From the NCBI RefSeq assembly GCF_017742835.1, contig NZ_CP072392.1, positions 325,559-389,558 of the forward strand: 64,000 bases of DNA. Reading direction: 5' to 3'. Positions 1 to 64,000 of the stretch are shown piece after piece; within the stretch, counting starts at the first letter, position 1, and the number at the start of each line of letters is the position of its first letter. The notes below the pieces were generated by a model. It saw nothing but the letters and a program-made list of their open reading frames with translations, was not told where the DNA came from and did no database searches. Both the position numbers and the translations under genes were made by a program. The stretch comes from Aquabacter sp. L1I39 (GTDB lineage: Bacteria; Pseudomonadota; Alphaproteobacteria; Rhizobiales; Xanthobacteraceae).

Positions 1-381
1 ATTACTTTTGCAGCCTTGGAGGCCGGCTTAAAGAAGCATCTGTCGTTCCTGCTGCCCGGTGGGGAGGCCCTCATCGACAGGTTGCCGTCGCCCCCGGTTA
101 CTGCAATATTGAAAGACGTCATACCTCAACTTCACGCTTCCCGAGGCATCGATCCGAGTTATTTCCCTCTACCAACGGAGATGGAAAGATTGCTCCTGAA
201 GTGGGTTACACAGCGCAATCAAGTGGCGCATGGTGTCAAGCGCAGCGTTGACTTCGATACGCTCAAGGAATTCGTGGATCTGGTGTCTGACATACTATAT
301 GCATTTGATGCGTGCCCAGGCCACGGCTGGGCCCATGGGCACATCAAATTACTGAAATCCAGAGAAAAGGTCGTTAGTTGA
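1..381 (+). CDS. HEPN-type protein, C-terminal part (5' end outside window)
   Basis: The frame is open from base 1, so the true start lies upstream; a TTG at 16 is only an internal candidate. The visible part is about 125 residues. It ends with an RNQVAHG motif near residue 75 of the segment, which fits the R-x4-H signature of HEPN domains, a fold common in RNA-cleaving toxins and defence proteins and also in non-catalytic adaptors. No second domain can be seen. Base composition is clearly lower in GC than the genes that follow, and the next gene is a truncated fragment, so this may be the edge of an acquired segment. The HEPN assignment rests on one short motif, and a generic hypothetical protein remains possible. 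Confidence 0.45.
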   Translation: MTFAALEAGLKKHLSFLLPGGEALIDRLPSPPVTAILKDVIPQLHASRGIDPSYFPLPTEMERLLLKWVTQRNQVAHGVKRSVDFDTLKEFVDLVSDILYAFDACPGHGWAHGHIKLLKSREKVVS

Positions 382-501
382 TTTTCAAAAAGTGCCGTCA
401 GTCAGTTAATATTAATCCTCGACGTTGCTTGGGGTAGAGGATCTTATCCCGCCGCGCGCCCTCCCTCCCGAGAGCGCGCGCGTCCGTTTCCCAACCGTCC
501 C

Positions 502-858
502 TCAATCTACCGCCAAGACCGGCACGCTGGCATAGCGCAGCAGGCGCGTGAAGGCGGTGCCGAAGAGGAAGGCCCAGACGCCCTGTTCGTGATGGGCGCC
601 GGCCACCAGGATGTCGCCCTTCAGCCAGCCCACATTGGCGATGGCGTGCTTCCAGTCGCGGCCGTCGCCGATGGTGGCGGTGGCCGTGATGTCGTCGGGA
701 AGCTGGTCCATCGTCTGGGCCTGGGCGGCGGCGGCCTGCTGCTTCCAGGCATTGGCCACCATGTCCTCGGCGTGGAGTCCCACGTCCGACGGGTACATCT
801 GCTTGTCGCGCACCACGAAGGTGACGAGGCGCAGCGGCACGCCGTGGCGGCGGGCATT
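502..858 (-). pseudogene. Universal stress protein, C-terminal UspA domain remnant
   Basis: The translated segment has the pattern of the second domain of a tandem UspA protein: a strand-rich start (RRHGVPLRLVTFVVRD), a GDGRDWKHAIANVGW helix and a closing TRLLRYASVPVLAVD strand. The homology can be followed upstream in frame only to about 858, just short of a stop codon at 880-882, so the whole N-terminal domain is missing. A GTG at 838-840 could start a 112-residue product, but no convincing ribosome site precedes it. Full tandem UspA proteins are about 270-300 residues. A perfect GTGAC/GTCAC palindrome lies at 872-883, right at the break. A non-functional remnant is most likely. Confidence 0.7.
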
Positions 859-972
859 CCCTTGCGGGGCCGTGACCTGTCACCCATCAATCCGTGGGCC
901 ATAAAATGTTCCAAGAGCGCGCACGTTTTGCCGGAATTCAAGGTCCAAGCGGCGCCGGGAGGTAAGGGGACG

Positions 973-2157
973 TCAGTCGGTCAATAGCCTGCCGGTGCGC
1001 TCGGGCAAGGCGTGGGCGCCGGCAATCTTGCCGATCACCTTGCCGGGCCAGGCATAGGTCTGGCTGTGCAGGGCAAAGAGCAGGCCGTCGGTGGCGGCCA
1101 GCACCGGCACGCTCTCGCCCACGGGATCGATGATGCGCGCCACTTCCTCGCCCGCTTGCACGCTGTCGCCCAAGCGCCGGCCATACGCGATGAGGCCATA
1201 AGCGGGGGAGCGCAACTGTTGCATGGCCTCCAGGGGCGTCGCTTCGCATAGCAGGGGCGGGAGAGCCTCCGCCTCGCCGCCGGCAATCATCCCCCGGCGC
1301 CGCAGAATGTGCTCCAGCGCCGCCGCGTCCCGGGCGGCAAGGGCATCGTCCACCGTGTCGTTGCAGCGCAGTTCCAGCGTGGCGGAGAGGCAGGCGGGCG
1401 GGATGGGGATGTGCGGAAAGCGCTTCGCCAGCGTCCACCAGGGGCCACTGCAGGCCTCGTCGAACGGGTTGCCACCGGAGACTTCCGCCAGCAGAACGGC
1501 GCGCGCTCCGATCTCGGCGGCGATGTCCTGGGCGTCGGGCCAGAGCGGGGTGCCGACATAAAGATGCAGCAACGCCTCGTTGTCCGCATGCAGGTCGAGG
1601 ACGATGTCGGCGTCATAGGCTAGGCCCATGAGGGTGAGGCGCAGGCGTTCCATCTCGCCTCGGGCGGCCATCCCCGCCAGCGCGGCGCCCATGGCATCGC
1701 GGATGGCGGCGACGTTCGCGGCCGGGTCGGGGCCGAGGCGGGGGGTGATTTCGTCGCCAATGACGGCGGCAAGGTCGGGATAGCCGCGGTTGAAATTGGC
1801 GCCGCTCGCCTCGTGGAAGCGTCCTTGGAGAAAGCCGAAGCGATGCTGGGCGAGGCCCAGCGGATTGGCCTGCGGCACCAGGATGATCTCGCCGGCAATC
1901 TCGCCCCGCGCGGCTAGATCTTGCAGCCGTGCGGCAAGGTGGCGCAGCGCCAGCATGCCCGGAAACTCATCCGCATGGAGCCCCGCCTGGAGATAGGCCT
2001 TGGGCCGGGCGCCAAGGGCGCCGAACCGCAGTACCGTCAGGGCCGCGGGCTGCCCATCGGCGCCCACGCCCTCCAGCGGAAGCGCGCTGCGCGAGACGGG
2101 GCAGGAGGGAGCAGGGAAGGCGGGGGGTGAGCCGGCACTTGCCTCAGTCTGCGCCAT
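973..2157 (-). CDS. Succinylglutamate desuccinylase/aspartoacylase-family (M14-like) deacylase
   Basis: A predicted 394-residue zinc hydrolase of the AstE/AspA branch of the M14 fold, which removes an acyl group from N-acyl amino acids or related amides. Zinc-ligand motifs are visible: H61-x2-E64 in GLHADEFPGM and H190 in DLHADN. NFNR at 121-124 matches the family's substrate-binding Asn/Arg motif, and the TLELR segment carries the expected catalytic glutamate. The last 80 residues have the small beta-barrel seen at the C-terminus of this family. The start at 2157 (MAQTEAS) was chosen over a much longer open frame because conservation begins after it and AGGGG lies upstream. It is divergent from the dehydratase gene at 2643 across 485 bases. 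The substrate is unknown. Confidence 0.8.
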   Translation of the reverse strand: MAQTEASAGSPPAFPAPSCPVSRSALPLEGVGADGQPAALTVLRFGALGARPKAYLQAGLHADEFPGMLALRHLAARLQDLAARGEIAGEIILVPQANPLGLAQHRFGFLQGRFHEASGANFNRGYPDLAAVIGDEITPRLGPDPAANVAAIRDAMGAALAGMAARGEMERLRLTLMGLAYDADIVLDLHADNEALLHLYVGTPLWPDAQDIAAEIGARAVLLAEVSGGNPFDEACSGPWWTLAKRFPHIPIPPACLSATLELRCNDTVDDALAARDAAALEHILRRRGMIAGGEAEALPPLLCEATPLEAMQQLRSPAYGLIAYGRRLGDSVQAGEEVARIIDPVGESVPVLAATDGLLFALHSQTYAWPGKVIGKIAGAHALPERTGRLLTD

Positions 2158-2642
2158 GATCGGTATCGCCCCTGTTGGGATTGCAATGTCGTTCCTCGTG
2201 CGCGGAGCGGCGTGCCCCGCGCGCGGTGGATCACGCCTTATGCCTTGGCGCTTTCGGTCGGGTCCAGGCTTACATCGGCCCAAAGGGTCTCGGGGGCATG
2301 ATCCCGCTCCTTGCCTCTGCGGCCCGTTCCGCAGGCTGGTGGAGCGCGGCGACCTGCCGCGCGGCACCCCGCTCACCGCGCAGCCGCGCCATCGGGCTCT
2401 CGCCACGGGCTTCGCCCTGGGGGAGAGGACGATGCGCCGCGACGGGGAATGGCCCGTGCCGAGGCTACCCGAACTGCGCCATGGGTGCGGGCGCCGCGTC
2501 CCTCCTTGCTGCCATGCACAAGGTGCACGTCTGTTGCGAACCGCTCCAATCGGAATTGATTTCCCGGCGGCGGCGGCGCATAAATTCGCCAAATCAAATC
2601 GATTGAAATTCCCGCCCCCAGGCGGGTCGAAGGGAGACATCC
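2158..2642. promoter_or_regulatory. Divergent intergenic region (485 bases) with candidate operator
   Basis: No convincing gene lies here; open frames are overlapping artefacts of high GC. The right part is AT-rich. It holds an imperfect palindrome around a central ATCGAT at 2592-2610 (AATCAAATCGATTGAAATT), then a small stem-loop CCCGCC-cccca-GGCGGG near 2611-2627, then AAGGGAG as the ribosome site for the ATG at 2643. This arrangement fits a regulated promoter for the dehydratase operon. No regulator gene is adjacent, so the protein that would bind the palindrome is unknown. Confidence 0.4.
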
Positions 2643-4469
2643 ATGGCCGGTCCGCACGACAAGAAGAACCAGAACGGGGCTGCGACGGAACGGCGCCTGC
2701 GCTCTCAGCTTTGGTTCGACAATCCCGACAATCCGGGCATGACCGCGCTCTATCTGGAGCGCTACCTGAATTTCGGCCTCACCCGCGCCGAACTGCAGTC
2801 CGGCAAGCCCATCATCGGCATTGCCCAGACCGGCTCGGACCTCTCCCCCTGCAACCGCCACCATATCGAACTGGCCAAGCGGGTGCGCGAGGGCATCGCC
2901 GCCATGGGCGGCATCCCCTTTGAATTTCCGGTCCATCCCATCCAGGAGACCGGCAAGCGCCCCACCGCCGCGCTCGACCGCAATCTGGCCTATCTCGGCC
3001 TCGTGGAAATCCTATACGGCTATCCGCTGGACGGCGTGGTGCTGACCACCGGCTGCGACAAGACCACTCCCGCCTGCATCATGGCGGCGGCCACCGTGAA
3101 CATCCCGGCCATCGTGCTCTCCGGCGGCCCCATGCTGAACGGCTGGTGGAAGGGCGAGCGCACCGGCTCCGGCACGGTGGTGTGGAAGGCCCGCGCGGAG
3201 CATGCCGAGGGTAAGCTGGACTACGACACCTTCATGGACGTGGTGGCTTCCTCCGCCCCCTCGGTGGGCCATTGCAACACCATGGGCACCGCCTCCACCA
3301 TGAATGGGCTGGCCGAGGCGCTGGGCATGTCGCTGCCCGGCTGCGCCGCCATTCCCGCGCCCTATCGGGAGCGCGGCCAGATCGCCTATGAGACCGGCAA
3401 GCGCATCGTGGACATGGTGTGGGAGGATCTGAAGCCCTCCGACATCCTCACCCGCGAGGCGTTCGAGAACGCCATCCGCGTCAATTCCGCCATTGGCGGC
3501 TCCACCAATGCCCCCATCCATCTCAACGCCATCGCCCGCCATGTGGGCGTCTCGCTGACCGTGGACGACTGGCAGGCGGTGGGCCACAAGATCCCGCTGC
3601 TGGTGAACATGCAGCCGGCGGGCGAGTTCCTGGGCGAGGAATTCCACCGCGCCGGCGGCATTCCGGCCGTGGTGGCCGAGCTGATCGGCGCCGGCAAGAT
3701 CCATGAAAGCGCGCTCACCGTGAATGGGCGCACCATGGGCGAGAATTGCAAGGGGCAGTTCTCGTGGGATCGCAACGTGATCCGTTCCTATGACGATCCG
3801 CTCAAGGCCGATGCCGGCTTCATCGTGCTGCGCGGCAATTTGTTCGACAATGCGGTGATGAAGACCTCGGTCATCTCCGAGGAATTCCGCGCCCGCTTCC
3901 TCTCCAACCCCGACGACCTCAACGCCTTCGAGGGGCCCGCCGTGGTGTTCGAGGGACCGGAGGACTATCACCACCGCATCGACGATCCGAGCCTCGGCAT
4001 TGACGAGCATACCTTGCTGTTCATCCGCGGCACCGGCCCCATCGGCTATCCCGGCGGCGCGGAAGTGGTGAACATGCAGCCCCCCGCGGCCCTCCTGAAG
4101 GCGGGCGTGAAGGCGCTGCCCTGCATCGGCGACGGCCGCCAGTCCGGCACGTCGGGCTCGCCCTCCATCCTCAATGCCTCGCCCGAGGCGGCGGCGGGCG
4201 GCGGGCTCTCCCTGCTGCGCACCGGCGACCGGGTGCGCATCGACCTCAATACGGGGTCGGCGGACATCCTCATCTCGGACGCGGAACTCACCGAGCGGCG
4301 CGCGGAGCTGGAAGCCAAGGGCGGCTTCCCGATCCCCAAGAGCCAGACCCCCTGGCAGGAGATCCAGCGCAGCATGGTGGAGCAGTTCGACGAGGGCATG
4401 GTGCTGAAGCCGGCGGTGAAGTACCAGCGCGTCGCCCAGACCATGGGCGTGCCGCGCGACAACCACTAA
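2643..4469 (+). CDS. IlvD/Edd-family sugar-acid dehydratase
   Basis: A 608-residue [Fe-S]-dependent dehydratase converting a 2,3-dihydroxy acid (aldonate) to its 2-keto-3-deoxy acid. Three cysteines, C70 (SPCN), C138 (TGCDKTTP) and C211 ([10 protein letters not shown]), have the same 68/73-residue spacing as the [2Fe-2S] ligands of characterised L-arabinonate/D-xylonate dehydratases, and the [10 protein letters not shown] motif near the C-terminus carries the expected catalytic serine. Length and motifs place it with pentonate/hexonate dehydratases rather than housekeeping IlvD. It leads a same-strand run with a GNAT, an SDR resembling 2-keto-3-deoxy-fuconate dehydrogenase, and a DenD-like enzyme, which supports a non-phosphorylative sugar-acid pathway. 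The exact substrate cannot be read from sequence. Confidence 0.88.
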
Positions 4470-4478
4470 GGTGCCGTC

Positions 4479-4501
4479 CGGCCCGGTGCTTTCCCGGGCC
4501 G
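4479..4501 (+). terminator. Stem-loop after dehydratase gene
   Basis: An 8-bp perfect stem CGGCCCGG/CCGGGCCG encloses a 7-base loop, 10 bases after the dehydratase stop. There is no proper T-run, so it may attenuate or stabilise the transcript rather than end it. The GNAT gene follows at 4569. Confidence 0.4.
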
Positions 4502-4568
4502 AACGTGTCCTTCCCGCCTTGCGAGCCGGCTGTTTCGTCGGCTCTAGGCTTAGCTTGCAGGTCTTGCT

Positions 4569-5288
4569 ATGTCTCAGTCATCCGCCGACGCACCGGCGTC
4601 CGGACAGCCTCTCGGCGACATCGTGGAGGGGCCTGCCGCGCGCCGGCCCGAGCGGGTGCGTCACGAAGGGCACCACATCCACGTGGTGCCCTTCGACTGC
4701 GATCTCCATGCCGCCGATCTTTATGCCGCCTCGCACGGGCCGGGCGACGAGGCGCTGTGGACCTATCTCTCCCCCGCCCCCTTCCCGGACGAGACCACCT
4801 TCCGCCGCTATTATGCGGAAGCCGCCACCAAGGCCGACCCGCTTCTGTTCGCGCTGGTGGACCCTGCGAGCGGCAAGGCGGTGGGGCACGCCACCTATAT
4901 GCGCATCGAGCCCGCCCAACGGGTGATCGAGGTGGGCAACATCCTCTATACCCGCGCGCTCCAGCGCACGCCGGCGGCCACCGAGGCCATGTATCTCATG
5001 GCCCGCCACGCCTTCGAGGATCTCGGCTATCGCCGCTATGAATGGAAGTGCAACGCCTTCAACGCGCCTTCCCGCGCGGCGGCCAAGCGCCTGGGCTTCA
5101 CCTATGAGGGGCTGTTCCGCCAGCACATGATCGTCAAGGGCCGCAACCGGGACACCGCCTGGTTCTCCCTGCTCGACACCGAGTGGCCGCGCGCGAAGGC
5201 GGCCTTCGAGGCCTGGCTTTCTGCGGACAATTTCGACGCCGACGGCCGCCAGAAGGCGCGCCTGGAGGATCTGCGCGACCGGGCCTGA
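4569..5288 (+). CDS. GNAT-family N-acetyltransferase (RimJ/RimL type)
   Basis: A 239-residue protein with the GNAT layout. An N-terminal strand-helix region (HVVPFDCDLHAADLY) is followed by a central VGHATYMRIEPAQRVIEVGNI strand pair, and then the RYEWKCNAFNAPSRAAAKRLGFTYEG segment typical of RimJ/RimL enzymes, where an Asn and the following helix position acetyl-CoA. The C-terminal DTAWFSLLDTEWP motif is also characteristic. About 40 N-terminal residues are non-conserved, so the ATG at 4569 is not certain. It lies between the dehydratase and SDR genes and probably shares their transcript. The acetyl acceptor is unknown; its placement may be incidental to the pathway. Confidence 0.8.
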   Translation: MSQSSADAPASGQPLGDIVEGPAARRPERVRHEGHHIHVVPFDCDLHAADLYAASHGPGDEALWTYLSPAPFPDETTFRRYYAEAATKADPLLFALVDPASGKAVGHATYMRIEPAQRVIEVGNILYTRALQRTPAATEAMYLMARHAFEDLGYRRYEWKCNAFNAPSRAAAKRLGFTYEGLFRQHMIVKGRNRDTAWFSLLDTEWPRAKAAFEAWLSADNFDADGRQKARLEDLRDRA

Positions 5289-5305
5289 GGCCCGCACACC
5301 AATCG

Positions 5306-5324
5306 GGCCGGCGCAAAGCCGGCC
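5306..5324 (+). terminator. Stem-loop between GNAT and SDR genes
   Basis: A 7-bp perfect stem GGCCGGC/GCCGGCC with a 5-base loop (GCAAA) in the 67-base gap before the SDR gene. The tail is not T-rich, so an intercistronic processing or attenuation element is as likely as a terminator. Confidence 0.4.
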
Positions 5325-5355
5325 TGTCAAAAGACCACACGAAGGGATGGAAACC

Positions 5356-6099
5356 ATGGGTGGACGCTTGAAGGGAAAGACCTGCCTCGTCACGGCGGCG
5401 GGGCAGGGGATCGGCCGGGCCATCGCCGACATCTATGTGCGCGAAGGCGCAACCGTGGTGGCCACCGATCTCGACCTTGCCAAGCTGAACGGCTTCGGCG
5501 GCGAGGCGCGGGTGCTGGACGTGCTGTCCACGCAGGCGGTCAACGCGCTCGCCCAGGAGATCGGCCCGGTGGACGTGCTCGCCAATTGCGCCGGCTATGT
5601 GCACCAGGGCTCGCTCCTGGAGTGCAGCGAAAAGGACTGGGACTTCTCCTTCGATCTCAACGTGAAGTCCATCCACCGCACGCTCACCGCCTTCGTGCCT
5701 GGCATGTTGGAGAAGGGCCACGGCTCCATCGTCAACATCGCTTCCGCCGCCTCCTCGGTGAAGGGCGTGCCCAACCGCTATGCCTATGGCGCCACCAAGG
5801 CCGCCATCATCGGCCTGACCAAGGCGGTGGCCGCCGATTATGTGGCCAAGGGCATCCGCGTGAATGCCATCTGCCCCGGCACGGTGCAGTCGCCCTCGCT
5901 GGACGAGCGCATTGCCGCGGTGGCGGCGCAGACCGGGCGCTCCATCGCCGCCGTACAGGCCGATTTCGTCGGCCGTCAGCCTATGGGTCGGCTCGGCACG
6001 CCGGAGGAGATCGCCAATCTCGCGCTCTATCTCGCCAGCGAGGAAAGCGCCTTCACCACCGGCCAGATCCACATCATTGACGGCGGCTGGTCGCTCTGA
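5356..6099 (+). CDS. SDR-family oxidoreductase (2-keto-3-deoxy-fuconate dehydrogenase-like)
   Basis: A classical short-chain dehydrogenase of 247 residues. The cofactor loop TAAGQGIG is at 13-20, the NCAG motif near 77-80 and the active-site Y144-x3-K148, with serine around 130. The overall pattern (short beta2-beta3 segment, ICPGTVQSPSLDERI, TTGQIHIIDGGWSL) is that of the DHRS6/2-keto-3-deoxy-L-fuconate dehydrogenase subgroup, which oxidises hydroxyl groups of short hydroxy or keto-deoxy acids with NAD+. The ATG at 5356 is preferred to that at 5347 because GAAGGG lies 9 bases before it. The next gene begins 27 bases downstream, so co-transcription with the DenD-like gene is likely. Substrate assignment is by similarity and context only. 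Confidence 0.82.
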   Translation: MGGRLKGKTCLVTAAGQGIGRAIADIYVREGATVVATDLDLAKLNGFGGEARVLDVLSTQAVNALAQEIGPVDVLANCAGYVHQGSLLECSEKDWDFSFDLNVKSIHRTLTAFVPGMLEKGHGSIVNIASAASSVKGVPNRYAYGATKAAIIGLTKAVAADYVAKGIRVNAICPGTVQSPSLDERIAAVAAQTGRSIAAVQADFVGRQPMGRLGTPEEIANLALYLASEESAFTTGQIHIIDGGWSL

Positions 6100-6126
6100 G
6101 GGCGGCTGTTTGGCAGGATTGAACCC

Positions 6127-7104
6127 ATGCGCATTCTCGTCATCGGCGGCGCCGGAATGGTCGGCCGCAAGCTCATCGAGCGTCTCGCCCGCGAGGGCCG
6201 CCTCGGCGCGTCTCCCATCACCGCGCTGACCGCGCACGATGTGGTGGCCCCCGCCCGCACCGAGGCACCGTTCCCCATCGAGGCCCGCGTCTCCGACCTC
6301 TCCGTGCCCGGCGAGGCGGCGGCGCTTCTGGCGGATCGGCCGGACGTGATCTTCCACCTGGCCGCCATCGTCTCGGGCGAGGCGGAGATGGATTTCGAGA
6401 AGGGCTACCGCATCAACCTGGACGGCACGCGCTTCCTGTTCGATGCGGTGCGGGCCATCGAGGGCTATTGCCCGCGCCTCGTCTTCACCTCGTCCATCGC
6501 GGTGTTCGGCGCGCCCTTCCCGGAGGCCATCGGCGACGAATTCTTCCACACGCCGCTCACCTCCTACGGAACCCAGAAGGCCATCTGCGAACTGCTGCTG
6601 GCGGACTATTCGCGACGCGGCTTCTTCGATGGGGTGGGCATCCGCCTGCCCACCATCTGCGTGCGCCCGGGCAAGCCAAATAAGGCTGCGTCCGGCTTCT
6701 TCTCCTCCATCATCCGCGAGCCGCTGGCGGGCCAGGAGGCGGTGCTGCCGGTCTCTGACGAGGTGATGCACTGGCATGCCTCGCCGCGCTCGGCGGCGGG
6801 CTTCCTCATCCATGCGGCGCTGCTGGATACGGCGCCCCTCGGAGCACGCCGCAACTTCACCATGCCGGGGCTGGCCGTAACCGTGGGCGAGCAGATCGAG
6901 GCGCTGCGGCGCGTGGCCGGGGACAAGGCGGTGGCCCGCATTCGCCGCGCGCCCGATCCGGTGATCGAGGGCATCGTTGCCGGCTGGCCGCGCAAGTTCG
7001 ACGCGCGGCGGGCGACCGAACTGGGCTTTGTTTCGGAGACCAGCTTCGACGAGATCATCCGCATCCATATCGAGGACGAATTGGGCGGCCGCATCGCGGA
7101 CTGA
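6127..7104 (+). CDS. denD: D-erythronate dehydrogenase-like extended SDR
   Basis: A 325-residue extended SDR with the nucleotide loop GGAGMVG near 8-14, TSSIAVFG and the catalytic YGTQK motif. Length and many segments (IFHLAAIVSGEAEMDFEKGYRINLDGT, TICVRPGKPNKAASGF, MHWHASPRSAAGFLIHAA) match DenD, which oxidises D-erythronate to 2-oxo-tetronate in four-carbon acid-sugar catabolism. The usual partner genes (otnK kinase, otnC aldolase, otnI isomerase) are not in this window, so a different hydroxy acid or an unlinked pathway is possible. It is the last gene of the 2643-7104 run and is followed by a tandem repeat and a strong hairpin. Confidence 0.8.
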   Translation: MRILVIGGAGMVGRKLIERLAREGRLGASPITALTAHDVVAPARTEAPFPIEARVSDLSVPGEAAALLADRPDVIFHLAAIVSGEAEMDFEKGYRINLDGTRFLFDAVRAIEGYCPRLVFTSSIAVFGAPFPEAIGDEFFHTPLTSYGTQKAICELLLADYSRRGFFDGVGIRLPTICVRPGKPNKAASGFFSSIIREPLAGQEAVLPVSDEVMHWHASPRSAAGFLIHAALLDTAPLGARRNFTMPGLAVTVGEQIEALRRVAGDKAVARIRRAPDPVIEGIVAGWPRKFDARRATELGFVSETSFDEIIRIHIEDELGGRIAD

Positions 7105-7119
7105 GCGCCGCTCTTGCGC

Positions 7120-7172
7120 GATGCCAAGACGGCTGCGCGATGCCAAGACGGCTGCGTGATGCCAAGACGGCC
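7120..7172. repeat. 19-bp tandem repeat, nearly three copies
   Basis: Unit GATGCCAAGACGGCTGCGC at 7120-7138, repeated with one change at 7139-7157, with a third partial copy at 7158-7172. It starts 15 bases after the DenD-like stop codon and runs directly into the hairpin at 7169-7192. No coding role is apparent. Confidence 0.85.
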
Positions 7173-7192
7173 GGGGGCCTGCGCCTCCGGCC
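7169..7192 (+). terminator. Terminator-like hairpin after the DenD-like gene
   Basis: A 10-bp stem, GGCCGGGGGC against GCCTCCGGCC with a single mismatch, and a 4-base loop, followed by ACTTTCGTTT. It lies between two convergent genes (stops at 7104 and 7207) and probably ends rightward transcription. Confidence 0.55.
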
Positions 7193-7206
7193 ACTTTCGT
7201 TTCAGA

Positions 7207-7680
7207 TCACGCCGCGACCGGCAGGGTTGCGGGCAATTCGCCGATGGCGGCACGCAGGGCCGGCAGTAGGCGGCGATAGGCGAGGCGACGGGCATGGGTA
7301 TCCGCCAGGTGGGCCACCTCCTCGAACCGCCACAGATGTAAGCGCGCGCCGCAGCGGGCGGCAAAGCGGCTCGCCTCGCCATGCACCGCCTCCACCATGG
7401 CCACCACCGCATGGATGCGCGGCGCACCAGCCAGCGCGAACAGTTCGAGCGGCTTGGCGGAGAGCCCGTCCGCCGGCACACGAGCGCCGTGCAGGCATTC
7501 CACGGCGGCAAGGTCCACCGGGCCGGCGCGCTCGGCGCTGGCGGAAAAGGCCCGCAAATGGGGCTGGCCGTGATTGGCGAGAGCTTCCGCCAACAAGCTG
7601 AGGCCGCCATTGTCGCGGCAGGTGAAGACGATGGACGGGCGGCCATGGAGGGGCGCGCGCTCGGGTCCGTGCTGGGTCAT
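7207..7680 (-). CDS. Degenerate low-molecular-weight phosphatase-like protein
   Basis: A 157-residue protein whose first half (PSIVFTCRDNGGLSLLAEALANHG) looks like the P-loop and first helix of low-molecular-weight protein tyrosine phosphatases and ArsC-type reductases. The family loop is C-x5-R-S/T. Here C21 and the following Ser are kept, but the arginine position (residue 27) is leucine, so phosphatase or arsenate-reductase chemistry is unlikely. The RFEEVAHLADTHARRLAYRRLLPALRAAI tail fits the last helices of the fold. The start at 7680 has GGAGG six bases upstream. It is divergent from the H1-like gene. It could be a non-catalytic binding protein; function unknown. Confidence 0.6.
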   Translation of the reverse strand: MTQHGPERAPLHGRPSIVFTCRDNGGLSLLAEALANHGQPHLRAFSASAERAGPVDLAAVECLHGARVPADGLSAKPLELFALAGAPRIHAVVAMVEAVHGEASRFAARCGARLHLWRFEEVAHLADTHARRLAYRRLLPALRAAIGELPATLPVAA

Positions 7681-8000
7681 CTTGGCCTCCGTCTGAAGGA
7701 GTTTTCTCTCGCTTTGGGCCGGCTCGAGCGCCCCCGCGCACCGGCCATACGCACGCCGCGCCGCCGCGGCAGTGATTCGCGAGGGCAACCCTAGCCGAGG
7801 GTCTCGACAGGCCGATGACGTCGATGTTCTTGTTATGTTTCGTATTGCTTAAGAAAAATAACCTCCTCACAGCACTTTTGCCTTGCTCTTGCTGAATTCA
7901 TTAACCAATTCGACACATCTCCGGGGCATCCATCCGAAGGCTGGCGGTCATGCCTGTTCGGCTTATGCGTCTGCGCCGGCTCAAGGAATTGGAGGCGTTG
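7681..8000. promoter_or_regulatory. Divergent promoter region upstream of the H1-like gene
   Basis: A 320-base gap without a supported gene. Its centre (about 7810-7915) is conspicuously AT-rich for this window and includes TTAAG and ATTAACC stretches, consistent with promoters for the leftward phosphatase-like gene and the rightward H1-like gene. GGAGG lies six bases before the ATG at 8001. No clear inverted repeat was found. Confidence 0.4.
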
Positions 8001-9497
8001 ATGGCAAAGAGCGAAGTCACGGGTCCCTCGGTGAGCAAGATCGCGGCGAAAGCCCTGAAAGATCCGGCGAGCTTGACCCCCGAGGAGATCAAGGCCCTGG
8101 CTGCTTCGGCCCTCACCCAGGCCCCTGCGAAGGTGAAGAGCGTGAAGGCCGCGCCGGCCGAAGCCCCCAAGGCGCCCGAGAAGGCTCCCGCCAAGGCTGC
8201 ATCCAAGGCCCCTTCCAAGGCCGCCGGAAAGGCCGCTGCCAAGGCGACCGCGACGGCTGACGAGAAGCCCGCCGCCGCCCCCAAGGCGAGCGCGAGCACC
8301 TCTCCTGCGCCGAAGGCCGCCGCTCCTGCCAAGGCTGCCAAGATTACGGCTGCTGCCAAGCCTGCTGAAAAGCCCGCCGAGGCGCCCATCGCCGCGAAGG
8401 CGAAGCCGGTGGCAGCCAAATCCGCCCCCAAAGTTGCCGCGCCCAAAGTTTCCGCGCCCAAGGCTGCGGCTGCCAAGCCTGCCGTGAAGTCGGCCGCCAA
8501 GGCCACAAAGGCTGCCCCGGCGCCTGCGCCCGTGGAAGCTCCCGCTGCGCCTGCAGCTGAGGCCGCTCCAACTCCCCCCAAGGCGCCCGCCCGCAAGGCG
8601 ACCCGCAAGACGGTGGCCGAGAAGGCGCCGGCTGAGGCGCCCGCCGCTGCGGCCCCCGTTGTGGAAAAGGCTCCCGCCGCCCCCAAGGGTCGCGCTGGCA
8701 AGGCCAAGGCTGCCGCTCCTGCTCCCGAGGTGAAGGCAGAGGCGCCCGCGCCGGTGGAAGCGCCTGCGCCCGTCGAGGCGCAGGCTGCTGCTGCCAAGCC
8801 GGTTGCCAAGCCCGCTCGCAAGGCTGCGCCCCGCAAGGCGTCCGCCAAGGCTATCGTGGCAGTGGAGGCTCCGGCCCTCGCCCCCGAGGCCCCGGTGGTG
8901 GACGTTCCGGCTCCGGCTCCCGCCGCTCCCGTGAAGGCCAAGGCGCCCCGCAAGGCGGCGGCGAAGACGGCCATCGCGGACGCGCCGGCCGCGACCCCCG
9001 CGCCTGCCGAAGCCGCTCCAACCCAGGAGCGTTCTAAAAGCACCCAACGGACTAAGACGGGCGCTGCGAAGACTGGCCCGGCGGCAGCTTCTGACGCAAA
9101 GCCGGCGGAGCCGCAGGCTGAGGTGAAGGCCGCTGCTCCGAAGGCCGCTGCCAAGGCGCCTGTGACGAAGGCGCCTGTGACGAAGGCGCCTGTGGCTAAG
9201 AAGCCTGCGGTGAAGAAGGCTGCCGCCAAGGCTGTGGCTCCGGCCGCTGAAGCTGCGCCGGCGGAAGTCGCGCCTGAGGCTCCGAAGGCGGATGCGAAGA
9301 GCAAGCCTGCCAAGGACGTCGTGAAGGCTGCTGCGCCCAAGACCAAGGCGCCCGCCAAGGCCGCGTCCAAGCCGGTCACGAAGCCCTTGACCAAGCCGGT
9401 CACGAAGCCCGCCGCCAAGCCGGCCGCTGCGGCGAAGGCGCCGGTTCTGAAGGCTCCCGTGACCAAGGCCCCGGCCAAGAAGAGCACGAAGACCTGA
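8001..9497 (+). CDS. Ala/Lys/Pro-rich histone H1-like protein
   Basis: A 498-residue, very basic, low-complexity protein built almost entirely of alanine, lysine and proline with KAAAK/APAK-type repeats, like bacterial histone H1-like (HC1/AlgP-type) nucleoid proteins. Only the first 40 residues (SKIAAKALKDPASLTPEEIKALAASALTQ) look folded and recall a short domain found in small Rhizobiales proteins. The DNA carries in-frame repeats, for example a 15-base unit AAGGCGCCTGTGACG in nearly three copies at 9153-9197, so length is likely to vary between strains. The ATG at 8001 has GGAGG at ideal distance, better than the upstream ATG at 7950. A nucleoid-binding role is inferred from composition. 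Confidence 0.7.
   Translation: MAKSEVTGPSVSKIAAKALKDPASLTPEEIKALAASALTQAPAKVKSVKAAPAEAPKAPEKAPAKAASKAPSKAAGKAAAKATATADEKPAAAPKASASTSPAPKAAAPAKAAKITAAAKPAEKPAEAPIAAKAKPVAAKSAPKVAAPKVSAPKAAAAKPAVKSAAKATKAAPAPAPVEAPAAPAAEAAPTPPKAPARKATRKTVAEKAPAEAPAAAAPVVEKAPAAPKGRAGKAKAAAPAPEVKAEAPAPVEAPAPVEAQAAAAKPVAKPARKAAPRKASAKAIVAVEAPALAPEAPVVDVPAPAPAAPVKAKAPRKAAAKTAIADAPAATPAPAEAAPTQERSKSTQRTKTGAAKTGPAAASDAKPAEPQAEVKAAAPKAAAKAPVTKAPVTKAPVAKKPAVKKAAAKAVAPAAEAAPAEVAPEAPKADAKSKPAKDVVKAAAPKTKAPAKAASKPVTKPLTKPVTKPAAKPAAAAKAPVLKAPVTKAPAKKSTKT
9153..9197 (+). repeat. 15-bp in-frame tandem repeat in the H1-like gene
   Basis: Unit AAGGCGCCTGTGACG at 9153-9167 and 9168-9182, with a changed third copy at 9183-9197, encoding Lys-Ala-Pro-Val-Thr repeats. 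The repeat is a substrate for replication slippage and in-frame length change. Confidence 0.85.
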
Positions 9498-9520
9498 TCT
9501 TCGCATCGATGTGCACAGCA

Positions 9521-9552
9521 ACGGCCGGCATTCGCCGGCCGTTCGCGTTTTT
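9521..9552 (+). terminator. Rho-independent terminator of the H1-like gene
   Basis: A perfect 9-bp stem ACGGCCGGC/GCCGGCCGT with loop ATTC, followed by TCGCGTTTTT. It is 23 bases after the stop codon and orientated for the plus strand only; the opposite side has no T-run. Confidence 0.85.
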
Positions 9553-9571
9553 GGGGTGTCCGTTTTCGGCG

Positions 9572-9937
9572 CTAGCGGGCGGCGATGACGATCACTTCCA
9601 CGCCCAACGCGGCGCGGTTGAGCTTGGCCTCGTAGCAGGCGCGGCCGGGCGTGTTGCCTTCCGGCACCCAGGCATCCCACACGGCATTCATTTCATCGAA
9701 ATTCGCCATGTCCGACAGCAGGATGGTGGCCTGGAGCAGGCGTGCCTTGCTGCTGCCGACGCTGGCGAGATGCGCGTCGATATTGGCGAGGATCTCCTCC
9801 GTCTGCTCGCGGATGGAAGCGCCCGCTTTGGCCTTGGCCACCTGGCCGGCCAGATAGACGGTCTCGCCGCCATGGATGCTGATCTGGGACATGCGCGGCC
9901 CGATGCCATAGCGCTCGATCGGTGCGGGGGTGGTCAT
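9572..9937 (-). CDS. Rid (YjgF/YER057c/UK114) family protein lacking the catalytic Arg
   Basis: A 121-residue Rid protein with YLAGQVA, EQTEEILANIDAHLASVGSSKARLLQATILLSDMANFDEMNAVWDAWV and a C-terminal GVEVIVIAAR strand. RidA-type imine/enamine deaminases have an arginine in the ARLP motif before the last strand; here the aligned residue in EAKLN appears to be lysine. It therefore probably belongs to a Rid subfamily without classical 2-aminoacrylate deaminase activity. The start at 9937 is chosen because conservation begins there and AGGAG lies upstream. It is the last gene of a leftward unit (XRE-cupin regulator, biotin carboxylase, Rid), so a role in the same catabolic locus is likely. Confidence 0.8.
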   Translation of the reverse strand: MTTPAPIERYGIGPRMSQISIHGGETVYLAGQVAKAKAGASIREQTEEILANIDAHLASVGSSKARLLQATILLSDMANFDEMNAVWDAWVPEGNTPGRACYEAKLNRAALGVEVIVIAAR

Positions 9938-10061
9938 GGGGAATTCCATCTCCTGAGGGTGGGACAAGGGTTCGGCGAGCGGACGAGCCAAGGCAGTCCC
10001 GGAAGAGGCTTCCGGTGGCTGAACGTGCGGGATCGAGGTGTCGGGCCGGCGACTGCCTTTG

Positions 10062-11435
10062 TCAGGCCGCCGCTGTCCGCGCGGGCACCAGCAGGGCGCG
10101 CCGGCGGTCGATGAAGGCGGTGTCGACCTCCCCCGCCGCGAAGTCCGCGTCGGCGAGGCAGGCGATCAGGAAGGCGCGGTTGTTGGCCGGCCCCTCCAGG
10201 GTGAAGGCCTCCAGCGCCGCGCGGGCGTGGGCGCGCGCCTCCTCGCGCGTCGCCCCATGGGCGATCACCTTCGCGATGAGCGGATCGTAGAAGGGGGTGA
10301 TGGTGTCGCCCGCACCATAGGCCGCATCGATGCGCAGCCAGGGCGCGGCGGGCGGCGGCGCATAGGCGGTGATGAGGCCCGGCGAGGGTAGGAAATTGCG
10401 CGCCGGATCTTCCGCATAGAGCCGGCATTCGATGGCGTGGCCGTGCGTTGCCACGTCCTCCTGCACCAGCTGGCCGAGGGTGCCGGCGGCAAAGTCCAGT
10501 TGCAGGCCCACCAAGTCGAGGCCGGTGACGCTTTCGGTGACCGGATGCTCCACCTGGATGCGGGTGTTCATCTCCAGGAAGAAGAAATCACCGGTGGCCA
10601 CATCCAGGATGAACTCCACCGTGCCCGCGCCCGCATATCGGGTGGCCGCGCACAGCTTCACCGCCGCCTGCGCCATGGCGGCCCGCACGCTCTCCGGCAG
10701 GCCGGGGGCGGGGCTTTCCTCGATCACCTTCTGGAAGCGCCGCTGAAGGGAGCAGTCGCGCTCGAACAGGTGCACGGCCTGTCCGTCGCCGAAGCCGAAC
10801 ACCTGCACCTCCACATGGCGGGCGCGGGGGACATAGCGCTCGAAATAGACCGTGCCGTCGCCGAAGGCGCGGGCGGCCATGGAGCGTGTGGCGGCCACCA
10901 CCGGGGCAAGCCCCTCCGGCCCGTCCACGCGGCGCATGCCGATGCCGCCGCCGCCCGCCGCCGCTTTTACCAGCAGCGGATAGCCCACCTTATCGGCCGC
11001 TCCTTGCCAGCCCTGCGCATCCAGCGGGAAGCGGGCGCTGCCGGGCACCACGGGCACCTCCGCGCGGCGAGCGATCTCCCGCGCGCGTTCCTTGTCGCCC
11101 ATGTCGCGGATCGTGTCCGGCGCCGGACCGATCCAGCTGAGTCCTGCCTCCTGCACCGCCTGCGCGAAGGCGGCGTTTTCAGCGAGGAAGCCATAGCCGG
11201 GATGCACCGCATCGGCGCCCGTGGCGCGCGCGGCGGCGATCACCGCCTCCGCCTTCAGATAGCTCTCGCGGGCCGGGGCGGGGCCGATGAGAACGGCCTC
11301 GTCCGCCTCGCCGACATGGGCGGCGCTTGCGTCCGCCTCCGAATAGACGGCGACCGTGGCAAGCCCCCGGGTCCGGCAGGAGCGGAACACCCGCCGGGCG
11401 ATCTCGCCGCGATTGGCCACCAGAACCTTCTTCAT
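10062..11435 (-). CDS. Biotin carboxylase subunit of an acyl-CoA carboxylase
   Basis: A 457-residue biotin carboxylase that uses ATP and bicarbonate to carboxylate biotin on a carrier protein. The N-terminal MKKVLVANRGEIARR, the ATP-grasp glycine loop KAAAGGGGIGM and EMNTRIQVEHPVTE are all present, and the length is that of a stand-alone AccC-type subunit without fused BCCP. The matching carrier (19929) and carboxyltransferase (20155) are encoded 8 kb away at the far end of the divergent operon, and no other carboxylase partners are near, so the three probably form one split enzyme. It lies 28 bases downstream of the XRE-cupin regulator gene, which suggests co-transcription. The acyl-CoA substrate is unknown; propionyl-CoA would fit the proposed pathway. 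Confidence 0.9.
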   Translation of the reverse strand: MKKVLVANRGEIARRVFRSCRTRGLATVAVYSEADASAAHVGEADEAVLIGPAPARESYLKAEAVIAAARATGADAVHPGYGFLAENAAFAQAVQEAGLSWIGPAPDTIRDMGDKERAREIARRAEVPVVPGSARFPLDAQGWQGAADKVGYPLLVKAAAGGGGIGMRRVDGPEGLAPVVAATRSMAARAFGDGTVYFERYVPRARHVEVQVFGFGDGQAVHLFERDCSLQRRFQKVIEESPAPGLPESVRAAMAQAAVKLCAATRYAGAGTVEFILDVATGDFFFLEMNTRIQVEHPVTESVTGLDLVGLQLDFAAGTLGQLVQEDVATHGHAIECRLYAEDPARNFLPSPGLITAYAPPPAAPWLRIDAAYGAGDTITPFYDPLIAKVIAHGATREEARAHARAALEAFTLEGPANNRAFLIACLADADFAAGEVDTAFIDRRRALLVPARTAAA

Positions 11436-11463
11436 CGCCGTCGCCTCGGATGTTCGGGAAAGC

Positions 11464-12351
11464 CTATTGGCGGGAGGGTGCGCGGCCGCCGGAAGCGGGC
11501 GGGGTGACCACCCAGAAGACGCGGGCTTCCTCGTCGGAATCGTTGTCCACCCGGTGGCGCAGCATGCTGGAGAAGCGGAAGCTGTCGCCGGCTTCCAGCG
11601 TGTAGGTCTCGTCTCCGATCAGGAGCTTGATGCGCCCCTGTATGACCACGCCCGCCTTTTCGCCATTGTGGTTGTAGAGCGCCCCGCCAGAGGTGCCGCC
11701 TGGCGCGAAGCGGAACTCCCACATCTCCAGCAGGCTGGTGCCCGGCGGCATCAGGAACATCTTGTTGATGCCGGTATTGGTGAGATTCAGGCAGTGGCGC
11801 TCATGAGCGCGCACGATGAAGGGATTGGCGGAGGGCGGTACGCTGTCGCCCTCGAAGAACTGGGTGATGGGCACGTCCAGCGCGCCGGCCAGCAGCCGCA
11901 GGGTGCGCAGGGAGGGGGTGGCAAGGCCCCGCTCGATCTGGCTGAGCATGCCGATGGAGATCATGGCCTGCTCGGCCAGCGCGCCCAGCGACCAGCCTCG
12001 GCGCAGGCGTTCGGCCCGCACCACGGCGCCAACGCGGGCATCGGCCTCCGCATGCACGTCGTCGGCGGTCAGGTCTGCCGCAGAGGGGGCGGGCTCCGCC
12101 TCCGCCTTGCGCTTGGCGCCGCCGCGCGGGGCGGCCTTGGCGACGCGCATCTCCGGCGCGTCGGGTGCGGCTTCGGGCTGGGGCTCGGGAGGGGCGATAC
12201 CTGCTTTCGCGCTGCGCCCCCGCCGTGCGGGCGCCTTTGCGGCGGCCTCGGCCGAGGGAGGCGCCTCCGGCGCGGGTGCGGCGCGGCCATGCGCCATCTC
12301 GTCCCGCGGGGTGCTTCCCTGCGCCGTGCCCTTGCTGCTGCGTCCCGCCAT
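11464..12351 (-). CDS. XRE-family regulator with C-terminal cupin domain
   Basis: A 295-residue transcription regulator. Residues 1-100 are a low-complexity Ala/Pro/basic segment. A lambda-repressor-type helix-turn-helix follows at about 106-168 (LGALAEQAMISIGMLSQIERGLATPSLRTLRLLAGALDV), then a cupin barrel at about 190-285 (GTSGGALYNHNGEKAGVVIQGRIKLLIG, EAGDSFRFSSMLRH) likely to sense a small organic acid or acyl group. The start is uncertain; 12351 is preferred to an upstream frame reaching 12480. The gene sits between the leftward carboxylase gene and the rightward catabolic operon, with repeated GTGATCAAAA motifs in between, so it probably controls both and itself. Confidence 0.85.
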   Translation of the reverse strand: MAGRSSKGTAQGSTPRDEMAHGRAAPAPEAPPSAEAAAKAPARRGRSAKAGIAPPEPQPEAAPDAPEMRVAKAAPRGGAKRKAEAEPAPSAADLTADDVHAEADARVGAVVRAERLRRGWSLGALAEQAMISIGMLSQIERGLATPSLRTLRLLAGALDVPITQFFEGDSVPPSANPFIVRAHERHCLNLTNTGINKMFLMPPGTSLLEMWEFRFAPGGTSGGALYNHNGEKAGVVIQGRIKLLIGDETYTLEAGDSFRFSSMLRHRVDNDSDEEARVFWVVTPPASGGRAPSRQ

Positions 12352-12415
12352 GGATGCGCTCCCGGTGCCGCTCCCGCTGGCGGAAAGCCTCTCTCCGCCT
12401 GTTTCGACAAATAGT

Positions 12416-12520
12416 GTGATCAAAATTTTCGTGTCAAGTTTTGATGTCATGAAAATTTCGGCGTTGACATTCCTTTTCATCAGATCAAACCTGAGTGCAC
12501 CGATTTAAGCGTGATCAAAA
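12416..12520. promoter_or_regulatory. Repeated GTGATCAAAA operator motif between divergent units
   Basis: GTGATCAAAA occurs exactly at 12416-12425 and 12511-12520, with weaker copies GATCAAAC (12483-12490) and, inverted, TTTTGATG (12439-12446). The left copy lies inside a leftward promoter-like sequence: TTGACA (complement of 12432-12437), an 18-base spacer and TATTTG. The region is AT-rich. The likely binder is the XRE-cupin regulator encoded to the left; this is inference from position. Confidence 0.55.
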
Positions 12521-12590
12521 GTTGAGCAGCGCAGGGCGGCCGTTCTCGGTGCCCTGACCCTGCCGTCCTTCCCGGAGGCATCGTTTTGAA

Positions 12591-13091
12591 ATGACGACAC
12601 ATTTCCGCAGCTCGGCGGTGCTGATGCGGAAGGGGAACACCTTCGAGGCGTTCGAGGTGGGCCGCCGGTTTGAGCACCATTGGGGGCGAACCCTGCGCAA
12701 TTCGGAGGCAGCGCTGTTTTCGACGCTGACCCTGCATTTCAACCCGCTTTACTTCAACCGGGAATATGCCCTGGCGCTCGGCCATTCCGACACGCCGGTC
12801 AATCCGCTGATGGTGTTCACACTGGTGCTCGGCCTCTCCGTGGAGGACCTGTCCGAGGCGGGCGGCGCCTTCCTCGGGGTCGATGATCTCGCATATGGCC
12901 CGCCGGTCTACCCGGACGACACGCTGACCGCCCGCAGCACCGTCACGGGGCTTCGGGACTCCGCAAAGAACCCGATGATGGGCATCGCCACCTGGCACAC
13001 CGAAGGCTTCAACCAGCGCGGCGAACGCGTGATTTCCTTCGTGCGCACCAACATGGTGCCGCGCGCGGCCCCGGTGGAGGCGGCCCCATGA
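12591..13091 (+). CDS. MaoC-like acyl-CoA hydratase (first of two)
   Basis: A 166-residue single hot-dog protein of the MaoC dehydratase family, which adds water across the double bond of an enoyl-CoA. FNPLYFNREYALALGHSDTPVNPLMVFTLVLGLSVEDLS follows the hydratase pattern, although the family catalytic Asp/His positions are not strictly kept. The closing segment YPDDTLTARSTVTGLRDS is typical of mesaconyl-CoA and itaconyl-CoA hydratase relatives. It is the first gene of the rightward operon and overlaps the acyl-CoA dehydrogenase gene by 4 bases (ATGA). A second MaoC gene follows at 14242; the two may form a heteromer or act on successive intermediates. Confidence 0.8.
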   Translation: MTTHFRSSAVLMRKGNTFEAFEVGRRFEHHWGRTLRNSEAALFSTLTLHFNPLYFNREYALALGHSDTPVNPLMVFTLVLGLSVEDLSEAGGAFLGVDDLAYGPPVYPDDTLTARSTVTGLRDSAKNPMMGIATWHTEGFNQRGERVISFVRTNMVPRAAPVEAAP

Positions 13092-14242
13092 GCTACATGA
13101 CCGAAGAGCGGCGCGCCATCCAGGAGCATGCCCGCGAATTCACCCGGCGCGAGGTGACCCCGCTCGCCAACAAGCTGGATCCCGAACGCGCCGACATCCC
13201 CATGGCGCTGCGCGACAAGCTGGCCGAGCTTGGCTATTTCGGCATCCTGATCCCGGAAGAATATGGCGGCCTGGGCCTCGGCTGCTTTGAATATTGCCTG
13301 GTGTCGGAAGAGCTGGCGCGCGGCTGGATGTCGGTGGGCTCCATCATCGTGCGCGGCAATTTGCTCATCGGCAGCCACATGATGAGCGAGGAGCAGCGCC
13401 GCTACTACCTGCCGAAGATGGCGGTGGGCGAGATGGTGGGCGCCTTCGCCATGTCGGAGCCCTCGGCCGGCTCGGATGTCGCCTCCGTCTCCACCCGGGC
13501 GGTGAAGGACGGCGACAGCTATCTCATCACCGGCAACAAATACTGGTGCACCTTCGCCAAGGAGGCGGACTTCATCATCCTGGTGGCGCGCACTTCCAAG
13601 GCGCCGCCGGACAAGCGCCATCACGGCCTGTCCATGTTCATCTTCGAGAAGAAGCGGGGCGAATTCCCGGAAGGCATGGCCGGGTCGCCGATCCCCAAGA
13701 TCGGCTATTTCGGCATGAAGACCTACGAGCTCGCCTTCGACAATTTCCGCATCCCGGCGGACAGCCTCATCGGCGAGGAAGGCAAGGGCTTCTATTACGC
13801 CACCCAGGGCCTGGAATGCGCCCGCGCCCAGACAGCAGCGCGGGCGGTGGGGGTGGCACGCGGGGCGCTGGAGGATGCCATCGCCTATTCCAAGGAGCGC
13901 GTGCAGTTCGGCCAGCCCATCGCCGCCTTCCAGGAGACGCGCTTCAAGATCGCCCGCATGGCGGCGGAGGTGGAGAGCACCCGGCAGTTCGTCCATTATG
14001 TGTGCGACCGCATCGACACCGGCGAGCGCTGTGACCGCGAGGCCTCCATGGCCAAGTATCTGGCCAGCGAGATGGCCGAGCGCGTCGCCTCCGATGCGCT
14101 GCAGATCCATGGCGGGGCCGGTTACACCACCCATCACGCGGTGGAGCGCCACTGGCGCGACGCGCGCCTGACCAAGGTGTTCGAGGGTACCTCGGAGATC
14201 CAGCTGCGCGTCATCTCCGATTCCATCCTGGGGAGGCTGTGA
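13088..14242 (+). CDS. Acyl-CoA dehydrogenase
   Basis: A 384-residue FAD-dependent acyl-CoA dehydrogenase that introduces an alpha-beta double bond into an acyl-CoA. FAFAMSEPSAGSDVASV (FAD/substrate loop), GNKYWCTFAKEADFIILVAR, GGAGYTTHHAVERHWRDARL and the catalytic base E366 in VFEGTSEIQ are present. Its length is that of standard short/medium-chain or glutaryl-type enzymes. The dedicated methylsuccinyl-CoA dehydrogenase of the ethylmalonyl-CoA pathway is longer, so any claim of that substrate needs testing. Start and stop overlap both neighbours, indicating translational coupling within the MaoC-ACAD-MaoC-CaiB-CitE set. Confidence 0.92.
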   Translation: MSYMTEERRAIQEHAREFTRREVTPLANKLDPERADIPMALRDKLAELGYFGILIPEEYGGLGLGCFEYCLVSEELARGWMSVGSIIVRGNLLIGSHMMSEEQRRYYLPKMAVGEMVGAFAMSEPSAGSDVASVSTRAVKDGDSYLITGNKYWCTFAKEADFIILVARTSKAPPDKRHHGLSMFIFEKKRGEFPEGMAGSPIPKIGYFGMKTYELAFDNFRIPADSLIGEEGKGFYYATQGLECARAQTAARAVGVARGALEDAIAYSKERVQFGQPIAAFQETRFKIARMAAEVESTRQFVHYVCDRIDTGERCDREASMAKYLASEMAERVASDALQIHGGAGYTTHHAVERHWRDARLTKVFEGTSEIQLRVISDSILGRL

Positions 14243-14724
14243 TGGATATGGTCTCCCTCACCGCGCCGGGCAGCTATTTCGAGGCCTTTGAGGTGGGCCT
14301 GGTGATGCGCCACGCCCGGGGCAAGACCGTCGAACCGCTGGAGAATGTGCTCCTCACCAATCTGGTGATGAACACCGCCGCCGGCCATTTCGACGAGCAC
14401 ATGATGAAGACCGCCCCGTTCGGCCGGCGCGTCGTCTTTGGCGGGGTCACCACCGCTCTTGTCATCGGCATGGCCAGCCAGGACACGGCGGAGAATGCGC
14501 TGGCGGAACTCTCCATGACCGGGCTGAGGCTGAAGTCCCCCGTGTTCCACGGCGACACCCTCTATGCCTATTCCGAAGTGCTGGCCAAGGAAGACGCGGA
14601 CCGGGACGATGCCGGCATCGTCACCTTCCGCCATTGGGGCGTGAACCAGGACGACGTGGTGGTGTGCGAATGCGTGCGCCGGGTGCTGGTGAAGCGCGCC
14701 AGCGCCTACGGGGCGGCGGCATGA
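14242..14724 (+). CDS. MaoC-like acyl-CoA hydratase (second of two)
   Basis: A 160-residue hot-dog protein of the MaoC family. The AAGHFDEHMMKTAPFGRRVVFGGVTTALVIGMASQDTAENALAEL segment matches itaconyl-CoA/mesaconyl-CoA hydratase relatives, including the His and following Gly-rich helix of the hydratase-2 motif. The ATG at 14242 is preferred because GGGGAGG lies five bases upstream; a GTG at 14239 is also in frame. It overlaps the upstream acyl-CoA dehydrogenase stop by 1 base and the downstream CaiB gene by 4. The probable reaction is hydration of an unsaturated dicarboxyl-CoA to a malyl- or citramalyl-type thioester, the substrate of the CitE-like lyase two genes on. Confidence 0.85.
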   Translation: MDMVSLTAPGSYFEAFEVGLVMRHARGKTVEPLENVLLTNLVMNTAAGHFDEHMMKTAPFGRRVVFGGVTTALVIGMASQDTAENALAELSMTGLRLKSPVFHGDTLYAYSEVLAKEDADRDDAGIVTFRHWGVNQDDVVVCECVRRVLVKRASAYGAAA

Positions 14725-15980
14725 GCGCGCCCGCGCCGGCCGGCGCCCTCGCGGACCTGAAGGTGGTGGACATGACCCACTTCCTCGCCGGTCCCTATTG
14801 CACCGCCATGCTGGCGGACCAGGGCGCCGACGTGATCAAGGTGGAGCCCCCCGATGGCGACGTGACGCGCACCTTCGGCCCCTTCCACCCGGACGACCAG
14901 CTCAAGGCCTTCGCCGGCTATTTCGCCTCGGTGAACCGCAACAAGCGCTCCATCACCCTGGACTTGAAGACGGCCGAGGGGCGCGAGACGCTGCTTGCGC
15001 TCATCGATGGCGCCGACGTGGTGGTGGAGAATTATCGCGCCGGGGTCATGGAGCGGCTGGGCTTTTCCTACGAGGCGCTGAAGGCCCGCAATCCCCGCCT
15101 CGTCTACGCCGCCATCCGCGGCTTCGGCGATCCGCGCACCAAGGCGAGCCCCTATGGCGACTGGCCGGCCTATGACGTGGTGGCTCAGGCCTTCGGCGGC
15201 ATCATGGCCATTACCGGCGAGGAGAACGGCGCGCCCACCAAGATCGGGCCGGGGGTGGGCGACATCGTGCCGGCCATGCTGGCGGCTTTCGGCATCGTGT
15301 GCGCGGTCCATCATGCCCGACGCACGGGCGAGGGCCAGTTCGTGGACGTGAGCATGGTGGACAGCGTGCTGGCCCTGTGCGAGCGCGTGCTGCACCAATA
15401 TGCCTATGCTGGCATGGTGCCGGTGCCGCAGGGCAACCAGCATCCCTTCCTGTGCCCCTTCGGCACCTTCCCCACCTTGGACGGCTGGTGCACCATCACC
15501 GCCTATGACGACCGCATGTTCGCCCTGCTGTGCGACCTGTGCGGTCTCGCGAGCCTGCCCGCCGACCCGCGCTTTTCCACCTGGCAAGCGCGCTATGACA
15601 ACCGGGTGGCGCTGATCGAGATCCTCTCGGGCTTCACCGGCCGCCACACCAAGGCGGAGCTTCTGGCCTTGCTGGGCGGCAAGATCCCCTTCGGCCCGGT
15701 CTATGACGTGGCCGAGATCATGGCCGACCCCCATTTCGCCGCCCGCGAGATGATCGTGCCCGTCGAGCAGCCGGGCATGGACGCCCCCGTGACGCTCGCC
15801 GGCGTGCCGGTGAAGATGACCGCCACCCCCGGCGCCATCCGCCGCCGCGCGCCGCTCTTGGGAGAGCACACCGACGCTGTGCTGGCCGAGGCCGGCTTTT
15901 CTCCCGATGCCATTTCCAACCTCCGCGCCGCCGGTGCCTTCGGCCGCCTGCGCCCCCTTTCCGCAGAGACCGCAGCATGA
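14721..15980 (+). CDS. CaiB/BaiF-type (class III) CoA-transferase
   Basis: A 419-residue class III CoA-transferase that moves CoA from a donor thioester (often succinyl-CoA) to a carboxylic acid, or within a molecule. N-terminal LKVVDMTHFLAGPYCTAMLADQGADVIKVEPPDGD, NRNKRSITLDLK and the catalytic aspartate D181 in GVGDIVPAML are visible. Family members activate itaconate, mesaconate, citramalate, carnitine and oxalate. The 4-base overlaps with the MaoC and CitE-type genes on both sides argue that it activates the imported substrate or shuttles CoA on an intermediate of the same pathway. Confidence 0.9.
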   Translation: MSAPAPAGALADLKVVDMTHFLAGPYCTAMLADQGADVIKVEPPDGDVTRTFGPFHPDDQLKAFAGYFASVNRNKRSITLDLKTAEGRETLLALIDGADVVVENYRAGVMERLGFSYEALKARNPRLVYAAIRGFGDPRTKASPYGDWPAYDVVAQAFGGIMAITGEENGAPTKIGPGVGDIVPAMLAAFGIVCAVHHARRTGEGQFVDVSMVDSVLALCERVLHQYAYAGMVPVPQGNQHPFLCPFGTFPTLDGWCTITAYDDRMFALLCDLCGLASLPADPRFSTWQARYDNRVALIEILSGFTGRHTKAELLALLGGKIPFGPVYDVAEIMADPHFAAREMIVPVEQPGMDAPVTLAGVPVKMTATPGAIRRRAPLLGEHTDAVLAEAGFSPDAISNLRAAGAFGRLRPLSAETAA

Positions 15981-16894
15981 GCCCCTCGCCCCGTCCCCAG
16001 CGCCTGCGCCGTGTCCAGCTCGCCGTTCCCGGCTCGTCCGAGAAGATGATGCGCAAGGCCGCCGCCTCGCTCGCCGATCACGTCTTCCTCGACCTTGAGG
16101 ACGCGGTCGCCCCCAGCCAGAAGGCCGAGGCGCGGGCCAAGATCATCGAGGCGCTCACCACCTATGAGTGGGGGCGCAAGACACGCTGCGTGCGCATCAA
16201 CGACTTCTCCACCCGCTACGCCTATCGCGACATCATCGAGGTGGTGAGCGGGGCGCGCGAGAGCCTCGACACGCTGATGCTCACCAAGGTGAAGACCCCC
16301 GCCGACATCCTGTTCGCCGACACGCTGCTGAACCAGCTGGAGCAGGATATCGGCCTGGAAAAGCCCATTGGCCTGGAAGCCCTGATCGAGGAAGTGGAGG
16401 GCTTGCAGAATGTGGAGGCGATCGCCAAGGCCTCGCCGCGCCTGGAAGCCCTCATCTTCGGCATGGGCGATTTTTCCGCCTCCATGGGCGTGCTGATCAA
16501 GCCCGACGGCAAGGTCGGCCCCTATCCCGGCGATGTCTGGCACTATTCGCGCTTTCGCATGGTGATGGCCTGCCGCGCCGCAGGCATCGATGCGGTGGAC
16601 GGCCCCTATGCGGATTTCCGCGATCCCGAGGGCTACACGGTGGAGGCCTCACGGTCTCTCACGCTCGGCTGTGTCGGCAAGTGGGCCATCCACCCCGCCC
16701 AGATCGACTGGGCGCTCTCCGTCTTCACCCCCGATGCCGGCGAGGTGGCGCGGGCCCGCAAGCTCGCCGCCGCCTACAAGGAGGCCGAGGCGCAGGGGCT
16801 GGGTGCCATCCAGGTGGACGGCACCATGGTGGATGTCGCCTCCATCCGCATGTTCGGAGCCATGCTCCGCAAGGCCGATCTCATCGGCATGTAA
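15977..16894 (+). CDS. CitE-like malyl-CoA/beta-methylmalyl-CoA/citramalyl-CoA lyase
   Basis: A 305-residue HpcH/HpaI-CitE family lyase that splits a 3-hydroxyacyl-CoA into a 2-oxo acid and a shorter acyl-CoA. The segments VFLDLEDAVAPSQKAEARAKI, WGRKTRCVRIND, IEEVEGLQNVEAIAKASPRLEALIFGMGDFSASMG and VGKWAIHPAQIDWA correspond closely to L-malyl-CoA/beta-methylmalyl-CoA lyases (Mcl1 type), including the metal-binding Glu and Asp. In the proposed pathway it would release glyoxylate plus propionyl- or acetyl-CoA, or pyruvate plus acetyl-CoA if the substrate is citramalyl-CoA. Sequence alone does not separate these. Confidence 0.88.
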   Translation: MSPSPRPQRLRRVQLAVPGSSEKMMRKAAASLADHVFLDLEDAVAPSQKAEARAKIIEALTTYEWGRKTRCVRINDFSTRYAYRDIIEVVSGARESLDTLMLTKVKTPADILFADTLLNQLEQDIGLEKPIGLEALIEEVEGLQNVEAIAKASPRLEALIFGMGDFSASMGVLIKPDGKVGPYPGDVWHYSRFRMVMACRAAGIDAVDGPYADFRDPEGYTVEASRSLTLGCVGKWAIHPAQIDWALSVFTPDAGEVARARKLAAAYKEAEAQGLGAIQVDGTMVDVASIRMFGAMLRKADLIGM

Positions 16895-16965
16895 GAGGAA
16901 CGTTTCACGGGCGTTGGTTTCACTCCGGCCGAACCAGAGCGGCTGCACATAAAAAAGAGGGGAAC

Positions 16966-18003
16966 ATGAACACCATCAAGCTCACCAAGCGCGGCTTTCT
17001 CGCCGCATCGGCCGCCGCCGGCCTCAGCCTCGCCATGCCGGCGATCGGGGCGCGGGCGCAGACCGTCTTCAAGTTCAAGATGTCCACCGACGATGCCCCC
17101 GGCCATCACCGCCACGCGGTGGTGACCAAGTGGCTGGACCTCCTGCGCAAGGAATCCAACGGCCAGCTCGACGTGGAGCTGTTCCATTCGGCCCAGCTGT
17201 TCAACGACGTGAACGTGCCCCGTGCCCTGCGCCAGGGCTCCATCGACATGGCCATGCCGGGCAATTGGGTGCTGGGCGGCATCGATCCCAACAACGACAT
17301 CTTCCTCCTGCCCATGTTCTTCGGCGTGCCGCAGGCGGCCATGCATCCGGTCAGCGACGGGGCCGTCGGGCAGGCCATCAACAAGCAGATCGAGGAGAAG
17401 CTGAAGGTGAAGGTGATCGGCTTCTGGCTCGATCACGGCTATAGCGACACCCATTCCACCCGGCAGATCTCCTCGAGCCTCGACCTGAAGGGCCTGCGCG
17501 TGCGCTCCTTCGGCGGCGCTGGCACCGAGGCGCGCATTCGCTATTTCGGCGCCGATCCCATCCTGGTGCCGTGGGCGGAAGTGCCGATGGCCCTCAGCCA
17601 GGGCAATTTCGTCGCCATGTATTCCAACTCGGCGAGCGTCGCCTCCGCAAAGCTTTGGGATTCCGGCATCAAGTGCACGGTGGTGGAGCGCCAGTTCTTC
17701 CACCAGTACATCCCCATGATCTCGCAGGCCGCCTACGACAAGCTGCCCAAGCCCCTCCAGGACCTGCTTGTGGGCAGCTGGAAGGAGCACATCACCGAGT
17801 TCCGCGCCATGACCACTGCCGCCCAGCAGCGCGCCTTCGACACGCTCGCGGCCAATGGCGTGAACGTGGTGCGGCCGGAGCAGGGGGTGCTGGACGGCAT
17901 CCGCAAGGGCCTCATGTCCACCCAGGACGAACTGGTGCCCAAGCTCAAGATCGATCCCGACCTGGTGAAGCAGGCCCTCGCCGCGCTCAAGCAGAGCACC
18001 TGA
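16966..18003 (+). CDS. TRAP transporter periplasmic binding protein (DctP family)
   Basis: A 345-residue extracytoplasmic receptor. An N-terminal export signal with a Tat-like KRGFLAAS motif is followed by a cleavable ARAQ site near 30. The DctP features include FKMSTDDAPGHHRHAVVTKW, LDVELFHSAQLF, LKGLRVRSFGG (containing the conserved arginine that pairs with substrate carboxylate) and a central IDMAMP strand. It binds an organic acid and hands it to the two membrane proteins encoded next. AGAGGGGAAC directly precedes the ATG. It follows the lyase gene by 71 bases and is probably part of the same transcript, so the ligand is likely the pathway's dicarboxylate. Confidence 0.92.
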   Translation: MNTIKLTKRGFLAASAAAGLSLAMPAIGARAQTVFKFKMSTDDAPGHHRHAVVTKWLDLLRKESNGQLDVELFHSAQLFNDVNVPRALRQGSIDMAMPGNWVLGGIDPNNDIFLLPMFFGVPQAAMHPVSDGAVGQAINKQIEEKLKVKVIGFWLDHGYSDTHSTRQISSSLDLKGLRVRSFGGAGTEARIRYFGADPILVPWAEVPMALSQGNFVAMYSNSASVASAKLWDSGIKCTVVERQFFHQYIPMISQAAYDKLPKPLQDLLVGSWKEHITEFRAMTTAAQQRAFDTLAANGVNVVRPEQGVLDGIRKGLMSTQDELVPKLKIDPDLVKQALAALKQST

Positions 18004-18031
18004 TCCCCGGGCAGCCGACCCGATGGGAGCT

Positions 18032-18045
18032 GGGCCCTTCGGCCC
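18032..18045 (+). other. Stem-loop between TRAP receptor and permease genes
   Basis: GGGCC-CTTC-GGCCC in the 88-base gap after the receptor gene. Such hairpins after binding-protein genes often shield the upstream mRNA from 3' decay or partly terminate transcription, raising receptor over permease levels. Similar elements follow two other binding-protein genes in this window. Confidence 0.5.
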
Positions 18046-18091
18046 GGTGTCCCGCGGGCCGTCCTCATTCTTGCGCGAAGGTCGAGCGGTC

Positions 18092-18589
18092 ATGATCGCG
18101 ACGGTGCAGCGGGTCTTCGTCGGCCTCATCGGGGCCATTGCCTTGCTGATGTATTCCTACCAGATCGTCTCGGTCTGGCTGTTCCGCCCCTTTGCCATCA
18201 CCTGGTTCGGCGAGGTGGCGGTCTACATGCTGGTCTGGGCCATGTTCGTGGGCATCAGCGAACTGGTGCGCATCGATTCCCATGTGCGGGCGGACTTCCT
18301 CATCTCCCACCTGCCGGTGCGCACGCAGCGCTGGATGGAGGTGGTGAACTGCCTGGTGGGCATCGTCTTTGCCGCCTGCCTCATCTGGTACGGCTGGCAG
18401 ATGACCTTCGACGCCTGGGACCTGGATGAACGCAGCCCCACCGGCCTCGCCTTCCCCTTGTGGATCTATTACGCGGCGGCCCCCGTGGGCGGCGTGCTGC
18501 TGCTGCTGCGCTTCGTTCAGCGCTTCTGGGCCTATCTCGCGAAGTTCGATGAAAAGACCATGGCGCTCCACAGCGCGGCGGAGATCTGA
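18092..18589 (+). CDS. TRAP transporter small permease (DctQ family)
   Basis: A 165-residue membrane protein with four hydrophobic segments (about 9-30, 42-60, 85-105 and 125-147), the DctQ topology. The TWFGEVAVYMLVWAMFVG and RIDSHVRADFL motifs are typical of the family. It pairs with the large permease encoded 3 bases downstream to form the sodium- or proton-coupled uptake channel fed by the 16966 receptor. The ATG at 18092 fits the expected N-terminus; the open frame extends upstream but without conservation. Confidence 0.9.
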   Translation: MIATVQRVFVGLIGAIALLMYSYQIVSVWLFRPFAITWFGEVAVYMLVWAMFVGISELVRIDSHVRADFLISHLPVRTQRWMEVVNCLVGIVFAACLIWYGWQMTFDAWDLDERSPTGLAFPLWIYYAAAPVGGVLLLLRFVQRFWAYLAKFDEKTMALHSAAEI

Positions 18590-18592
18590 GCC

Positions 18593-19873
18593 ATGACGAT
18601 CCAGCTTTTCGGCATCGTCTTCTTCGCCATGCTCGCCATCGGCATGCCGCTGTTCCTCGTGCTGGGCACGGTGGCGATGCTCATGTACGCGCTGAACGGC
18701 GACCCGCTCATCGGCGTGTTCCAGAAGATGCTGGACGGGCTGAATTCCGAGACCCTGCTGGCAGTGCCCTTCTTCGTCATGGCCGCTTCCTTCATGCAGA
18801 AGGGGGGCGTCGCGAAGGCGCTCATCGACATGGTGAGCATGCTGGTGGGCTCGGTGCGCGGGGGCCTGGCCATCGTGGCGGTGGTGGCCTGCGCCCTCTT
18901 CGGCGCCATCTGCGGCTCCTCGGTGGCCACCGCGGTCGCCATGGGCGGCATCCTGGTGCCCGCCATGCGCCAGCGCGACTATCCCATGCCCTTCACGCTC
19001 GGCGTGCTCGCGGCCTCGGGCACGCTGGGCATCCTCATCCCGCCCTCCCTCGCCATGATCCTGTTCGCGCTGATCGCCGAGGAATCCGTGCCGCGCCTGT
19101 TCCTGGCCGGGGTGGTGCCGGGGGTGATCCAGGCGGCGATCTTCGTCGGCTATTCCATGTACTACGCCTATCGCCACAAGCTCCCCCGCGAGCCCCGCCG
19201 CAGCCGCGAGGATGCTGCGCAGGTGGTGCTGCACGCGCTCCCCGCGCTGAGCCTTCCCGTGGTGGTGGCGGTGGGCATCTATGGCGGCTATGTCACCGTC
19301 ACCGAGGCTTCCGTGCTGGCGGCGGCGCTCTCGCTGCTCATCGCCCTGTTCTATTACAAGGGCTTTTCCTGGAAGGACTCGCTTTCCGAGATCGGCGATT
19401 CCGTGCAGGGGGCGGCGGTGATCACCATCATCATCGCCACGGCGCTGGCCTTCGCCCAGTGGCTGACCGCCTCCGGCGTGCCTGGCGCGGTGGTGCGCTA
19501 CATCACCGAAATCGGGCTCCAGCCCTGGCAGTTCATGCTGATCATCAACGTGCTGCTGATCATCATGGGCATGTTCCTGGAAGCCATCTCCATCATGCTG
19601 ATCACGCTGCCCATCCTGGTGCCGCTGCTGGGCCCCATGGGTATTGATCCCGTGCACTTCGCGGTGGTCATCACCATCAACATGGAACTGGCCTTGCTGA
19701 CCGCACCCGTGGGCCTGAACCTGTTCGTGCTCTCCAACGTGGCCAAGCAGCCGCTCAGCGTGGTCACCAAGGGCGTGTTTCCCCTGGAGTGCCTGCTCTT
19801 CGTGCTGCTGATGGTGGTCAGCTACGTGCCGTTCCTGTCGCTCTGGCTGCCCAACCTCGTGTTCGGCAAATAG
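18593..19873 (+). CDS. TRAP transporter large permease (DctM family)
   Basis: A 426-residue integral membrane protein with about 12 hydrophobic segments. Family motifs are present: the glycine/serine-rich AICGSSVATAVAMGGILVPAM loop, GTLGILIPPSLAMILFALIAEESVPRLFLAGVVPG, and the second half with NVLLIIMGMFLEAISIMLITLPILVPLLGPMGIDPVHFAVV. It forms the translocation path of the tripartite transporter. It starts 3 bases after the small permease gene. A strong GC hairpin follows before the BCCP gene. Confidence 0.94.
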   Translation: MTIQLFGIVFFAMLAIGMPLFLVLGTVAMLMYALNGDPLIGVFQKMLDGLNSETLLAVPFFVMAASFMQKGGVAKALIDMVSMLVGSVRGGLAIVAVVACALFGAICGSSVATAVAMGGILVPAMRQRDYPMPFTLGVLAASGTLGILIPPSLAMILFALIAEESVPRLFLAGVVPGVIQAAIFVGYSMYYAYRHKLPREPRRSREDAAQVVLHALPALSLPVVVAVGIYGGYVTVTEASVLAAALSLLIALFYYKGFSWKDSLSEIGDSVQGAAVITIIIATALAFAQWLTASGVPGAVVRYITEIGLQPWQFMLIINVLLIIMGMFLEAISIMLITLPILVPLLGPMGIDPVHFAVVITINMELALLTAPVGLNLFVLSNVAKQPLSVVTKGVFPLECLLFVLLMVVSYVPFLSLWLPNLVFGK

Positions 19874-19883
19874 CCTGCCCCGT

Positions 19884-19905
19884 CCCCGCCGGGCGCCCGG
19901 CGGGG
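19884..19905 (+). other. GC-rich stem-loop between TRAP and carboxylase genes
   Basis: CCCCGCCGG/CCGGCGGGG with a 4-base GCGC loop, 10 bases after the DctM stop. There is no T-run, so read-through into the carboxylase genes is expected. It may separate transport and carboxylase expression levels. Confidence 0.5.
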
Positions 19906-19928
19906 TTACAGCCTCCCCAAGAAGGTCG

Positions 19929-20153
19929 ATGCCGATGAGCAGATGCCCCGTCCTCTCCGATGTCTCCGGCGCTGTCTGGAAGATCCTGGTGTCGGTGGGC
20001 GACACCGTCGCCGAGTATCAGGAGCTGATGCTCATCGAATCCATGAAGATGGAAATTCCCGTGCTGGCGCCCCGCGACGGGCGCGTGGCCGAGCTGCTGG
20101 TGGGCGAGGGCGATGCGGTCGCCGCCGAGCAGATCGTGGCCTGGATCGACTGA
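19929..20153 (+). CDS. Biotin carboxyl carrier protein, minimal biotinyl domain
   Basis: A 74-residue stand-alone biotinyl domain. The attachment motif is ESMKME, with K40 as the biotinylated lysine, flanked by the usual glycines (DVSGAVWKILVSVGDTV and LLVGEGDAVAAEQIVAWID). It carries CO2 on biotin between the carboxylase encoded at 10062 and the carboxyltransferase encoded one base after its stop codon. ATGs at 19929 and 19935 are both possible; AGAAGG suits the second. The domain is shorter than AccB (about 150 residues), so this is not the fatty-acid-synthesis carrier. Confidence 0.88.
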   Translation: MPMSRCPVLSDVSGAVWKILVSVGDTVAEYQELMLIESMKMEIPVLAPRDGRVAELLVGEGDAVAAEQIVAWID

Positions 20154-20154
20154 C

Positions 20155-21681
20155 ATGGCTTTCGAGACTGAACGGGCGGAGCTGGAAGCCCGCCGCGCCC
20201 GCGCCCTCGCCATGGGATCCCCGAAGCGCCTCGCCGAGCGCAAGAAGGCCGGCATCCTCAATGCCCGCGAGCGGGTGGCGCATCTCACCGATGCCGGCAG
20301 CTTCGCCGAATGGGGCCTGCTGGCCGTCTCCGCCCGCGCGGAGGATCATCATCGCTCGCCGGCGGACGGCTATGTGAGCGGCACGGCCTTCGTGGAGGGG
20401 CGGCCCGTGGTGGTGCATGCGGCCGACTTCACCACGCTCGGCGCATCCACCTCCGCCATTGGCGACAAGAAGTTCCACCACGCCAAGGCCAATGCGGCCA
20501 AGAATGGCGTGCCGCTGGTGCTGCTGAACGAATGCGCGGGCTCGCGCATCCCCGACATCATGGGCGCACAGGGCCTGCACCGGGCGGGCGAGCATTCCGA
20601 ACTCTGGCGCGACCGCTCCTCGCCCTGGGCGGCGGCCATCCTGGGCCTGACCTATGGCGACGGCTCCTTCTACGCCTCCATGTCCGACTTCGTTGTGATG
20701 CGGAAGGGGGCGGTGATGGCCGTCTCCAGCGAGCATGTCACCTCCGTGGCGCTGGCGGAGGCCAACGATCCGCGCGAGTTCGGAGGCTGGGAGGTGCAGA
20801 CGCAGGTGACCGGCGTGGTGGACCGGGCGGTGGACACGGACGAGGAGGCCCTCGACCTCATCAAGCGCTTCCTGTCCTATTTGCCCTCCCACGGCCAGGA
20901 ATTGCCGCCCCGCATCGCCCCCGGCGCGCCGGGCGGGGACCAGGACAAGCTTTTGGACCTGCTGCCCGAAAGCCCCAAGCGCACCTATGACGTGCGGCGC
21001 ATGCTGGAGATCATCTTCGATGCCGGCACCCTCTTCCCGCTGAAGGAGCGCTTCGCGCCCGTGGCCTATACGGGCCTTGCGCGCCTTGCGGGCGAGACCG
21101 TGGGCGTGATTGCCATCAACCCCCAGCACAAAGGTGGCGCGCTCGATGCGGATGCCTGCGACAAGGTCGTGAGCTTCATTGTCCTGTGCGACAGCTTCAA
21201 CATCCCGCTCATCACCTTCGCCGACACACCCGGCTTCCTGGTGGGCGCGGCCGGCGAGCGGCAGAAGATGCCGGGCAAGATCATGAACTATCTGCAGGCG
21301 CTGGGGGCGGCCACGGTGCCAAAGCTCTCGGTCATCCTGCGCAAGTCCTATGGCCAGGCGCATCTCAATATGGGCGCGGGCTATGCGGACGAGATGGCCG
21401 CCTGGTTCACCGCCGAGGTCAGCCTCATGGGCCGTCAGCCGGCCATGAACGTGCTGCATCGCCTGAAGCCCGGCGAGGGGCCTGAGCGCTATGCGGAACT
21501 GGAGGCGGAGCTCGCCCGCGACACCTCGGCCTATGCGCTGGCGGAGCCCTTCATGGCGCAGACCGTGATTTCGCCGCCCGAGACCCGCGACTGGCTGATC
21601 CGCATGCGCGCGCTCCATGCCCGCCGCCCCACCGGCGGCATCGGCCTGCGCCGGCTCGCCACTTGGCCCACCACCTATTGA
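20155..21681 (+). CDS. Acyl-CoA carboxylase carboxyltransferase subunit
   Basis: A 508-residue carboxyltransferase containing both crotonase-like halves. N-terminal ARERVAHLTDAGSFAEWG and SASFTTLGASTSAIGDKKFHHAKANAAKNGVPLVLLNECAGSRI-type segments are followed by C-terminal GVIAINPQHKGGALDADACDKVVSFIVLCDSFNIPLITFADTPGFLVG and a GAGYADEMAAWF loop. It transfers carboxyl from biotin to an acyl-CoA. The organisation resembles propionyl/methylcrotonyl/acetyl-CoA carboxylase beta subunits. Within this locus, carboxylation of propionyl-CoA released by the CitE-like lyase is the simplest hypothesis, but acetyl-CoA or another acyl-CoA cannot be excluded. Confidence 0.9.
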   Translation: MAFETERAELEARRARALAMGSPKRLAERKKAGILNARERVAHLTDAGSFAEWGLLAVSARAEDHHRSPADGYVSGTAFVEGRPVVVHAADFTTLGASTSAIGDKKFHHAKANAAKNGVPLVLLNECAGSRIPDIMGAQGLHRAGEHSELWRDRSSPWAAAILGLTYGDGSFYASMSDFVVMRKGAVMAVSSEHVTSVALAEANDPREFGGWEVQTQVTGVVDRAVDTDEEALDLIKRFLSYLPSHGQELPPRIAPGAPGGDQDKLLDLLPESPKRTYDVRRMLEIIFDAGTLFPLKERFAPVAYTGLARLAGETVGVIAINPQHKGGALDADACDKVVSFIVLCDSFNIPLITFADTPGFLVGAAGERQKMPGKIMNYLQALGAATVPKLSVILRKSYGQAHLNMGAGYADEMAAWFTAEVSLMGRQPAMNVLHRLKPGEGPERYAELEAELARDTSAYALAEPFMAQTVISPPETRDWLIRMRALHARRPTGGIGLRRLATWPTTY

Positions 21682-21689
21682 GGCCGCTT

Positions 21690-22139
21690 ATGTCCGGCAC
21701 CAGCGACACCCCTCCCGCCATCGACCTGCGCCAGCGGTCATCGTTCGGCTTCTTCACCACCGAGCAGATCCGCTTCGCCGACCTCGACCTGAACGGCCAC
21801 GTCAACAACCTGTCCTTCCTCGCCATGATGGAGAGCGCTCGCCAGCGCTTCATCGCCGGCCATACGCCCTTGGTGCTCAATGACGAGCAGACCTACATGC
21901 TCGTGCATCTCGAGGTGGATTTCGTGGGAGAGCTTCACTATCCCGGCGCGGTGGACGGCGCCTGCCGGGTGGTGGAGGTGCGCCGCTCGTCCGTTGTGTT
22001 CGGACAGGCGCTGTTTGCCGGCGAACGGGCGGCCGCGACGCTGAAGGCCGTCACGGTCAATGTGGACCGCCGCATCCGCAAGGCGGCGCCCTTCACGGAC
22101 GACGCCCGGGAGAAGCTGCTGGCGCTGCTGGCCGCCTGA
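21690..22139 (+). CDS. 4-hydroxybenzoyl-CoA thioesterase-family hot-dog protein
   Basis: A 149-residue hot-dog thioesterase. The characteristic RFADLDLNGHVNN motif near residues 30-42 holds the catalytic aspartate and the start of the hot-dog helix (FLAMMESARQRFI), followed by VHLEVDFVGELHYPGAVDG strands. It hydrolyses an acyl-CoA, perhaps as a safety valve returning CoA from dead-end intermediates of the operon. It starts 8 bases after the carboxyltransferase stop and is the last gene before a strong terminator. Confidence 0.85.
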   Translation: MSGTSDTPPAIDLRQRSSFGFFTTEQIRFADLDLNGHVNNLSFLAMMESARQRFIAGHTPLVLNDEQTYMLVHLEVDFVGELHYPGAVDGACRVVEVRRSSVVFGQALFAGERAAATLKAVTVNVDRRIRKAAPFTDDAREKLLALLAA

Positions 22140-22157
22140 GGCGGCGCTTCAAATAAG

Positions 22158-22188
22158 AACGGCCCGCGAGACGATCTCGCGGGCCGTT
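22158..22188. terminator. Strong hairpin between convergent genes
   Basis: A perfect 14-bp stem (AACGGCCCGCGAGA and its complement) with a 3-base CGA loop, followed on the plus strand by GTCTTG and preceded by AAATAA, which gives a T-rich tail on the minus strand. It probably terminates both the carboxylase/thioesterase operon and the leftward ThDP-enzyme unit ending at 22211. Confidence 0.85.
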
Positions 22189-22210
22189 GTCTTGCGTGTG
22201 TCCCGCGCCC

Positions 22211-23977
22211 TCAGGCGATGCGGTCGCCGGGCTTGATCTGCACCGTGCGGCTGTCGACGCCGGGCAGCATCTTGGAGGGATCGCGCGTCACCACCACGTC
22301 GATGACGGTCGGCACGCCGCAGGGCACGAGGGCCGCCTTCAAGGCACCCGCCACATCCTCCGGCCGCTCCACGCGGATGCCGCGGCAGCCCATGGCATTG
22401 GCCACCGCCGCATAGTCGATCTCGCTCAGGTCCGAGGACTGGTAGGCGCCCTGGCCATACATGAGGTGCTGGAGCGCCTTCACATAGCCGGAGGCGGCGT
22501 TGTTGATAACGATGACGGCGAAGTCCAATTCCAGCCGGCGGGCGGTCTCCAGCTCGCCCAGCATCATGTTGAAGCCGCCATCGCCGGTCAGCGCGAAGAC
22601 CGGGGCCGGGCGGGCGGCGAGCGCCGCGCCGATGGCGCCGGGCAGGCCATAGCCGATGGAGGCCGAGCCGCGATCAGGCACGAAGGAGCGGCCGGCGCGG
22701 GGGGAATCGAACAAGAGCCCGCCCCAATGGGCCGCGAAGCCGCCATCGGCCACCAGATATCCGTCCTCCGGCATGGCCGCGTTGATCTCGGTGAGGAGGC
22801 GGGCGATGTCCACCGGCGTCTCCTGCGAGTTCAGCCGGTCGCCCACCTTGGTGCGCCAGGCCGCCATGCGGGCGGCGATGTCGGCGGGGCGGCCGGCCCA
22901 GCGGGCCGCGAGCGCCTCGCGGGACGGGGCGAGCGCGGTGGCGAGATCCTCGATGCCGAGGCGGGCATCGCCCCAGAGCTTCACGGCGGACGGCACCGTG
23001 CGGTCGAACTCCTCGGCCACGCAATCCAGGTGAATGAGTGCCTTGCCCGGGGAGGGGATGGTGTAGCGCTTGGTGGCGATCTCGCCCAGCTTGCAGCCCA
23101 CCACGATGAGGAGGTCGGCCTCCTCGATCAGCGGGTTGGCGATGCGGTCATAGCGGCCGAACAGGCCCGCATTGAGCGCGCTGGCGCAGGGAATGGCGCC
23201 CTTGCCGGAGAGCGTATGGGCGACGGGAATGTTGAAGGCTTCGGCAAAGGCGGTGAGCGCCTGGGCGGCGCCGGAAATGTGCACGCCGCCGCCCGCCAGG
23301 ATCACCGGCGCCTTGGCCGCGCCGATGCGGGCCGCCGCTTCCGCGATGCTCTCCCCATCGGGGCGGGTGCGCAGGGCCGGAACGCTCTGGAAGCGGGTGT
23401 CCACCTCAAAGGCGCTGACGGGGAAGTCGTGGACCGCGTGCGAGATGTCCTCGGGAATGTCGATCACCACGGGACCGGGGCGGCCGGATGTGGCCACCGT
23501 ATAGGCCCGGCGCACCAGCTCAGGAATGCGGGAGACCATCTCCACGCGGATGACTTCCTTGGAGACCGGGCGCAGCAGGTCCACCTGCCGGCATTCCTGG
23601 GTCATGTTCTTCCAGGAATGGGCGCGGTGGGTGTCACCGGCCAGCACCACGAGGGGGGTGCCCGCATTCAGCGCTTCCATGAGACCGGTGACGAGGTTGG
23701 TGGCTCCTGGTCCCAGCGTCGCGTCGCACAGGCCCACGCGGCCGGACACCTTGGCATAGGCGTCGGCCGCGAAGATGCCGGCGCGCTCGTCATTGATGAG
23801 GATGTGCTTGAGGCCGAGGCGCCGGGCCGCGTCGTAGAAAGGCAGGAGCTGGAAGCCGCCCATGCCGAACACCACGCCGCCGCCATAAGCGAGGATCATG
23901 CGCGCGACGGCCTCGCCGCCGGTGATGGAATAGACGCCGTTGACGGCAGCGGACTTGAGGTCGACGTGCTGGTTCAT
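22211..23977 (-). CDS. Thiamine-diphosphate-dependent enzyme, acetolactate-synthase-like
   Basis: A 588-residue three-domain ThDP enzyme. The PYR domain has the activating glutamate E64 (INDERAG), the middle domain lies at about 195-330, and the PP domain has the GDGGFNMMLGELETA Mg-ThDP motif near 460-475. FQLLPFYDAARR and LGPGATNLVTGLMEALNAGTPLVVLAGD are typical of the acetolactate synthase/glyoxylate carboligase/benzoylformate decarboxylase superfamily. No small regulatory subunit gene is adjacent, so biosynthetic acetolactate synthase is unlikely. It shares a leftward unit with a TctC receptor (112-base gap) under an IclR-type regulator, suggesting a catabolic decarboxylase or carboligase for an imported acid. 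Substrate unknown. Confidence 0.85.
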   Translation of the reverse strand: MNQHVDLKSAAVNGVYSITGGEAVARMILAYGGGVVFGMGGFQLLPFYDAARRLGLKHILINDERAGIFAADAYAKVSGRVGLCDATLGPGATNLVTGLMEALNAGTPLVVLAGDTHRAHSWKNMTQECRQVDLLRPVSKEVIRVEMVSRIPELVRRAYTVATSGRPGPVVIDIPEDISHAVHDFPVSAFEVDTRFQSVPALRTRPDGESIAEAAARIGAAKAPVILAGGGVHISGAAQALTAFAEAFNIPVAHTLSGKGAIPCASALNAGLFGRYDRIANPLIEEADLLIVVGCKLGEIATKRYTIPSPGKALIHLDCVAEEFDRTVPSAVKLWGDARLGIEDLATALAPSREALAARWAGRPADIAARMAAWRTKVGDRLNSQETPVDIARLLTEINAAMPEDGYLVADGGFAAHWGGLLFDSPRAGRSFVPDRGSASIGYGLPGAIGAALAARPAPVFALTGDGGFNMMLGELETARRLELDFAVIVINNAASGYVKALQHLMYGQGAYQSSDLSEIDYAAVANAMGCRGIRVERPEDVAGALKAALVPCGVPTVIDVVVTRDPSKMLPGVDSRTVQIKPGDRIA

Positions 23978-24089
23978 CTGAAGGGTCCTTGAGGCAAAGC
24001 ACGGCCCGTCCCGCCGCGTCCGTGCGGCAGGAAGGGGAAGTCAGGAGCCGGGGCGCGGCGCGCCGCCGGCAGGTTTGGAAAGGAAAAGG

Positions 24090-25079
24090 TCAGTTCACTT
24101 CGGCGCCGGAGGTCTTCACCACCTTCGCCCACTTGGCGGTTTCAGAGGAAATGAGCTTGGCCAGCGCGGCCGGGGTGCTGGAGGCGGGATCGGCGCCAAT
24201 ATTGTCGAACTGCTGCTTGGTGCTGGGATCGGCGAGCAGCTTCACCACCGCGGCATTCAGCTTGTCGATGATGGGCTGCGGGGTCTTGGCCGGGGCCACC
24301 AGCGCGAACCACGACAGCACCTCGCAATCGGGCAGGCCGGCTTCCGCCATGGTGGGGATGTCGGGCGCGGCGGGGGAGCGGGTCGCGGAGGTCACCGCCA
24401 GCGCGCGCAATTTGCCGGCCTTGATGTAGGGCAGCGACGAGGACAGGTTGTCGAACATGGCCTGCACCTGTCCGCTCATCAAGTCCACCACCGCCGGCGC
24501 GCTGCCCTTGTAGGGCACGTGGGTGAGCTTGACGCCGGCCACCATGTTGAACAGCTCGCCCGACAGGTGGATGGACGACCCGCTGCCTGAAGATGCGAAA
24601 TAAATCTTCTCGGGGTTCTTCTTCGCCAGCGCGATGAATTCCTGCACCGTAGTGGCGGGAACACTGGGATTGACCACCAGGACATTCGGCACGGTCGCCA
24701 CCAGCGAGACTGGCGCGAAGTCGCGCTCGAAATCGAACGGCAGCCGGCGATAGAGCGTGGTGTTGATGGTGTTGGCGATGGTGCTCATGAACAGCGTGTA
24801 GCCATCGGGGGCTGACTTAGCGACGAAGTCGGAGGCGATGGTCGCGCCCGCGCCGGGCTTGTTGTCGATGACCACCGGCTGGCCCAGCTCCTCGGAGAGC
24901 TTCTGGCCGACGATGCGGGCGATCTGGTCCGTGGATCCGCCGGCGGCATAGCCCACCACCAGATGGATCGGCCGGGAAGGATAGGCATCCGCCTGCGCGG
25001 GCAGGCTGCCCATGAACGGGGCGGCAAGAAGCGCCGTGGCGCCCGCAAGGGTGGACAGCAGCAGATGTCGGCGATCCAT
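24090..25079 (-). CDS. Bug/TctC-family periplasmic receptor
   Basis: A 329-residue tripartite-tricarboxylate-transporter-type receptor. A Tat-like MDRRHLLLS signal ends near the AQADA site at about 28-32. Family motifs follow: YPSRPIHLVVGYAAGGSTDQIARIVGQKLSEELGQPVVIDNKPGAGATIASDFVAKSAPDGYT, VPYKGSAPAVVDLMSGQVQAMFDN and APDIPTMAEAGLPDCEV. Ligands of this family are small carboxylates bound through water and backbone contacts. No tctA/tctB membrane genes occur in the window, so it is an orphan receptor, as is common for Bug proteins. It is the first gene of the leftward unit and probably brings the substrate of the ThDP enzyme. Confidence 0.92.
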   Translation of the reverse strand: MDRRHLLLSTLAGATALLAAPFMGSLPAQADAYPSRPIHLVVGYAAGGSTDQIARIVGQKLSEELGQPVVIDNKPGAGATIASDFVAKSAPDGYTLFMSTIANTINTTLYRRLPFDFERDFAPVSLVATVPNVLVVNPSVPATTVQEFIALAKKNPEKIYFASSGSGSSIHLSGELFNMVAGVKLTHVPYKGSAPAVVDLMSGQVQAMFDNLSSSLPYIKAGKLRALAVTSATRSPAAPDIPTMAEAGLPDCEVLSWFALVAPAKTPQPIIDKLNAAVVKLLADPSTKQQFDNIGADPASSTPAALAKLISSETAKWAKVVKTSGAEVN

Positions 25080-25115
25080 GGCGTACCTCCATCGACGGGG
25101 AGGAAGTTGACTTGT

Positions 25116-25131
25116 CCATATATTGGACTAT
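25116..25131 (-). promoter_or_regulatory. Operator (left copy) at the tctC-type promoter
   Basis: CCATATATTGGACTAT, the exact inverted counterpart of the copy at 25218-25233. It contains the near-palindrome TCCATATATTGGA. The leftward -10-like hexamer TATAGT (complement of 25128-25133) overlaps its edge, so binding would block RNA polymerase. The IclR regulator encoded at 25253 is the likely binder. Confidence 0.75.
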
Positions 25132-25217
25132 AATTTCCCGTCTGATCGTCATGGAAGCTAAGTAGACCGAACAAATAAGTCAATACATAGGTTTTGGTCA
25201 GGCTTAGTGACATAAAG

Positions 25218-25233
25218 ATAGTCCAATATATGG
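25218..25233 (+). promoter_or_regulatory. Operator (right copy) at the iclR-type promoter
   Basis: ATAGTCCAATATATGG, a perfect 16-base inverted copy of 25116-25131. A rightward promoter candidate, TTGGTC (25194-25199), a 17-base spacer and GATAGT (25217-25222), overlaps it, implying autoregulation. The two sites start 102 bases apart in mirror orientation. Confidence 0.75.
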
Positions 25234-25252
25234 ATATTATGGGAGAGTGGAG

Positions 25253-26035
25253 ATGGCCGCAGGGGACGGGGAAGCCGGTGGCACGCAGAGCATCCGGCGC
25301 GCGGCCAGCGTGCTGCGGGTGCTGGCGCAGCGCAGCCAGTCCGGTGCGCGGATGGTGGACATCACGCGGGAGACGGGGCTCATCCACGCCACCGCCCACC
25401 GCATCGTGCAGGGGCTGATCGGCGAGGGGCTGGCGCGGCAGAATCCGGCCACGCGCCGCTATCACCTCGGCGCCTGGGTCTATGAGCTGGGGCTCCTGGC
25501 CGAGCCGCGCCTGGCGCTCTCCGACATGGCGGGCGCGGCGGTGGAGCGCCTGGCTGAGAAGACGGGCGACACCGTCTTTGCCGCCGTGCGGGCGGGCGGC
25601 GATGCGCTCTGCATCAAGCGCGCGGCCGGGAGCTTTCCCATCAAGGCCTTCACCATCGATGTGGGCGCGCGCATTCCACTCGGCATCGGCTGCGGCGGCC
25701 TTGCCATGCTCGCCGCTTTGCCGGAGGAGGAGGCGAACGCCATCATGGCCTCCAACGGGCCGCGCCTGCCGCAATTCGGCGATCTCGGCGTGGAGGCCAT
25801 GGCGCGCCTGGTGGCCGAGGCGCGGGCGCGGGGCTATGCCACCAATCTCAGCCGCGCGCCGGGCGTGGTGGCGGTGGGCGTCGCCGTCCTCAATCCCGAT
25901 GGCGGCCTAGCCGGCTCCCTCTCCGTCGCCGCCATCGAAAGCCGCCTCTCACCTGATCGCGTCGACCAGGTGGCCCGTCTGCTGCGCGCCGAGGCGCGGC
26001 GGATCGAGAAGGCGGGGGAGGTGGGGGTGGGGTGA
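25253..26035 (+). CDS. IclR-family transcription regulator
   Basis: A 260-residue regulator with an N-terminal winged helix (SIRRAASVLRVLAQRSQSGARMVDITRETGLIHATAHRIVQGLIGEGLARQNPATRRYHLG) and a C-terminal effector domain with GARIPLGIGCGGLAMLAALPEEE, a signature stretch of the family. It is divergent from the TctC receptor and ThDP enzyme genes and shares with them a pair of exact inverted operator sites. ATG at 25253 is chosen with GGGAG seven bases upstream; GTG at 25247 is possible. The effector is probably the imported acid or its product. Confidence 0.9.
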   Translation: MAAGDGEAGGTQSIRRAASVLRVLAQRSQSGARMVDITRETGLIHATAHRIVQGLIGEGLARQNPATRRYHLGAWVYELGLLAEPRLALSDMAGAAVERLAEKTGDTVFAAVRAGGDALCIKRAAGSFPIKAFTIDVGARIPLGIGCGGLAMLAALPEEEANAIMASNGPRLPQFGDLGVEAMARLVAEARARGYATNLSRAPGVVAVGVAVLNPDGGLAGSLSVAAIESRLSPDRVDQVARLLRAEARRIEKAGEVGVG

Positions 26036-26386
26036 CGCGCCTTCGGTGCCGGCGGTCTGTGCTTGCCCATGCCGCCCTTGCGCCACGTCGGCCACTCCTT
26101 GTCATGGCCTTTTGGGTGCGGTGCACACCCTGCGGCCGGCGCGCAAGGGGGGGCGTTTGCGCTTCGCCCATGGGGGTGGGTCTCCTAACACCGTGAAGAG
26201 AGGTACTTTTTTAAGTCGGCTCCACCTGTCGTGCGGCGCTTGCTCGCATGCGATCCCAAATTGTGCGGCGCATCCTCCAGATGGGTGATGTGTCTGCCGC
26301 AGCGACATTCGATCCTGCCTGAGAGCCTGCTTTGGCTTCCTTGGTCTGTCTGGGGGCGGAGCGGTTTTCGAGGGGTGGGGTGGGCC
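26036..26386. other. 351-base intergenic region without a recognised gene
   Basis: No supported coding sequence or structured RNA was found. A short stretch near 26190-26215 (AGGTACTTTTTTAAG) is AT-rich and may contribute to a promoter for the RTX gene at 26387. The remainder is ordinary GC-rich sequence. Confidence 0.4.
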
Positions 26387-28576
26387 ATGCTCTATGACTT
26401 GACGCGCGCCGAGCTGGTGCAGGGTGATCCAAATGCGGAATTCCCCGGGCTGAACGCCCTGGGCATGTCCAGAGATGAGCAGGATGAGATTATCGCTGCC
26501 CTAGAGGCAGCGGGGGTTTATAGTCCGACAGATGAAAATGCTTTGGCCTCTGTAGAAATCAAGGTTAAAAGCCCGGTATTGGATGGGAAGGTCGAGAAGA
26601 TATACGGAAATACATCAGATGCTGTAATTTATACGAACCTGGAAGGGGCCATATTCCAGGTATACAACGATTTCGATCTTCCCATTGGTGGAATAATCGC
26701 GACCAGTAATGGGCCGGACAGTGTCACTATAAGCAGTAGCGGTTTTACGGTTATCTCCGGTGATGGTCGCGATTCGATCACAACATCGGGGCGTGATTCG
26801 CACATATACGGCGGAAATGGAGATGATTTTCTTTATAGCTATTCGTACAGCGGGCATTGGGAAATGAACGAATATAGTTGGCTTTATGGCGGTGCTGGGG
26901 ATGATTTCTTACAGGCCTATTATCCAGCAAATGTCCTTTTTGGCGGTGAGGGAAACGACAGTCTGCGGGGGGGGGATCGTTCTGGGTACGGTAACAGTTC
27001 GCTTTATGGTGGTTCTGGAGATGACCAGATTACCGCTGGAATCGGCAGCAACATCCTCCATGGCGAGGTGGGCAACGACACCCTTCTTGGCGGCCTTTCC
27101 ACCGGCGCGGGTGACGTGGATTCCCTTTACGGCGAATCGGGCAATGACCAGCTGAGCAGCCGCACCACCCACGCTTTCATGGATGGCGGCACGGGGGCGG
27201 ACACGATTGCTGGCGCGAGCGGCGCGGACACCATATTCGGCGGCGACGGCAATGACCTCATCTGGGTGACCCTGGGCAGCAACCTCGTCTATGGCGATGC
27301 CGGGGTGGACGTGATCACCGGCAGCGCGCAGGCGGGGGGCATCGATACCATTTATGGCGGCTTCGGCGACGACTTCCTGGCCACCCGCGCGGCCTCAGGC
27401 CTCCTCTATGGAGATGCGGGCAACGACCAGGTGTCGGGCGCCAGCGGTGCCGATACGCTCTATGGCGGCCTCGGCAATGACAGCATTTGGGTTTCCAGCG
27501 GCAGCAACGTGCTGGGGGGTGATGCGGGGGTCGACTTCATCCGCACCGGCAAGGTCGCCGTGGAGAAGGCGGTGGACACCGTCTATGGCGGGGCGGACGG
27601 CGACGACATCGCCTCCGAGCTCAACGGCACTCACGCGCTGCTTTACGGCGATGCGGGCGCCGACACCATCGTGGGGGTGAGCGGTGCCGATACCGTTTAT
27701 GGCGGCGACGACAATGACGAGGCCTGGGTGAATACGGGCTCTAACCTGCTCTATGGCGACGCTGGCGATGACAGCCTGTCGGGCGGCCTTGATGCCGCTG
27801 GCATCGACACACTGTATGGCGGGCAGGGTAATGACTTCCTCGTCACGCAGGCGAACGGCTCGCACGGCCTGCTCTATGGCGGCGCCGGTGACGATAAGCT
27901 CGTAGGCGCCAGCGGCGCCGATACGCTCCAGGGCGACGGGGGCGAGGATGTGATGTGGGCGAATGGCGGGTCCAACCTGCTCTATGGCGAGGCCGACAAC
28001 GACACGCTCTACGCCTCCTTTGGACCTGGAGGTGGGATCGACGCCCTCTATGGCGGCACGGGTGACGATTGGCTCATCGGCAGCACCAGCCTCAACGCCA
28101 TGGTGGCGTTTGGTGGGGCCGGCGCGGACAGCATTGTGGGCGGTGTGTCCGCCGCCACCATGTCAGGGGGCGATGGGGATGACACCTTCTGGACCCTATC
28201 CGGCAACCACCTGATGTATGGCGATGTCGGCAACGACCTTCTCTCCATCGCCGGCGGCAGCAATACGCTTTATGGCGGCGAGGGGGACGACGACTTCTTC
28301 GTGGAGGCCGTCGGCACGTCCACCCTCTCGGGCGGCGATGGAAACGACAACTTCACCATCGCGGTCCGGGGCGGCAGCGGGTCCGTGGATGGTGGCGCGG
28401 GAGGCGATGGCCTGTGGTTCAGGGCCTATAGCCTCGCCGATGTCCAGTCTCACGCGCTGAATGCCGGGGTCACCACCATCACCTTCACGGACGGCGCCGT
28501 CTATAGGGTGAGCGATGTGGAAGTGGGCGCCTTCGGCGCGTCGGCCGATACGGTGAACTTCAGCACCTGGTCCTGA
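26387..28576 (+). CDS. RTX (hemolysin-type calcium-binding repeat) protein
   Basis: A 729-residue acidic protein. Residues 1-120 match no domain I recognise. From about 130 to 680 there are some 28 glycine/aspartate nonapeptides of the GGxGxDxLx type, which form calcium-binding beta-rolls in exported proteins. A higher-order unit of about 75-80 residues (starting SGADT, containing GSNLLYGDAG and GIDTLYGG) repeats several times. There is no N-terminal signal peptide, as expected for type I secretion with a C-terminal signal, but no ABC/HlyD/TolC genes are nearby. No protease, lipase or adhesin domain is visible. The ribosome site before ATG 26387 is weak. The first third of the gene has far lower GC than the rest. 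Confidence 0.88.
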   Translation: MLYDLTRAELVQGDPNAEFPGLNALGMSRDEQDEIIAALEAAGVYSPTDENALASVEIKVKSPVLDGKVEKIYGNTSDAVIYTNLEGAIFQVYNDFDLPIGGIIATSNGPDSVTISSSGFTVISGDGRDSITTSGRDSHIYGGNGDDFLYSYSYSGHWEMNEYSWLYGGAGDDFLQAYYPANVLFGGEGNDSLRGGDRSGYGNSSLYGGSGDDQITAGIGSNILHGEVGNDTLLGGLSTGAGDVDSLYGESGNDQLSSRTTHAFMDGGTGADTIAGASGADTIFGGDGNDLIWVTLGSNLVYGDAGVDVITGSAQAGGIDTIYGGFGDDFLATRAASGLLYGDAGNDQVSGASGADTLYGGLGNDSIWVSSGSNVLGGDAGVDFIRTGKVAVEKAVDTVYGGADGDDIASELNGTHALLYGDAGADTIVGVSGADTVYGGDDNDEAWVNTGSNLLYGDAGDDSLSGGLDAAGIDTLYGGQGNDFLVTQANGSHGLLYGGAGDDKLVGASGADTLQGDGGEDVMWANGGSNLLYGEADNDTLYASFGPGGGIDALYGGTGDDWLIGSTSLNAMVAFGGAGADSIVGGVSAATMSGGDGDDTFWTLSGNHLMYGDVGNDLLSIAGGSNTLYGGEGDDDFFVEAVGTSTLSGGDGNDNFTIAVRGGSGSVDGGAGGDGLWFRAYSLADVQSHALNAGVTTITFTDGAVYRVSDVEVGAFGASADTVNFSTWS

Positions 28577-28708
28577 CCGGCGCCTCTGCGGGAATTGGTT
28601 GCCAAGAAGGACGTCCGCCAGTGCGAAACAAGAACGCCCCGCGCTTCCACGAAGCGCCGGGCGTTTCCGTTGGCATTCACCTCGGCAGGCGCGGGGGCGC
28701 CCGCCTGC

Positions 28709-30331
28709 TCAATGGCGCAGGCCCGGCGCCTCCTGGCCGGTGCGGGCCACATATTCGGTGTAGCCGCCGCCATATTGGTGCACGCCCTCCGGGGTCAGCT
28801 CCAGCACCCGGTTGGAGAGGGCGGCCAGGAAGTGCCGGTCGTGCGAGACGAACAGCATGGTGCCTTCATATTCGGAGAGCGCCGCGATGAGCATTTCCTT
28901 GGTGGCGATGTCCAGATGGTTGGTGGGCTCGTCCAGCACCAGGAAGTTTGGCGGATCATAAAGCATCTTGGCCATGACGAGGCGCGCCTTCTCGCCGCCC
29001 GAGAGCACCCGGCAGCGCTTCTCCACGTCGTCGCCTGAAAAGCCGAAGCAGCCGGCGAGCGTGCGCAGCGAGCCCTGGCCGGCCTGGGGAAAGGCGTCCT
29101 CCAGGGTCTCGAACACGGTCCGCTCGCCCTCCAGCACGTCCATGGCATGCTGGGCGAAATAGCCGAGCTTCACGCTGCCGCCCACGGCGACGCTGCCCTG
29201 GTCGGGGGGCGTGGTGCCCGTGACGAGCTTCAGCAAGGTGGACTTGCCCGCCCCGTTCACGCCCATCACGCACCAGCGTTCGCGCCGGCGCACATGGAAG
29301 TCGAGGCCCTCATAGATGACCTTGCTGCCATAGGCCTTGTGGACATTCTTCAGGCTCGCCACGTCCTCGCCGGAGCGGGGCGCGGGCTGAAACTCGAAGG
29401 CCACGCTCTGGCGGCGGCGGGGCGGCTCCACCCGGTCGATCTTCTCCAGCTTCTTCACCCGGCTCTGCACCTGCGCCGCATGGGAGGCGCGGGCCTTGAA
29501 GCGCTCGATGAAGGCGATCTCCTTGGCGAGCATGGCCTGCTGGCGCTCGAACTGGGCCTGCTGCTGTTTGTCCGCCATGGCCCGCTGCTGGGCGTAGAAT
29601 TCATAGTCGCCGGAATAGGAGGTCAGCGAGCCGGCGTCGATCTCCACCACCTTGTTGACGATGCGGTTCATGAAGGCCCGGTCATGGGAGGTCATCATGA
29701 GGGCGCCGTCATAGCCCTTCAGGAAGTCCTCCAGCCAGATGAGGCTTTCGATGTCCAGATGGTTGGAGGGCTCGTCCAGCAGCATCACGTCGGGGCGCAT
29801 GAGCAGGATGCGGCCGAGCGCCACGCGCATCTTCCAGCCGCCGGAGAGCTTGCCCACGTCCCCGTCCATCATCTCCTGGGAGAAGCCGAGGCCCGCCAGC
29901 ACCTCGCTGGCCTTGCCCTCCAGGCCGTAGCCGCCCAGCTGCTCGAAGCGGGCCTGCACCTCGCCATAGCGCTCCACCAAGGCGTCCATCTCGTCGGCGC
30001 GGTCGGGATCGGCGAAGGCGTGCTCCAGCTCGCGCAGCTCGGCGGCCACCTCGCTCACCGGGCCGGCGCCGTCCATGGCTTCCGCCAGCGCGCTCTTGCC
30101 GGACATCTCGCCCACATCCTGGCTGAAATAGCCGATGGTGATGCCGCGATCGACGGAGACCTGACCCTCGTCGGGCAGCTCCTCGCCGGTGATGAGGCGG
30201 AACAAGGTGGTCTTGCCGGCGCCGTTGGGACCCACGAGGCCGATCTTCTCGCCCTTGAGCAGCGTCGCGGACGCCTCGATGAAGACGATCTGCTTGCCGT
30301 TCTGCTTGCTGATGGAATCGAGACGGATCAT
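28709..30331 (-). CDS. ABC-F family ATPase (ribosome-associated type)
   Basis: A 540-residue soluble protein with two ABC ATPase cassettes and no membrane segment. Walker A motifs are GPNGAGKTT (near 35) and GVNGAGKST (near 350). Signature loops are LSGGWKMRVALGR and LSGGEKARLVMAK, and Walker B motifs are LLDEPSNHLD and VLDEPTNHLD. The linker between cassettes (about 240-320) is the ABC-F interdomain arm, rich in basic and Gln residues, which reaches toward the ribosomal P-site tRNA. The overall pattern is closest to YbiT/EttA-like translation factors rather than drug-resistance members. It is separated from the RTX gene and appears to be a housekeeping gene. Confidence 0.92.
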   Translation of the reverse strand: MIRLDSISKQNGKQIVFIEASATLLKGEKIGLVGPNGAGKTTLFRLITGEELPDEGQVSVDRGITIGYFSQDVGEMSGKSALAEAMDGAGPVSEVAAELRELEHAFADPDRADEMDALVERYGEVQARFEQLGGYGLEGKASEVLAGLGFSQEMMDGDVGKLSGGWKMRVALGRILLMRPDVMLLDEPSNHLDIESLIWLEDFLKGYDGALMMTSHDRAFMNRIVNKVVEIDAGSLTSYSGDYEFYAQQRAMADKQQQAQFERQQAMLAKEIAFIERFKARASHAAQVQSRVKKLEKIDRVEPPRRRQSVAFEFQPAPRSGEDVASLKNVHKAYGSKVIYEGLDFHVRRRERWCVMGVNGAGKSTLLKLVTGTTPPDQGSVAVGGSVKLGYFAQHAMDVLEGERTVFETLEDAFPQAGQGSLRTLAGCFGFSGDDVEKRCRVLSGGEKARLVMAKMLYDPPNFLVLDEPTNHLDIATKEMLIAALSEYEGTMLFVSHDRHFLAALSNRVLELTPEGVHQYGGGYTEYVARTGQEAPGLRH

Positions 30332-30414
30332 GCGCGCGCGAAATCCCGTGTGGATGCTGCAGCGCGATTAGGCCATTTGCGGCGCCGGGGGAAGGGCGAA
30401 GGCCGCCCTTCGCC

Positions 30415-31956
30415 TCACTCGGCGGCGGAGGGCTGGGGCTCGGGCGCGCCGGGGGCGGCGTTGGGGTCGCCCGGTTCGGTCTCCCAGGCAAGGCCTGGAA
30501 TGGCGACGATGCGGCGGCCCTTCCCGTCGAGCCGGGTCACGATCACCTGCCGCTCTTCCATATAAGCCAAGAGGCGCCGGGCTCGGCCGGGCGAGCGGCT
30601 GCCATAGGCATGGGCCACCTCCGCATCGGAGGGGCAGGGGCGGCGATCATGGGCGGCGCGGGCTAGCGAGAGGAACACGCCCTGCATGTCCTCCGGCAGG
30701 GCGCTGGCCATGGTGATGACCTCCGCCCAGGGGGAATCCTCGGCTTCCGCCTCGGCGATGTCGATGCCCGCATGGGCGACCGCGAGGCGACGCCGGAATG
30801 CGGACAAGGAGAGCGCCTCGCCCCCCACGCGGCGGATGCGGCAGCGCACCAGGAAATCCTGGTAGAGCACGGCGATGGTGCGAAAGCCCGCGTCCGGCTC
30901 GGCCAGGATCTCGCGCAGGGCGGCGTCGATGGCGGCCTGGCGCTGCTCCGGCGACAAGGTGGGCACCGGGGTGGGGGGCTCGGGCACGGGCGGCGGGGCG
31001 GCCGGGGTGGTGCGGGCAAGCTGGGCGAGCACGTCGGCGGTGGGCGCCACCGGCGGCGGACGGCGCGGCACCAGGAGGCGGCTTTCGTCGGCACCCGGCG
31101 TGAAGATGAGGTCGTGCGCCTCCTCGCCGGAGGCCGGGCCGGGCAAGGGCAGGAGCTTGGGGCTGGTGGAGCGGGCGGAGGTTTCCACCGGTCCGATGCG
31201 CACGGGCAGGGGCCGGCGGGCCATGGCCGGGCCGAGGGCGACGAAGTTGCCGCTCTCCAGGTCCCGGAACATCTCCGCCTGCCGGCGCTCCATGCCCAGC
31301 AGGTCGGCGGCGCGGGCCATGTCGATATCGAGGAAGGTGCGGCCCATCAGGAAGTTGGAGGCTTCCGCCGCCACGTTCTTGGCGAGCTTGGCGAGGCGCT
31401 GGGTGGCAATGACGCCGGCCAGGCCCCGCTTGCGGCCGCGGCACATGAGGTTGGTCATGGCCCCAAGCGAGACCTTGCGCGCTTCGTCCGAGACCTCGCC
31501 GGCAGCGGCGGGGGCGAACAACTGCGCCTCGTCCACCACCACGAGCATGGGATACCAGACGTCGCGGTCGGCATCGAACAGTCCGCCCAGGAAGGCGGCG
31601 GCGGCGCGCATCTGCTGCTCGCTGTCGAGCCCTTCCAGGTTCAGCACCACCGAGACGCGATGCTGGCGCACCCGCGCAGCGATGCGCTGGAGATCGGCCT
31701 CGCCCCGCTGGGCATCCACCACCACATGGCCGTAGCGGTCGGCCAGCGTGACGAAATCGCCCTCCGGGTCTATGACCGCCTGCTGCACCCAGGGGGCGCT
31801 TTGCTCCAGCAGGCGACGCAGCAGGTGCGACTTGCCCGAGCCCGAATTGCCCTGCACCAGCAGGCGGGTCGCCAGCAATTCCTCCAGGTCCAGCACGGCC
31901 GTGCCTCCGCCGGAGCGGGTGCCGAGGTCGATGGACACCTTTGCGGGCGCCGTCAT
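30415..31956 (-). CDS. HerA/VirB4-like DUF87 ATPase
   Basis: A 513-residue ATPase with Walker A QGNSGSGKSHLLRRL at about 35-48 and Walker B MLVVVDEAQLFAPAAAGEVSDEA near 160-175. The GRKRGLAGVIATQRLAKLAKNVAAEASNFLMGRTFLDIDMARAADLLGM segment is typical of HerA-type DUF87 helicases. A Pro/Ala linker separates it from a C-terminal winged-helix-like region. HerA homologues usually pair with a NurA nuclease or act in plasmid transfer or defence; no such partner is adjacent. Start at 31956 (MTAPAK) is chosen by conservation, and an in-frame ATG at 32007 is possible. The biological role is unknown. Confidence 0.8.
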   Translation of the reverse strand: MTAPAKVSIDLGTRSGGGTAVLDLEELLATRLLVQGNSGSGKSHLLRRLLEQSAPWVQQAVIDPEGDFVTLADRYGHVVVDAQRGEADLQRIAARVRQHRVSVVLNLEGLDSEQQMRAAAAFLGGLFDADRDVWYPMLVVVDEAQLFAPAAAGEVSDEARKVSLGAMTNLMCRGRKRGLAGVIATQRLAKLAKNVAAEASNFLMGRTFLDIDMARAADLLGMERRQAEMFRDLESGNFVALGPAMARRPLPVRIGPVETSARSTSPKLLPLPGPASGEEAHDLIFTPGADESRLLVPRRPPPVAPTADVLAQLARTTPAAPPPVPEPPTPVPTLSPEQRQAAIDAALREILAEPDAGFRTIAVLYQDFLVRCRIRRVGGEALSLSAFRRRLAVAHAGIDIAEAEAEDSPWAEVITMASALPEDMQGVFLSLARAAHDRRPCPSDAEVAHAYGSRSPGRARRLLAYMEERQVIVTRLDGKGRRIVAIPGLAWETEPGDPNAAPGAPEPQPSAAE

Positions 31957-32113
31957 CGGGCCGGGCGTCCTGCGGGGAGGGGCTGGAAGATCATGGCCGT
32001 GACTCATATCGATTCGCGCCAGGGGTTCAACTGCGCGGCGGCGCGCATCTGTGTCCTTTTGAGGTTTTTTGATACCTCTGAAGCGCATGTTCAGCCGCAA
32101 GGCCTTGCCCCGC

Positions 32114-34000
<1,887 letters not shown>

Positions 34001-34161
34001 GGGTCATGCCTCGCAGCGTCTTGTCGGGCCATATGCCTGCGCCTTCCCCTCCTGGATAGCAGGACGGGGGCGCCCGGCAATGTTCACCGCGCCGCAGCCT
34101 GGATTTCGGGCGTGCCGACCGGCTGCCGCAATCCTGGGCACATGCCCCCTGGACGTGCAGA

Positions 34162-34185
34162 TATAAACAGACTTGACTGTTTGTA
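34162..34185. promoter_or_regulatory. TetR-type operator palindrome
   Basis: Arms TATAAACAG (34162-34170) and CTGTTTGTA (34177-34185) are inverted repeats with one mismatch, separated by six bases. The site lies 17 bases before the TetR start codon in an AT-rich island between the divergent ATPase and TetR genes. Size and position fit TetR autoregulation. Confidence 0.7.
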
Positions 34186-34201
34186 AGTGTAGTGCCTTGC
34201 T

Positions 34202-34975
34202 GTGCCCGCAATTCGGACGGGGGCGAGGGTGGCGCAGCGCAGACGATCCCAGCATGAGCGGACGGCGGAGACCTCCGCGCGCCTGCGCCATGCCACCATC
34301 GACCTGCTGCACGACCAGGGCTTCTCGCGCCTCTCCACCCCCCAGATCGCTGCCCAGGCCGGCGTCTCGCGGGGCGCGCTGACCCACCATTTCTCCAGCA
34401 AGGAGGAATTGGTGACGGATGCCATCAACGACATGCTGGAACGCGTCACCGTCGACCTGCACCGCTTTGCCGAGGACTTTTCCGCGCGCGGCGGGTCGAG
34501 CGACGAGATCGTCGACTATATCTGGCAGATGATGTCGGACCGGCTGTTCTATGTGACCATGGAATACTTGCCGGAGGCCCGGCACAATGACGAGTTCAAG
34601 GACCGCCTCATCCCGGTGGTGAAGAAGTTCCATGCCGGGCTCGATGCCGTCTGGATGGCGCTGGCAGACCGGCGCGGGGCGGATGCCGCCCATACCCGCA
34701 CGGTGATGAACACCACCATGTGCCTCGTGCGCGGCATGATCGCCCAGACCGTGCTGCGCGAGGATCCGGCCTATTACCGGGAGATGCTGTCCTTCTGGAA
34801 AACCCAGGTGGCGGCCCAGTTTCCCGAGGAACGGCCCGCCGCCGCGCCGCCTGCGGAAGTCCCTGCCGGGCCTGCCAAGGCCAGTACCGCTGGCGCGAAG
34901 TCCTCTGGCGCCAAGACCGCACCTGCCAAGATTGCCCCTGCCAAGACTGTCCGCGCCGCGCGCGGGCCAAAGTGA
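34202..34975 (+). CDS. TetR-family regulator with basic C-terminal tail
   Basis: A 257-residue regulator. The N-terminal TetR helix-turn-helix (RHATIDLLHDQGFSRLSTPQIAAQAGVSRGALTHHFSSKEELV) lies at about 30-75, followed by an all-helical ligand domain to about 200. The last 50 residues are an Ala/Pro/Lys-rich tail (AKSSGAKTAPAKIAPAKT) unusual for TetR proteins and similar in composition to the H1-like protein encoded at 8001. The annotated GTG start at 34202 is one option; GTG at 34229 is another. It probably controls the amidohydrolase-ABC operon that begins 17 bases downstream, via the palindrome at 34162-34185. Confidence 0.85.
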   Translation: MPAIRTGARVAQRRRSQHERTAETSARLRHATIDLLHDQGFSRLSTPQIAAQAGVSRGALTHHFSSKEELVTDAINDMLERVTVDLHRFAEDFSARGGSSDEIVDYIWQMMSDRLFYVTMEYLPEARHNDEFKDRLIPVVKKFHAGLDAVWMALADRRGADAAHTRTVMNTTMCLVRGMIAQTVLREDPAYYREMLSFWKTQVAAQFPEERPAAAPPAEVPAGPAKASTAGAKSSGAKTAPAKIAPAKTVRAARGPK

Positions 34976-34992
34976 CAAACCGGAGCTGACCC

Positions 34993-36225
34993 ATGGCCTT
35001 TCTCTTCACCAATGCCCGCATCGTCGATGGGACCGCCCCCGAGCGCGGCGCGCCGGTGGACGTGCTCGTCGAGGGCGAGCGCATCAAGGAGGTGGCGCCG
35101 AAGATCAGCGCGGCTGGGGCCGAGGTGGTGGACCTGAAGGGCCGCACCCTCATGCCGGGCCTCATCGACGCCCATGTGCACACCATTGCCTGCCTTGCCG
35201 ATCTCGGCGCCAATGCCAAGCTGCCGGACAGCCTCGTCGCCGTGCGCGCCATGAAGCTGCTGGGCGAGATGCTCCTGCGCGGCTTCACCACGGTGCGCGA
35301 CCTCGGCGGCGCCGATCGCGGCCTGAAGGTGGCGGCGGCGGAAGGGTTTCTCCCCGCGCCCCGCATGGTCATCTGCGGCAAGGCGCTGAGCCAGACCGGC
35401 GGCCATTGCGACTTCCGCGGCCCCTATGACGACCGCGAGACGCCCCGCACCGGCTTCCGCCTGGGCGCGTTGGGCCGCGTGGCGGACGGGGTGCCGGAGA
35501 TGCGCCGCGCCGCCCGCGAGGAGATCAAGGGCGGGGCCGACTTCATCAAGATCATGGCCAATGGCGGCGTCGCCTCGCCCACTGATCCCATCCATTTCCT
35601 CGGCTTTGCCCGCGAGGAATTGCTGGCGGTGGTGGAAGAGGCGCAAAACGCCGGCACCTATGTGTCGGCCCATCTCTATACGGACGAGGGCATCCGCCGG
35701 GCGGTGGAGTGCGGCGTCCATTCGCTGGAACACTGCAACCTGATCCAGGCCGACACCGCGAAATTCGCGGCGCAGCAGGGCGCCATCGCCGTTCCCACCC
35801 TGGTTACCTATGACAAGCTCTCTTCCGAAGGCGCCGCCATGGGCTTCCCGGCGGGCTCCATCGCCAAGATCGACAGCGTGCGCCTCGCCGGCATGGAATC
35901 CATCTCCATCATGCGCGAAGCCGGCCTGCCCATGGCCTATGGCTCGGACCTGCTGGGCGAGATGCATCGCCACCAGTCGGAGGAATTCGTCATCCGTGGC
36001 CGCGTTCTGCCGGCCCATGAGGTGATCGCCTCCGCCACCACCGTCGCGGCGAAGCTGCTGCGCATGGAAGGACAGATCGGCACCATCGCCGCCGGCGCCT
36101 TCGCCGACCTCATCGTGGTGGAAGGCGACCCGCTGGCCGACTTGTCCCTGCTCACCGGCCAGGGCCGCCACATGCCGCTCATCATGAAGGGCGGCGCCTT
36201 CGTCAAGCAGTCCGCTTTGTCCTGA
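34993..36225 (+). CDS. Amidohydrolase (Xaa-Pro dipeptidase-like, M38 superfamily)
   Basis: A 410-residue metal-dependent hydrolase. Metal ligands are visible: H61-x-H63 in LIDAHVHT, the carboxylated-lysine motif DFIKIMANGG near 180, histidines in SAHLYTDEG and HSLEHCN near 222-246, and the catalytic aspartate in YGSDLLG near 316. The closest characterised group hydrolyses Xaa-Pro dipeptides, N-acyl amino acids or related amides. It follows the TetR gene by 17 bases and precedes a LIV-type ABC transporter whose receptor gene starts 36 bases downstream. The imported compound is thus likely an amide or dipeptide-like molecule cleaved by this enzyme. Confidence 0.88.
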   Translation: MAFLFTNARIVDGTAPERGAPVDVLVEGERIKEVAPKISAAGAEVVDLKGRTLMPGLIDAHVHTIACLADLGANAKLPDSLVAVRAMKLLGEMLLRGFTTVRDLGGADRGLKVAAAEGFLPAPRMVICGKALSQTGGHCDFRGPYDDRETPRTGFRLGALGRVADGVPEMRRAAREEIKGGADFIKIMANGGVASPTDPIHFLGFAREELLAVVEEAQNAGTYVSAHLYTDEGIRRAVECGVHSLEHCNLIQADTAKFAAQQGAIAVPTLVTYDKLSSEGAAMGFPAGSIAKIDSVRLAGMESISIMREAGLPMAYGSDLLGEMHRHQSEEFVIRGRVLPAHEVIASATTVAAKLLRMEGQIGTIAAGAFADLIVVEGDPLADLSLLTGQGRHMPLIMKGGAFVKQSALS

Positions 36226-36260
36226 ACCAATAAGACCCTCCAGACCAAAGGAACAAGACC

Positions 36261-37481
36261 GTGACACTTTCTCGTCGCCAGACGCTCGCGGGCCTTGCGG
36301 GCACGCTCCTTCTCCCCGCGCTCACGCGCGGCGCGTTCGCCCAGACGGCGGCGTTCCGCATCGGGGCGCTCAACCCCGTCACCGGCGCCGGCGCCCCCTA
36401 TGGCTCCGGCATGCAGAAGATGATCCTCGCCGCCGCCGAGATGGTGAACGCGGCGGGCGGTGCCGGCGGGCGCACCCTCGAAATCTCGGCGGAGGACAGC
36501 CAGACCCAGCCGCAGGCGGCCGTGCTGGCGGCCAAGAAGCTCATCGAGGTCAACAAGGTGCAGGCGATCCTGGGGACCTGGGCCTCGGGCGTGTCGCTGG
36601 CGGTGGCCCCGCTGACCAATGATGCCGGCATCCTCTTGATGAACACCTCGGGCGCGCCGGCCTTGTCGGTGCCCCCCGCCAATGCCAAGGGCCTGCTCTA
36701 TCGCTTCCAGGCCACCAATGACCGCTTCGGCCGCGCGTTCGCGGAAGTGGCCAAGAAGGAAGGCTTCAAGCGCCCCGCCACCATGGCCTTCAACAATGCC
36801 TCCGGCATAGGCAACACCGAGGGCTTCAAGAAGGCCTGGGAGGCGCAGGGCGGCAAGGTGGTGGCCGAGGTGGTCTATGAGCCCAACCAGCCGAGCTATC
36901 GCGCCGAGTTGCAGAAGGTGCTGGCCGCCAAGCCTGACGTGATCGTCATGGGCTCCTATCTGGCCGACACCACCATCATCCTGCGCGAATGGTTCCAGAC
37001 CGGCGAGACCACCAAGTTCATCATCCCCGCTTGGGCGGCGAACCCGCAACTGGTGCAGGCGCTGGGGCCGGAGGTGACCGAGGGCATCATCGCCGTCGAC
37101 AGCATCTCCAACGAGGGCTCCGACGCCTTCAAGGCCTATGATGCCGCCTACCAGAAGGCCATGGGCCAGTCGGGCCTGTCCAACGTCTATGCGGCCATGA
37201 CCTGGGACATGGTGGTGGTGTTGGCGCTCGCCATGGAGGCGGCGGGCCCCAATGCGGATGTTGCCGCCATCGCCGCCAAGCTGCGCGAAGTGGCCGGGCC
37301 CGGCGGCAAGCCCGTCTCCACCTTCGCGGAAGGCAAGGCGGCGCTGAAGGATGGCAAGATCGACTATCAGGGCGCCTCGTCCATCCTCGACTTCGACCAG
37401 TATGGCGACGTGACGCCGGACTTCTCGGTCTCCTTCGCCTCCAAGGGCAAGATCGAGCGCAAGTATGTGGTGAAGCTCTGA
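36261..37481 (+). CDS. ABC transporter receptor, Leu/Ile/Val-type (family 6 binding protein)
   Basis: A 406-residue periplasmic receptor beginning with GTG (AAAGGAA eight bases upstream). A Tat-like SRRQTLAGLAG signal is followed by a FAQ cleavage site near 27. The fold is of the LivJ type: RIGALNPVTGAGAPYGSGMQKMILAAAEMVNAAGG, then GTWASGVSLAVAPLTNDAGILLMNTSGAPAL. It supplies substrate to the LivHMGF proteins encoded next. Amino acids, amides and aromatic acids are ligands known for this family. A GC-rich hairpin follows the gene. Confidence 0.92.
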   Translation: MTLSRRQTLAGLAGTLLLPALTRGAFAQTAAFRIGALNPVTGAGAPYGSGMQKMILAAAEMVNAAGGAGGRTLEISAEDSQTQPQAAVLAAKKLIEVNKVQAILGTWASGVSLAVAPLTNDAGILLMNTSGAPALSVPPANAKGLLYRFQATNDRFGRAFAEVAKKEGFKRPATMAFNNASGIGNTEGFKKAWEAQGGKVVAEVVYEPNQPSYRAELQKVLAAKPDVIVMGSYLADTTIILREWFQTGETTKFIIPAWAANPQLVQALGPEVTEGIIAVDSISNEGSDAFKAYDAAYQKAMGQSGLSNVYAAMTWDMVVVLALAMEAAGPNADVAAIAAKLREVAGPGGKPVSTFAEGKAALKDGKIDYQGASSILDFDQYGDVTPDFSVSFASKGKIERKYVVKL

Positions 37482-37491
37482 CCTGACACGG

Positions 37492-37516
37492 GGCCGGCCA
37501 CATGTGTCGGCCGGCC
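37492..37516 (+). other. Stem-loop after the LIV receptor gene
   Basis: GGCCGGCC at 37492-37499 pairs perfectly with GGCCGGCC at 37509-37516 across a 9-base loop that itself holds ACATGT. It is 10 bases after the receptor stop and before the permease genes, and is a candidate mRNA stabiliser or partial terminator. Confidence 0.55.
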
Positions 37517-37637
37517 TCCCTCTTCGCCTTTCCCTGTGCCGCCCGCCTTCGCGCGGGACGAGGACCTTGCCCGTGACCCCGTTTCTTCTCCCGCGCCGCC
37601 GTGGCGCCTGCCCTCGCGCCCGCTCCGTGAGCCGCTC

Positions 37638-38504
37638 ATGAGCGGTTTTCTGGAACTCGCCATTTCCGGCCTCATGTCCGGGCTCGTCATCGGGCTCGCG
37701 GCGCTGGCGCTGACCCTGGTGTTCGGGGTGGCCCGCTTCGCCAATGCGGCGACGGGAGATTTCATGACCTGCGGCGCCTATGCCGCGCTCGCGGGCTTCA
37801 CCGCCACCGGCTCCATCGTGCTGGGTGGCCTGGTGGGGCTCGCGGCCGGGGCGCTGGTGGGGGTGCTCTCCTATCTCCTGGTGTTCCGGGTGCTCGAGGG
37901 TCGGCCTTCGGTCTCGGCGCTGCTGGCTTCCATCGGTGTCGGCTTCGTCATCCGAGCGGTGCTGGGGCTGATCTATGGCCACGGCCAGCAGGTGTTCCAG
38001 CTGCCCCTGGTGCGGCCCTGGCGGGTCTATGACCTGCGCATCCAGCCCAATGACCTGAAGATCGGCATTGCCGCCCTCGCCACCCTGGCCGTGGTCTTCC
38101 TCATCCTGCACGCCACCCCCATGGGCCGGCGCATGCGGGCGGTGGCGGATGATCCCATGCTGGCGCGGGTGTCGGGGATCGCGCCGCGCAAGGTGATGCT
38201 GGGGCTCTGGGCGATGGGTGGCGCAGTGGCGGCGCTCGCCGGCGTGCTGCTGGGCATCAAGACGGTGGTGTCGCCGGAAATGGGATGGGAGATGCTGATC
38301 CCCGTCTTCGCGGCGGCGGTGCTGGGCGGCATCGGCCATCCGGTGGGGGCGGTGGTGGCGGGCGTGCTGCTGGGCGTGCTGCAGGAGATCGCCACGCCCT
38401 ATGTGGGGTTCACCTACAAGCTGGCGCTCGCCTTCGTGGTTCTGCTGATCGTGCTTCTGGTGCGGCCCAAGGGCCTGTTCGGCCGGGTTGAGGGGGTGCG
38501 CTGA
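37638..38504 (+). CDS. livH: LIV-type ABC permease (LivH family)
   Basis: A 288-residue inner-membrane permease with about eight hydrophobic segments and the family pattern ALALTLVFGVARFANAATGDFMTCGAYAAL near the N-terminus, plus VLGGIGHPVGAVVAGVLLGVLQEI near the end. ATG at 37638 is chosen because the hydrophobic family start (MSGFLELAISGLMSG) follows it, although the frame is open to 37536. The stop codon overlaps the LivM start codon by one base. Confidence 0.9.
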   Translation: MSGFLELAISGLMSGLVIGLAALALTLVFGVARFANAATGDFMTCGAYAALAGFTATGSIVLGGLVGLAAGALVGVLSYLLVFRVLEGRPSVSALLASIGVGFVIRAVLGLIYGHGQQVFQLPLVRPWRVYDLRIQPNDLKIGIAALATLAVVFLILHATPMGRRMRAVADDPMLARVSGIAPRKVMLGLWAMGGAVAALAGVLLGIKTVVSPEMGWEMLIPVFAAAVLGGIGHPVGAVVAGVLLGVLQEIATPYVGFTYKLALAFVVLLIVLLVRPKGLFGRVEGVR

Positions 38505-39388
38505 TGGACGCCTATCTGATCGCCATCGCCATTATCGGCGCCATCTATGTGCTGCTCGCGCTGGGGCTGAACCTGCAATATGGCCTGACCGGCATCGTCA
38601 ATTTCGGCCATGTGGGCTTCTTCTGCGTGGGCGCCTACACCACCGCGATCCTGTCCACCCATTCCCTGTCCATGCTGATCACCTTCCCGCTCGCCGCGCT
38701 CTTTGCCATGCTGGCGGCCTGGCCGCTGGGCCTTGCGAGCATCCGGCTGCGGGAGGACTATTTCGCCATCGTGTCGCTGGGCTTCTCGGAGGTGGTGCGC
38801 CTCGTCGTCACCTCCGAGCGCTGGCTCACCCAGGGCGTTCAGGGCATTCCCGGCATCCCGAAGATGTTCGGCATGCTCTCCGGCACCACCCAGGCCTTGG
38901 CGGTGCTCGGCCTGCTGGTGCTGCTGAACCTGCTGGCGGTGGCCGCCATGGTGCGCATCGTGCGCTCGCCCTTCGGCCGCATGATCGAGGCCATCCGCGA
39001 CAATGAGGAGGCGGTGAAGGCGCTGGGCAAGGATCCGGCGGGCTTCAAGATCCAGGTCCTGGTGCTGGGCGCCGGGCTCGCGGGCATCGCCGGTGCCATC
39101 TATGCCCATTATATCGGCTACATCTCTCCCGACCAGTTCGTGCCTCTCATGACCTTCCAGGTCTGGATGGCCATCATCATGGGCGGCGTGGGGCGCATTT
39201 CGGGCGCGCTGGTGGGCGCGCTCCTGCTGATGGTGTTCCTGGAGGGTTCCCGCTTCCTGCGCGATCTCATGCCCTTCATCTCGGAAGTGGCCATGGCGAG
39301 CGTGCGCCTCGGCGTCGTGGGCCTCGCCCTCGTCCTTTTCACCATGTACCGCCCGCAGGGCCTGATGGGGGATTTCACCCGCAAATGA
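38504..39388 (+). CDS. livM: LIV-type ABC permease (LivM family)
   Basis: A 294-residue permease partner of LivH. NLQYGLTGIVNFGHVGFFCVGAYTTAIL and SIRLREDYFAIVSLGFSEVVRLVVTSE are hallmark LivM stretches, and the EAA-like coupling loop IEAIRDNEEAVKALGKDP contacts the ATPases. It overlaps the upstream stop by one base and the downstream LivG by four, showing tight translational coupling. Confidence 0.93.
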   Translation: MDAYLIAIAIIGAIYVLLALGLNLQYGLTGIVNFGHVGFFCVGAYTTAILSTHSLSMLITFPLAALFAMLAAWPLGLASIRLREDYFAIVSLGFSEVVRLVVTSERWLTQGVQGIPGIPKMFGMLSGTTQALAVLGLLVLLNLLAVAAMVRIVRSPFGRMIEAIRDNEEAVKALGKDPAGFKIQVLVLGAGLAGIAGAIYAHYIGYISPDQFVPLMTFQVWMAIIMGGVGRISGALVGALLLMVFLEGSRFLRDLMPFISEVAMASVRLGVVGLALVLFTMYRPQGLMGDFTRK

Positions 39389-40146
39389 CCCTCTCCATCC
39401 AAGGACTGACCAAGGCCTATGGCGGCCTGCGCGTGGTGGACGATGTCCGCTTCGAGGTGCCCACCGGGGCACTGGTGGGCGTGATCGGGCCGAACGGGGC
39501 CGGCAAGTCCACCCTCTTCTCCCTCGTCACCGGGTTCCTGGCGGCGGATGCCGGCGACGTGGCCTTCGAGGGCCGCGCGCTTGGCCGCGCCAGCCCCATG
39601 GAGCGGGCGCGCGCCGGCATGGTGCGCACCTTCCAGGTGCCGCGGGAATTCTCCCACCTCACCGTGCGCGAGAACCTCATGGCCGCAAGCCCCGGTCAGG
39701 CGGGGGAGGGACTCCTCTCCGCCTTCTTCCGACCCGGCCTCGTGAAGGCGCAGGAGGTCCGCAATGCTGAGAAGGCAGAGGAGACCATCGCCTTCCTGCG
39801 CCTCCAGAAGGTGGCGGACCTGCCGGCCGGGCGCCTCTCCGGCGGCCAGAAGAAGCTGGTGGAGCTGGGCCGCGCGCTGATGACCGGCGCCCGCATGATC
39901 TTGCTGGACGAGCCCTTCGCCGGCGTGAACCCGGTGCTGATCGAGGAATTGTCCGTGCGCATCCGCGAACTGAACGGCCGGGGCATCGGCTTCCTCATCA
40001 TCGAGCATGACCTGCCGGCGCTGAACCGTCTCGTCTCGACCCTGCATGTGATGGATCGCGGCCGCCTCATTGCCTCCGGCACGCCGGGCGAGGTTCTGGC
40101 CGATCCCAAGGTGCGGGACGCTTATCTCGGGGGAGCGGCCGCGTGA
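39385..40146 (+). CDS. livG: LIV-type ABC ATPase (LivG family)
   Basis: A 253-residue ATPase with Walker A GPNGAGKST near 34-42, Q-loop region VPREFSHLTVRENLM, signature LSGGQKKLVELGRALM, Walker B MILLDEPFAGVNP and switch histidine IIEHD. The extended loop after the Q-loop (SPGQAGEGLLSAFFRP) is typical of LivG. Four-base ATGA overlap with LivM. Confidence 0.94.
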   Translation: MTLSIQGLTKAYGGLRVVDDVRFEVPTGALVGVIGPNGAGKSTLFSLVTGFLAADAGDVAFEGRALGRASPMERARAGMVRTFQVPREFSHLTVRENLMAASPGQAGEGLLSAFFRPGLVKAQEVRNAEKAEETIAFLRLQKVADLPAGRLSGGQKKLVELGRALMTGARMILLDEPFAGVNPVLIEELSVRIRELNGRGIGFLIIEHDLPALNRLVSTLHVMDRGRLIASGTPGEVLADPKVRDAYLGGAAA

Positions 40147-40841
40147 TGCTGACCATCGAAACCCTCGCCGGCGGCTATGGCGAGGTGAACATCCTCAACG
40201 GCATCGACCTGACGCTCTCGGCGGGCGAGATCCTCACCGTCGCCGGCACCAATGGCGCCGGCAAGTCGACGCTGGCTAAGGCGGTGGTGGGCCTGCTGCC
40301 CCGCGTGGAAGGCCGGGTGCTGCTGGAGGGTCGGGACATCACCCATCTGCCCGCCGAGGCGCGGGCCCATGCGGGCATCGGCTATGTGCCGCAGGTGGCG
40401 AACGTGTTCCCCTCCTTGTCCATCCGCGACAATCTGGCGGTGGTGGAAGGGGTGCGCGACAAGACCGCCCGCATCGAGGAAATGTTCGCCCTGTTCCCCG
40501 CCCTTGCCGAGCGGCGGCGGGCGCGCGCGGGGAGCTTGTCGGGCGGCGAGCGCCAGCAGCTTGCCTTCGCCCGGGCCCTGATGACGCGCCCGGTGGTGAT
40601 CGTGCTCGACGAGCCCACCGCCGCCTTGTCCCCCGCCAAGGTGGACGAGAGCTTCGCCCGCATCGCGGACTTGGCCAAGACGGGGACGGCGGTGTTCCTC
40701 ATCGAGCAGCGCGCCCGGCAGGCGCTGGCCATCTCCCATCGCGGCGCGGTGCTGGATGGCGGCAAGGTGGCGCTGGAAGGCCCTGCCGCCGATCTGCTTT
40801 CCGACGAGCGGGCGGCCAAGCTCTATCTCGGCCAGGCCTGA
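40143..40841 (+). CDS. livF: LIV-type ABC ATPase (LivF family)
   Basis: A 232-residue ATPase with Walker A GTNGAGKST, signature LSGGERQQLAFARALM, Walker B VIVLDEPTAALSP and the LivF motif GIGYVPQVANVFPSLSIRDNL. In the switch loop the usual LivF VEQ is IEQRAR. It begins at GTG 40143 or ATG 40146, overlapping LivG. It is the last gene of the TetR-amidohydrolase-ABC unit; its stop lies within the left arm of the shared terminator at 40835-40858. Confidence 0.93.
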   Translation: MMLTIETLAGGYGEVNILNGIDLTLSAGEILTVAGTNGAGKSTLAKAVVGLLPRVEGRVLLEGRDITHLPAEARAHAGIGYVPQVANVFPSLSIRDNLAVVEGVRDKTARIEEMFALFPALAERRRARAGSLSGGERQQLAFARALMTRPVVIVLDEPTAALSPAKVDESFARIADLAKTGTAVFLIEQRARQALAISHRGAVLDGGKVALEGPAADLLSDERAAKLYLGQA

Positions 40842-40858
40842 GCGAACCCGCTCAGGCC
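40835..40858. terminator. Hairpin overlapping both convergent stop codons
   Basis: A perfect 10-bp stem GGCCTGAGCG/CGCTCAGGCC with loop AACC. The rightward LivF stop (TGA, 40839-40841) is in the left arm and the leftward VOC-gene stop (40852-40854) is in the right arm. No T-run follows on either side. A bidirectional stop or 3'-end protector is likely. Confidence 0.65.
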
Positions 40859-41229
40859 GCTTCCGGCGCCATCGCATAGACCCGCAGCCAATGCCCGTCG
40901 GGATCGGCTGCGACGAAGGTGCGGCCGAAATCCAGATCCGTCGGCGGCATAAGGATATGGGCGCCCTTGGCTGCCCAGTCCGCATGGGTGGCATCCACGG
41001 CGGCGGCATTGGCGAGGCTGAGGCCGATCTCGCCACCGCCCACGGCTGATGGAGAGGCGGGCGTCACGCCCTCCCGCCGCCAGAGGCCGAGACCGGTGCC
41101 GGTGGGCAGGCGGAAGAAGACGAAGGTGGGGCTCTCCTCCACCGGCGCGATGCCAAGGAGCCGGGCATAGAAGGCCCCGCTGACCTGTGCGTCGGCCACG
41201 TGGAGGAGGATGGAGGTGTTCACGAACAT
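40852..41229 (-). CDS. VOC-superfamily (glyoxalase/bleomycin-resistance-like) protein
   Basis: A 125-residue single-chain VOC protein with the paired beta-alpha-beta-beta-beta pattern: VNTSILLHVADAQVSGAFYARLLG, then FVFFRLPTGTGLGLW, and a second module ending in FVAADPDGHWLRVYAMAPE. The conserved HWLRVY end keeps the usual metal-ligand region, though substitution elsewhere prevents a firm claim of metal binding. It follows the WYL regulator gene by 67 bases in the same direction, so the regulator may control it. Function unknown; DNA-binding drug sequestration and isomerase activity are both known in the superfamily. Confidence 0.8.
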   Translation of the reverse strand: MFVNTSILLHVADAQVSGAFYARLLGIAPVEESPTFVFFRLPTGTGLGLWRREGVTPASPSAVGGGEIGLSLANAAAVDATHADWAAKGAHILMPPTDLDFGRTFVAADPDGHWLRVYAMAPEAA

Positions 41230-41296
41230 GGTGGGTTCCCGTCATTGAGACGGGCGCACCCTATGGGAGCCTGCTGTCAGTTTCTGGCAGTAGGGT

Positions 41297-41995
41297 TCAT
41301 CCGTCCATGGATGGCGGAAGACCCTGCTGCGCCCGCCATTCCCGCAGCAGCACCTGGCGGCGGCGGGGATAACGCTCCTCCCGCATCTGTGCTCCCATCA
41401 GTCGATCGGTGCGGAAACTGCGGAAGTCCTCCCGCGTTTCGCACCAGCCCAGCAGGACGCGGGCGTGATCGAAATAAGCCAGTGCGAACGGCCAGATGAC
41501 GCGCTGCGTCCGGGTGCCGGATGCATCTTGATAGGCGATGGAGAGCTTGCGTTCCGCCCGGATGGCCGCGCGCAAGAGGGCCTGCTCCACCATGTGCTCA
41601 GGCTGCGGTGCCGCCGGCCCCACCAGCAAAGGCGAGGGCAGGGTGGCCGGGTGGAAGTCGGGCGGCAGCACGGCCAGGATGCGGGAGAGGGCGCGCCCTG
41701 CCGCTGCGCGCAGGGCCTCGTCCCCCCGGTTCGTCACCCATTTCATGCCCAGCATCACCGCCTCCATCTCCTCGGCCGAGAACATGAGCGGCGGCAGCAG
41801 GAAGCCGGGTTTCAGGACATAGCCCACCCCCGCCTCACCCTCGATGGTGGCGCCCTGGGCCTGGAGGCTGGCAATGTCGCGATAAAGCGTGCGCAGGCTC
41901 ACTCCGGTCTCGTCCGCCAGCACGCGCCCGCTCACCGGGCGGCGGTGGCGGCGCAGGACGTCGAGAAGCAGGAGGAGGCGTTCGGAGCGGGACAT
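41297..41995 (-). CDS. YafY-type HTH/WYL-domain transcription regulator
   Basis: A 232-residue regulator. The N-terminal winged helix (ERLLLLLDVLRRHRRPVSGRVLADETGVSLRTLYRDIASLQAQG) is followed by a WYL domain at about 135-200 in which IAYQDASGTRTQRVIWPFALAYFDHARVLLGWCETREDFRSF replaces the namesake Trp-Tyr-Leu with degenerate residues. Homologues commonly control the adjacent VOC or epoxide/DNA-damage-linked genes. It is co-oriented with the VOC gene downstream. Confidence 0.88.
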   Translation of the reverse strand: MSRSERLLLLLDVLRRHRRPVSGRVLADETGVSLRTLYRDIASLQAQGATIEGEAGVGYVLKPGFLLPPLMFSAEEMEAVMLGMKWVTNRGDEALRAAAGRALSRILAVLPPDFHPATLPSPLLVGPAAPQPEHMVEQALLRAAIRAERKLSIAYQDASGTRTQRVIWPFALAYFDHARVLLGWCETREDFRSFRTDRLMGAQMREERYPRRRQVLLREWRAQQGLPPSMDG

Positions 41996-42062
41996 GACCG
42001 GAGCGGGTGGATGGAGGCCGCCCGATCATGGCAGCCCCCGGCCCCGGACGCCACGGGGCCTC

Positions 42063-43058
42063 TCACACGCGCAGCACGATCTTCGCCGCCGCCGTGCGCC
42101 CGGCGTCGATGTCGGCGAAAGCACGCGGGCCGTCGGCGAGGGGGCGTTCCTCGATCCAGTCGAGGGCGCCGAGCCGGCCGGAGGCGAGCGCGTCCACCGT
42201 CGCCCGGAAGTCGGTGGGGGTATAACAGTAGGTGCCGGTGACGATGATCTCCTGGAGGGTGATCCGCCGCACGTCGAAGCCCGCTTCGCCCGGCAAAAGG
42301 CCCGCATGGACGATGACGCCGCCCGGCCGCACCAGCCGGCTGGCAGCGGCGCGTGTTGTTTCCGCGCCCACCGCATCGATGACGAGGTCGATGCTGCCGT
42401 CGGACGGCTCGTCCCCATCGCCCGGCGCATAGCACACGAAGTCGCCCGCCCGCCGCACCGTTTCGCGTCGACCCGCATGGGGCTCGGCGAGATAGATCCG
42501 CGCCGCGCCCTGCATGCGCAGCACCAAGGCGGCGGCGAGACCGATGGCGCCGCCGCCCAGCACCAGGCAGCGCGCGGCGGGCAAGGGCTGACCCAGCAGC
42601 CGGGCGCCCGTATTGACCGCGTGATAGGACACCGCCACCGGCTCGGCCAGCGCCGCATGGGCGATGGGCAGGTGCTCCGGCACAGCGACCAGATTGCGCT
42701 CCGGCACCCGCACCAGCTCGGCAAAGGCGCCGGGACGGGGCGGCATGGAGAGGATCTGGCGGGAGGGGCATAGATGGGGCCGACCGGCCTCGCACGTGGG
42801 GCAGGTGCCGCAGGTTACCAGCGGATTGACGGTCACCCGCTCCCCCGCGCGAGGACCGGAGGCAATGCGCCCCGCCGCCTCGTGGCCGAGCACCAGAGGC
42901 GCGGGGCGGCGGGCGTCATGGCCGTGATAGGCATGCATGTCCGACCCGCAAATGCCCACCGCCTCCACCCGCACCAGCACCTCGTCATTGCCGGGGACGG
43001 GCTCAGGCTCGGTGCGCAGTTCAAGGTGGTGGGGGCCAGTATAGACCAGGGCTCTCAT
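42063..43058 (-). CDS. Zinc-dependent alcohol dehydrogenase (HpsP-type candidate)
   Basis: A 331-residue medium-chain dehydrogenase. The catalytic zinc cysteine lies in GICGSDMHAYHG and the histidine/glutamate in LGHEAAG; the structural-zinc cysteines CGTCPTCEAGRPHLC and the NAD loop LGGGAIGLAAAL are present. The group is close to L-idonate/threonine dehydrogenases acting on secondary alcohols. It is the last gene of the seven-gene leftward operon, 24 bases after the SDR gene. With the SDR and HisD-like genes it matches the three dehydrogenase types (HpsO, HpsP, HpsN) that interconvert and oxidise 2,3-dihydroxypropane-1-sulfonate. Substrate assignment is by context. Confidence 0.85.
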   Translation of the reverse strand: MRALVYTGPHHLELRTEPEPVPGNDEVLVRVEAVGICGSDMHAYHGHDARRPAPLVLGHEAAGRIASGPRAGERVTVNPLVTCGTCPTCEAGRPHLCPSRQILSMPPRPGAFAELVRVPERNLVAVPEHLPIAHAALAEPVAVSYHAVNTGARLLGQPLPAARCLVLGGGAIGLAAALVLRMQGAARIYLAEPHAGRRETVRRAGDFVCYAPGDGDEPSDGSIDLVIDAVGAETTRAAASRLVRPGGVIVHAGLLPGEAGFDVRRITLQEIIVTGTYCYTPTDFRATVDALASGRLGALDWIEERPLADGPRAFADIDAGRTAAAKIVLRV

Positions 43059-43082
43059 TGGGGATGTCCGCTCAAGACTGGT

Positions 43083-43841
43083 TCATTTGGCGGTGAAGCC
43101 GCCGTCTACCGCCAGGATCTGGCCGGTGACATAGGCCGAGGCGTCGGAGGCGAGGAAAACGGCGGGGCCCACCAGGTCCTCCAGCCGGCCGTTGCGGCCG
43201 ATGGCGGTCTGGGCGGCATTGGCGCTCGCGCGGGCCTCGTCCTCGAACACGGCCTGCGTGAGGGCGGTGGGAAAGAAGCCGGGCGCGATGGCATTGCAGG
43301 TGATGCCGTGGCGCGACCAGGCTTCCGCCGTCGCCCGCGTGAGCTGGGCCACCGCGCCCTTGGCGGCCCCATAGGGCGCGGAATTGGGGAAGGCGCGGAA
43401 GGATTGCAGTGAGGCGATGTTGAGGATGCGCCCCCAGCCGCGCTCCGCCATGCCCGGCGCCAGGTCCCGCGTCAGCAGGAAGGGCGCGCGCACATGCACC
43501 GCCATGTGGAGGTCGAAGGCCTCCGCGCTCACCTCGCCGAAGGGCTGGCGCAGATTGATGCCGGCGGCATTCACCAGAATGTCCACCGCGCCGGCTTCGC
43601 GCGCCAGCGCCTCGGCGGCGCCGGGGGCGGCAAGGTCGGACACCAAGGCGGCGGCTGTGATGCCGTCGCGCTGGAGATCATCCACGGCGGCGTTCAGTTC
43701 CGCCACGCGCCGAGCGGCGAGGATGACCCGCGCGCCGGCCTTGCCGAGGGCGGCACCGATGGCCAGTCCGATGCCGGAACTGCCGCCGGTGACGAGGGCC
43801 GTGCGGCCGGTCAGGTCGAAGAGGGACGACAAGGCGAACAT
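43083..43841 (-). CDS. SDR-family oxidoreductase (HpsO-type candidate)
   Basis: A 252-residue classical SDR with TGGSSGIG at about 18-25, NAAG, the serine in NIASLQSF and the catalytic YGAAK, ending [23 protein letters not shown] before ATG 43841 is a strong ribosome site. It lies 9 bases after the HisD-like gene and is thus tightly linked to it. In the HpsNOP scheme an SDR and an alcohol dehydrogenase together invert the C2 configuration of dihydroxypropanesulfonate through its ketone. A general sugar or polyol dehydrogenase is the alternative. Confidence 0.87.
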
Positions 43842-43850
43842 GGCTTCCCC

Positions 43851-46276
<2,426 letters not shown>

Positions 46277-46325
46277 GGCGGGCTTCCTCCTGTGGCGCCG
46301 GTGGTCCGGCTTTGTGGTCCGGCGC

Positions 46326-47114
46326 TCAGTGATCGGCGCCGGCCTTTTCCTCGCGAAGCGACTTCCAGATGTGGGTGCGCAGGTGGACGAAGGAATCCAG
46401 GTCCATCACGTCCTCGATGCGGCTGTAGCTGTCCCAGCGCTCAGCCTCGCGCACTGACTTCACGTCGATGATTTCCTTGATGCGGCCCGGCCGGCGGGTC
46501 ATGACGGCCACGCGGTCGGCGAGATAGACCGCCTCCTCCACGCCATGAGTGATGAAAAGAACGGTGCGCGGATTGAGCCGGGCGAGCCGCACCAGTTCTT
46601 CTTGCATGACCACGCGGGTCTGGGCGTCCAGCGCGCCGAAGGGCTCGTCCATGAGCAGCACCTGCGGGTCGAGCACATAGGCGCGGGCGATGGCGACGCG
46701 CTGCTGCATGCCGCCGGACAATTGGTGGGGATAGGCCTGCTCGTAGCCGTTCAGCCCGATCATGGCGATGGCATCGGCCACGCGCTGGCGCCGCTCGGCG
46801 GCAGGCACGTTCTTGTTGCGCAGGCCGAGCTCGATATTGTCGGTGACGGTCTTCCAGGGAAACAAAGCGAATTGCTGGAACACCACGGCGCGGTCCGGCC
46901 CCGGCCCCGTCACCTCGCTGTTGCCCACCAGGACACGGCCCGACGAGGGAAACTCGAAGCCGGCGGCAAGGCGCAGGCACGTGGTCTTGCCGCAGCCGGA
47001 GGGGCCGACAATGGCGACGAACTCCTTGTCGGCCACATTGAGGTTGATGTCGTCCAGCGCCTTGACGTGGCCGCCAAAATCCTTGCCCACGGCATCGAAG
47101 CGGATGCTGCTCAT
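46326..47114 (-). CDS. ABC transporter ATPase, taurine/sulfonate type (TauB/SsuB family)
   Basis: A 262-residue ATPase with Walker A VGPSGCGKTT near 36-45, Q-loop FQQFALFPWKTVTDNIELGL, signature LSGGMQQRVAIARAYV, Walker B VLLMDEPFGALDAQTR and switch FITHGVEEAVYLADRVAVM. These stretches are characteristic of the nitrate/sulfonate/taurine importer ATPases. Its partner permease gene stops 9 bases upstream. Confidence 0.94.
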   Translation of the reverse strand: MSSIRFDAVGKDFGGHVKALDDINLNVADKEFVAIVGPSGCGKTTCLRLAAGFEFPSSGRVLVGNSEVTGPGPDRAVVFQQFALFPWKTVTDNIELGLRNKNVPAAERRQRVADAIAMIGLNGYEQAYPHQLSGGMQQRVAIARAYVLDPQVLLMDEPFGALDAQTRVVMQEELVRLARLNPRTVLFITHGVEEAVYLADRVAVMTRRPGRIKEIIDVKSVREAERWDSYSRIEDVMDLDSFVHLRTHIWKSLREEKAGADH

Positions 47115-47123
47115 CTCTTCCTC

Positions 47124-47906
47124 TCAAGCTCCGCCCAGGCGGCGATGAATGCGCGCTTCCAGCGTGCGCAGGGCGACGTCGATGAGGACGCCGATGAAGC
47201 CGATGGCGGCCATGCCCACCATCACCGTGGTGGTGGAGACCGCGCCCTGGGCCTGCACCATCATGAAGCCCACCCCGGTTGAGGCGACGATCAGCTCTGC
47301 GCCCACCAGCGACTGCCAGCCCAGACCCGCGCCGATGCGCAAGCCGGCGATGATGGAGGGCACCGAGGCCGGCAGCAGCACTTCCAGGATGATGCGGTGG
47401 CTCGGCGTGCCCAGCATTTCCGCTGCTTCCAGATAGCGCGGGTCCACATGCCGGGCACCGCGATAGGCGTTCAGCAGGCAGGGCGGAAAGGCGCCGGAGA
47501 AGATGATGAGCACCGGCCCGCCAAAGCCCGTGCCGAACCACAAGGCCGCGAACGGCACCCAGGCGATGGGGGCGATGAAGCGCAAGGCGTCGAAGATGGG
47601 CGAGACGATGTCGTCCAGCAGCCGGAAGCGCCCCATCATCAGCCCCAGCGGCACGCCCACCGCCACCGCCAGCAGATAGCCGGCGCCGAAGCGCTGGAGG
47701 GAGGAGAGGAGATGAGCCGGCAAGGTGCCGCCGGCAAATTGGGCGGTGAGGAGGTCCGCGAGCCGCCGCGCCACGTCGAGCGGGCCCGGCAGGAAGGTTG
47801 GAGCGACAAAGCCGCTCGCGGAAAGGGCGGCCCAGAAGGCGAAGAAGCCGACAAGACCGACGGCGCCGAGCGCCATACGGCTGGAGGGGGCAAGGGTCGC
47901 ATTCAT
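47124..47906 (-). CDS. ABC transporter permease, taurine/sulfonate type (first of two)
   Basis: A 260-residue TauC/SsuC-family permease with six hydrophobic segments and the coupling motif EAAEMLGTPSHRIILEVLLPASVPSIIAGLRIGAGLGWQSLVGAEL near residues 165-210. It overlaps the other permease gene by 4 bases (ATGA). Having two distinct permease genes implies a heterodimeric membrane domain, whereas most TauC-type importers use a homodimer. Confidence 0.9.
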   Translation of the reverse strand: MNATLAPSSRMALGAVGLVGFFAFWAALSASGFVAPTFLPGPLDVARRLADLLTAQFAGGTLPAHLLSSLQRFGAGYLLAVAVGVPLGLMMGRFRLLDDIVSPIFDALRFIAPIAWVPFAALWFGTGFGGPVLIIFSGAFPPCLLNAYRGARHVDPRYLEAAEMLGTPSHRIILEVLLPASVPSIIAGLRIGAGLGWQSLVGAELIVASTGVGFMMVQAQGAVSTTTVMVGMAAIGFIGVLIDVALRTLEARIHRRLGGA

Positions 47907-48688
47907 GCCGCGGCTCCCCGCACGCGCACCCAGGTCAGCGTCCGCCGTTCCACGGTGGCCAGCAGCGCCGTGGTGAGCGCGCCGAACACGGCGACGCTCG
48001 CCATGCCCACCAGGATCATGCCCGGATAAAGGTCCTGCTGGGCGAGGTTCAGGAGATGGCCGAGGCCAGCGAGCGCGCCCACCAGTTCGGCGGCAACCAG
48101 CGTCGTCCAGCTCGCCTGGAGGGAGAGGCGCAGGCCGGTGAAGATCATGGGTGCGGCGCCGGGCACCAGCACTTCCCGCACGAAGCGCCAGCGGGGCGTG
48201 CCGAGCATGCGGGCGGCCTCGATCAGCGGCCGGGGAATGGATTTCACGCCCGCCTGGGTGTTGATGACCGAAGGCACGAAGGCGGCGAAGAAGATGACCA
48301 TGATCTTGGCGGCATCGCCCAGGCCCAGCCAGAGGATGGCGAGCGGAATCCAGGCCAGCGGCGGGATCGGGCGCAGCAGCATGAAGACCGGGTTCAGCAG
48401 GGCTTCCGCCACCGCGCTCCAGCCCATCAGCAGGCCCAGCGGCACCCCCACCGCGATGGAGCAGAGGAAACCGAGGGTCACCAGCTTGAGCGAATGGACC
48501 ACATGCACCAGGAGGGTCGCATCCCCATAGCCGCGGGTGAACGCCTGGCGCGCGGCGATGAAGGTGTCGCCGGGCGTCGGGAAGCGGCCCGGCGAGATCA
48601 TGCCGGTGACGCTGGTGAACACAAACCATGCCGCAGCAAGAGCAGCGAGCGTCGCCACTCCCACCACGGCCCGTCGTCCGAGCCGCAT
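47903..48688 (-). CDS. ABC transporter permease, taurine/sulfonate type (second of two)
   Basis: A 261-residue TauC/SsuC-family permease. It has a single N-terminal anchor helix, then MGWSAVAEALLNPVFMLLRPIPPLAWIPLAILWLGLGDAAKIMVIFFAAFVPSVINTQAGVKSI and the coupling segment EAARMLGTPRWRFVREVLVPGAAPMIFTGLRLSL. It is the first gene of the seven-gene leftward operon, about 70 bases from the LacI operator at 48757. Confidence 0.92.
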   Translation of the reverse strand: MRLGRRAVVGVATLAALAAAWFVFTSVTGMISPGRFPTPGDTFIAARQAFTRGYGDATLLVHVVHSLKLVTLGFLCSIAVGVPLGLLMGWSAVAEALLNPVFMLLRPIPPLAWIPLAILWLGLGDAAKIMVIFFAAFVPSVINTQAGVKSIPRPLIEAARMLGTPRWRFVREVLVPGAAPMIFTGLRLSLQASWTTLVAAELVGALAGLGHLLNLAQQDLYPGMILVGMASVAVFGALTTALLATVERRTLTWVRVRGAAA

Positions 48689-48756
48689 GGACGTCCTCCC
48701 ACATGTCGGCGCTCCATCTGCGGGAGCGTTGGCGCGGGACCGCTCTGCGACGGTCT

Positions 48757-48772
48757 ATGAAAGCGCTTACAT
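48757..48772. promoter_or_regulatory. LacI-type operator (site 1, permease side)
   Basis: ATGAAAGCGCTTACAT, an imperfect palindrome centred on GC, typical of LacI-family operators. A leftward -35 TTGACA lies on the complement of 48798-48803, so the site falls at or just after the leftward transcription start. An almost identical site starts exactly 100 bases to the right. Confidence 0.75.
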
Positions 48773-48856
48773 GACGCTATCATCCCGGAGGGGACTGTCA
48801 AGTCGAGTGGGGCAAGAAATTTCTTGTCGGCTGGTCTGGAAGCAGATCAGATAAGC

Positions 48857-48872
48857 ATGAAAGCGCATTCAT
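48857..48872. promoter_or_regulatory. LacI-type operator (site 2, regulator side)
   Basis: ATGAAAGCGCATTCAT shares 13 of 16 bases with site 1 and is likewise palindromic. It lies in the leader of the LacI gene, 32 bases before the chosen start codon, suggesting autoregulation and possibly looping between the two sites. Confidence 0.75.
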
Positions 48873-48904
48873 GCGCCGATGCACCGCAGCAGGAGCGGAC
48901 GCCG

Positions 48905-49960
48905 ATGGCCCCGAGGACGAAGGCAACGTTGGAGGATGTGGCGCGGCTGGCTGCCGTCTCCACGGCCACCGTGTCGCGGGCGCTGTCGCAACCCGATTTG
49001 CTGCAGCCAGACACGCTGGAGCGGGTGCGCGCGGCCATCGCACAGCTGAATTATGTGCCAGGGGGTGCCGCCCGTGCGCTCGCCTCTGGCAAGACGCTGA
49101 CCATTGGCGCGGTGGTGCCCACCCTCGACCACGCCATCTTCGCCCGCGCCATCCAGGCTATGCAGACGGAACTGGCGGCCAATGGCTACCAACTGCTGGT
49201 GGCGGCCAGCGACTATGTGCCGACCCTGGAGGCTGCGGCGGTGCGGGCCATGCTGGCGCGCGGCGTGGACGCGCTCATGGTGGTGGGCGCGGACCATCTG
49301 GATGAGACCTGGTCGCTCCTGACCTCCTCCAGCGTGCCGGTGGTGCTGAGCTGGTCCTTCGACGCGCGCCTGCCCTCCATCGGCTTCGACAACCGCGCCG
49401 CCGGCCGGCTGCTGGCCGAGCATCTGCTGGGGCTGGGGCATCGCCGGTTCGGCATGATCTCCGGCCATCTGCGCGCCAATGACCGCGCCCGCATGCGCGT
49501 CGAGGGCGCGCGGGCGGCCTTGGCGGAGCGGGGGCTCGAACTCACCCCGTCCCAGATCATCGAGACCTCCTTCACGCTCGCCGGAGGCCGGGCGGGTCTC
49601 GTGGAGTTGATGGGACGCGCGCAGCCGCCCACCGCCGTCATCTGCGGCAACGACCTCCTGGCCGCCGGCGCTTTGCTGGAGGCGCAGGCGAGCGGCCTTG
49701 CGGTGCCCGAGGCGCTCTCCATCGTCGGCATCGACAATCTGGAGATCGCCGCCCACCTGACCCCGCCCTTGACCACCGTCCATCTGCCGACCACCGAGCT
49801 TGGTCGCGCGGTGGCCGAGCATCTGCTCGCCCGGCTGAAGGGCGAGGCGCGGCCGGCGCGGCTGGAACTGCCCATCGAACTGGTACTGCGCCGCTCCGCC
49901 GCCCCGCCCCGGGAGGCGCAGGCACAGGATGTGTCCCGCACCCAGCCTGCGGGCGGTTAG
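48905..49960 (+). CDS. LacI-family transcription regulator
   Basis: A 351-residue regulator with an N-terminal LacI helix-turn-helix and hinge (TLEDVARLAAVSTATVSRALSQPDLLQPDTLERVRAAIAQLNYVPGGAARALASGKT) and a periplasmic-binding-protein-like sensor domain (GAVVPTLDHAIFARAIQAMQTELAANGYQLLVA, PTAVICGNDLLAAGAL, IVGIDNLEIAAHLTPPLTTV). ATG 48905 is preferred: AGGAGCGG precedes it, and conservation starts there, while an upstream in-frame ATG at 48857 lies within the operator. It is divergent from the sulfonate-type transport and dehydrogenase operon, which it most likely represses until substrate or intermediate appears. Confidence 0.92.
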   Translation: MAPRTKATLEDVARLAAVSTATVSRALSQPDLLQPDTLERVRAAIAQLNYVPGGAARALASGKTLTIGAVVPTLDHAIFARAIQAMQTELAANGYQLLVAASDYVPTLEAAAVRAMLARGVDALMVVGADHLDETWSLLTSSSVPVVLSWSFDARLPSIGFDNRAAGRLLAEHLLGLGHRRFGMISGHLRANDRARMRVEGARAALAERGLELTPSQIIETSFTLAGGRAGLVELMGRAQPPTAVICGNDLLAAGALLEAQASGLAVPEALSIVGIDNLEIAAHLTPPLTTVHLPTTELGRAVAEHLLARLKGEARPARLELPIELVLRRSAAPPREAQAQDVSRTQPAGG

Positions 49961-50185
49961 GAGCGCGGGGGCCACATGCGTTTCTGCCGGAAGGTCAACG
50001 GCCGGAAGTCCTGCGCGCATGGCAGAGGTGGTCTGATCTCACGCCACAGCCCATCCCTGGACGCGGCCGGCAAAAACGCTAAGGTCGCGCCCGCTCGGCG
50101 GACCCGTTCGCGGGATGCCGGTGCGTCATACCGAACCGGGGCCGGGAGCGGCATCTCGGTCGTCATCGCTGAAGGACCGAAGATC
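49961..50185. other. Leader region of the SerA gene
   Basis: A 225-base gap. The SerA frame is open back to 49976, but that extension shows no similarity to SerA. AAGGA at 50172-50176 lies before GTG 50186. No known riboswitch or clear hairpin was recognised. Confidence 0.35.
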
Positions 50186-51454
50186 GTGCACCACAGCAAT
50201 TCCCATTCGCCGCAACTCTCGCTGGCCAAGGACAAGATCCGGGTTCTGCTGCTGGAGGGCGTCAATGACAGCGCCGTCGAACTGATGACCTCGGCCGGCT
50301 ATTCGAACCTGACCCGCCTCACCAAGGCGCTGGACGGGGAAGCGCTGAAGGAAGCCATCAAGGGCGTCCACATTCTCGGCATCCGCTCGCGCACCCACAT
50401 CACCTCCGAGATCATGGAGGCGGCGGACCGGCTCATCGCCATCGGCTGCTTCAGCGTCGGCACCAACCAGGTGGATATCGACGCGGTGCGCGCCTATGGC
50501 GTGCCGGTCTTCAACGCCCCCTTCTCCAACACCCGCTCGGTGGCGGAACTGGTGATCGGCGAGATCGTGATGCTCTATCGCCGCATCATCCCGCGCTCCA
50601 ATGCCGCCCACCAGGGCGGATGGGACAAGTCGGCGTCCAACAGCCACGAGGTGCGCGGCAAGACGCTGGGCATCGTCGGCTACGGCAATATCGGCTCGCA
50701 GCTCTCGAATCTGGCCGAAGCCATGGGCATGAAGGTGATCTTCTACGATCACACCGACAAGCTGCGCCACGGCAACACCGAATCCACCACGAGCCTGCAT
50801 GAGCTGCTCGCGGCCTCCGACGTGGTGAGCCTGCACGTGCCCGAGACCCCCGCCACCCACGGCATGATCGGCCGCGACGAGATTGCCGCCATGAAGCCCG
50901 GCGCCTATCTCATCAATAACAGCCGCGGCACGGTGGTGGACCTCGACGCCCTCGCCGACGCCCTCAAGGCCGGCAAGCTGCGCGGCGCGGCGGTGGACGT
51001 ATTCCCGGTGGAGCCCGGCTCCAATGCGGAGCGCTTTGCCAGCCCCCTCCAGGGCCTCGACAATGTCATCCTCACCCCGCACATCGGCGGTTCCACGGAA
51101 GAGGCGCAGGAGCGCATCGGCGCCGAGGTGGCGCGCAAGCTGATCGACTATTCCGACAGCGGTTCCACCATGGGCGCGGTGAACTTCCCGCAGGTGCAAT
51201 TGCCGGCCCGTCCCCTCGGCACCCGCTTCATCCAGGTGCAACGGAACGTGCCGGGCATGCTCGGCCGCCTCAACGAGGTGCTTGCCCGCCATTCGGTGAA
51301 CATCGCCGCCCAATATTACGAGACCCATGCGGACGTCGGCTATGTGGTGCTGGACGCGGACGCCTCGGCGGCCGACAGCCAGCGGGTGCTGGAGGACATC
51401 CGGGCCCTCGACGGCACCATCCGCGCCCGCCTGCTTTACGAATACAAGCTCTGA
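50186..51454 (+). CDS. serA: D-3-phosphoglycerate dehydrogenase, E. coli-like type with ACT domain
   Basis: A 422-residue D-2-hydroxyacid dehydrogenase, the first enzyme of serine synthesis. Very close to enterobacterial SerA: GIRSRTHITSEIMEAADRLIAIGCFSVGTNQVDIDA, NAPFSNTRSVAELVIGEIVMLYRR, nucleotide loop GYGNIGSQL, NNSRGTVVD, the catalytic TPHIGGST and a C-terminal ACT domain (RNVPGMLGRLNEVLARHSVNIAAQYYET) that in E. coli mediates serine inhibition. GTG 50186 gives near-family length (E. coli SerA is 410); the open frame starts 70 codons earlier without conservation. Many alphaproteobacteria carry a longer (about 530-residue) SerA instead, so this may be a second copy or an acquired type. 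Confidence 0.9.
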   Translation: MHHSNSHSPQLSLAKDKIRVLLLEGVNDSAVELMTSAGYSNLTRLTKALDGEALKEAIKGVHILGIRSRTHITSEIMEAADRLIAIGCFSVGTNQVDIDAVRAYGVPVFNAPFSNTRSVAELVIGEIVMLYRRIIPRSNAAHQGGWDKSASNSHEVRGKTLGIVGYGNIGSQLSNLAEAMGMKVIFYDHTDKLRHGNTESTTSLHELLAASDVVSLHVPETPATHGMIGRDEIAAMKPGAYLINNSRGTVVDLDALADALKAGKLRGAAVDVFPVEPGSNAERFASPLQGLDNVILTPHIGGSTEEAQERIGAEVARKLIDYSDSGSTMGAVNFPQVQLPARPLGTRFIQVQRNVPGMLGRLNEVLARHSVNIAAQYYETHADVGYVVLDADASAADSQRVLEDIRALDGTIRARLLYEYKL

Positions 51455-51495
51455 GCGACGCCTTGGGCCGCGCCCTATTTCAAGGGGCGCGGCGC

Positions 51496-52176
51496 CTACG
51501 GCCCGACGGTCAAGGCCAGCGTGCGGCTGATGGCGGTAAAGTCGCGCCCGCTCTGCACGCTCCAGGCGTTGAAGGCGTCCTGCACCGCCGCGAAATCCCT
51601 CTTGCTGCTGGGCGTCTTGGCGACCACGCCTTCGCGGATCAGAGCCGCCACCACGTCCTTGGTGGTGATGAAGGCCGGCTTGCCCAGCGCGCGGAGCACC
51701 CGCATGCCGCTATCGCCGCCCAGATGGCTGCCGCGCGTCTTCAGGAGCTCCAGCAGGCCCACATAGTCAGCATCCGGCCAACGGGCGATGAAGCTGGCGG
51801 CGGAGCCATGTTCGGCGGCAAGGTCCACCACCATCCGCGCATTGGCCTGCACGGCCTTGATCTTGGCGCCGTTGCGCACGATGCCGGGATCGGCCAGCAG
51901 GGCCTCCAGCTTTTCGTCCGGCATGAAGGCGCAGGCATGGGGATCGAAGCCCTCGAACGCGCTTTCGAAGGCCGGCCACTTGGCGGCGATTACCTTGGAG
52001 GAGAAGCCGGCATTGAAGATCCGGCGGGCCATCTCGGCCAGCACGCGATCATCGGGCGTGGCGGCGATCTCGCTTGGCGGGCGGGAGGGCGTCTCTGCCA
52101 GCAGGGCGTCAAGCGCGGCGGGGCCGCCCTTGCGGGCAGCGGCATCGGCGAAGATGGCATCGAACGGGCGGGTCAT
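51496..52176 (-). CDS. DNA-3-methyladenine glycosylase I (Tag)-like protein without zinc ligands
   Basis: A 226-residue helical protein. The central segment (DRVLAEMARRIFNAGFSSKVIAAKWPAFESAFEGFDPHACAFMPDEKLEALLADPGIVRNGAKIKAVQANARMV) aligns with Tag, including the FxPxxVAxM-like and IxRxxxKIxAxxxNAR stretches that line the DNA pocket. The N-terminal Cys/His and C-terminal His-x3-Cys zinc ligands of E. coli Tag are absent, and the C-terminal half differs. It may still excise alkylated bases, or may have another nucleic-acid role. Start at 52176 is chosen by conservation. It converges with SerA. Confidence 0.8.
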   Translation of the reverse strand: MTRPFDAIFADAAARKGGPAALDALLAETPSRPPSEIAATPDDRVLAEMARRIFNAGFSSKVIAAKWPAFESAFEGFDPHACAFMPDEKLEALLADPGIVRNGAKIKAVQANARMVVDLAAEHGSAASFIARWPDADYVGLLELLKTRGSHLGGDSGMRVLRALGKPAFITTKDVVAALIREGVVAKTPSSKRDFAAVQDAFNAWSVQSGRDFTAISRTLALTVGP

Positions 52177-52325
52177 GGGCGCTCCCGGAAGGCGCGCGAG
52201 GTTAGACCGCCATCGGCAGGGAGGGCAACGGCGCGTCGGGGTGGGGAGGGGCACGGGTTGTGATCCCGGGCCGGCCGGGGCAACGTCTGTGTTCTCTTCG
52301 CCCTGCGCCTCGGGTTCGCGCCTCC

Positions 52326-53228
52326 ATGAACGAAATCGCCTATGTCTATTTCGCCGAAGTCATCCGCCTCGGCTCCATCCGCCAGGCGGCGGAGGCGCTG
52401 CACGTGTCGGCTTCCTCCATCAGCCGGCAGATTGCGCGGCTGGAATATGAGTTCGGCGCCCCTCTGCTCACTCGCCATCCGCAAGGGGTAAAGCTGGCGC
52501 CGGCGGGGGAGATTGTCGGCCAGTTCATCCGTGGCCGCACCCGCGAATGGCAGCGGCTGAAGGCGGCCATCGATGCCCTCAAGCGGCTGGAGAGCGGCCA
52601 TGTGACGGTCTTCACCGTGGAGGGCATGTTGGGCGGCTTCCTGCCGCGCGTCATTTCCGAGTTCGCCGAGGGGCATCCCGGTATCACCTATGAGGTGGTG
52701 GTGCGCGGCACCGACGACGTGATGATCGCGGTGGCGGAGGACAAGTGCGACATCGGCATCTCCTTCCACCCCTATCCGCGCCCCAGCGTGCGCACGGTGC
52801 GGGAAATCCACCAGCCGCTCCTGGCGGTGATGGCCCCGCACCATCCCCTTGCCGGGCGTGAGAAGCTCTCGCTCGCCGACATTGCGGGCGTGCCGGTGGG
52901 CCTGCCCGACCGGTCGTTCGGCATCCGTCACCTGGTGGACCAGGCGGTGAAGGGCGAGCAGGTGGAATTGTCCGTTCGGCTGGAGACCAATTCCATCGAC
53001 ATGACCCGCCAGTTCGCCCTCTACGGCATGGGGCTGACCTTCCTGCCGGCCTTCTCGTTCGAGCGGGAGATCGCGGCGGGGACCCTGGTGGGGGTGGAAG
53101 TGGAGAACGAGGCCCTCGCCAGCGCCCGGGCCCATGTGTGCGTCCATGGGGAGATCGAGCCGACGCTGGCGGCCCAACGCTTTCTCTATGCCATGGATGC
53201 CCGCATTCGCGCCATGTCCTTGAAATAA
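52326..53228 (+). CDS. LysR-family transcription regulator
   Basis: A 300-residue regulator with an N-terminal winged helix (YVYFAEVIRLGSIRQAAEALHVSASSISRQIARLEYEFGAPLLTRHPQGVKLAPAGE) and a substrate-binding C-terminal domain starting at about 90 (GHVTVFTVEGMLGGFLPRVISEFAEGHPGITYEVVV). It lies 130 bases upstream of a LIV-type ABC operon on the same strand rather than divergent, and a TTGC-N7-GCAA box lies in between, so it probably activates that operon. Confidence 0.9.
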   Translation: MNEIAYVYFAEVIRLGSIRQAAEALHVSASSISRQIARLEYEFGAPLLTRHPQGVKLAPAGEIVGQFIRGRTREWQRLKAAIDALKRLESGHVTVFTVEGMLGGFLPRVISEFAEGHPGITYEVVVRGTDDVMIAVAEDKCDIGISFHPYPRPSVRTVREIHQPLLAVMAPHHPLAGREKLSLADIAGVPVGLPDRSFGIRHLVDQAVKGEQVELSVRLETNSIDMTRQFALYGMGLTFLPAFSFEREIAAGTLVGVEVENEALASARAHVCVHGEIEPTLAAQRFLYAMDARIRAMSLK

Positions 53229-53258
53229 GCAGGGGCGGAATACCGCTCAGACTAAGTG

Positions 53259-53273
53259 TTGCGCAAAATGCAA
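53259..53273 (+). promoter_or_regulatory. LysR-type binding box upstream of the second LIV operon
   Basis: TTGCGCAAAATGCAA contains the inverted arms TTGC and GCAA around seven bases and fits the T-N11-A rule for LysR sites. It lies 86 bases before the receptor start codon, a usual activation position. Confidence 0.5.
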
Positions 53274-53358
53274 CGCCCTGCAGCAAACTTTCTTCTTCCC
53301 CGGAACGCGTTCGCTGCGTCACACTCCCTGTCATACAAAAACAGAGGGGTTCGGAACC

Positions 53359-54579
53359 ATGGCATTTTCCAAGGGTTCATCACGGCTTCGAGGCCTGCGC
53401 CTCGGGCTTGGCTTGGTGCTGGCTGCCGCCTTGTCCACCGCTGCCGCCGCCCAGGAGTCGATCAAGGTGGGCGCGCCCTTGCCGCTCACCGGCCCCCTCT
53501 CGCCGGAGGGTATCAAGCAGCAGCGCGGCTACAATCTCTGGGCCAAGACCGCCAATGCCAAGGGCGGCATCAAGGTGGGCGACAAGGCCTATAAGGTCGA
53601 GATCGTCTATGTGGACTATGAGTCCAACACGCCCCGGGCCGTCCAGTCCGCCGAGCGGCTGATCACCGGCGACAAGGTGAATTTCCTGTTCTCGCCCTTC
53701 GGCTCCGGGGCCGCCAAGGCGGCCTCCTCGGTCTCCGAGCGCTACCGCATCCCCACCATCGCCGCCACCGCCTCTTCGGTGGAGGTGTATGACCAGGGCT
53801 ACAAATATCTCTTCGGCACCTTCACGCCCAACGACACCCTCACCAATCCCCTGGCCGACATCGTCTCCAAGTCCGGCCAGAACGTGAAGACCATCGCCAT
53901 CTATGCCCGCAACGACCTGTTCCCGCGGGCCATCGCCAAGGAGATGGAAAAGTCCGCCAAGGCGCGCGGCATCGAGGTGATCTCGTTCGACGAATATGCC
54001 ATCGGCACCATGGACCATGCCTCGGCGCTGACTCTCATGCTCCAGCGCAAGCCCGACTGGGTGTTCGGCACTGGCTATATCAACGACCTCATCCTGATGC
54101 GCCGGCAGATGGCGGACCTGGGCCTCAAGCCCAAGGTGCTCACCATGATCGCCGGCCCGGCCTATCAGGAATTCATCGACGCCACCGGCCCGCTGGCCGA
54201 GAACATCTCCTCCGCCGCCTGGTGGCATCCGGCGGTGGCCTATGACGGCAAGGACATTTTCGGCAAGACGGCCGATTATGTGGCCGCCTTCCAGGCCGAG
54301 TACAAGGCGATCCCCGATTACGCGGAAGCCTCGGCCAGCGCCGCTGGCGCCATCCTCCAGATCGCCATCGAGAAGGCCGGCTCCATCGATCCCGAAAAGG
54401 TGCGCGATACGCTGGCCAGCCTCGACGTCACCACCTTCTACGGCCAGGTGAAGTTCGGCCCCACCGGCCAGATCGTCTCGCTGGAGCCGCCCGCCTTCCA
54501 GATTCAGGACGGCAAGGCCAAGGTCTTCTACCCGGCCTCGGTGAAGCAGACCGACCTGAAGTTCGGCATCGCGAAATAG
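53359..54579 (+). CDS. ABC transporter receptor, Leu/Ile/Val-type (second system)
   Basis: A 406-residue periplasmic receptor with a signal peptide ending at AAAQ near residue 32. KVGAPLPLTGPLSPEGIKQQRGYNLWAKTANAKGGIKVGDKAYKVEIVYVDYESNTPRAVQSAERLI is the standard LivJ-type first lobe. It is only distantly similar to the receptor at 36261, so a different ligand is expected. It leads an operon with LivHMGF components and an aldehyde-dehydrogenase/aspartate-dehydrogenase-like pair, which suggests an amine or amino-acid-derived ligand. Confidence 0.92.
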   Translation: MAFSKGSSRLRGLRLGLGLVLAAALSTAAAAQESIKVGAPLPLTGPLSPEGIKQQRGYNLWAKTANAKGGIKVGDKAYKVEIVYVDYESNTPRAVQSAERLITGDKVNFLFSPFGSGAAKAASSVSERYRIPTIAATASSVEVYDQGYKYLFGTFTPNDTLTNPLADIVSKSGQNVKTIAIYARNDLFPRAIAKEMEKSAKARGIEVISFDEYAIGTMDHASALTLMLQRKPDWVFGTGYINDLILMRRQMADLGLKPKVLTMIAGPAYQEFIDATGPLAENISSAAWWHPAVAYDGKDIFGKTADYVAAFQAEYKAIPDYAEASASAAGAILQIAIEKAGSIDPEKVRDTLASLDVTTFYGQVKFGPTGQIVSLEPPAFQIQDGKAKVFYPASVKQTDLKFGIAK

Positions 54580-54587
54580 TCATGGCC

Positions 54588-54611
54588 GGCGCGCCGCTTG
54601 TGCGGCGCGCC
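54588..54611 (+). other. Stem-loop after the second LIV receptor gene
   Basis: A perfect 10-bp stem GGCGCGCCGC/GCGGCGCGCC with a 4-base TTGT loop, 8 bases after the receptor stop. It resembles the elements after the receptor genes at 18003 and 37481 and may stabilise the receptor part of the mRNA. Confidence 0.6.
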
Positions 54612-54692
54612 GCGGCCGGGCCTGAAGGCTCCGCCGCCCGCACGCTTTGAAGCACTTCCCCGCCTTGGCGGGACGGCAGCGGACCCTTGCCC

Positions 54693-55559
54693 ATGATTTA
54701 TCTGCAAATTCTCGTAAACGGCCTGGTGCTGGGTGGGCTCTATGCCTGCATCGCGGTCGGATTTTCCCTGGTGTGGGGCGTGCTCAACGTCATCAACATC
54801 CTGCACGGCACCTTCGTGGTGCTGGGTTCCTATGTGGCCTATTTCTGCTACGTGCGCCTCGGCATCCACCCCTACTTTTCCGTGGCGATCGCCGGAGCCG
54901 TCCTGTTCGCGCTCGGCTATGCCCTTCAGGCCGGCCTCATCAACCGCGTGATTGGCGCCCCGGTGCTCACCACCCTGGTGCTCACCTTCGGCCTCGACCT
55001 GATCCTCAACAATGCGACGCTGGTCGCCTTCTCGGCCGACTACAAGACCATCCAGCTCGCCCATCCCCTGGGCAGCAAGGTCATCGGGGGCATCGTGCTG
55101 CCGCTGGACCGGGTGGTGGCCATGCTGCTCGCCCTGGCGCTGACGGTGATGCTCTATTTCGTCCTTGCCCGCTCCCGCATCGGCCGCGCCATCGTGGCGG
55201 TGCGCATGGATGCGGAGGCGGCGGCGCTCATGGGGGTTAATGTCAAGCGGGTCTATGCCATCACCTTCGGCATCGGCGCGCTGATGGCGGGGGCGGCGGG
55301 CAGCCTGCTGGCCCTCATCTTCCCCATCTCGCCGCTCGCCTCCACCGAATATCTGAGCCTTGCCTTCGTGGTGTGTGTGCTCGGCGGCCTCGGCTCCATC
55401 CTTGGCGCCATGGTGGGCGGCCTGGCGCTCGGCATCATCCAGAGCTTCGGCGCCCTCTTCATCGGCCCGCAGCACGGGCTCACCGTCTCCTTCGTGCTGC
55501 TGATCCTCCTGCTCATCTTCAAGCCCACGGGCCTGATGGGGAAACGGGGCTACGAATGA
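54693..55559 (+). CDS. livH: LIV-type ABC permease (LivH family, second system)
   Basis: A 288-residue permease with eight predicted membrane segments. GLVLGGLYACIAVGFSLVWGVLNVINILHGTFVVLGSYVAYF and the C-terminal VVCVLGGLGSILGAMVGGLALGIIQSFG are typical LivH segments. ATG 54693 is chosen; a TTG at 54687 is also in frame. Overlaps LivM by 4 bases. Confidence 0.92.
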   Translation: MIYLQILVNGLVLGGLYACIAVGFSLVWGVLNVINILHGTFVVLGSYVAYFCYVRLGIHPYFSVAIAGAVLFALGYALQAGLINRVIGAPVLTTLVLTFGLDLILNNATLVAFSADYKTIQLAHPLGSKVIGGIVLPLDRVVAMLLALALTVMLYFVLARSRIGRAIVAVRMDAEAAALMGVNVKRVYAITFGIGALMAGAAGSLLALIFPISPLASTEYLSLAFVVCVLGGLGSILGAMVGGLALGIIQSFGALFIGPQHGLTVSFVLLILLLIFKPTGLMGKRGYE

Positions 55560-56503
55560 TCCGCACCCTTCCCGTCCTCGTCTTCATCGCCCTCGTCGCG
55601 GCCTTGCCCGTCCTCGGCGACAATTATCTGCTGCGGCTCGGCACCATGTTCGCCATGTATGCGGTGCTGGCCTATTCCTGGAACGTGATCGGCGGCTTTG
55701 CCGGCTATCCCTCCTTTGCCACCGCCGCCTTCTTCGGCCTTGGCGCCTATGCCGGCGCGCTCCTGCAGGGGGCGGGCGTGCCCATGCCGTTTGCCTGGGC
55801 CTCGGCGGGGATCGTGGCGGCGGTGTTCGCGCTGCTGCTGGGCTTTGCCATCCTGCATTTGAAGGGTCACTATTTCGCCATTGCCAGCCTGGTCATCGCC
55901 CAGGTGCTGATGGAGATCGCCACCTCCTGGTCCAGCTTCACGGGCGGCGGCATGGGGCTGAACTTGCCCGTGCTGCGCATTCCGGTGGACGCGCAGGCGC
56001 GGCTCTTCTTCTGGTCCATGCTGGCGCTGGCGGTCCTGGCCTTCCTGATGAATCTCGCGGTTGCCCGCACCCGCTTCGGCTTCGCCCTTACCTGCATCCG
56101 CCAGAATGAGGACGCCTCCGCCATGGTGGGCATCAATCCCACCCTCTACAAGGTGGCAGCCTTCGTGTGCTCGGCGGTGTTCGTGGGCGCGGCGGGGGCC
56201 ATGTATGCCTCCTGGGTCTTCTATATCGAGCCGGGCGATGTGTTCCGCGTGCTGGTCTCGGTGAAGCCCATCGTCATGGTGATGCTGGGCGGCGCCGGCA
56301 CGGTGCTGGGGCCGGGCATCGGCGCGGTGCTGTTCCTGGTGCTGGAGGAGGCGGTCTGGCGCTCCTTCCTCTCCGTGCACGCGCTCGTGCTGGGCGTCAT
56401 CATCGTCGCCCTCATCTTCTTCCTGCCGCGCGGCGTGCTCGGCCTTATCCGACGCCGCCGCGCCCGCAAGGTGCCCATCTTCGCCCCCGGGAGGAGCGCA
56501 TGA
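55556..56503 (+). CDS. livM: LIV-type ABC permease (LivM family, second system)
   Basis: A 315-residue permease partner with the LivM pattern AYSWNVIGGFAGYPSFATAAFFGLGAYAGALL, LKGHYFAIASLVIAQVLMEIATSWSSFTGGGMGLNLPV and a coupling loop TCIRQNEDASAMVGINPT. The last 20 residues are a basic cytoplasmic tail (RRRRARKVP). Overlaps the neighbours on both sides by 4 bases. Confidence 0.93.
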   Translation: MIRTLPVLVFIALVAALPVLGDNYLLRLGTMFAMYAVLAYSWNVIGGFAGYPSFATAAFFGLGAYAGALLQGAGVPMPFAWASAGIVAAVFALLLGFAILHLKGHYFAIASLVIAQVLMEIATSWSSFTGGGMGLNLPVLRIPVDAQARLFFWSMLALAVLAFLMNLAVARTRFGFALTCIRQNEDASAMVGINPTLYKVAAFVCSAVFVGAAGAMYASWVFYIEPGDVFRVLVSVKPIVMVMLGGAGTVLGPGIGAVLFLVLEEAVWRSFLSVHALVLGVIIVALIFFLPRGVLGLIRRRRARKVPIFAPGRSA

Positions 56504-57249
56504 GCCCGGTTCTGGAGTTGAAAGGCATTTCGCGCCGGTTCGGCGGGCTGAATGCCCTGTCCGATGTGGACCTGGCGGTGGAGCCGGGCGAGGTGGTCGG
56601 CCTCATCGGTCCCAATGGTGCCGGCAAGACGACGCTGGTGAACGTGGTGACCGGCGTCTTCCGCCCCACCTCCGGCACCATCACCTTCGATGGCCGGCGC
56701 ATCGATGGGATGAAACCCTACCAGATCAGCCGGCTCGGCGTTGCCCGCACCTATCAGGTGGTCCAGCCCTTCCCGGAAATGACCGTGCTGGAGAATGTGA
56801 TGGCCCCAGCCGCCTTTGCCGGCGGACGGGACCTGACGGCGGCCCGCAAGCGGGCCGAGGAGGCGCTCGACTTCTGCAATCTTTCGGATGCCGCCGGTGC
56901 CCTCGCCTCCGAACTGACACTGGCCGGCCGCAAGCGCCTGGAACTGGCCAAGAGCCTGGCCATGGACCCCAAGGTTCTACTGCTGGATGAGGTCAATGCC
57001 GGTCTCAACCCGGCGGAGATCGACACTGCGCTGGACCTGATCCGCCGCATCACCGCGGCGGGCGTCACCATCATTCTCATCGAGCATCTGATGAAGGTGG
57101 TCATGAGCCTGTGCACGCGCCTCGTGGTCCTGCATCACGGCGCCAAGATCGCCGAGGGCGCGCCCGAGGCGGTGCGCACCGACCGGCGGGTGATCGAGGC
57201 TTATCTCGGCAGCCGCTATGCCGAGGCACAGGCGGGAGGCGCGGCATGA
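56500..57249 (+). CDS. livG: LIV-type ABC ATPase (LivG family, second system)
   Basis: A 249-residue ATPase with Walker A GPNGAGKTT and Q-loop region ARTYQVVQPFPEMTVLENVM. The signature loop reads LTLAGRKRLELAKSLA, a divergent form of LSGGQ that is nevertheless common in some LivG groups. Walker B LLLDEVNAGLNP has valine in place of the usual proline after DE, and the switch is LIEH. GAGGAG precedes the ATG. Confidence 0.92.
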   Translation: MSPVLELKGISRRFGGLNALSDVDLAVEPGEVVGLIGPNGAGKTTLVNVVTGVFRPTSGTITFDGRRIDGMKPYQISRLGVARTYQVVQPFPEMTVLENVMAPAAFAGGRDLTAARKRAEEALDFCNLSDAAGALASELTLAGRKRLELAKSLAMDPKVLLLDEVNAGLNPAEIDTALDLIRRITAAGVTIILIEHLMKVVMSLCTRLVVLHHGAKIAEGAPEAVRTDRRVIEAYLGSRYAEAQAGGAA

Positions 57250-57965
57250 GCGAGACCTTGCTGTCCATCACCGGCCTCGAAAGCGGCTATGGCGACATCC
57301 AGGTGCTCTGGGGCGTGGACCTGGAGGTTCAGGCCGGCGAGATCGTCTGCCTCGTGGGCTCCAACGGCGTCGGCAAGACGACGCTTCTGAAGACCATTTC
57401 CGGCCTGCTGCGGCCCAAGGCCGGCTCCATCCGCATGGGGGAGCAGGAACTGGCAGGCGCCACGCCCGAGGCGGTGCTGCGCGCGGGCATCGCCCATGTG
57501 CCGGAAGGGCGACGGCTGTTCCGCACCATGTCGGTGCGCGACAACCTGCTCATGGGCGCCTATCTGCGTTCCCCCTCCGACCGGGCCGTCGCCGAGGATC
57601 TCGACAAGGTGATGCGCATGTTCCCGCGCCTCGCCGAGCGGGCGAACCAGGATGCCGCCACCCTTTCGGGCGGCGAGCAGCAGATGTGCGCCATCGGCCG
57701 CGGCATCATGGGGCGCCCCAAGCTCCTGATGATCGACGAGCTCTCCCTCGGCCTTGCCCCCAAGGCGGTCGAGCAGCTTTCCGAAAGCCTCAAGGAGATC
57801 AACCGCTTCGGCATCTCCATCCTGCTGGTGGAGCAGGATGTGATGACGGCGCTGGAGCTCTCCCACCGGGGCTATGTGATGGATCGCGGACGCGTCTCCA
57901 TGAGCGGCACCTCCGCCGTCCTGGCCGCCGCGCCTGAGGTCCGCGAGGCCTATATGGGCATGTGA
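57246..57965 (+). CDS. livF: LIV-type ABC ATPase (LivF family, second system)
   Basis: A 239-residue ATPase with Walker A GSNGVGKTT, the LivF stretch GIAHVPEGRRLFRTMSVRDNLLMGAY, signature LSGGEQQMCAIGRGIM, Walker B LMIDELSLGLAP and switch LVEQD. Overlaps LivG by 4 bases and is followed by a hairpin at 57997-58012 before the aldehyde dehydrogenase gene. Confidence 0.93.
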   Translation: MSETLLSITGLESGYGDIQVLWGVDLEVQAGEIVCLVGSNGVGKTTLLKTISGLLRPKAGSIRMGEQELAGATPEAVLRAGIAHVPEGRRLFRTMSVRDNLLMGAYLRSPSDRAVAEDLDKVMRMFPRLAERANQDAATLSGGEQQMCAIGRGIMGRPKLLMIDELSLGLAPKAVEQLSESLKEINRFGISILLVEQDVMTALELSHRGYVMDRGRVSMSGTSAVLAAAPEVREAYMGM

Positions 57966-57996
57966 CGCCCGGCCTTTCCCCGTTCCGTTTCGCGAC

Positions 57997-58012
57997 CGGC
58001 CCCTTCGGGCCG
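57997..58012 (+). other. Stem-loop between transporter and dehydrogenase genes
   Basis: CGGCCC/GGGCCG with a CTTC loop in the 78-base gap after LivF. There is no T-run; it is probably an intercistronic element rather than a terminator. Confidence 0.45.
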
Positions 58013-58043
58013 AACGACCCCGCACGCACGAAGGACATCTGCC

Positions 58044-59528
58044 ATGACCGCGCCTCACCCGAGCCGCACCGCCCCGACCACCGAGGCCATCCTCAGCCCC
58101 TATGACCGCCGTGTGGTCGGCCACATGCCGGTGGCCGGGGAGGCGGAGGTGGAAGCCGCGCTCGCCCGCGCCACAGCCGCCTTCCCGCTCATGAAGCGCC
58201 TGCCGCGCTTCGTGCGGGCGGACATTCTCGACCGCGCCGCGGAGATCATCGACCGCCGCCGGGAGGAGATCGTCCGCCTCATTGCCGGAGAGGCGGGCAA
58301 GCCCCTTTATGATGCGCGCGGCGAGGTCTCCCGCTCGCTCTTCAACCTGCGCAATGCCGCCCGCGAAGCGCGCGCCTTTGCTGGCCATGAAGTGCCGCTC
58401 GACGTGGACAACGCCGTGTTCGAGTACCAGACCGCCTCGGCGGACGGGTCCGCGCTCAGCCTCTCCGATGCGGACCTCGAAACCTTGTCGAAGCTGGGCC
58501 GCCGGGTCGGCCTCGCCCGGCGCTATCCCATCGGGCCGGTCCTGGCCATCACGCCCTTCAACTTCCCGCTCAACCTGGTGTTGCACAAGGTGGCCCCCGC
58601 CATCGCCGTGGGCAATACGGTGGTGCTGAAGCCGGCGCCCCAGACCCCGCTCACCTCTCTTCTTCTGGCCGAAGTCTTCGCCGAGGCGGGGCTGCCGGCC
58701 GGGGCGCTCACCGTGGTCCATTGCTCCGTACCGCTGGCCGAGCGGATGGTGCGCGACGACCGGGTGGCCATGGTCACCTTCACCGGATCGGCCAAGGTGG
58801 GCTGGCACATCAAGGAGCAGGCGGGGAAGAAAAAGGTGTCGCTGGAACTGGGCGGCAACGGCGCCGTGGTGGTGGCTCCCGATGCCGACATTCCCTTCGC
58901 CGCCGCCCGCTGCGTGCGGGGCGGCGTGGTGTTCGGCGGTCAATATTGCATCGGAGTGCAGCGCATCCTGGTGCACGATCAGGTCTATGACCGGTTCGAG
59001 GCCGAACTGGTGCGCCGCGTCGCCGCCTGCAAGGTGGGCGATCCGCTCCAGGAAGGCGTCGATGTGGGCCCGGTGATCGACGAGGGCTCGGCGCGGCGCA
59101 TCGAAAGCTGGATCAATGAGGCGGTGGCTGCCGGCGCGCGGGTGCTGGTGGGCGGCAAACGCCACGGCGCCATCATCGAGCCGACCGTTCTTACCGACAC
59201 CACCCCCGACATGAAGGTGGAGTGCGAGGAGATTTTCGGCCCCGTCGTCACCCTCTCCCGCGTCAGCGACATGGACGAGGCGGTGCGCCGCGCCGCCGAT
59301 TCCAAATATGGCCTCCAAGGCGGCTATTTCACCAACGATCTCGCCCGCGCATTCCGGGCGCTGGAAGACTGGGACGTGGGCGGGCTCATGATCAATGACG
59401 TCCCCATCTATCGCATCGATTCCATGCCCTTCGGCGGCTGGAAGGAAAGCGGCCTCGGCCGCGAGGGCACCCGCTATGCCATGGAAAGCATGACGGATAT
59501 CAAGTTCCTCGTGGTCAATTACGGATGA
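58044..59528 (+). CDS. NAD(P)-dependent aldehyde dehydrogenase
   Basis: A 494-residue aldehyde dehydrogenase that oxidises an aldehyde to the acid. The cofactor region PIGPVLAITPFNFPLNLVLHKVAPAIAVGNTVVLKPAPQTP, the glutamate in VSLELGGN, the nucleophile in GGQYCIGVQRI and the final GGWKESGLGREGTRYAMESMTD are all present. The GQYC form of the catalytic loop and the IYRIDSMPFGG segment resemble enzymes acting on lactaldehyde, phosphonoacetaldehyde and sulfoacetaldehyde. Its stop overlaps the next gene's start by 4 bases, so it works with the aspartate-dehydrogenase-like protein. The substrate is unknown. Confidence 0.88.
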   Translation: MTAPHPSRTAPTTEAILSPYDRRVVGHMPVAGEAEVEAALARATAAFPLMKRLPRFVRADILDRAAEIIDRRREEIVRLIAGEAGKPLYDARGEVSRSLFNLRNAAREARAFAGHEVPLDVDNAVFEYQTASADGSALSLSDADLETLSKLGRRVGLARRYPIGPVLAITPFNFPLNLVLHKVAPAIAVGNTVVLKPAPQTPLTSLLLAEVFAEAGLPAGALTVVHCSVPLAERMVRDDRVAMVTFTGSAKVGWHIKEQAGKKKVSLELGGNGAVVVAPDADIPFAAARCVRGGVVFGGQYCIGVQRILVHDQVYDRFEAELVRRVAACKVGDPLQEGVDVGPVIDEGSARRIESWINEAVAAGARVLVGGKRHGAIIEPTVLTDTTPDMKVECEEIFGPVVTLSRVSDMDEAVRRAADSKYGLQGGYFTNDLARAFRALEDWDVGGLMINDVPIYRIDSMPFGGWKESGLGREGTRYAMESMTDIKFLVVNYG

Positions 59529-60319
59529 GGCCCGCCATGGGGGCAGATGTGCGCAAGGTGGCGGTGGCCGGGCTCGGCGCCGTGGGCCTGAAGGTGGCCG
59601 CAGCGCTGGCGCGGGGCATGGACGGCCTCGCACTGGTGGCCGTCTCGGCCGCCGATCCGGTGCGCGCGCGGGCCCGGATGGCGGGCTTTGCCCGTATGCC
59701 GTCGGTTGAGCCGCTGGAGCGGTTGCCGGAGATGGCCGACATCGTCGTCGAATGCCTGCCGCCCAGCCTGTTCCGGGCGCTGGCCGAGCCGACGCTTGCC
59801 GCTGGCCGCACGCTGGTGGCGGCGAGCGCCGGAGCCCTCATCGCCAATGCGGACCTTCTCGACCGCGCCAAAGCGGGGCAGGGGCGGATCCTCCTGCCCT
59901 CCGGCGCGCTCGCGGGCCTCGACGGGCTTCATGCGGCGGTGGAGGCGGGCCTGGAGGCCGTCACGCTTGTGACCCGAAAGCCTCCCACCTCGCTGGGCGG
60001 GGACGCGCCCCTTGAGGCGCACTGCCTTTTTGCCGGAACCGCGCGGGAGGCCATCGCCCGCTTCCCGGTCAATGTGAATGTGGCGGCCACCGTCGCGCTG
60101 GCGGGCCTCGGCCCGGATCTTACCCGTGTGGAGGTGTGGTCCGACCCTGCCTTGGAGCGGAACGAGCATCATCTTTCGGTCACCAGCCGTGCGGGAAGCT
60201 TCACCCTCGTCGCCCGCAACTGGCCCGATCCAGACAATCCCAAGTCTTCAGCCATTACCGGCTTTTCCCTCATCGCAGCACTGCGCCGCCTCACCTTGCC
60301 GGTGACCATCGGCACCTGA
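59525..60319 (+). CDS. L-aspartate dehydrogenase-like protein (NadX/DUF108 family)
   Basis: A 264-residue NAD(P)-dependent amino-acid dehydrogenase. The Rossmann loop GLGAVGLKVA lies near 16-25, followed by SAGALIAN, LPSGALAGLDGL, FPVNVNVAATVALAG, NEHHLSV and NPKSSAITGFSLIAALRRL, which are the conserved blocks of aspartate dehydrogenase. The enzyme converts aspartate to iminoaspartate (then oxaloacetate), or the reverse. Here it is fused by overlap to an aldehyde dehydrogenase and followed by a Rid protein, which fits a reactive imine product. It is not beside nadA or nadC, so catabolism rather than NAD synthesis is likely. Confidence 0.87.
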   Translation: MRPAMGADVRKVAVAGLGAVGLKVAAALARGMDGLALVAVSAADPVRARARMAGFARMPSVEPLERLPEMADIVVECLPPSLFRALAEPTLAAGRTLVAASAGALIANADLLDRAKAGQGRILLPSGALAGLDGLHAAVEAGLEAVTLVTRKPPTSLGGDAPLEAHCLFAGTAREAIARFPVNVNVAATVALAGLGPDLTRVEVWSDPALERNEHHLSVTSRAGSFTLVARNWPDPDNPKSSAITGFSLIAALRRLTLPVTIGT

Positions 60320-60344
60320 GCGGCCCATATTCAAAGGAGACATC

Positions 60345-61094
60345 ATGAGCACCAAGGACTTTGCCCCCGGCGGCTATCGCTATGTGCCTGGCGTGTTCCA
60401 GTATTCGGCGGGTGTTGCGGCGCTGCCCGGCCATGTGATCGAGCGCGTGCGTTTCGCCAATCCGGTGCCGCTGAAGGAAGGCTTTGCCCGCATCGCGCAG
60501 ATCATCGGCGCGGCGGGGCGTCCGCTCACCTCTTTCTGCGCGTGCGAACTGCGCTCGCCCGCCCCCTTCACCGAGGAGGGCTTCAAGGCGTTCAACGCCA
60601 TCTATGCGGGGACCTTGCAGGAATGGGGCCTGTTTGAAACGGGCGACAATCCGGTAGCGCGCTCCAATGTGTGTCCGGAGATCAACCCGCCCGCCGAGCC
60701 GAGCTTCCACGCCTTCTCCTATGTGCGGGCGGAAGAAGGGGCGCCGTCCTTCGTGGTGGCGGGCTCGGGCGAGGCGCCGGAGGGGCGTGACAGCTATGGC
60801 GGCCACGCCATCGCGCCGGGCGATCGTTCGCCCGAAGGCCTGCGCCAGAAGGCGCGCTGGGTGCTGGGCGAGATGGAGCGGCGCATGGGCGCGCTGGGCT
60901 TTGCCTGGGCGGACACCACGGCGGTGCAGCTTTACACCGTCTATGACATCCATCCCTTCCTCGGGGAGGAGATCGTCACGCGCGGCGCGGCACGCCACGG
61001 CCTGACCTGGCATTTCAACCGGCCGCCGCTGGTCAGCCTCGACTATGAGATGGACTGCCGGGGCGTGGCCCTGGAGCGCGTGGTGGCTGGCTGA
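60345..61094 (+). CDS. Conserved protein of unknown function, possible Rid/YjgF-like fold
   Basis: A 249-residue protein I do not recognise. It has no signal peptide or membrane segment. The N-terminal half contains an SAGVAALPGHVIERVRF strand-helix and a cysteine-containing SFCACELRSPAPFTEEGF. The C-terminal DTTAVQLYTVYDIHPFLGEEI loosely recalls the Rid strand-helix motif, so two Rid-like modules are possible. It sits 25 bases after the aspartate-dehydrogenase-like gene and before a true Rid gene, and its ribosome site (AAAGGAGA) is strong, so it very probably acts on an intermediate of the same pathway. Confidence 0.6.
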   Translation: MSTKDFAPGGYRYVPGVFQYSAGVAALPGHVIERVRFANPVPLKEGFARIAQIIGAAGRPLTSFCACELRSPAPFTEEGFKAFNAIYAGTLQEWGLFETGDNPVARSNVCPEINPPAEPSFHAFSYVRAEEGAPSFVVAGSGEAPEGRDSYGGHAIAPGDRSPEGLRQKARWVLGEMERRMGALGFAWADTTAVQLYTVYDIHPFLGEEIVTRGAARHGLTWHFNRPPLVSLDYEMDCRGVALERVVAG

Positions 61095-61286
61095 GGTCGG
61101 TGAGGTCCGAGCGGCGGCAGGCGGTGCGGCCGGGGCTGGCGAAGGCGCTGGGGCGATGCTAGAGGCGAGCCAGTGCGGCCTTTCTCTCCGTCCTCCCCCG
61201 TCCCGGTGGCACGGAAGCGCGGAGCGGCCGCCAGTCTTCAGCGCACCGGCCTCCGCCGGGGGCGTTCATCAAGGAAGGACGAGACG

Positions 61287-61631
61287 ATGAGCATCGAGCG
61301 GCTCGACAAGGGTCCCCGCATGAGCCAGGCCGTGATCCACGGCGACACGGTCTATCTGGCGGGCCAGGTGGGCGAGGGGCCGGATGTGGCCAGCCAGACC
61401 AAGGCGATCCTGGAGTCCGTGGACAGCCTGCTCGCCCGCGCCGGAACGGACAAGTCCCGCCTCCTATCGGCCACCATCTGGCTTGCCGACATGAACGACT
61501 TTGCCGCCATGAACGCCGTGTGGGACAGCTGGGTCGATCCCAACAATACGCCTGCCCGTGCCACCGGCGAATCCCGCCTGGCGGCGCCCAAGTATCTGGT
61601 TGAGATCATCATCGTCGCCGCGCGTGGCTGA
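61287..61631 (+). CDS. RidA-like enamine/imine deaminase
   Basis: A 114-residue Rid protein with VYLAGQVG, SQTKAILESVDSLLARAGTDKSRLLSATIWLADMNDFAAMNAVWDSWV and a C-terminal YLVEIIIVAARG. The arginine required for imine hydrolysis in RidA is present in the ESRLAAPK motif, unlike the Rid protein encoded at 9572. AAGGAAGG precedes ATG 61287. It closes the LIV/ALDH/aspartate-dehydrogenase-like run and would hydrolyse a reactive imine or enamine formed there. Confidence 0.87.
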   Translation: MSIERLDKGPRMSQAVIHGDTVYLAGQVGEGPDVASQTKAILESVDSLLARAGTDKSRLLSATIWLADMNDFAAMNAVWDSWVDPNNTPARATGESRLAAPKYLVEIIIVAARG

Positions 61632-61676
61632 TCGATAACGGCCCCGCCATCCGGTTCGGGACAGCGGGGCCGGCCA

Positions 61677-62825
61677 TCAGGCGCGCGAGAGGGCCGCTTC
61701 GGCCGGCCGCCGGATTCGCTCCGGCGTGGCGAGGGTGGCCTCCTTTCGCTGTTCGATGACCTCCGCGCGCAGGCGCGGCAGCGCCTCGGGATAGCGCTCC
61801 TGCAGGAAGGCGATCAGCTTCTCGCGCACCTCGCAGCGCAGATCGAAGGCGGCGCCCGCATTGGAGGCGCTCACCAGGATGCGCACTTCCATCACGCTCT
61901 CGCGGAAATCGGTCACTGCCACATTGACCACCTTGCGGTCCCACAGCAGGGAGGCGGAGGCGATCTCCTCCACTTTCTGTCGCACGGCCGCCACCGGCAC
62001 CCGGTAGTCCAGGTAGATCATCACGGTGCCGATCAGTGCGGAGCCTTCCCGCGTCCAGTTCTGGAAGGGCTTTTCCATGAAATAACTCAGTGGCAGGATG
62101 AGGCGCCGCCAGTCCCAGAGCTTCACCACCACATAGGTGGAGGTGATGTCTTCCACCTTGCCCCATTCCCCCTCCACCAGCAGCGCGTCGTCAATGCGGA
62201 TGGGCTGGGTGACCGCCAGCTGGATGCCCGCGAACAGGTTCTTCAGCACCGGCTGGAGCGCGAGACCCAGCACAATGCCGGCGACGCCGGCGGAAGCCAG
62301 CAGAGAGACGCCATATTGCCGGACGTCCTCGAACGACATCAGGGCCGCCGACAGCGCGACGGTGAAGATGATGGTGCCGGCCGCCCGGCGCAGGATGCGC
62401 GTCTGGGTGACGTGCTTTCGCGCCAGGAGATTGTCATCTGCATCCAGCTTGAAGCGGCGGAGATAGACCGTCACCCAGATATGGAGGGCGGTATTGGCCA
62501 GCCACGCCACAAGCGCGATGAAGCACAGGAGCAGCGCCTGCTGCACCAATGCGGTCTCGCGAAGGGTCAGGGGTGCAATGTTGGCGGCAAAGCCCAGCGC
62601 CACCGTGATGGCGGCGAGCCGCGTCGGGCCTTCCGTGCGCGAGACCAGTGACCGCCAGAACAGGTCCATGCCGGCCACCACACGGGTCAGGATGCGATAG
62701 GCGACGCGGTGGAGGAAGTGGGCCACCAGGACGGCCAGCAGGAACACCACCAGGCTGACGACCCAGCTGGGTAGCCAGGCCAGCGACCCATCCAGTGTAT
62801 CGACCACGTATTCAATGTTCTCCAT
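61677..62825 (-). CDS. MscS-family mechanosensitive channel
   Basis: A 382-residue membrane protein with four or five N-terminal hydrophobic segments (about 18-40, 68-90, 98-120 and 145-165) and the pore-lining TM3 LLASAGVAGIVLGLALQPVLKNLFAGIQLAVTQPIRIDDALLVEGEWGKVEDI. The MscS beta domain follows (TYVVVKLWDWRRLILPLSYF), then an alpha/beta C-terminal domain. The longer, bacterially common YbdG/MscM-like layout is likely. ATG 62825 has GGGAGGAG nearby. It relieves turgor on osmotic down-shock. No operon partner. Confidence 0.9.
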   Translation of the reverse strand: MENIEYVVDTLDGSLAWLPSWVVSLVVFLLAVLVAHFLHRVAYRILTRVVAGMDLFWRSLVSRTEGPTRLAAITVALGFAANIAPLTLRETALVQQALLLCFIALVAWLANTALHIWVTVYLRRFKLDADDNLLARKHVTQTRILRRAAGTIIFTVALSAALMSFEDVRQYGVSLLASAGVAGIVLGLALQPVLKNLFAGIQLAVTQPIRIDDALLVEGEWGKVEDITSTYVVVKLWDWRRLILPLSYFMEKPFQNWTREGSALIGTVMIYLDYRVPVAAVRQKVEEIASASLLWDRKVVNVAVTDFRESVMEVRILVSASNAGAAFDLRCEVREKLIAFLQERYPEALPRLRAEVIEQRKEATLATPERIRRPAEAALSRA

Positions 62826-62971
62826 CTCTCCTCCCGGCACGATCCAGAAAGTCAACAGCAGGGGGAGGGAAGGGTTCCCTGCTTTGGCTGCCCGCAGGGC
62901 TCCGTGCTGCTCCCGGCTGCGCCACGCTTCGGCGGCCGTGCTATAGGCGCAAAGGGCATGAGGAGGTCGGC

Positions 62972-63427
62972 ATGGGGAAGGACGCGGGCGTGATGATCCG
63001 GGACCTGGAGGCGGCGGACGAAGCTGCGTGGCGGCATCTGTGGGCCGGCTATGTCGCCTTCTACGAGGCGAGCGTGCCGGAAGCGGTGACGGCCCACACC
63101 TGGTCCCGCATCCTTGATCCCGCCGCCCCGCTTCTCGGGCGCATTGCCCTCGTGGCGGGCCGGCCGGCGGGCTTCAGCCTGAGCGTGCTGCATGAGGGCA
63201 CATGGGCGCGCGATCAGGTGTGCTACCTGGAGGATCTGTTCGTCGATCCGGACGTTCGCGGGAGAGGCGTCGGGCGGGACTTGATCCAGGACCTGGTGGA
63301 TCTTGGCCACGCGCGGGGCTGGGCGACGCTCTACTGGCACACGCGCACCGACAATCCCGCCCGTCGGCTCTATGACAGCTTCCTGCCGGCTGACGATTTC
63401 GTGCGATACCGCCTGCACCTCAAGTGA
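62972..63427 (+). CDS. GNAT-family N-acetyltransferase
   Basis: A 151-residue GNAT with the acetyl-CoA binding motif A region YLEDLFVDPDVRGRGVGRDLIQDLVDLGHARGWATLYWHTRTDNPARRLYD, including the R/Q-x-x-G-x-G/A loop. AGGAGG lies before ATG 62972. The substrate is unknown. It converges with the LysR fragment at the window edge (6-base gap). Confidence 0.9.
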   Translation: MGKDAGVMIRDLEAADEAAWRHLWAGYVAFYEASVPEAVTAHTWSRILDPAAPLLGRIALVAGRPAGFSLSVLHEGTWARDQVCYLEDLFVDPDVRGRGVGRDLIQDLVDLGHARGWATLYWHTRTDNPARRLYDSFLPADDFVRYRLHLK

Positions 63428-63433
63428 GCGGGA

Positions 63434-64000
63434 TCAGGCCCGATAGGTGGAGACCTGCGTCAGAAGCCAGGACCTGAAGGCCTGGACGGCGGGCGTCTCC
63501 TGCTTTCCCTCCGGCAGGACGATGTAATAGCTGTGCTCGGCGGAGAAGGGCCGGGGGCAGGCCTCCATCAGCCGTCCGGCCGCCATTTCCTCCTCGATGA
63601 GATAGCGCGGCAGCAGGGCGAATCCGGCTCCGGCCAGAGCGGCCTCGATGACCATGTTGAACTGGTCGAAATGGTGGCCCTGGAAGGCGTTCACCGCGCC
63701 AAGGCCCTGCGCCTCGAACCACTGGCTCCAGAGCTTGGGGCGCGAGCTGAGATGGAGCAGGGGACCATGGGCAATGACGTCCGGTGCGGCCGGCGGCCGG
63801 CAAAAGGCGGGGCTCGCCACCGGCACGATGGCTTCGTCGCACAGATAGGTGCAACTGGCATGGGGCCAGACCGGCTGGCCATAATGGATGGCCACGTCGA
63901 AATCCCCGCGCGCCAGGTCGAACGGCCCGCGATGGCAGGCGATGTTGAAGCTGATGCCGGGATGAAGCGCGAGAAAGCCCGGCAGGCGGCGCATAAGCCA
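63434..64000 (-). CDS. LysR-family regulator, C-terminal part (GcvA-like; 5' end outside window)
   Basis: The frame is open to the last base, so the N-terminal helix-turn-helix lies beyond the window. The visible 188 residues are the LysR effector domain: RLPGFLALHPGISFNIACHRGPFDLARGDFDVAIHYG, then AAPDVIAHGPLLHLSSRPKLWSQWFEAQGL and LLPRYLIEEEMAAGRLMEA. WXXWF followed by the FDQFNMVIEAALAGAGFALLP segment is typical of the GcvA/AmpR-like subgroup. The target is unknown. Confidence 0.85.
   Translation of the reverse strand, partial: WLMRRLPGFLALHPGISFNIACHRGPFDLARGDFDVAIHYGQPVWPHASCTYLCDEAIVPVASPAFCRPPAAPDVIAHGPLLHLSSRPKLWSQWFEAQGLGAVNAFQGHHFDQFNMVIEAALAGAGFALLPRYLIEEEMAAGRLMEACPRPFSAEHSYYIVLPEGKQETPAVQAFRSWLLTQVSTYRA

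Follow-up and report, generated by a model that had tools for sequence, protein, structure and literature searches.

A candidate gene cluster for the catabolism of branched C5 dicarboxylates in Aquabacter sp. L1I39

Results

Gene content and conservation

Which acid would a bacterium degrade with a TRAP transporter, a CoA-transferase, an acyl-CoA dehydrogenase (ACAD), two MaoC proteins, a lyase, a carboxylase and a thioesterase encoded together, and does the carboxylase complete the route? Profile searches of the 64-kb stretch analysed here (the window) recovered, between 10062 and 22139, all the genes that the original prediction had named. On balance, we favour a role in the catabolism of a branched C5 dicarboxylate, with methylsuccinate and/or mesaconate as the most likely predicted substrates, processed via C1-CoA esters.

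The core lies on the plus strand in the order MaoC1 (12591-13091), ACAD (13088-14242), MaoC2 (14239-14724), class III CoA-transferase (14721-15980) and CitE-superfamily lyase (15977-16894). The short overlaps predicted among these first five enzyme genes are there: four in succession, each of 4 bases, if MaoC2 starts at GTG. On the same strand follow the TRAP genes dctP (solute-binding protein, 16966-18003; PF03480), dctQ (small permease, 18089-18589, start approximate; PF04290) and dctM (large permease, 18593-19873; PF06808, and TIGR00786 above its cut-off). They are succeeded by a 72-aa BCCP (19935-20153; Biotin_lipoyl 62 bits, motif ESMKME), a carboxyltransferase (20155-21681; Carboxyl_trans) and a 4HBT-type thioesterase (21690-22139, or from a TTG at 21663; 4HBT_2). 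The biotin carboxylase subunit (10062-11435, 457 aa; Biotin_carb_N, CPSase_L_D2 and Biotin_carb_C) is encoded divergently, on the minus strand and separated from the core by an XRE-cupin regulator (11464-12480, minus strand; HTH_3 and Cupin_2). The real start of the regulator probably lies downstream of the annotated frame start: its Ancylobacter match begins only at residue 131. A small protein of the L-PSP/RidA family (9572-9991, minus strand, start uncertain; PF01042 77 bits) adjoins the biotin carboxylase. This gene and the regulator travel with the biotin carboxylase; neither they nor its divergent orientation figured in the original prediction.

The five-gene core is complete in 49 of 52 well-flanked relative loci; MmgE/PrpD is present with it in 41 of these 49, and the carboxylase in 4. 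The gene order and strands of the window are repeated in Aquabacter sp. P-9, Ancylobacter defluvii, Paracoccus aestuariivivens and Albimonas donghaensis, so the arrangement is more than chance. All four of these loci keep the L-PSP/RidA-family, biotin carboxylase and thioesterase genes in the same position, and neither they nor the window cluster hold an MmgE/PrpD isomerase gene. Malate synthase and methylmalonyl-CoA mutase were found in all five carboxylase-linked genomes, including that of the window. Our search of the open-licence literature found no paper on the five-gene core.

In the residue counts for ACAD, lyase and MaoC below, rows with stops or low coverage were dropped; the core rows of ACAD (71) and lyase (84) include two duplicated genomes (L035/L049 and L036/L050). 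One locus, L014, was excluded from early alignments because of stop codons, the same region being represented as L044.

The two MaoC proteins

Both MaoC proteins exceed the gathering score of PF19315 (26.5), each covering one half of the model: MaoC1 matches positions 18-172 of 353 with 123.5 bits, MaoC2 positions 221-352 with 71.7 bits. The active-site residues described for mesaconyl-CoA hydratase, Ser79, Arg142, Asn226, His231 and Gly249 (PMC10164722), are divided between the two. In our alignments, the equivalents of Ser79 and Arg142 (Ser88 and Arg152 of MaoC1) are invariant in 61/61 MaoC1 relatives, and those of Asn226, His231 and Gly249 (the first two being Asn45 and His50 of MaoC2) in 67/67 MaoC2 relatives; the window proteins carry other residues at the hydratase positions Phe71, Asn85 and Tyr248. 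Against NCBIfam, MaoC1 scores 127 bits with NF041625, the haloarchaeal hydratase, and 87 bits with RipB/Ich; MaoC2 scores 94.6 bits with RipB/Ich and 73.4 bits with NF041625, all below cut-off. Rather than a single two-domain hydratase chain, the cluster has two genes with the ACAD gene in between. MaoC1 and MaoC2 would thus be the N- and C-terminal halves that jointly form one mesaconyl-CoA hydratase, presumably as a heterodimer.

CoA-transferase, lyase and dehydrogenase

The top model for the CoA-transferase is NF041294, succinyl-CoA:mesaconate CoA-transferase, with 456.6 bits (curated cut-off 700). It ranks first in all five core members scanned (427-462 bits) and only fifth (198 bits) in L233, a locus of the same gene content as the published itaconate/methylsuccinate cluster, which it represents here. 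By its sequence, the protein resembles the C1-specific mesaconate enzyme; its Haloarcula relative is described as yielding only the C1 ester (PMC5592240).

The lyase is best matched by solved chains of malyl/beta-methylmalyl-CoA type (5ugr 284 bits, 4l9y 253 bits). In a tree of the window and 21 of the 84 core rows, it joins the malyl-CoA lyases (100/98), separate from the rows of citramalyl type. Arg76, the Mg-binding Glu and Asp, Pro, Trp and Asp299 of malyl-CoA/beta-methylmalyl-CoA lyase are kept in 84/84 core rows; the Pro and Trp are missing from L233. These two residues are compatible with citramalyl-CoA, as the Chloroflexus lyase is reported to have both and to cleave that ester (PMC3832036). 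Ala167, described there as invariant in malyl-CoA lyases, is Gly in the window and in 84/84 core rows. Among NCBIfam models, citE (175 bits) and the citramalyl-CoA lyase RipC/Ccl (167.8 bits, cut-off 375) score above the haloarchaeal malyl-CoA lyase (91 bits); all the enzymes score below the curated NCBIfam cut-offs.

The ACAD (384 aa) has the core domain of 6es9 as its best solved match, narrowly ahead of the next chains (295.7 vs 289.6 bits), and aligns to residues 168-549 only, lacking the N-terminal extension of about 170 residues of Mcd. Arg252, Arg421, Ser248, Thr418 and Glu535 of PdMCD are kept in 71/71 core rows and absent in L233; the third substrate arginine, Arg376, is found in 0/71. 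Ala285 and Phe287 of the C2-methyl pocket correspond to Phe120 and Met122 of the window enzyme. The Ala285 site holds Phe in 54/71 core rows and Ala, Ser, Val, Thr or Ile in the other 17; Phe at this site is reported to have inactivated the Rhodobacter enzyme (PMC5798300). In a quick tree of the window and 22 of the 71 core rows, the branch joining the ACAD with Mcd has an SH-aLRT of 94, under the tool's mark of 95. The closest paralogue in the window's genome is an Mcd-like frame of 563 aa (46%). Taken together, the ACAD is a probable methylsuccinyl-CoA dehydrogenase that dispenses with the N-terminal extension.

The carboxylase and its neighbours

The nearest solved chains of the carboxyltransferase are propionyl-CoA carboxylase (PCC) beta and its kin, with up to 254 bits for PCC chains and 124 or less for MCC chains. 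It departs from the PCC beta motif GGAYDVM, carrying GQAHLNMG where the PCC-like enzyme of the same genome has GGAYDVMA; the unusual GQAHLNM-type motif is present in 120/120 among the relatives listed. We take Asp422 of S. coelicolor PccB to be the specificity residue of carboxyltransferases. Its position holds Leu in the aligned window protein, and Val or Ile in solved chains that carry the name PCC beta or a similar one, some of them presumably engineered. Asp by itself is therefore not defining, and Leu does not decide the matter.

Relatives of the carboxyltransferase elsewhere (47-62% identity; 15 of 16 inspected, G773 left out) gave no substrate clue, as their contexts are mixed and suggest no common substrate over the 15 loci. 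They stand beside a CoA-ligase-like gene in L182 and L184, beside a CoA-transferase, TRAP genes and a second carboxyltransferase in L180 and L183, and beside ACADs of 26-31% in L175-L179 and L181. The biotin carboxylase, BCCP and carboxyltransferase occur as a set in L184 (49-58% identity). In all five carboxylase-bearing genomes, that of the window included, another carboxyltransferase (33-34% identity) is encoded within about 7 kb of the methylmalonyl-CoA mutase genes.

In our favoured reading, the three-part carboxylase and the thioesterase are an accessory of one branch of the core family. The carboxylase would take a short acyl-CoA as substrate. This may be propionyl-CoA, and the enzyme would then contribute to regenerating the succinyl-CoA donor. 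Its originally predicted role as a dedicated last step is weakened by its presence in 4 of 49 cores, by the separate mutase-linked carboxyltransferase in five of five genomes and by the non-canonical motif. Synthesis of the C5 acid by the carboxylase was also considered and rejected: enzymes of this kind carboxylate an alpha or vinylogous position, which gives no methylsuccinyl skeleton. A ThDP enzyme at 22211-23977 was rejected as a glyoxylate carboligase, with 370 bits for acetolactate synthase and 255 for carboligase, all below cut-off. Among the four other carboxylase-linked loci, its gene recurs only in Aquabacter P-9; the Ancylobacter contig stops at the thioesterase, and at the remaining two loci just 1-2 kb of sequence extends past it.

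Discussion

A proposed pathway and its alternatives

Our best reading is a route independent of the ethylmalonyl-CoA pathway that ends in glyoxylate and propionyl-CoA. The TRAP transporter would take up the acid and the CoA-transferase would load it with CoA from succinyl-CoA; the ACAD would convert methylsuccinyl-CoA to mesaconyl-CoA, the two-gene hydratase would act on the latter, and the lyase would split beta-methylmalyl-CoA into glyoxylate and propionyl-CoA. The products may then be handled by malate synthase and by the PCC-like carboxylase and mutase encoded elsewhere in the genome. The mesaconyl-CoA/beta-methylmalyl-CoA route originally predicted thus fits the hydratase halves and their residues, the CoA-transferase, the clade and Pro/Trp pair of the lyase and two of the three ACAD arginines, for substrates that are themselves predicted. 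What speaks against it, at the level of sequence, is the Phe in the C2-methyl pocket of the ACAD, together with the fact that none of the enzymes passes a curated NCBIfam model. The missing Arg376, the narrow lead of 6es9, the SH-aLRT of 94, the Gly at Ala167 of the lyase and the model rankings of lyase and MaoC2 count against it as well.

That Phe would suit a substrate with no alpha branch (PMC5798300), and so favours a different reading, in which the carboxylase would not meet propionyl-CoA. RipC/Ccl and RipB/Ich also outscore the haloarchaeal models for the lyase and MaoC2, and malyl-CoA lyases can reportedly handle citramalyl-CoA (PMC3832036). However, all four enzymes are unlike those of L233, the lyase falls in the malyl-CoA lyase clade and the CoA-transferase is of the type whose Haloarcula relative yields the C1 ester (PMC5592240); we regard this reading as unlikely. 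Rather unlikely, too, is the conversion of another 2-substituted succinate to glyoxylate and a larger acyl-CoA for which the carboxylase is made. The Gly that replaces an Ala lining the propionyl pocket of the lyase, the unusual carboxyltransferase motif and the separate PCC-like gene close to the mutase would all suit it, but the CoA-transferase resembles the mesaconate enzyme and the Phe narrows the ACAD pocket rather than widening it.

The core could also be the organism's lower half of the ethylmalonyl-CoA pathway, used for acetate assimilation: the reaction types are identical and Ccr is above cut-off in the window's genome. We consider this very improbable, since the same genome also has the Mcd-like 563-aa frame and a two-domain Mch-like frame, the latter occurring in exactly the five of ten core-bearing genomes with Ccr; the other five carry the core without Ccr, and the presence of a CoA-transferase and a transporter suggests that the acid comes from outside the cell. 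Least credible of all is a leucine/isovalerate-type pathway of ACAD, methylcrotonyl-CoA carboxylase, MaoC hydratase and an HMG-CoA-cleaving CitE protein. Such a gene set, carboxylase neighbour included, presumably lies in the Rv2498c region of Mycobacterium tuberculosis. The enzyme classes are the same, and Rv2498c is reported to cleave both (R)-HMG-CoA and (S)-citramalyl-CoA (PMC6689899). Yet the lyase scores 56 bits with Rv2498c (6aq4) vs 284 with malyl-CoA lyase, the carboxyltransferase is nearer to PCC than to MCC chains, and the ACAD retains the standard catalytic Glu and two carboxylate-binding arginines.

More tentatively, the core may represent a further, undescribed family of bacterial clusters in which 2-substituted succinates are degraded as C1-CoA esters, with glyoxylate as a product and two genes for the hydratase; in the Aquabacter-Paracoccus branch, a GQAHLNMG carboxylase of new specificity would take the acyl-CoA product. 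If our best reading is right, the core would be a second, separate solution to methylsuccinate degradation beside the C4-CoA route: a self-contained degradative module built from the reactions of the ethylmalonyl-CoA pathway, which even bacteria lacking Ccr carry. It predicts that glyoxylate and propionyl-CoA are the products, that two genes make up the hydratase and that the carboxyltransferases form a subfamily whose active site is unexplored. These predictions bear on synthetic CO2-fixing pathways in which the same reactions are employed.

Comparison with known systems

The itaconate/methylsuccinate cluster (ict, ich, ccl, mcd, mmgE) of Cupriavidus necator and Pseudomonas aeruginosa is described as leading via C4-CoA esters to acetyl-CoA and pyruvate, and in the work consulted here methylsuccinate degradation is tied to genes only in that way (PMC12290011). 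Like the window, it groups a CoA-transferase, a hydratase, a CitE-type lyase and an ACAD; it also has mmgE, which the window cluster lacks. The core differs from L233, its stand-in, at all four steps: L233 has a single FAS1-type hydratase instead of MaoC1 and MaoC2, its lyase and ACAD lack the Pro/Trp pair and the arginines, respectively, and its CoA-transferase is of another type. The carboxylase had been singled out as what sets the window apart from itaconate clusters. It is indeed a difference, but not the sole one: the saprophytes' cluster already holds an ACAD and serves methylsuccinate (PMC12290011), and there are further differences in the hydratase, the lyase, the dehydrogenase and the CoA-transferase.

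With propionyl-CoA carboxylase, the window shares biotin carboxylase, BCCP and carboxyltransferase; it differs in its separate 72-aa BCCP, its divergent biotin carboxylase gene and the absence of adjoining mutase genes. The lower half of the ethylmalonyl-CoA pathway (Mcd, Mch/MeaC, Mcl1) comprises the same reactions as those proposed here, with related ACAD, hydratase and lyase. In contrast to it, the ACAD of the window has neither the N-terminal extension nor Arg376 nor the Ala285/Phe287 pocket, the hydratase is in two genes, and a CoA-transferase and a transporter are added. Finally, the haloarchaeal methylaspartate cycle (Mct, Mch and beta-methylmalyl-CoA lyase; PMC5592240) likewise has a succinyl-CoA:mesaconate CoA-transferase acting ahead of a hydratase and a lyase, and its models are the best NCBIfam matches of the CoA-transferase and MaoC1, all below curated cut-offs. 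There the hydratase is one chain, whereas the window cluster has two, plus an ACAD and a TRAP transporter.

Organization and conservation of the core

All the genes named in the original prediction were found in the window, whose host genome is a single contig of 5.39 Mb. MaoC1, the acyl-CoA dehydrogenase (ACAD), MaoC2, the class III CoA-transferase and the CitE-type lyase form a core of five successive genes with 4-base overlaps. Downstream, on the same strand, lie TRAP genes and genes encoding a BCCP of 72 aa, a carboxyltransferase and a thioesterase of the 4HBT type; the biotin carboxylase gene is on the opposite strand, past an XRE-cupin regulator, adjoining an L-PSP/RidA-family gene. In the gap upstream of the core (12417-12519), TGATCAAA occurs at 12417 and 12512 only in the window and Aquabacter sp. 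P-9 among the four loci compared, and a TTGACA box at 12464 is found in these two as well as in the Ancylobacter and Paracoccus loci: possibly an operator and a promoter.

A three-row lyase alignment was used to search the named genomes; of 549 loci the best 80 were retained, and 52 of these are well flanked, with 7 kb or more upstream and 5 kb or more downstream of the lyase start. At our identity thresholds, the complete five-gene core is present in 49 of these 52, which are drawn from the best 80 of 549. Among the 49, an MmgE/PrpD gene is also present in 41 (L052-L128), the carboxylase set with the regulator in four, both together in none and neither in four; two of the last (L052, L107) do have MmgE/PrpD, below the identity threshold. 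The full gene order of the window recurs in Aquabacter sp. P-9, whose lyase is 99% identical, Ancylobacter defluvii, Paracoccus aestuariivivens and Albimonas donghaensis, the latter having a second core locus with MmgE. Lyase relatives of at least 60% identity occur in 5 of 149 genomes of the family, the window's own included.

The MmgE/PrpD protein usually encoded beside the core is of the same family as the published (S)-(R)-methylsuccinate isomerase; carboxylase-linked loci are without it. A more distant variant (L249:7286-14209, genome G094) encodes MmgE, MaoC1-like, ACAD, MaoC2-like, CoA-transferase, a second MmgE and lyase at 32-48% identity.

Next to the cluster (22211-25079, minus strand), a ThDP enzyme resembling acetolactate synthase and a binding protein of the TctC family are encoded; Aquabacter sp. 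P-9 has both at the corresponding position. The window also encodes a 781-aa protein with RTX-type calcium-binding repeats (26231-28576, plus strand; PF00353, no NCBIfam cut-off passed), a 515-aa Ala/Lys/Pro-rich frame (7950-9497, plus strand; no Pfam match) and, start to start at 973-4469, an AstE/AspA-type catalytic-domain frame (minus) and an IlvD/Edd-type dehydratase (plus).

Proposed substrate assignment of the core enzymes

The predicted pathway for a C5 acid is well supported as regards the core enzymes; its substrate, and its ending in a dedicated carboxylase, stay unproven. MaoC1 and MaoC2 match positions 18-172 and 221-352, respectively, of the 353-position mesaconyl-CoA hydratase model, both over the gathering score. 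In the Methylorubrum enzyme, malic acid is held by Ser79, Arg142, Asn226, His231 and Gly249, among other residues (PMC10164722). Equivalents of the first two are kept in all 61 MaoC1 relatives and of the other three in all 67 MaoC2 relatives, while the window's proteins have other residues in place of Phe71, Asn85 and Tyr248. The natural reading is that both gene products would together make one active site.

Among solved chains, malyl-CoA/beta-methylmalyl-CoA lyases come closest to the lyase (284 and 253 bits), against 112 bits for RipC (3qll) and 57 for 8khl, perhaps the enzyme of P. aeruginosa. The core lyases (98/98) join malyl-CoA lyases (100/98) in the tree, separate from rows labelled citramalyl-like. 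A Pro and a Trp of malyl-CoA lyases are said to leave little room for the methyl group of pyruvate (PMC3832036); all 84 core rows have both, and the published-type lyase of L233, a Paraburkholderia unamae locus, has neither. This evidence is weakened by the trifunctional Chloroflexus lyase, which according to the same paper has both and yet cleaves citramalyl-CoA; Ala167, there called invariant among malyl-CoA lyases, is Gly in all 84 rows. The L249 lyase keeps the Trp and not the Pro.

NCBIfam scores count against this assignment for the lyase (citE 175 and RipC/Ccl 168 versus 91 for haloarchaeal malyl-CoA lyase) and for MaoC2 (RipB/Ich 94.6 versus 73.4 for haloarchaeal hydratase), whereas MaoC1 scores 127 with haloarchaeal hydratase and 87 with RipB/Ich; all are below cut-off. 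For all 5 core CoA-transferases scanned, mesaconate CoA-transferase is the top-scoring model (427-462 bits), though always under its cut-off of 700; for the CoA-transferase of L233 it ranks only fifth (198 bits). The Haloarcula succinyl-CoA:mesaconate CoA-transferase is reported to have mesaconyl-C1-CoA as sole mesaconyl product and high activity with methylsuccinate (PMC5592240).

Among solved chains, the ACAD best matches, by a small margin (295.7 vs 289.6 bits), the core domain of the (2S)-methylsuccinyl-CoA dehydrogenase (Mcd) of Paracoccus, and core ACADs group with Mcd in a quick tree at SH-aLRT 94, under the 95 mark. Ser248, Arg252, Thr418, Arg421 and Glu535 are found in 71/71 core ACADs, Arg376 in 0/71; the closest paralogue in the window's genome, a 563-aa frame (46%), has all Mcd substrate residues. 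The methyl pocket holds Phe in 54 of the 71 and Ala, Ser, Val, Thr or Ile in 17. This Phe argues most strongly against a C2-methyl substrate, because Phe at that site inactivated the Rhodobacter enzyme; it is not decisive, since isobutyryl-CoA dehydrogenase makes room at another place (PMC5798300 for both).

Possible role of the carboxylase

The carboxyltransferase subfamily has GQAHLNM at the site matching GGAYDVM of PCC beta, presumably with an oxyanion-hole role; GQ is kept in all 120 relatives listed, the window's included. Among these, 12 (again with the window's) reach at least 76% identity, the next 64%. Up to E = 1e-110 the protein is rare: 2/398 genomes of the phylum and 15/385 of the class, the window's genome in both. 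The lyases of the window and the four carboxylase-linked loci form a single clade (100/94) neighbouring Verticiella, which has no carboxylase at its core locus and a 52% carboxyltransferase elsewhere. Most simply, the carboxylase joined the core once, and its exclusion of MmgE is then one event, not independent evidence.

All five genomes with a carboxylase-linked locus have a second carboxyltransferase (33-34%) on the same contig as methylmalonyl-CoA mutase genes and about 7 kb or less from them; the window's has GGAYDVM and adjoins a biotin carboxylase. Propionyl-CoA is therefore manageable without the cluster's carboxylase, which may be a substrate-induced second PCC that renews the succinyl-CoA donor; alternatively, it may act on another acyl-CoA. 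At L180:5660-15499 and L183:7044-17135, carboxyltransferase relatives adjoin a class III CoA-transferase, a second carboxyltransferase, a biotin carboxylase, TRAP genes (with an NMT1_3 binding protein in L183) and a GntR regulator, possibly a separate acid pathway.

Comparison with known pathways

With respect to INDEPENDENCE from the ethylmalonyl-CoA pathway, 5 of 10 core-bearing genomes have Ccr over cut-off, the window's among them, and those of Ancylobacter and Paracoccus aestuariivivens lack it; the same five also have an Mch-like frame of two domains (46-68 bits).

The window's genome also holds an ACAD near that of L233, adjoining a CitE-type lyase (L246:2045-4113), and a group made up of CoA-transferase, lyase, MaoC and TRAP genes (L247:7340-13158); it may have several routes for acids of this sort.

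Gonner et al. 2025 showed that methylsuccinate is used via C4-CoA esters, by a published cluster whose route ends in acetyl-CoA and pyruvate (PMC12290011). Paraburkholderia unamae carries the core at L126 and, at L233, the gene content of that cluster (FAS1-type hydratase, ACAD, CoA-transferase, MmgE and lyase); L233 stands for the C. necator and P. aeruginosa clusters by its gene content. The core and L233 are unlike at all four enzyme steps.
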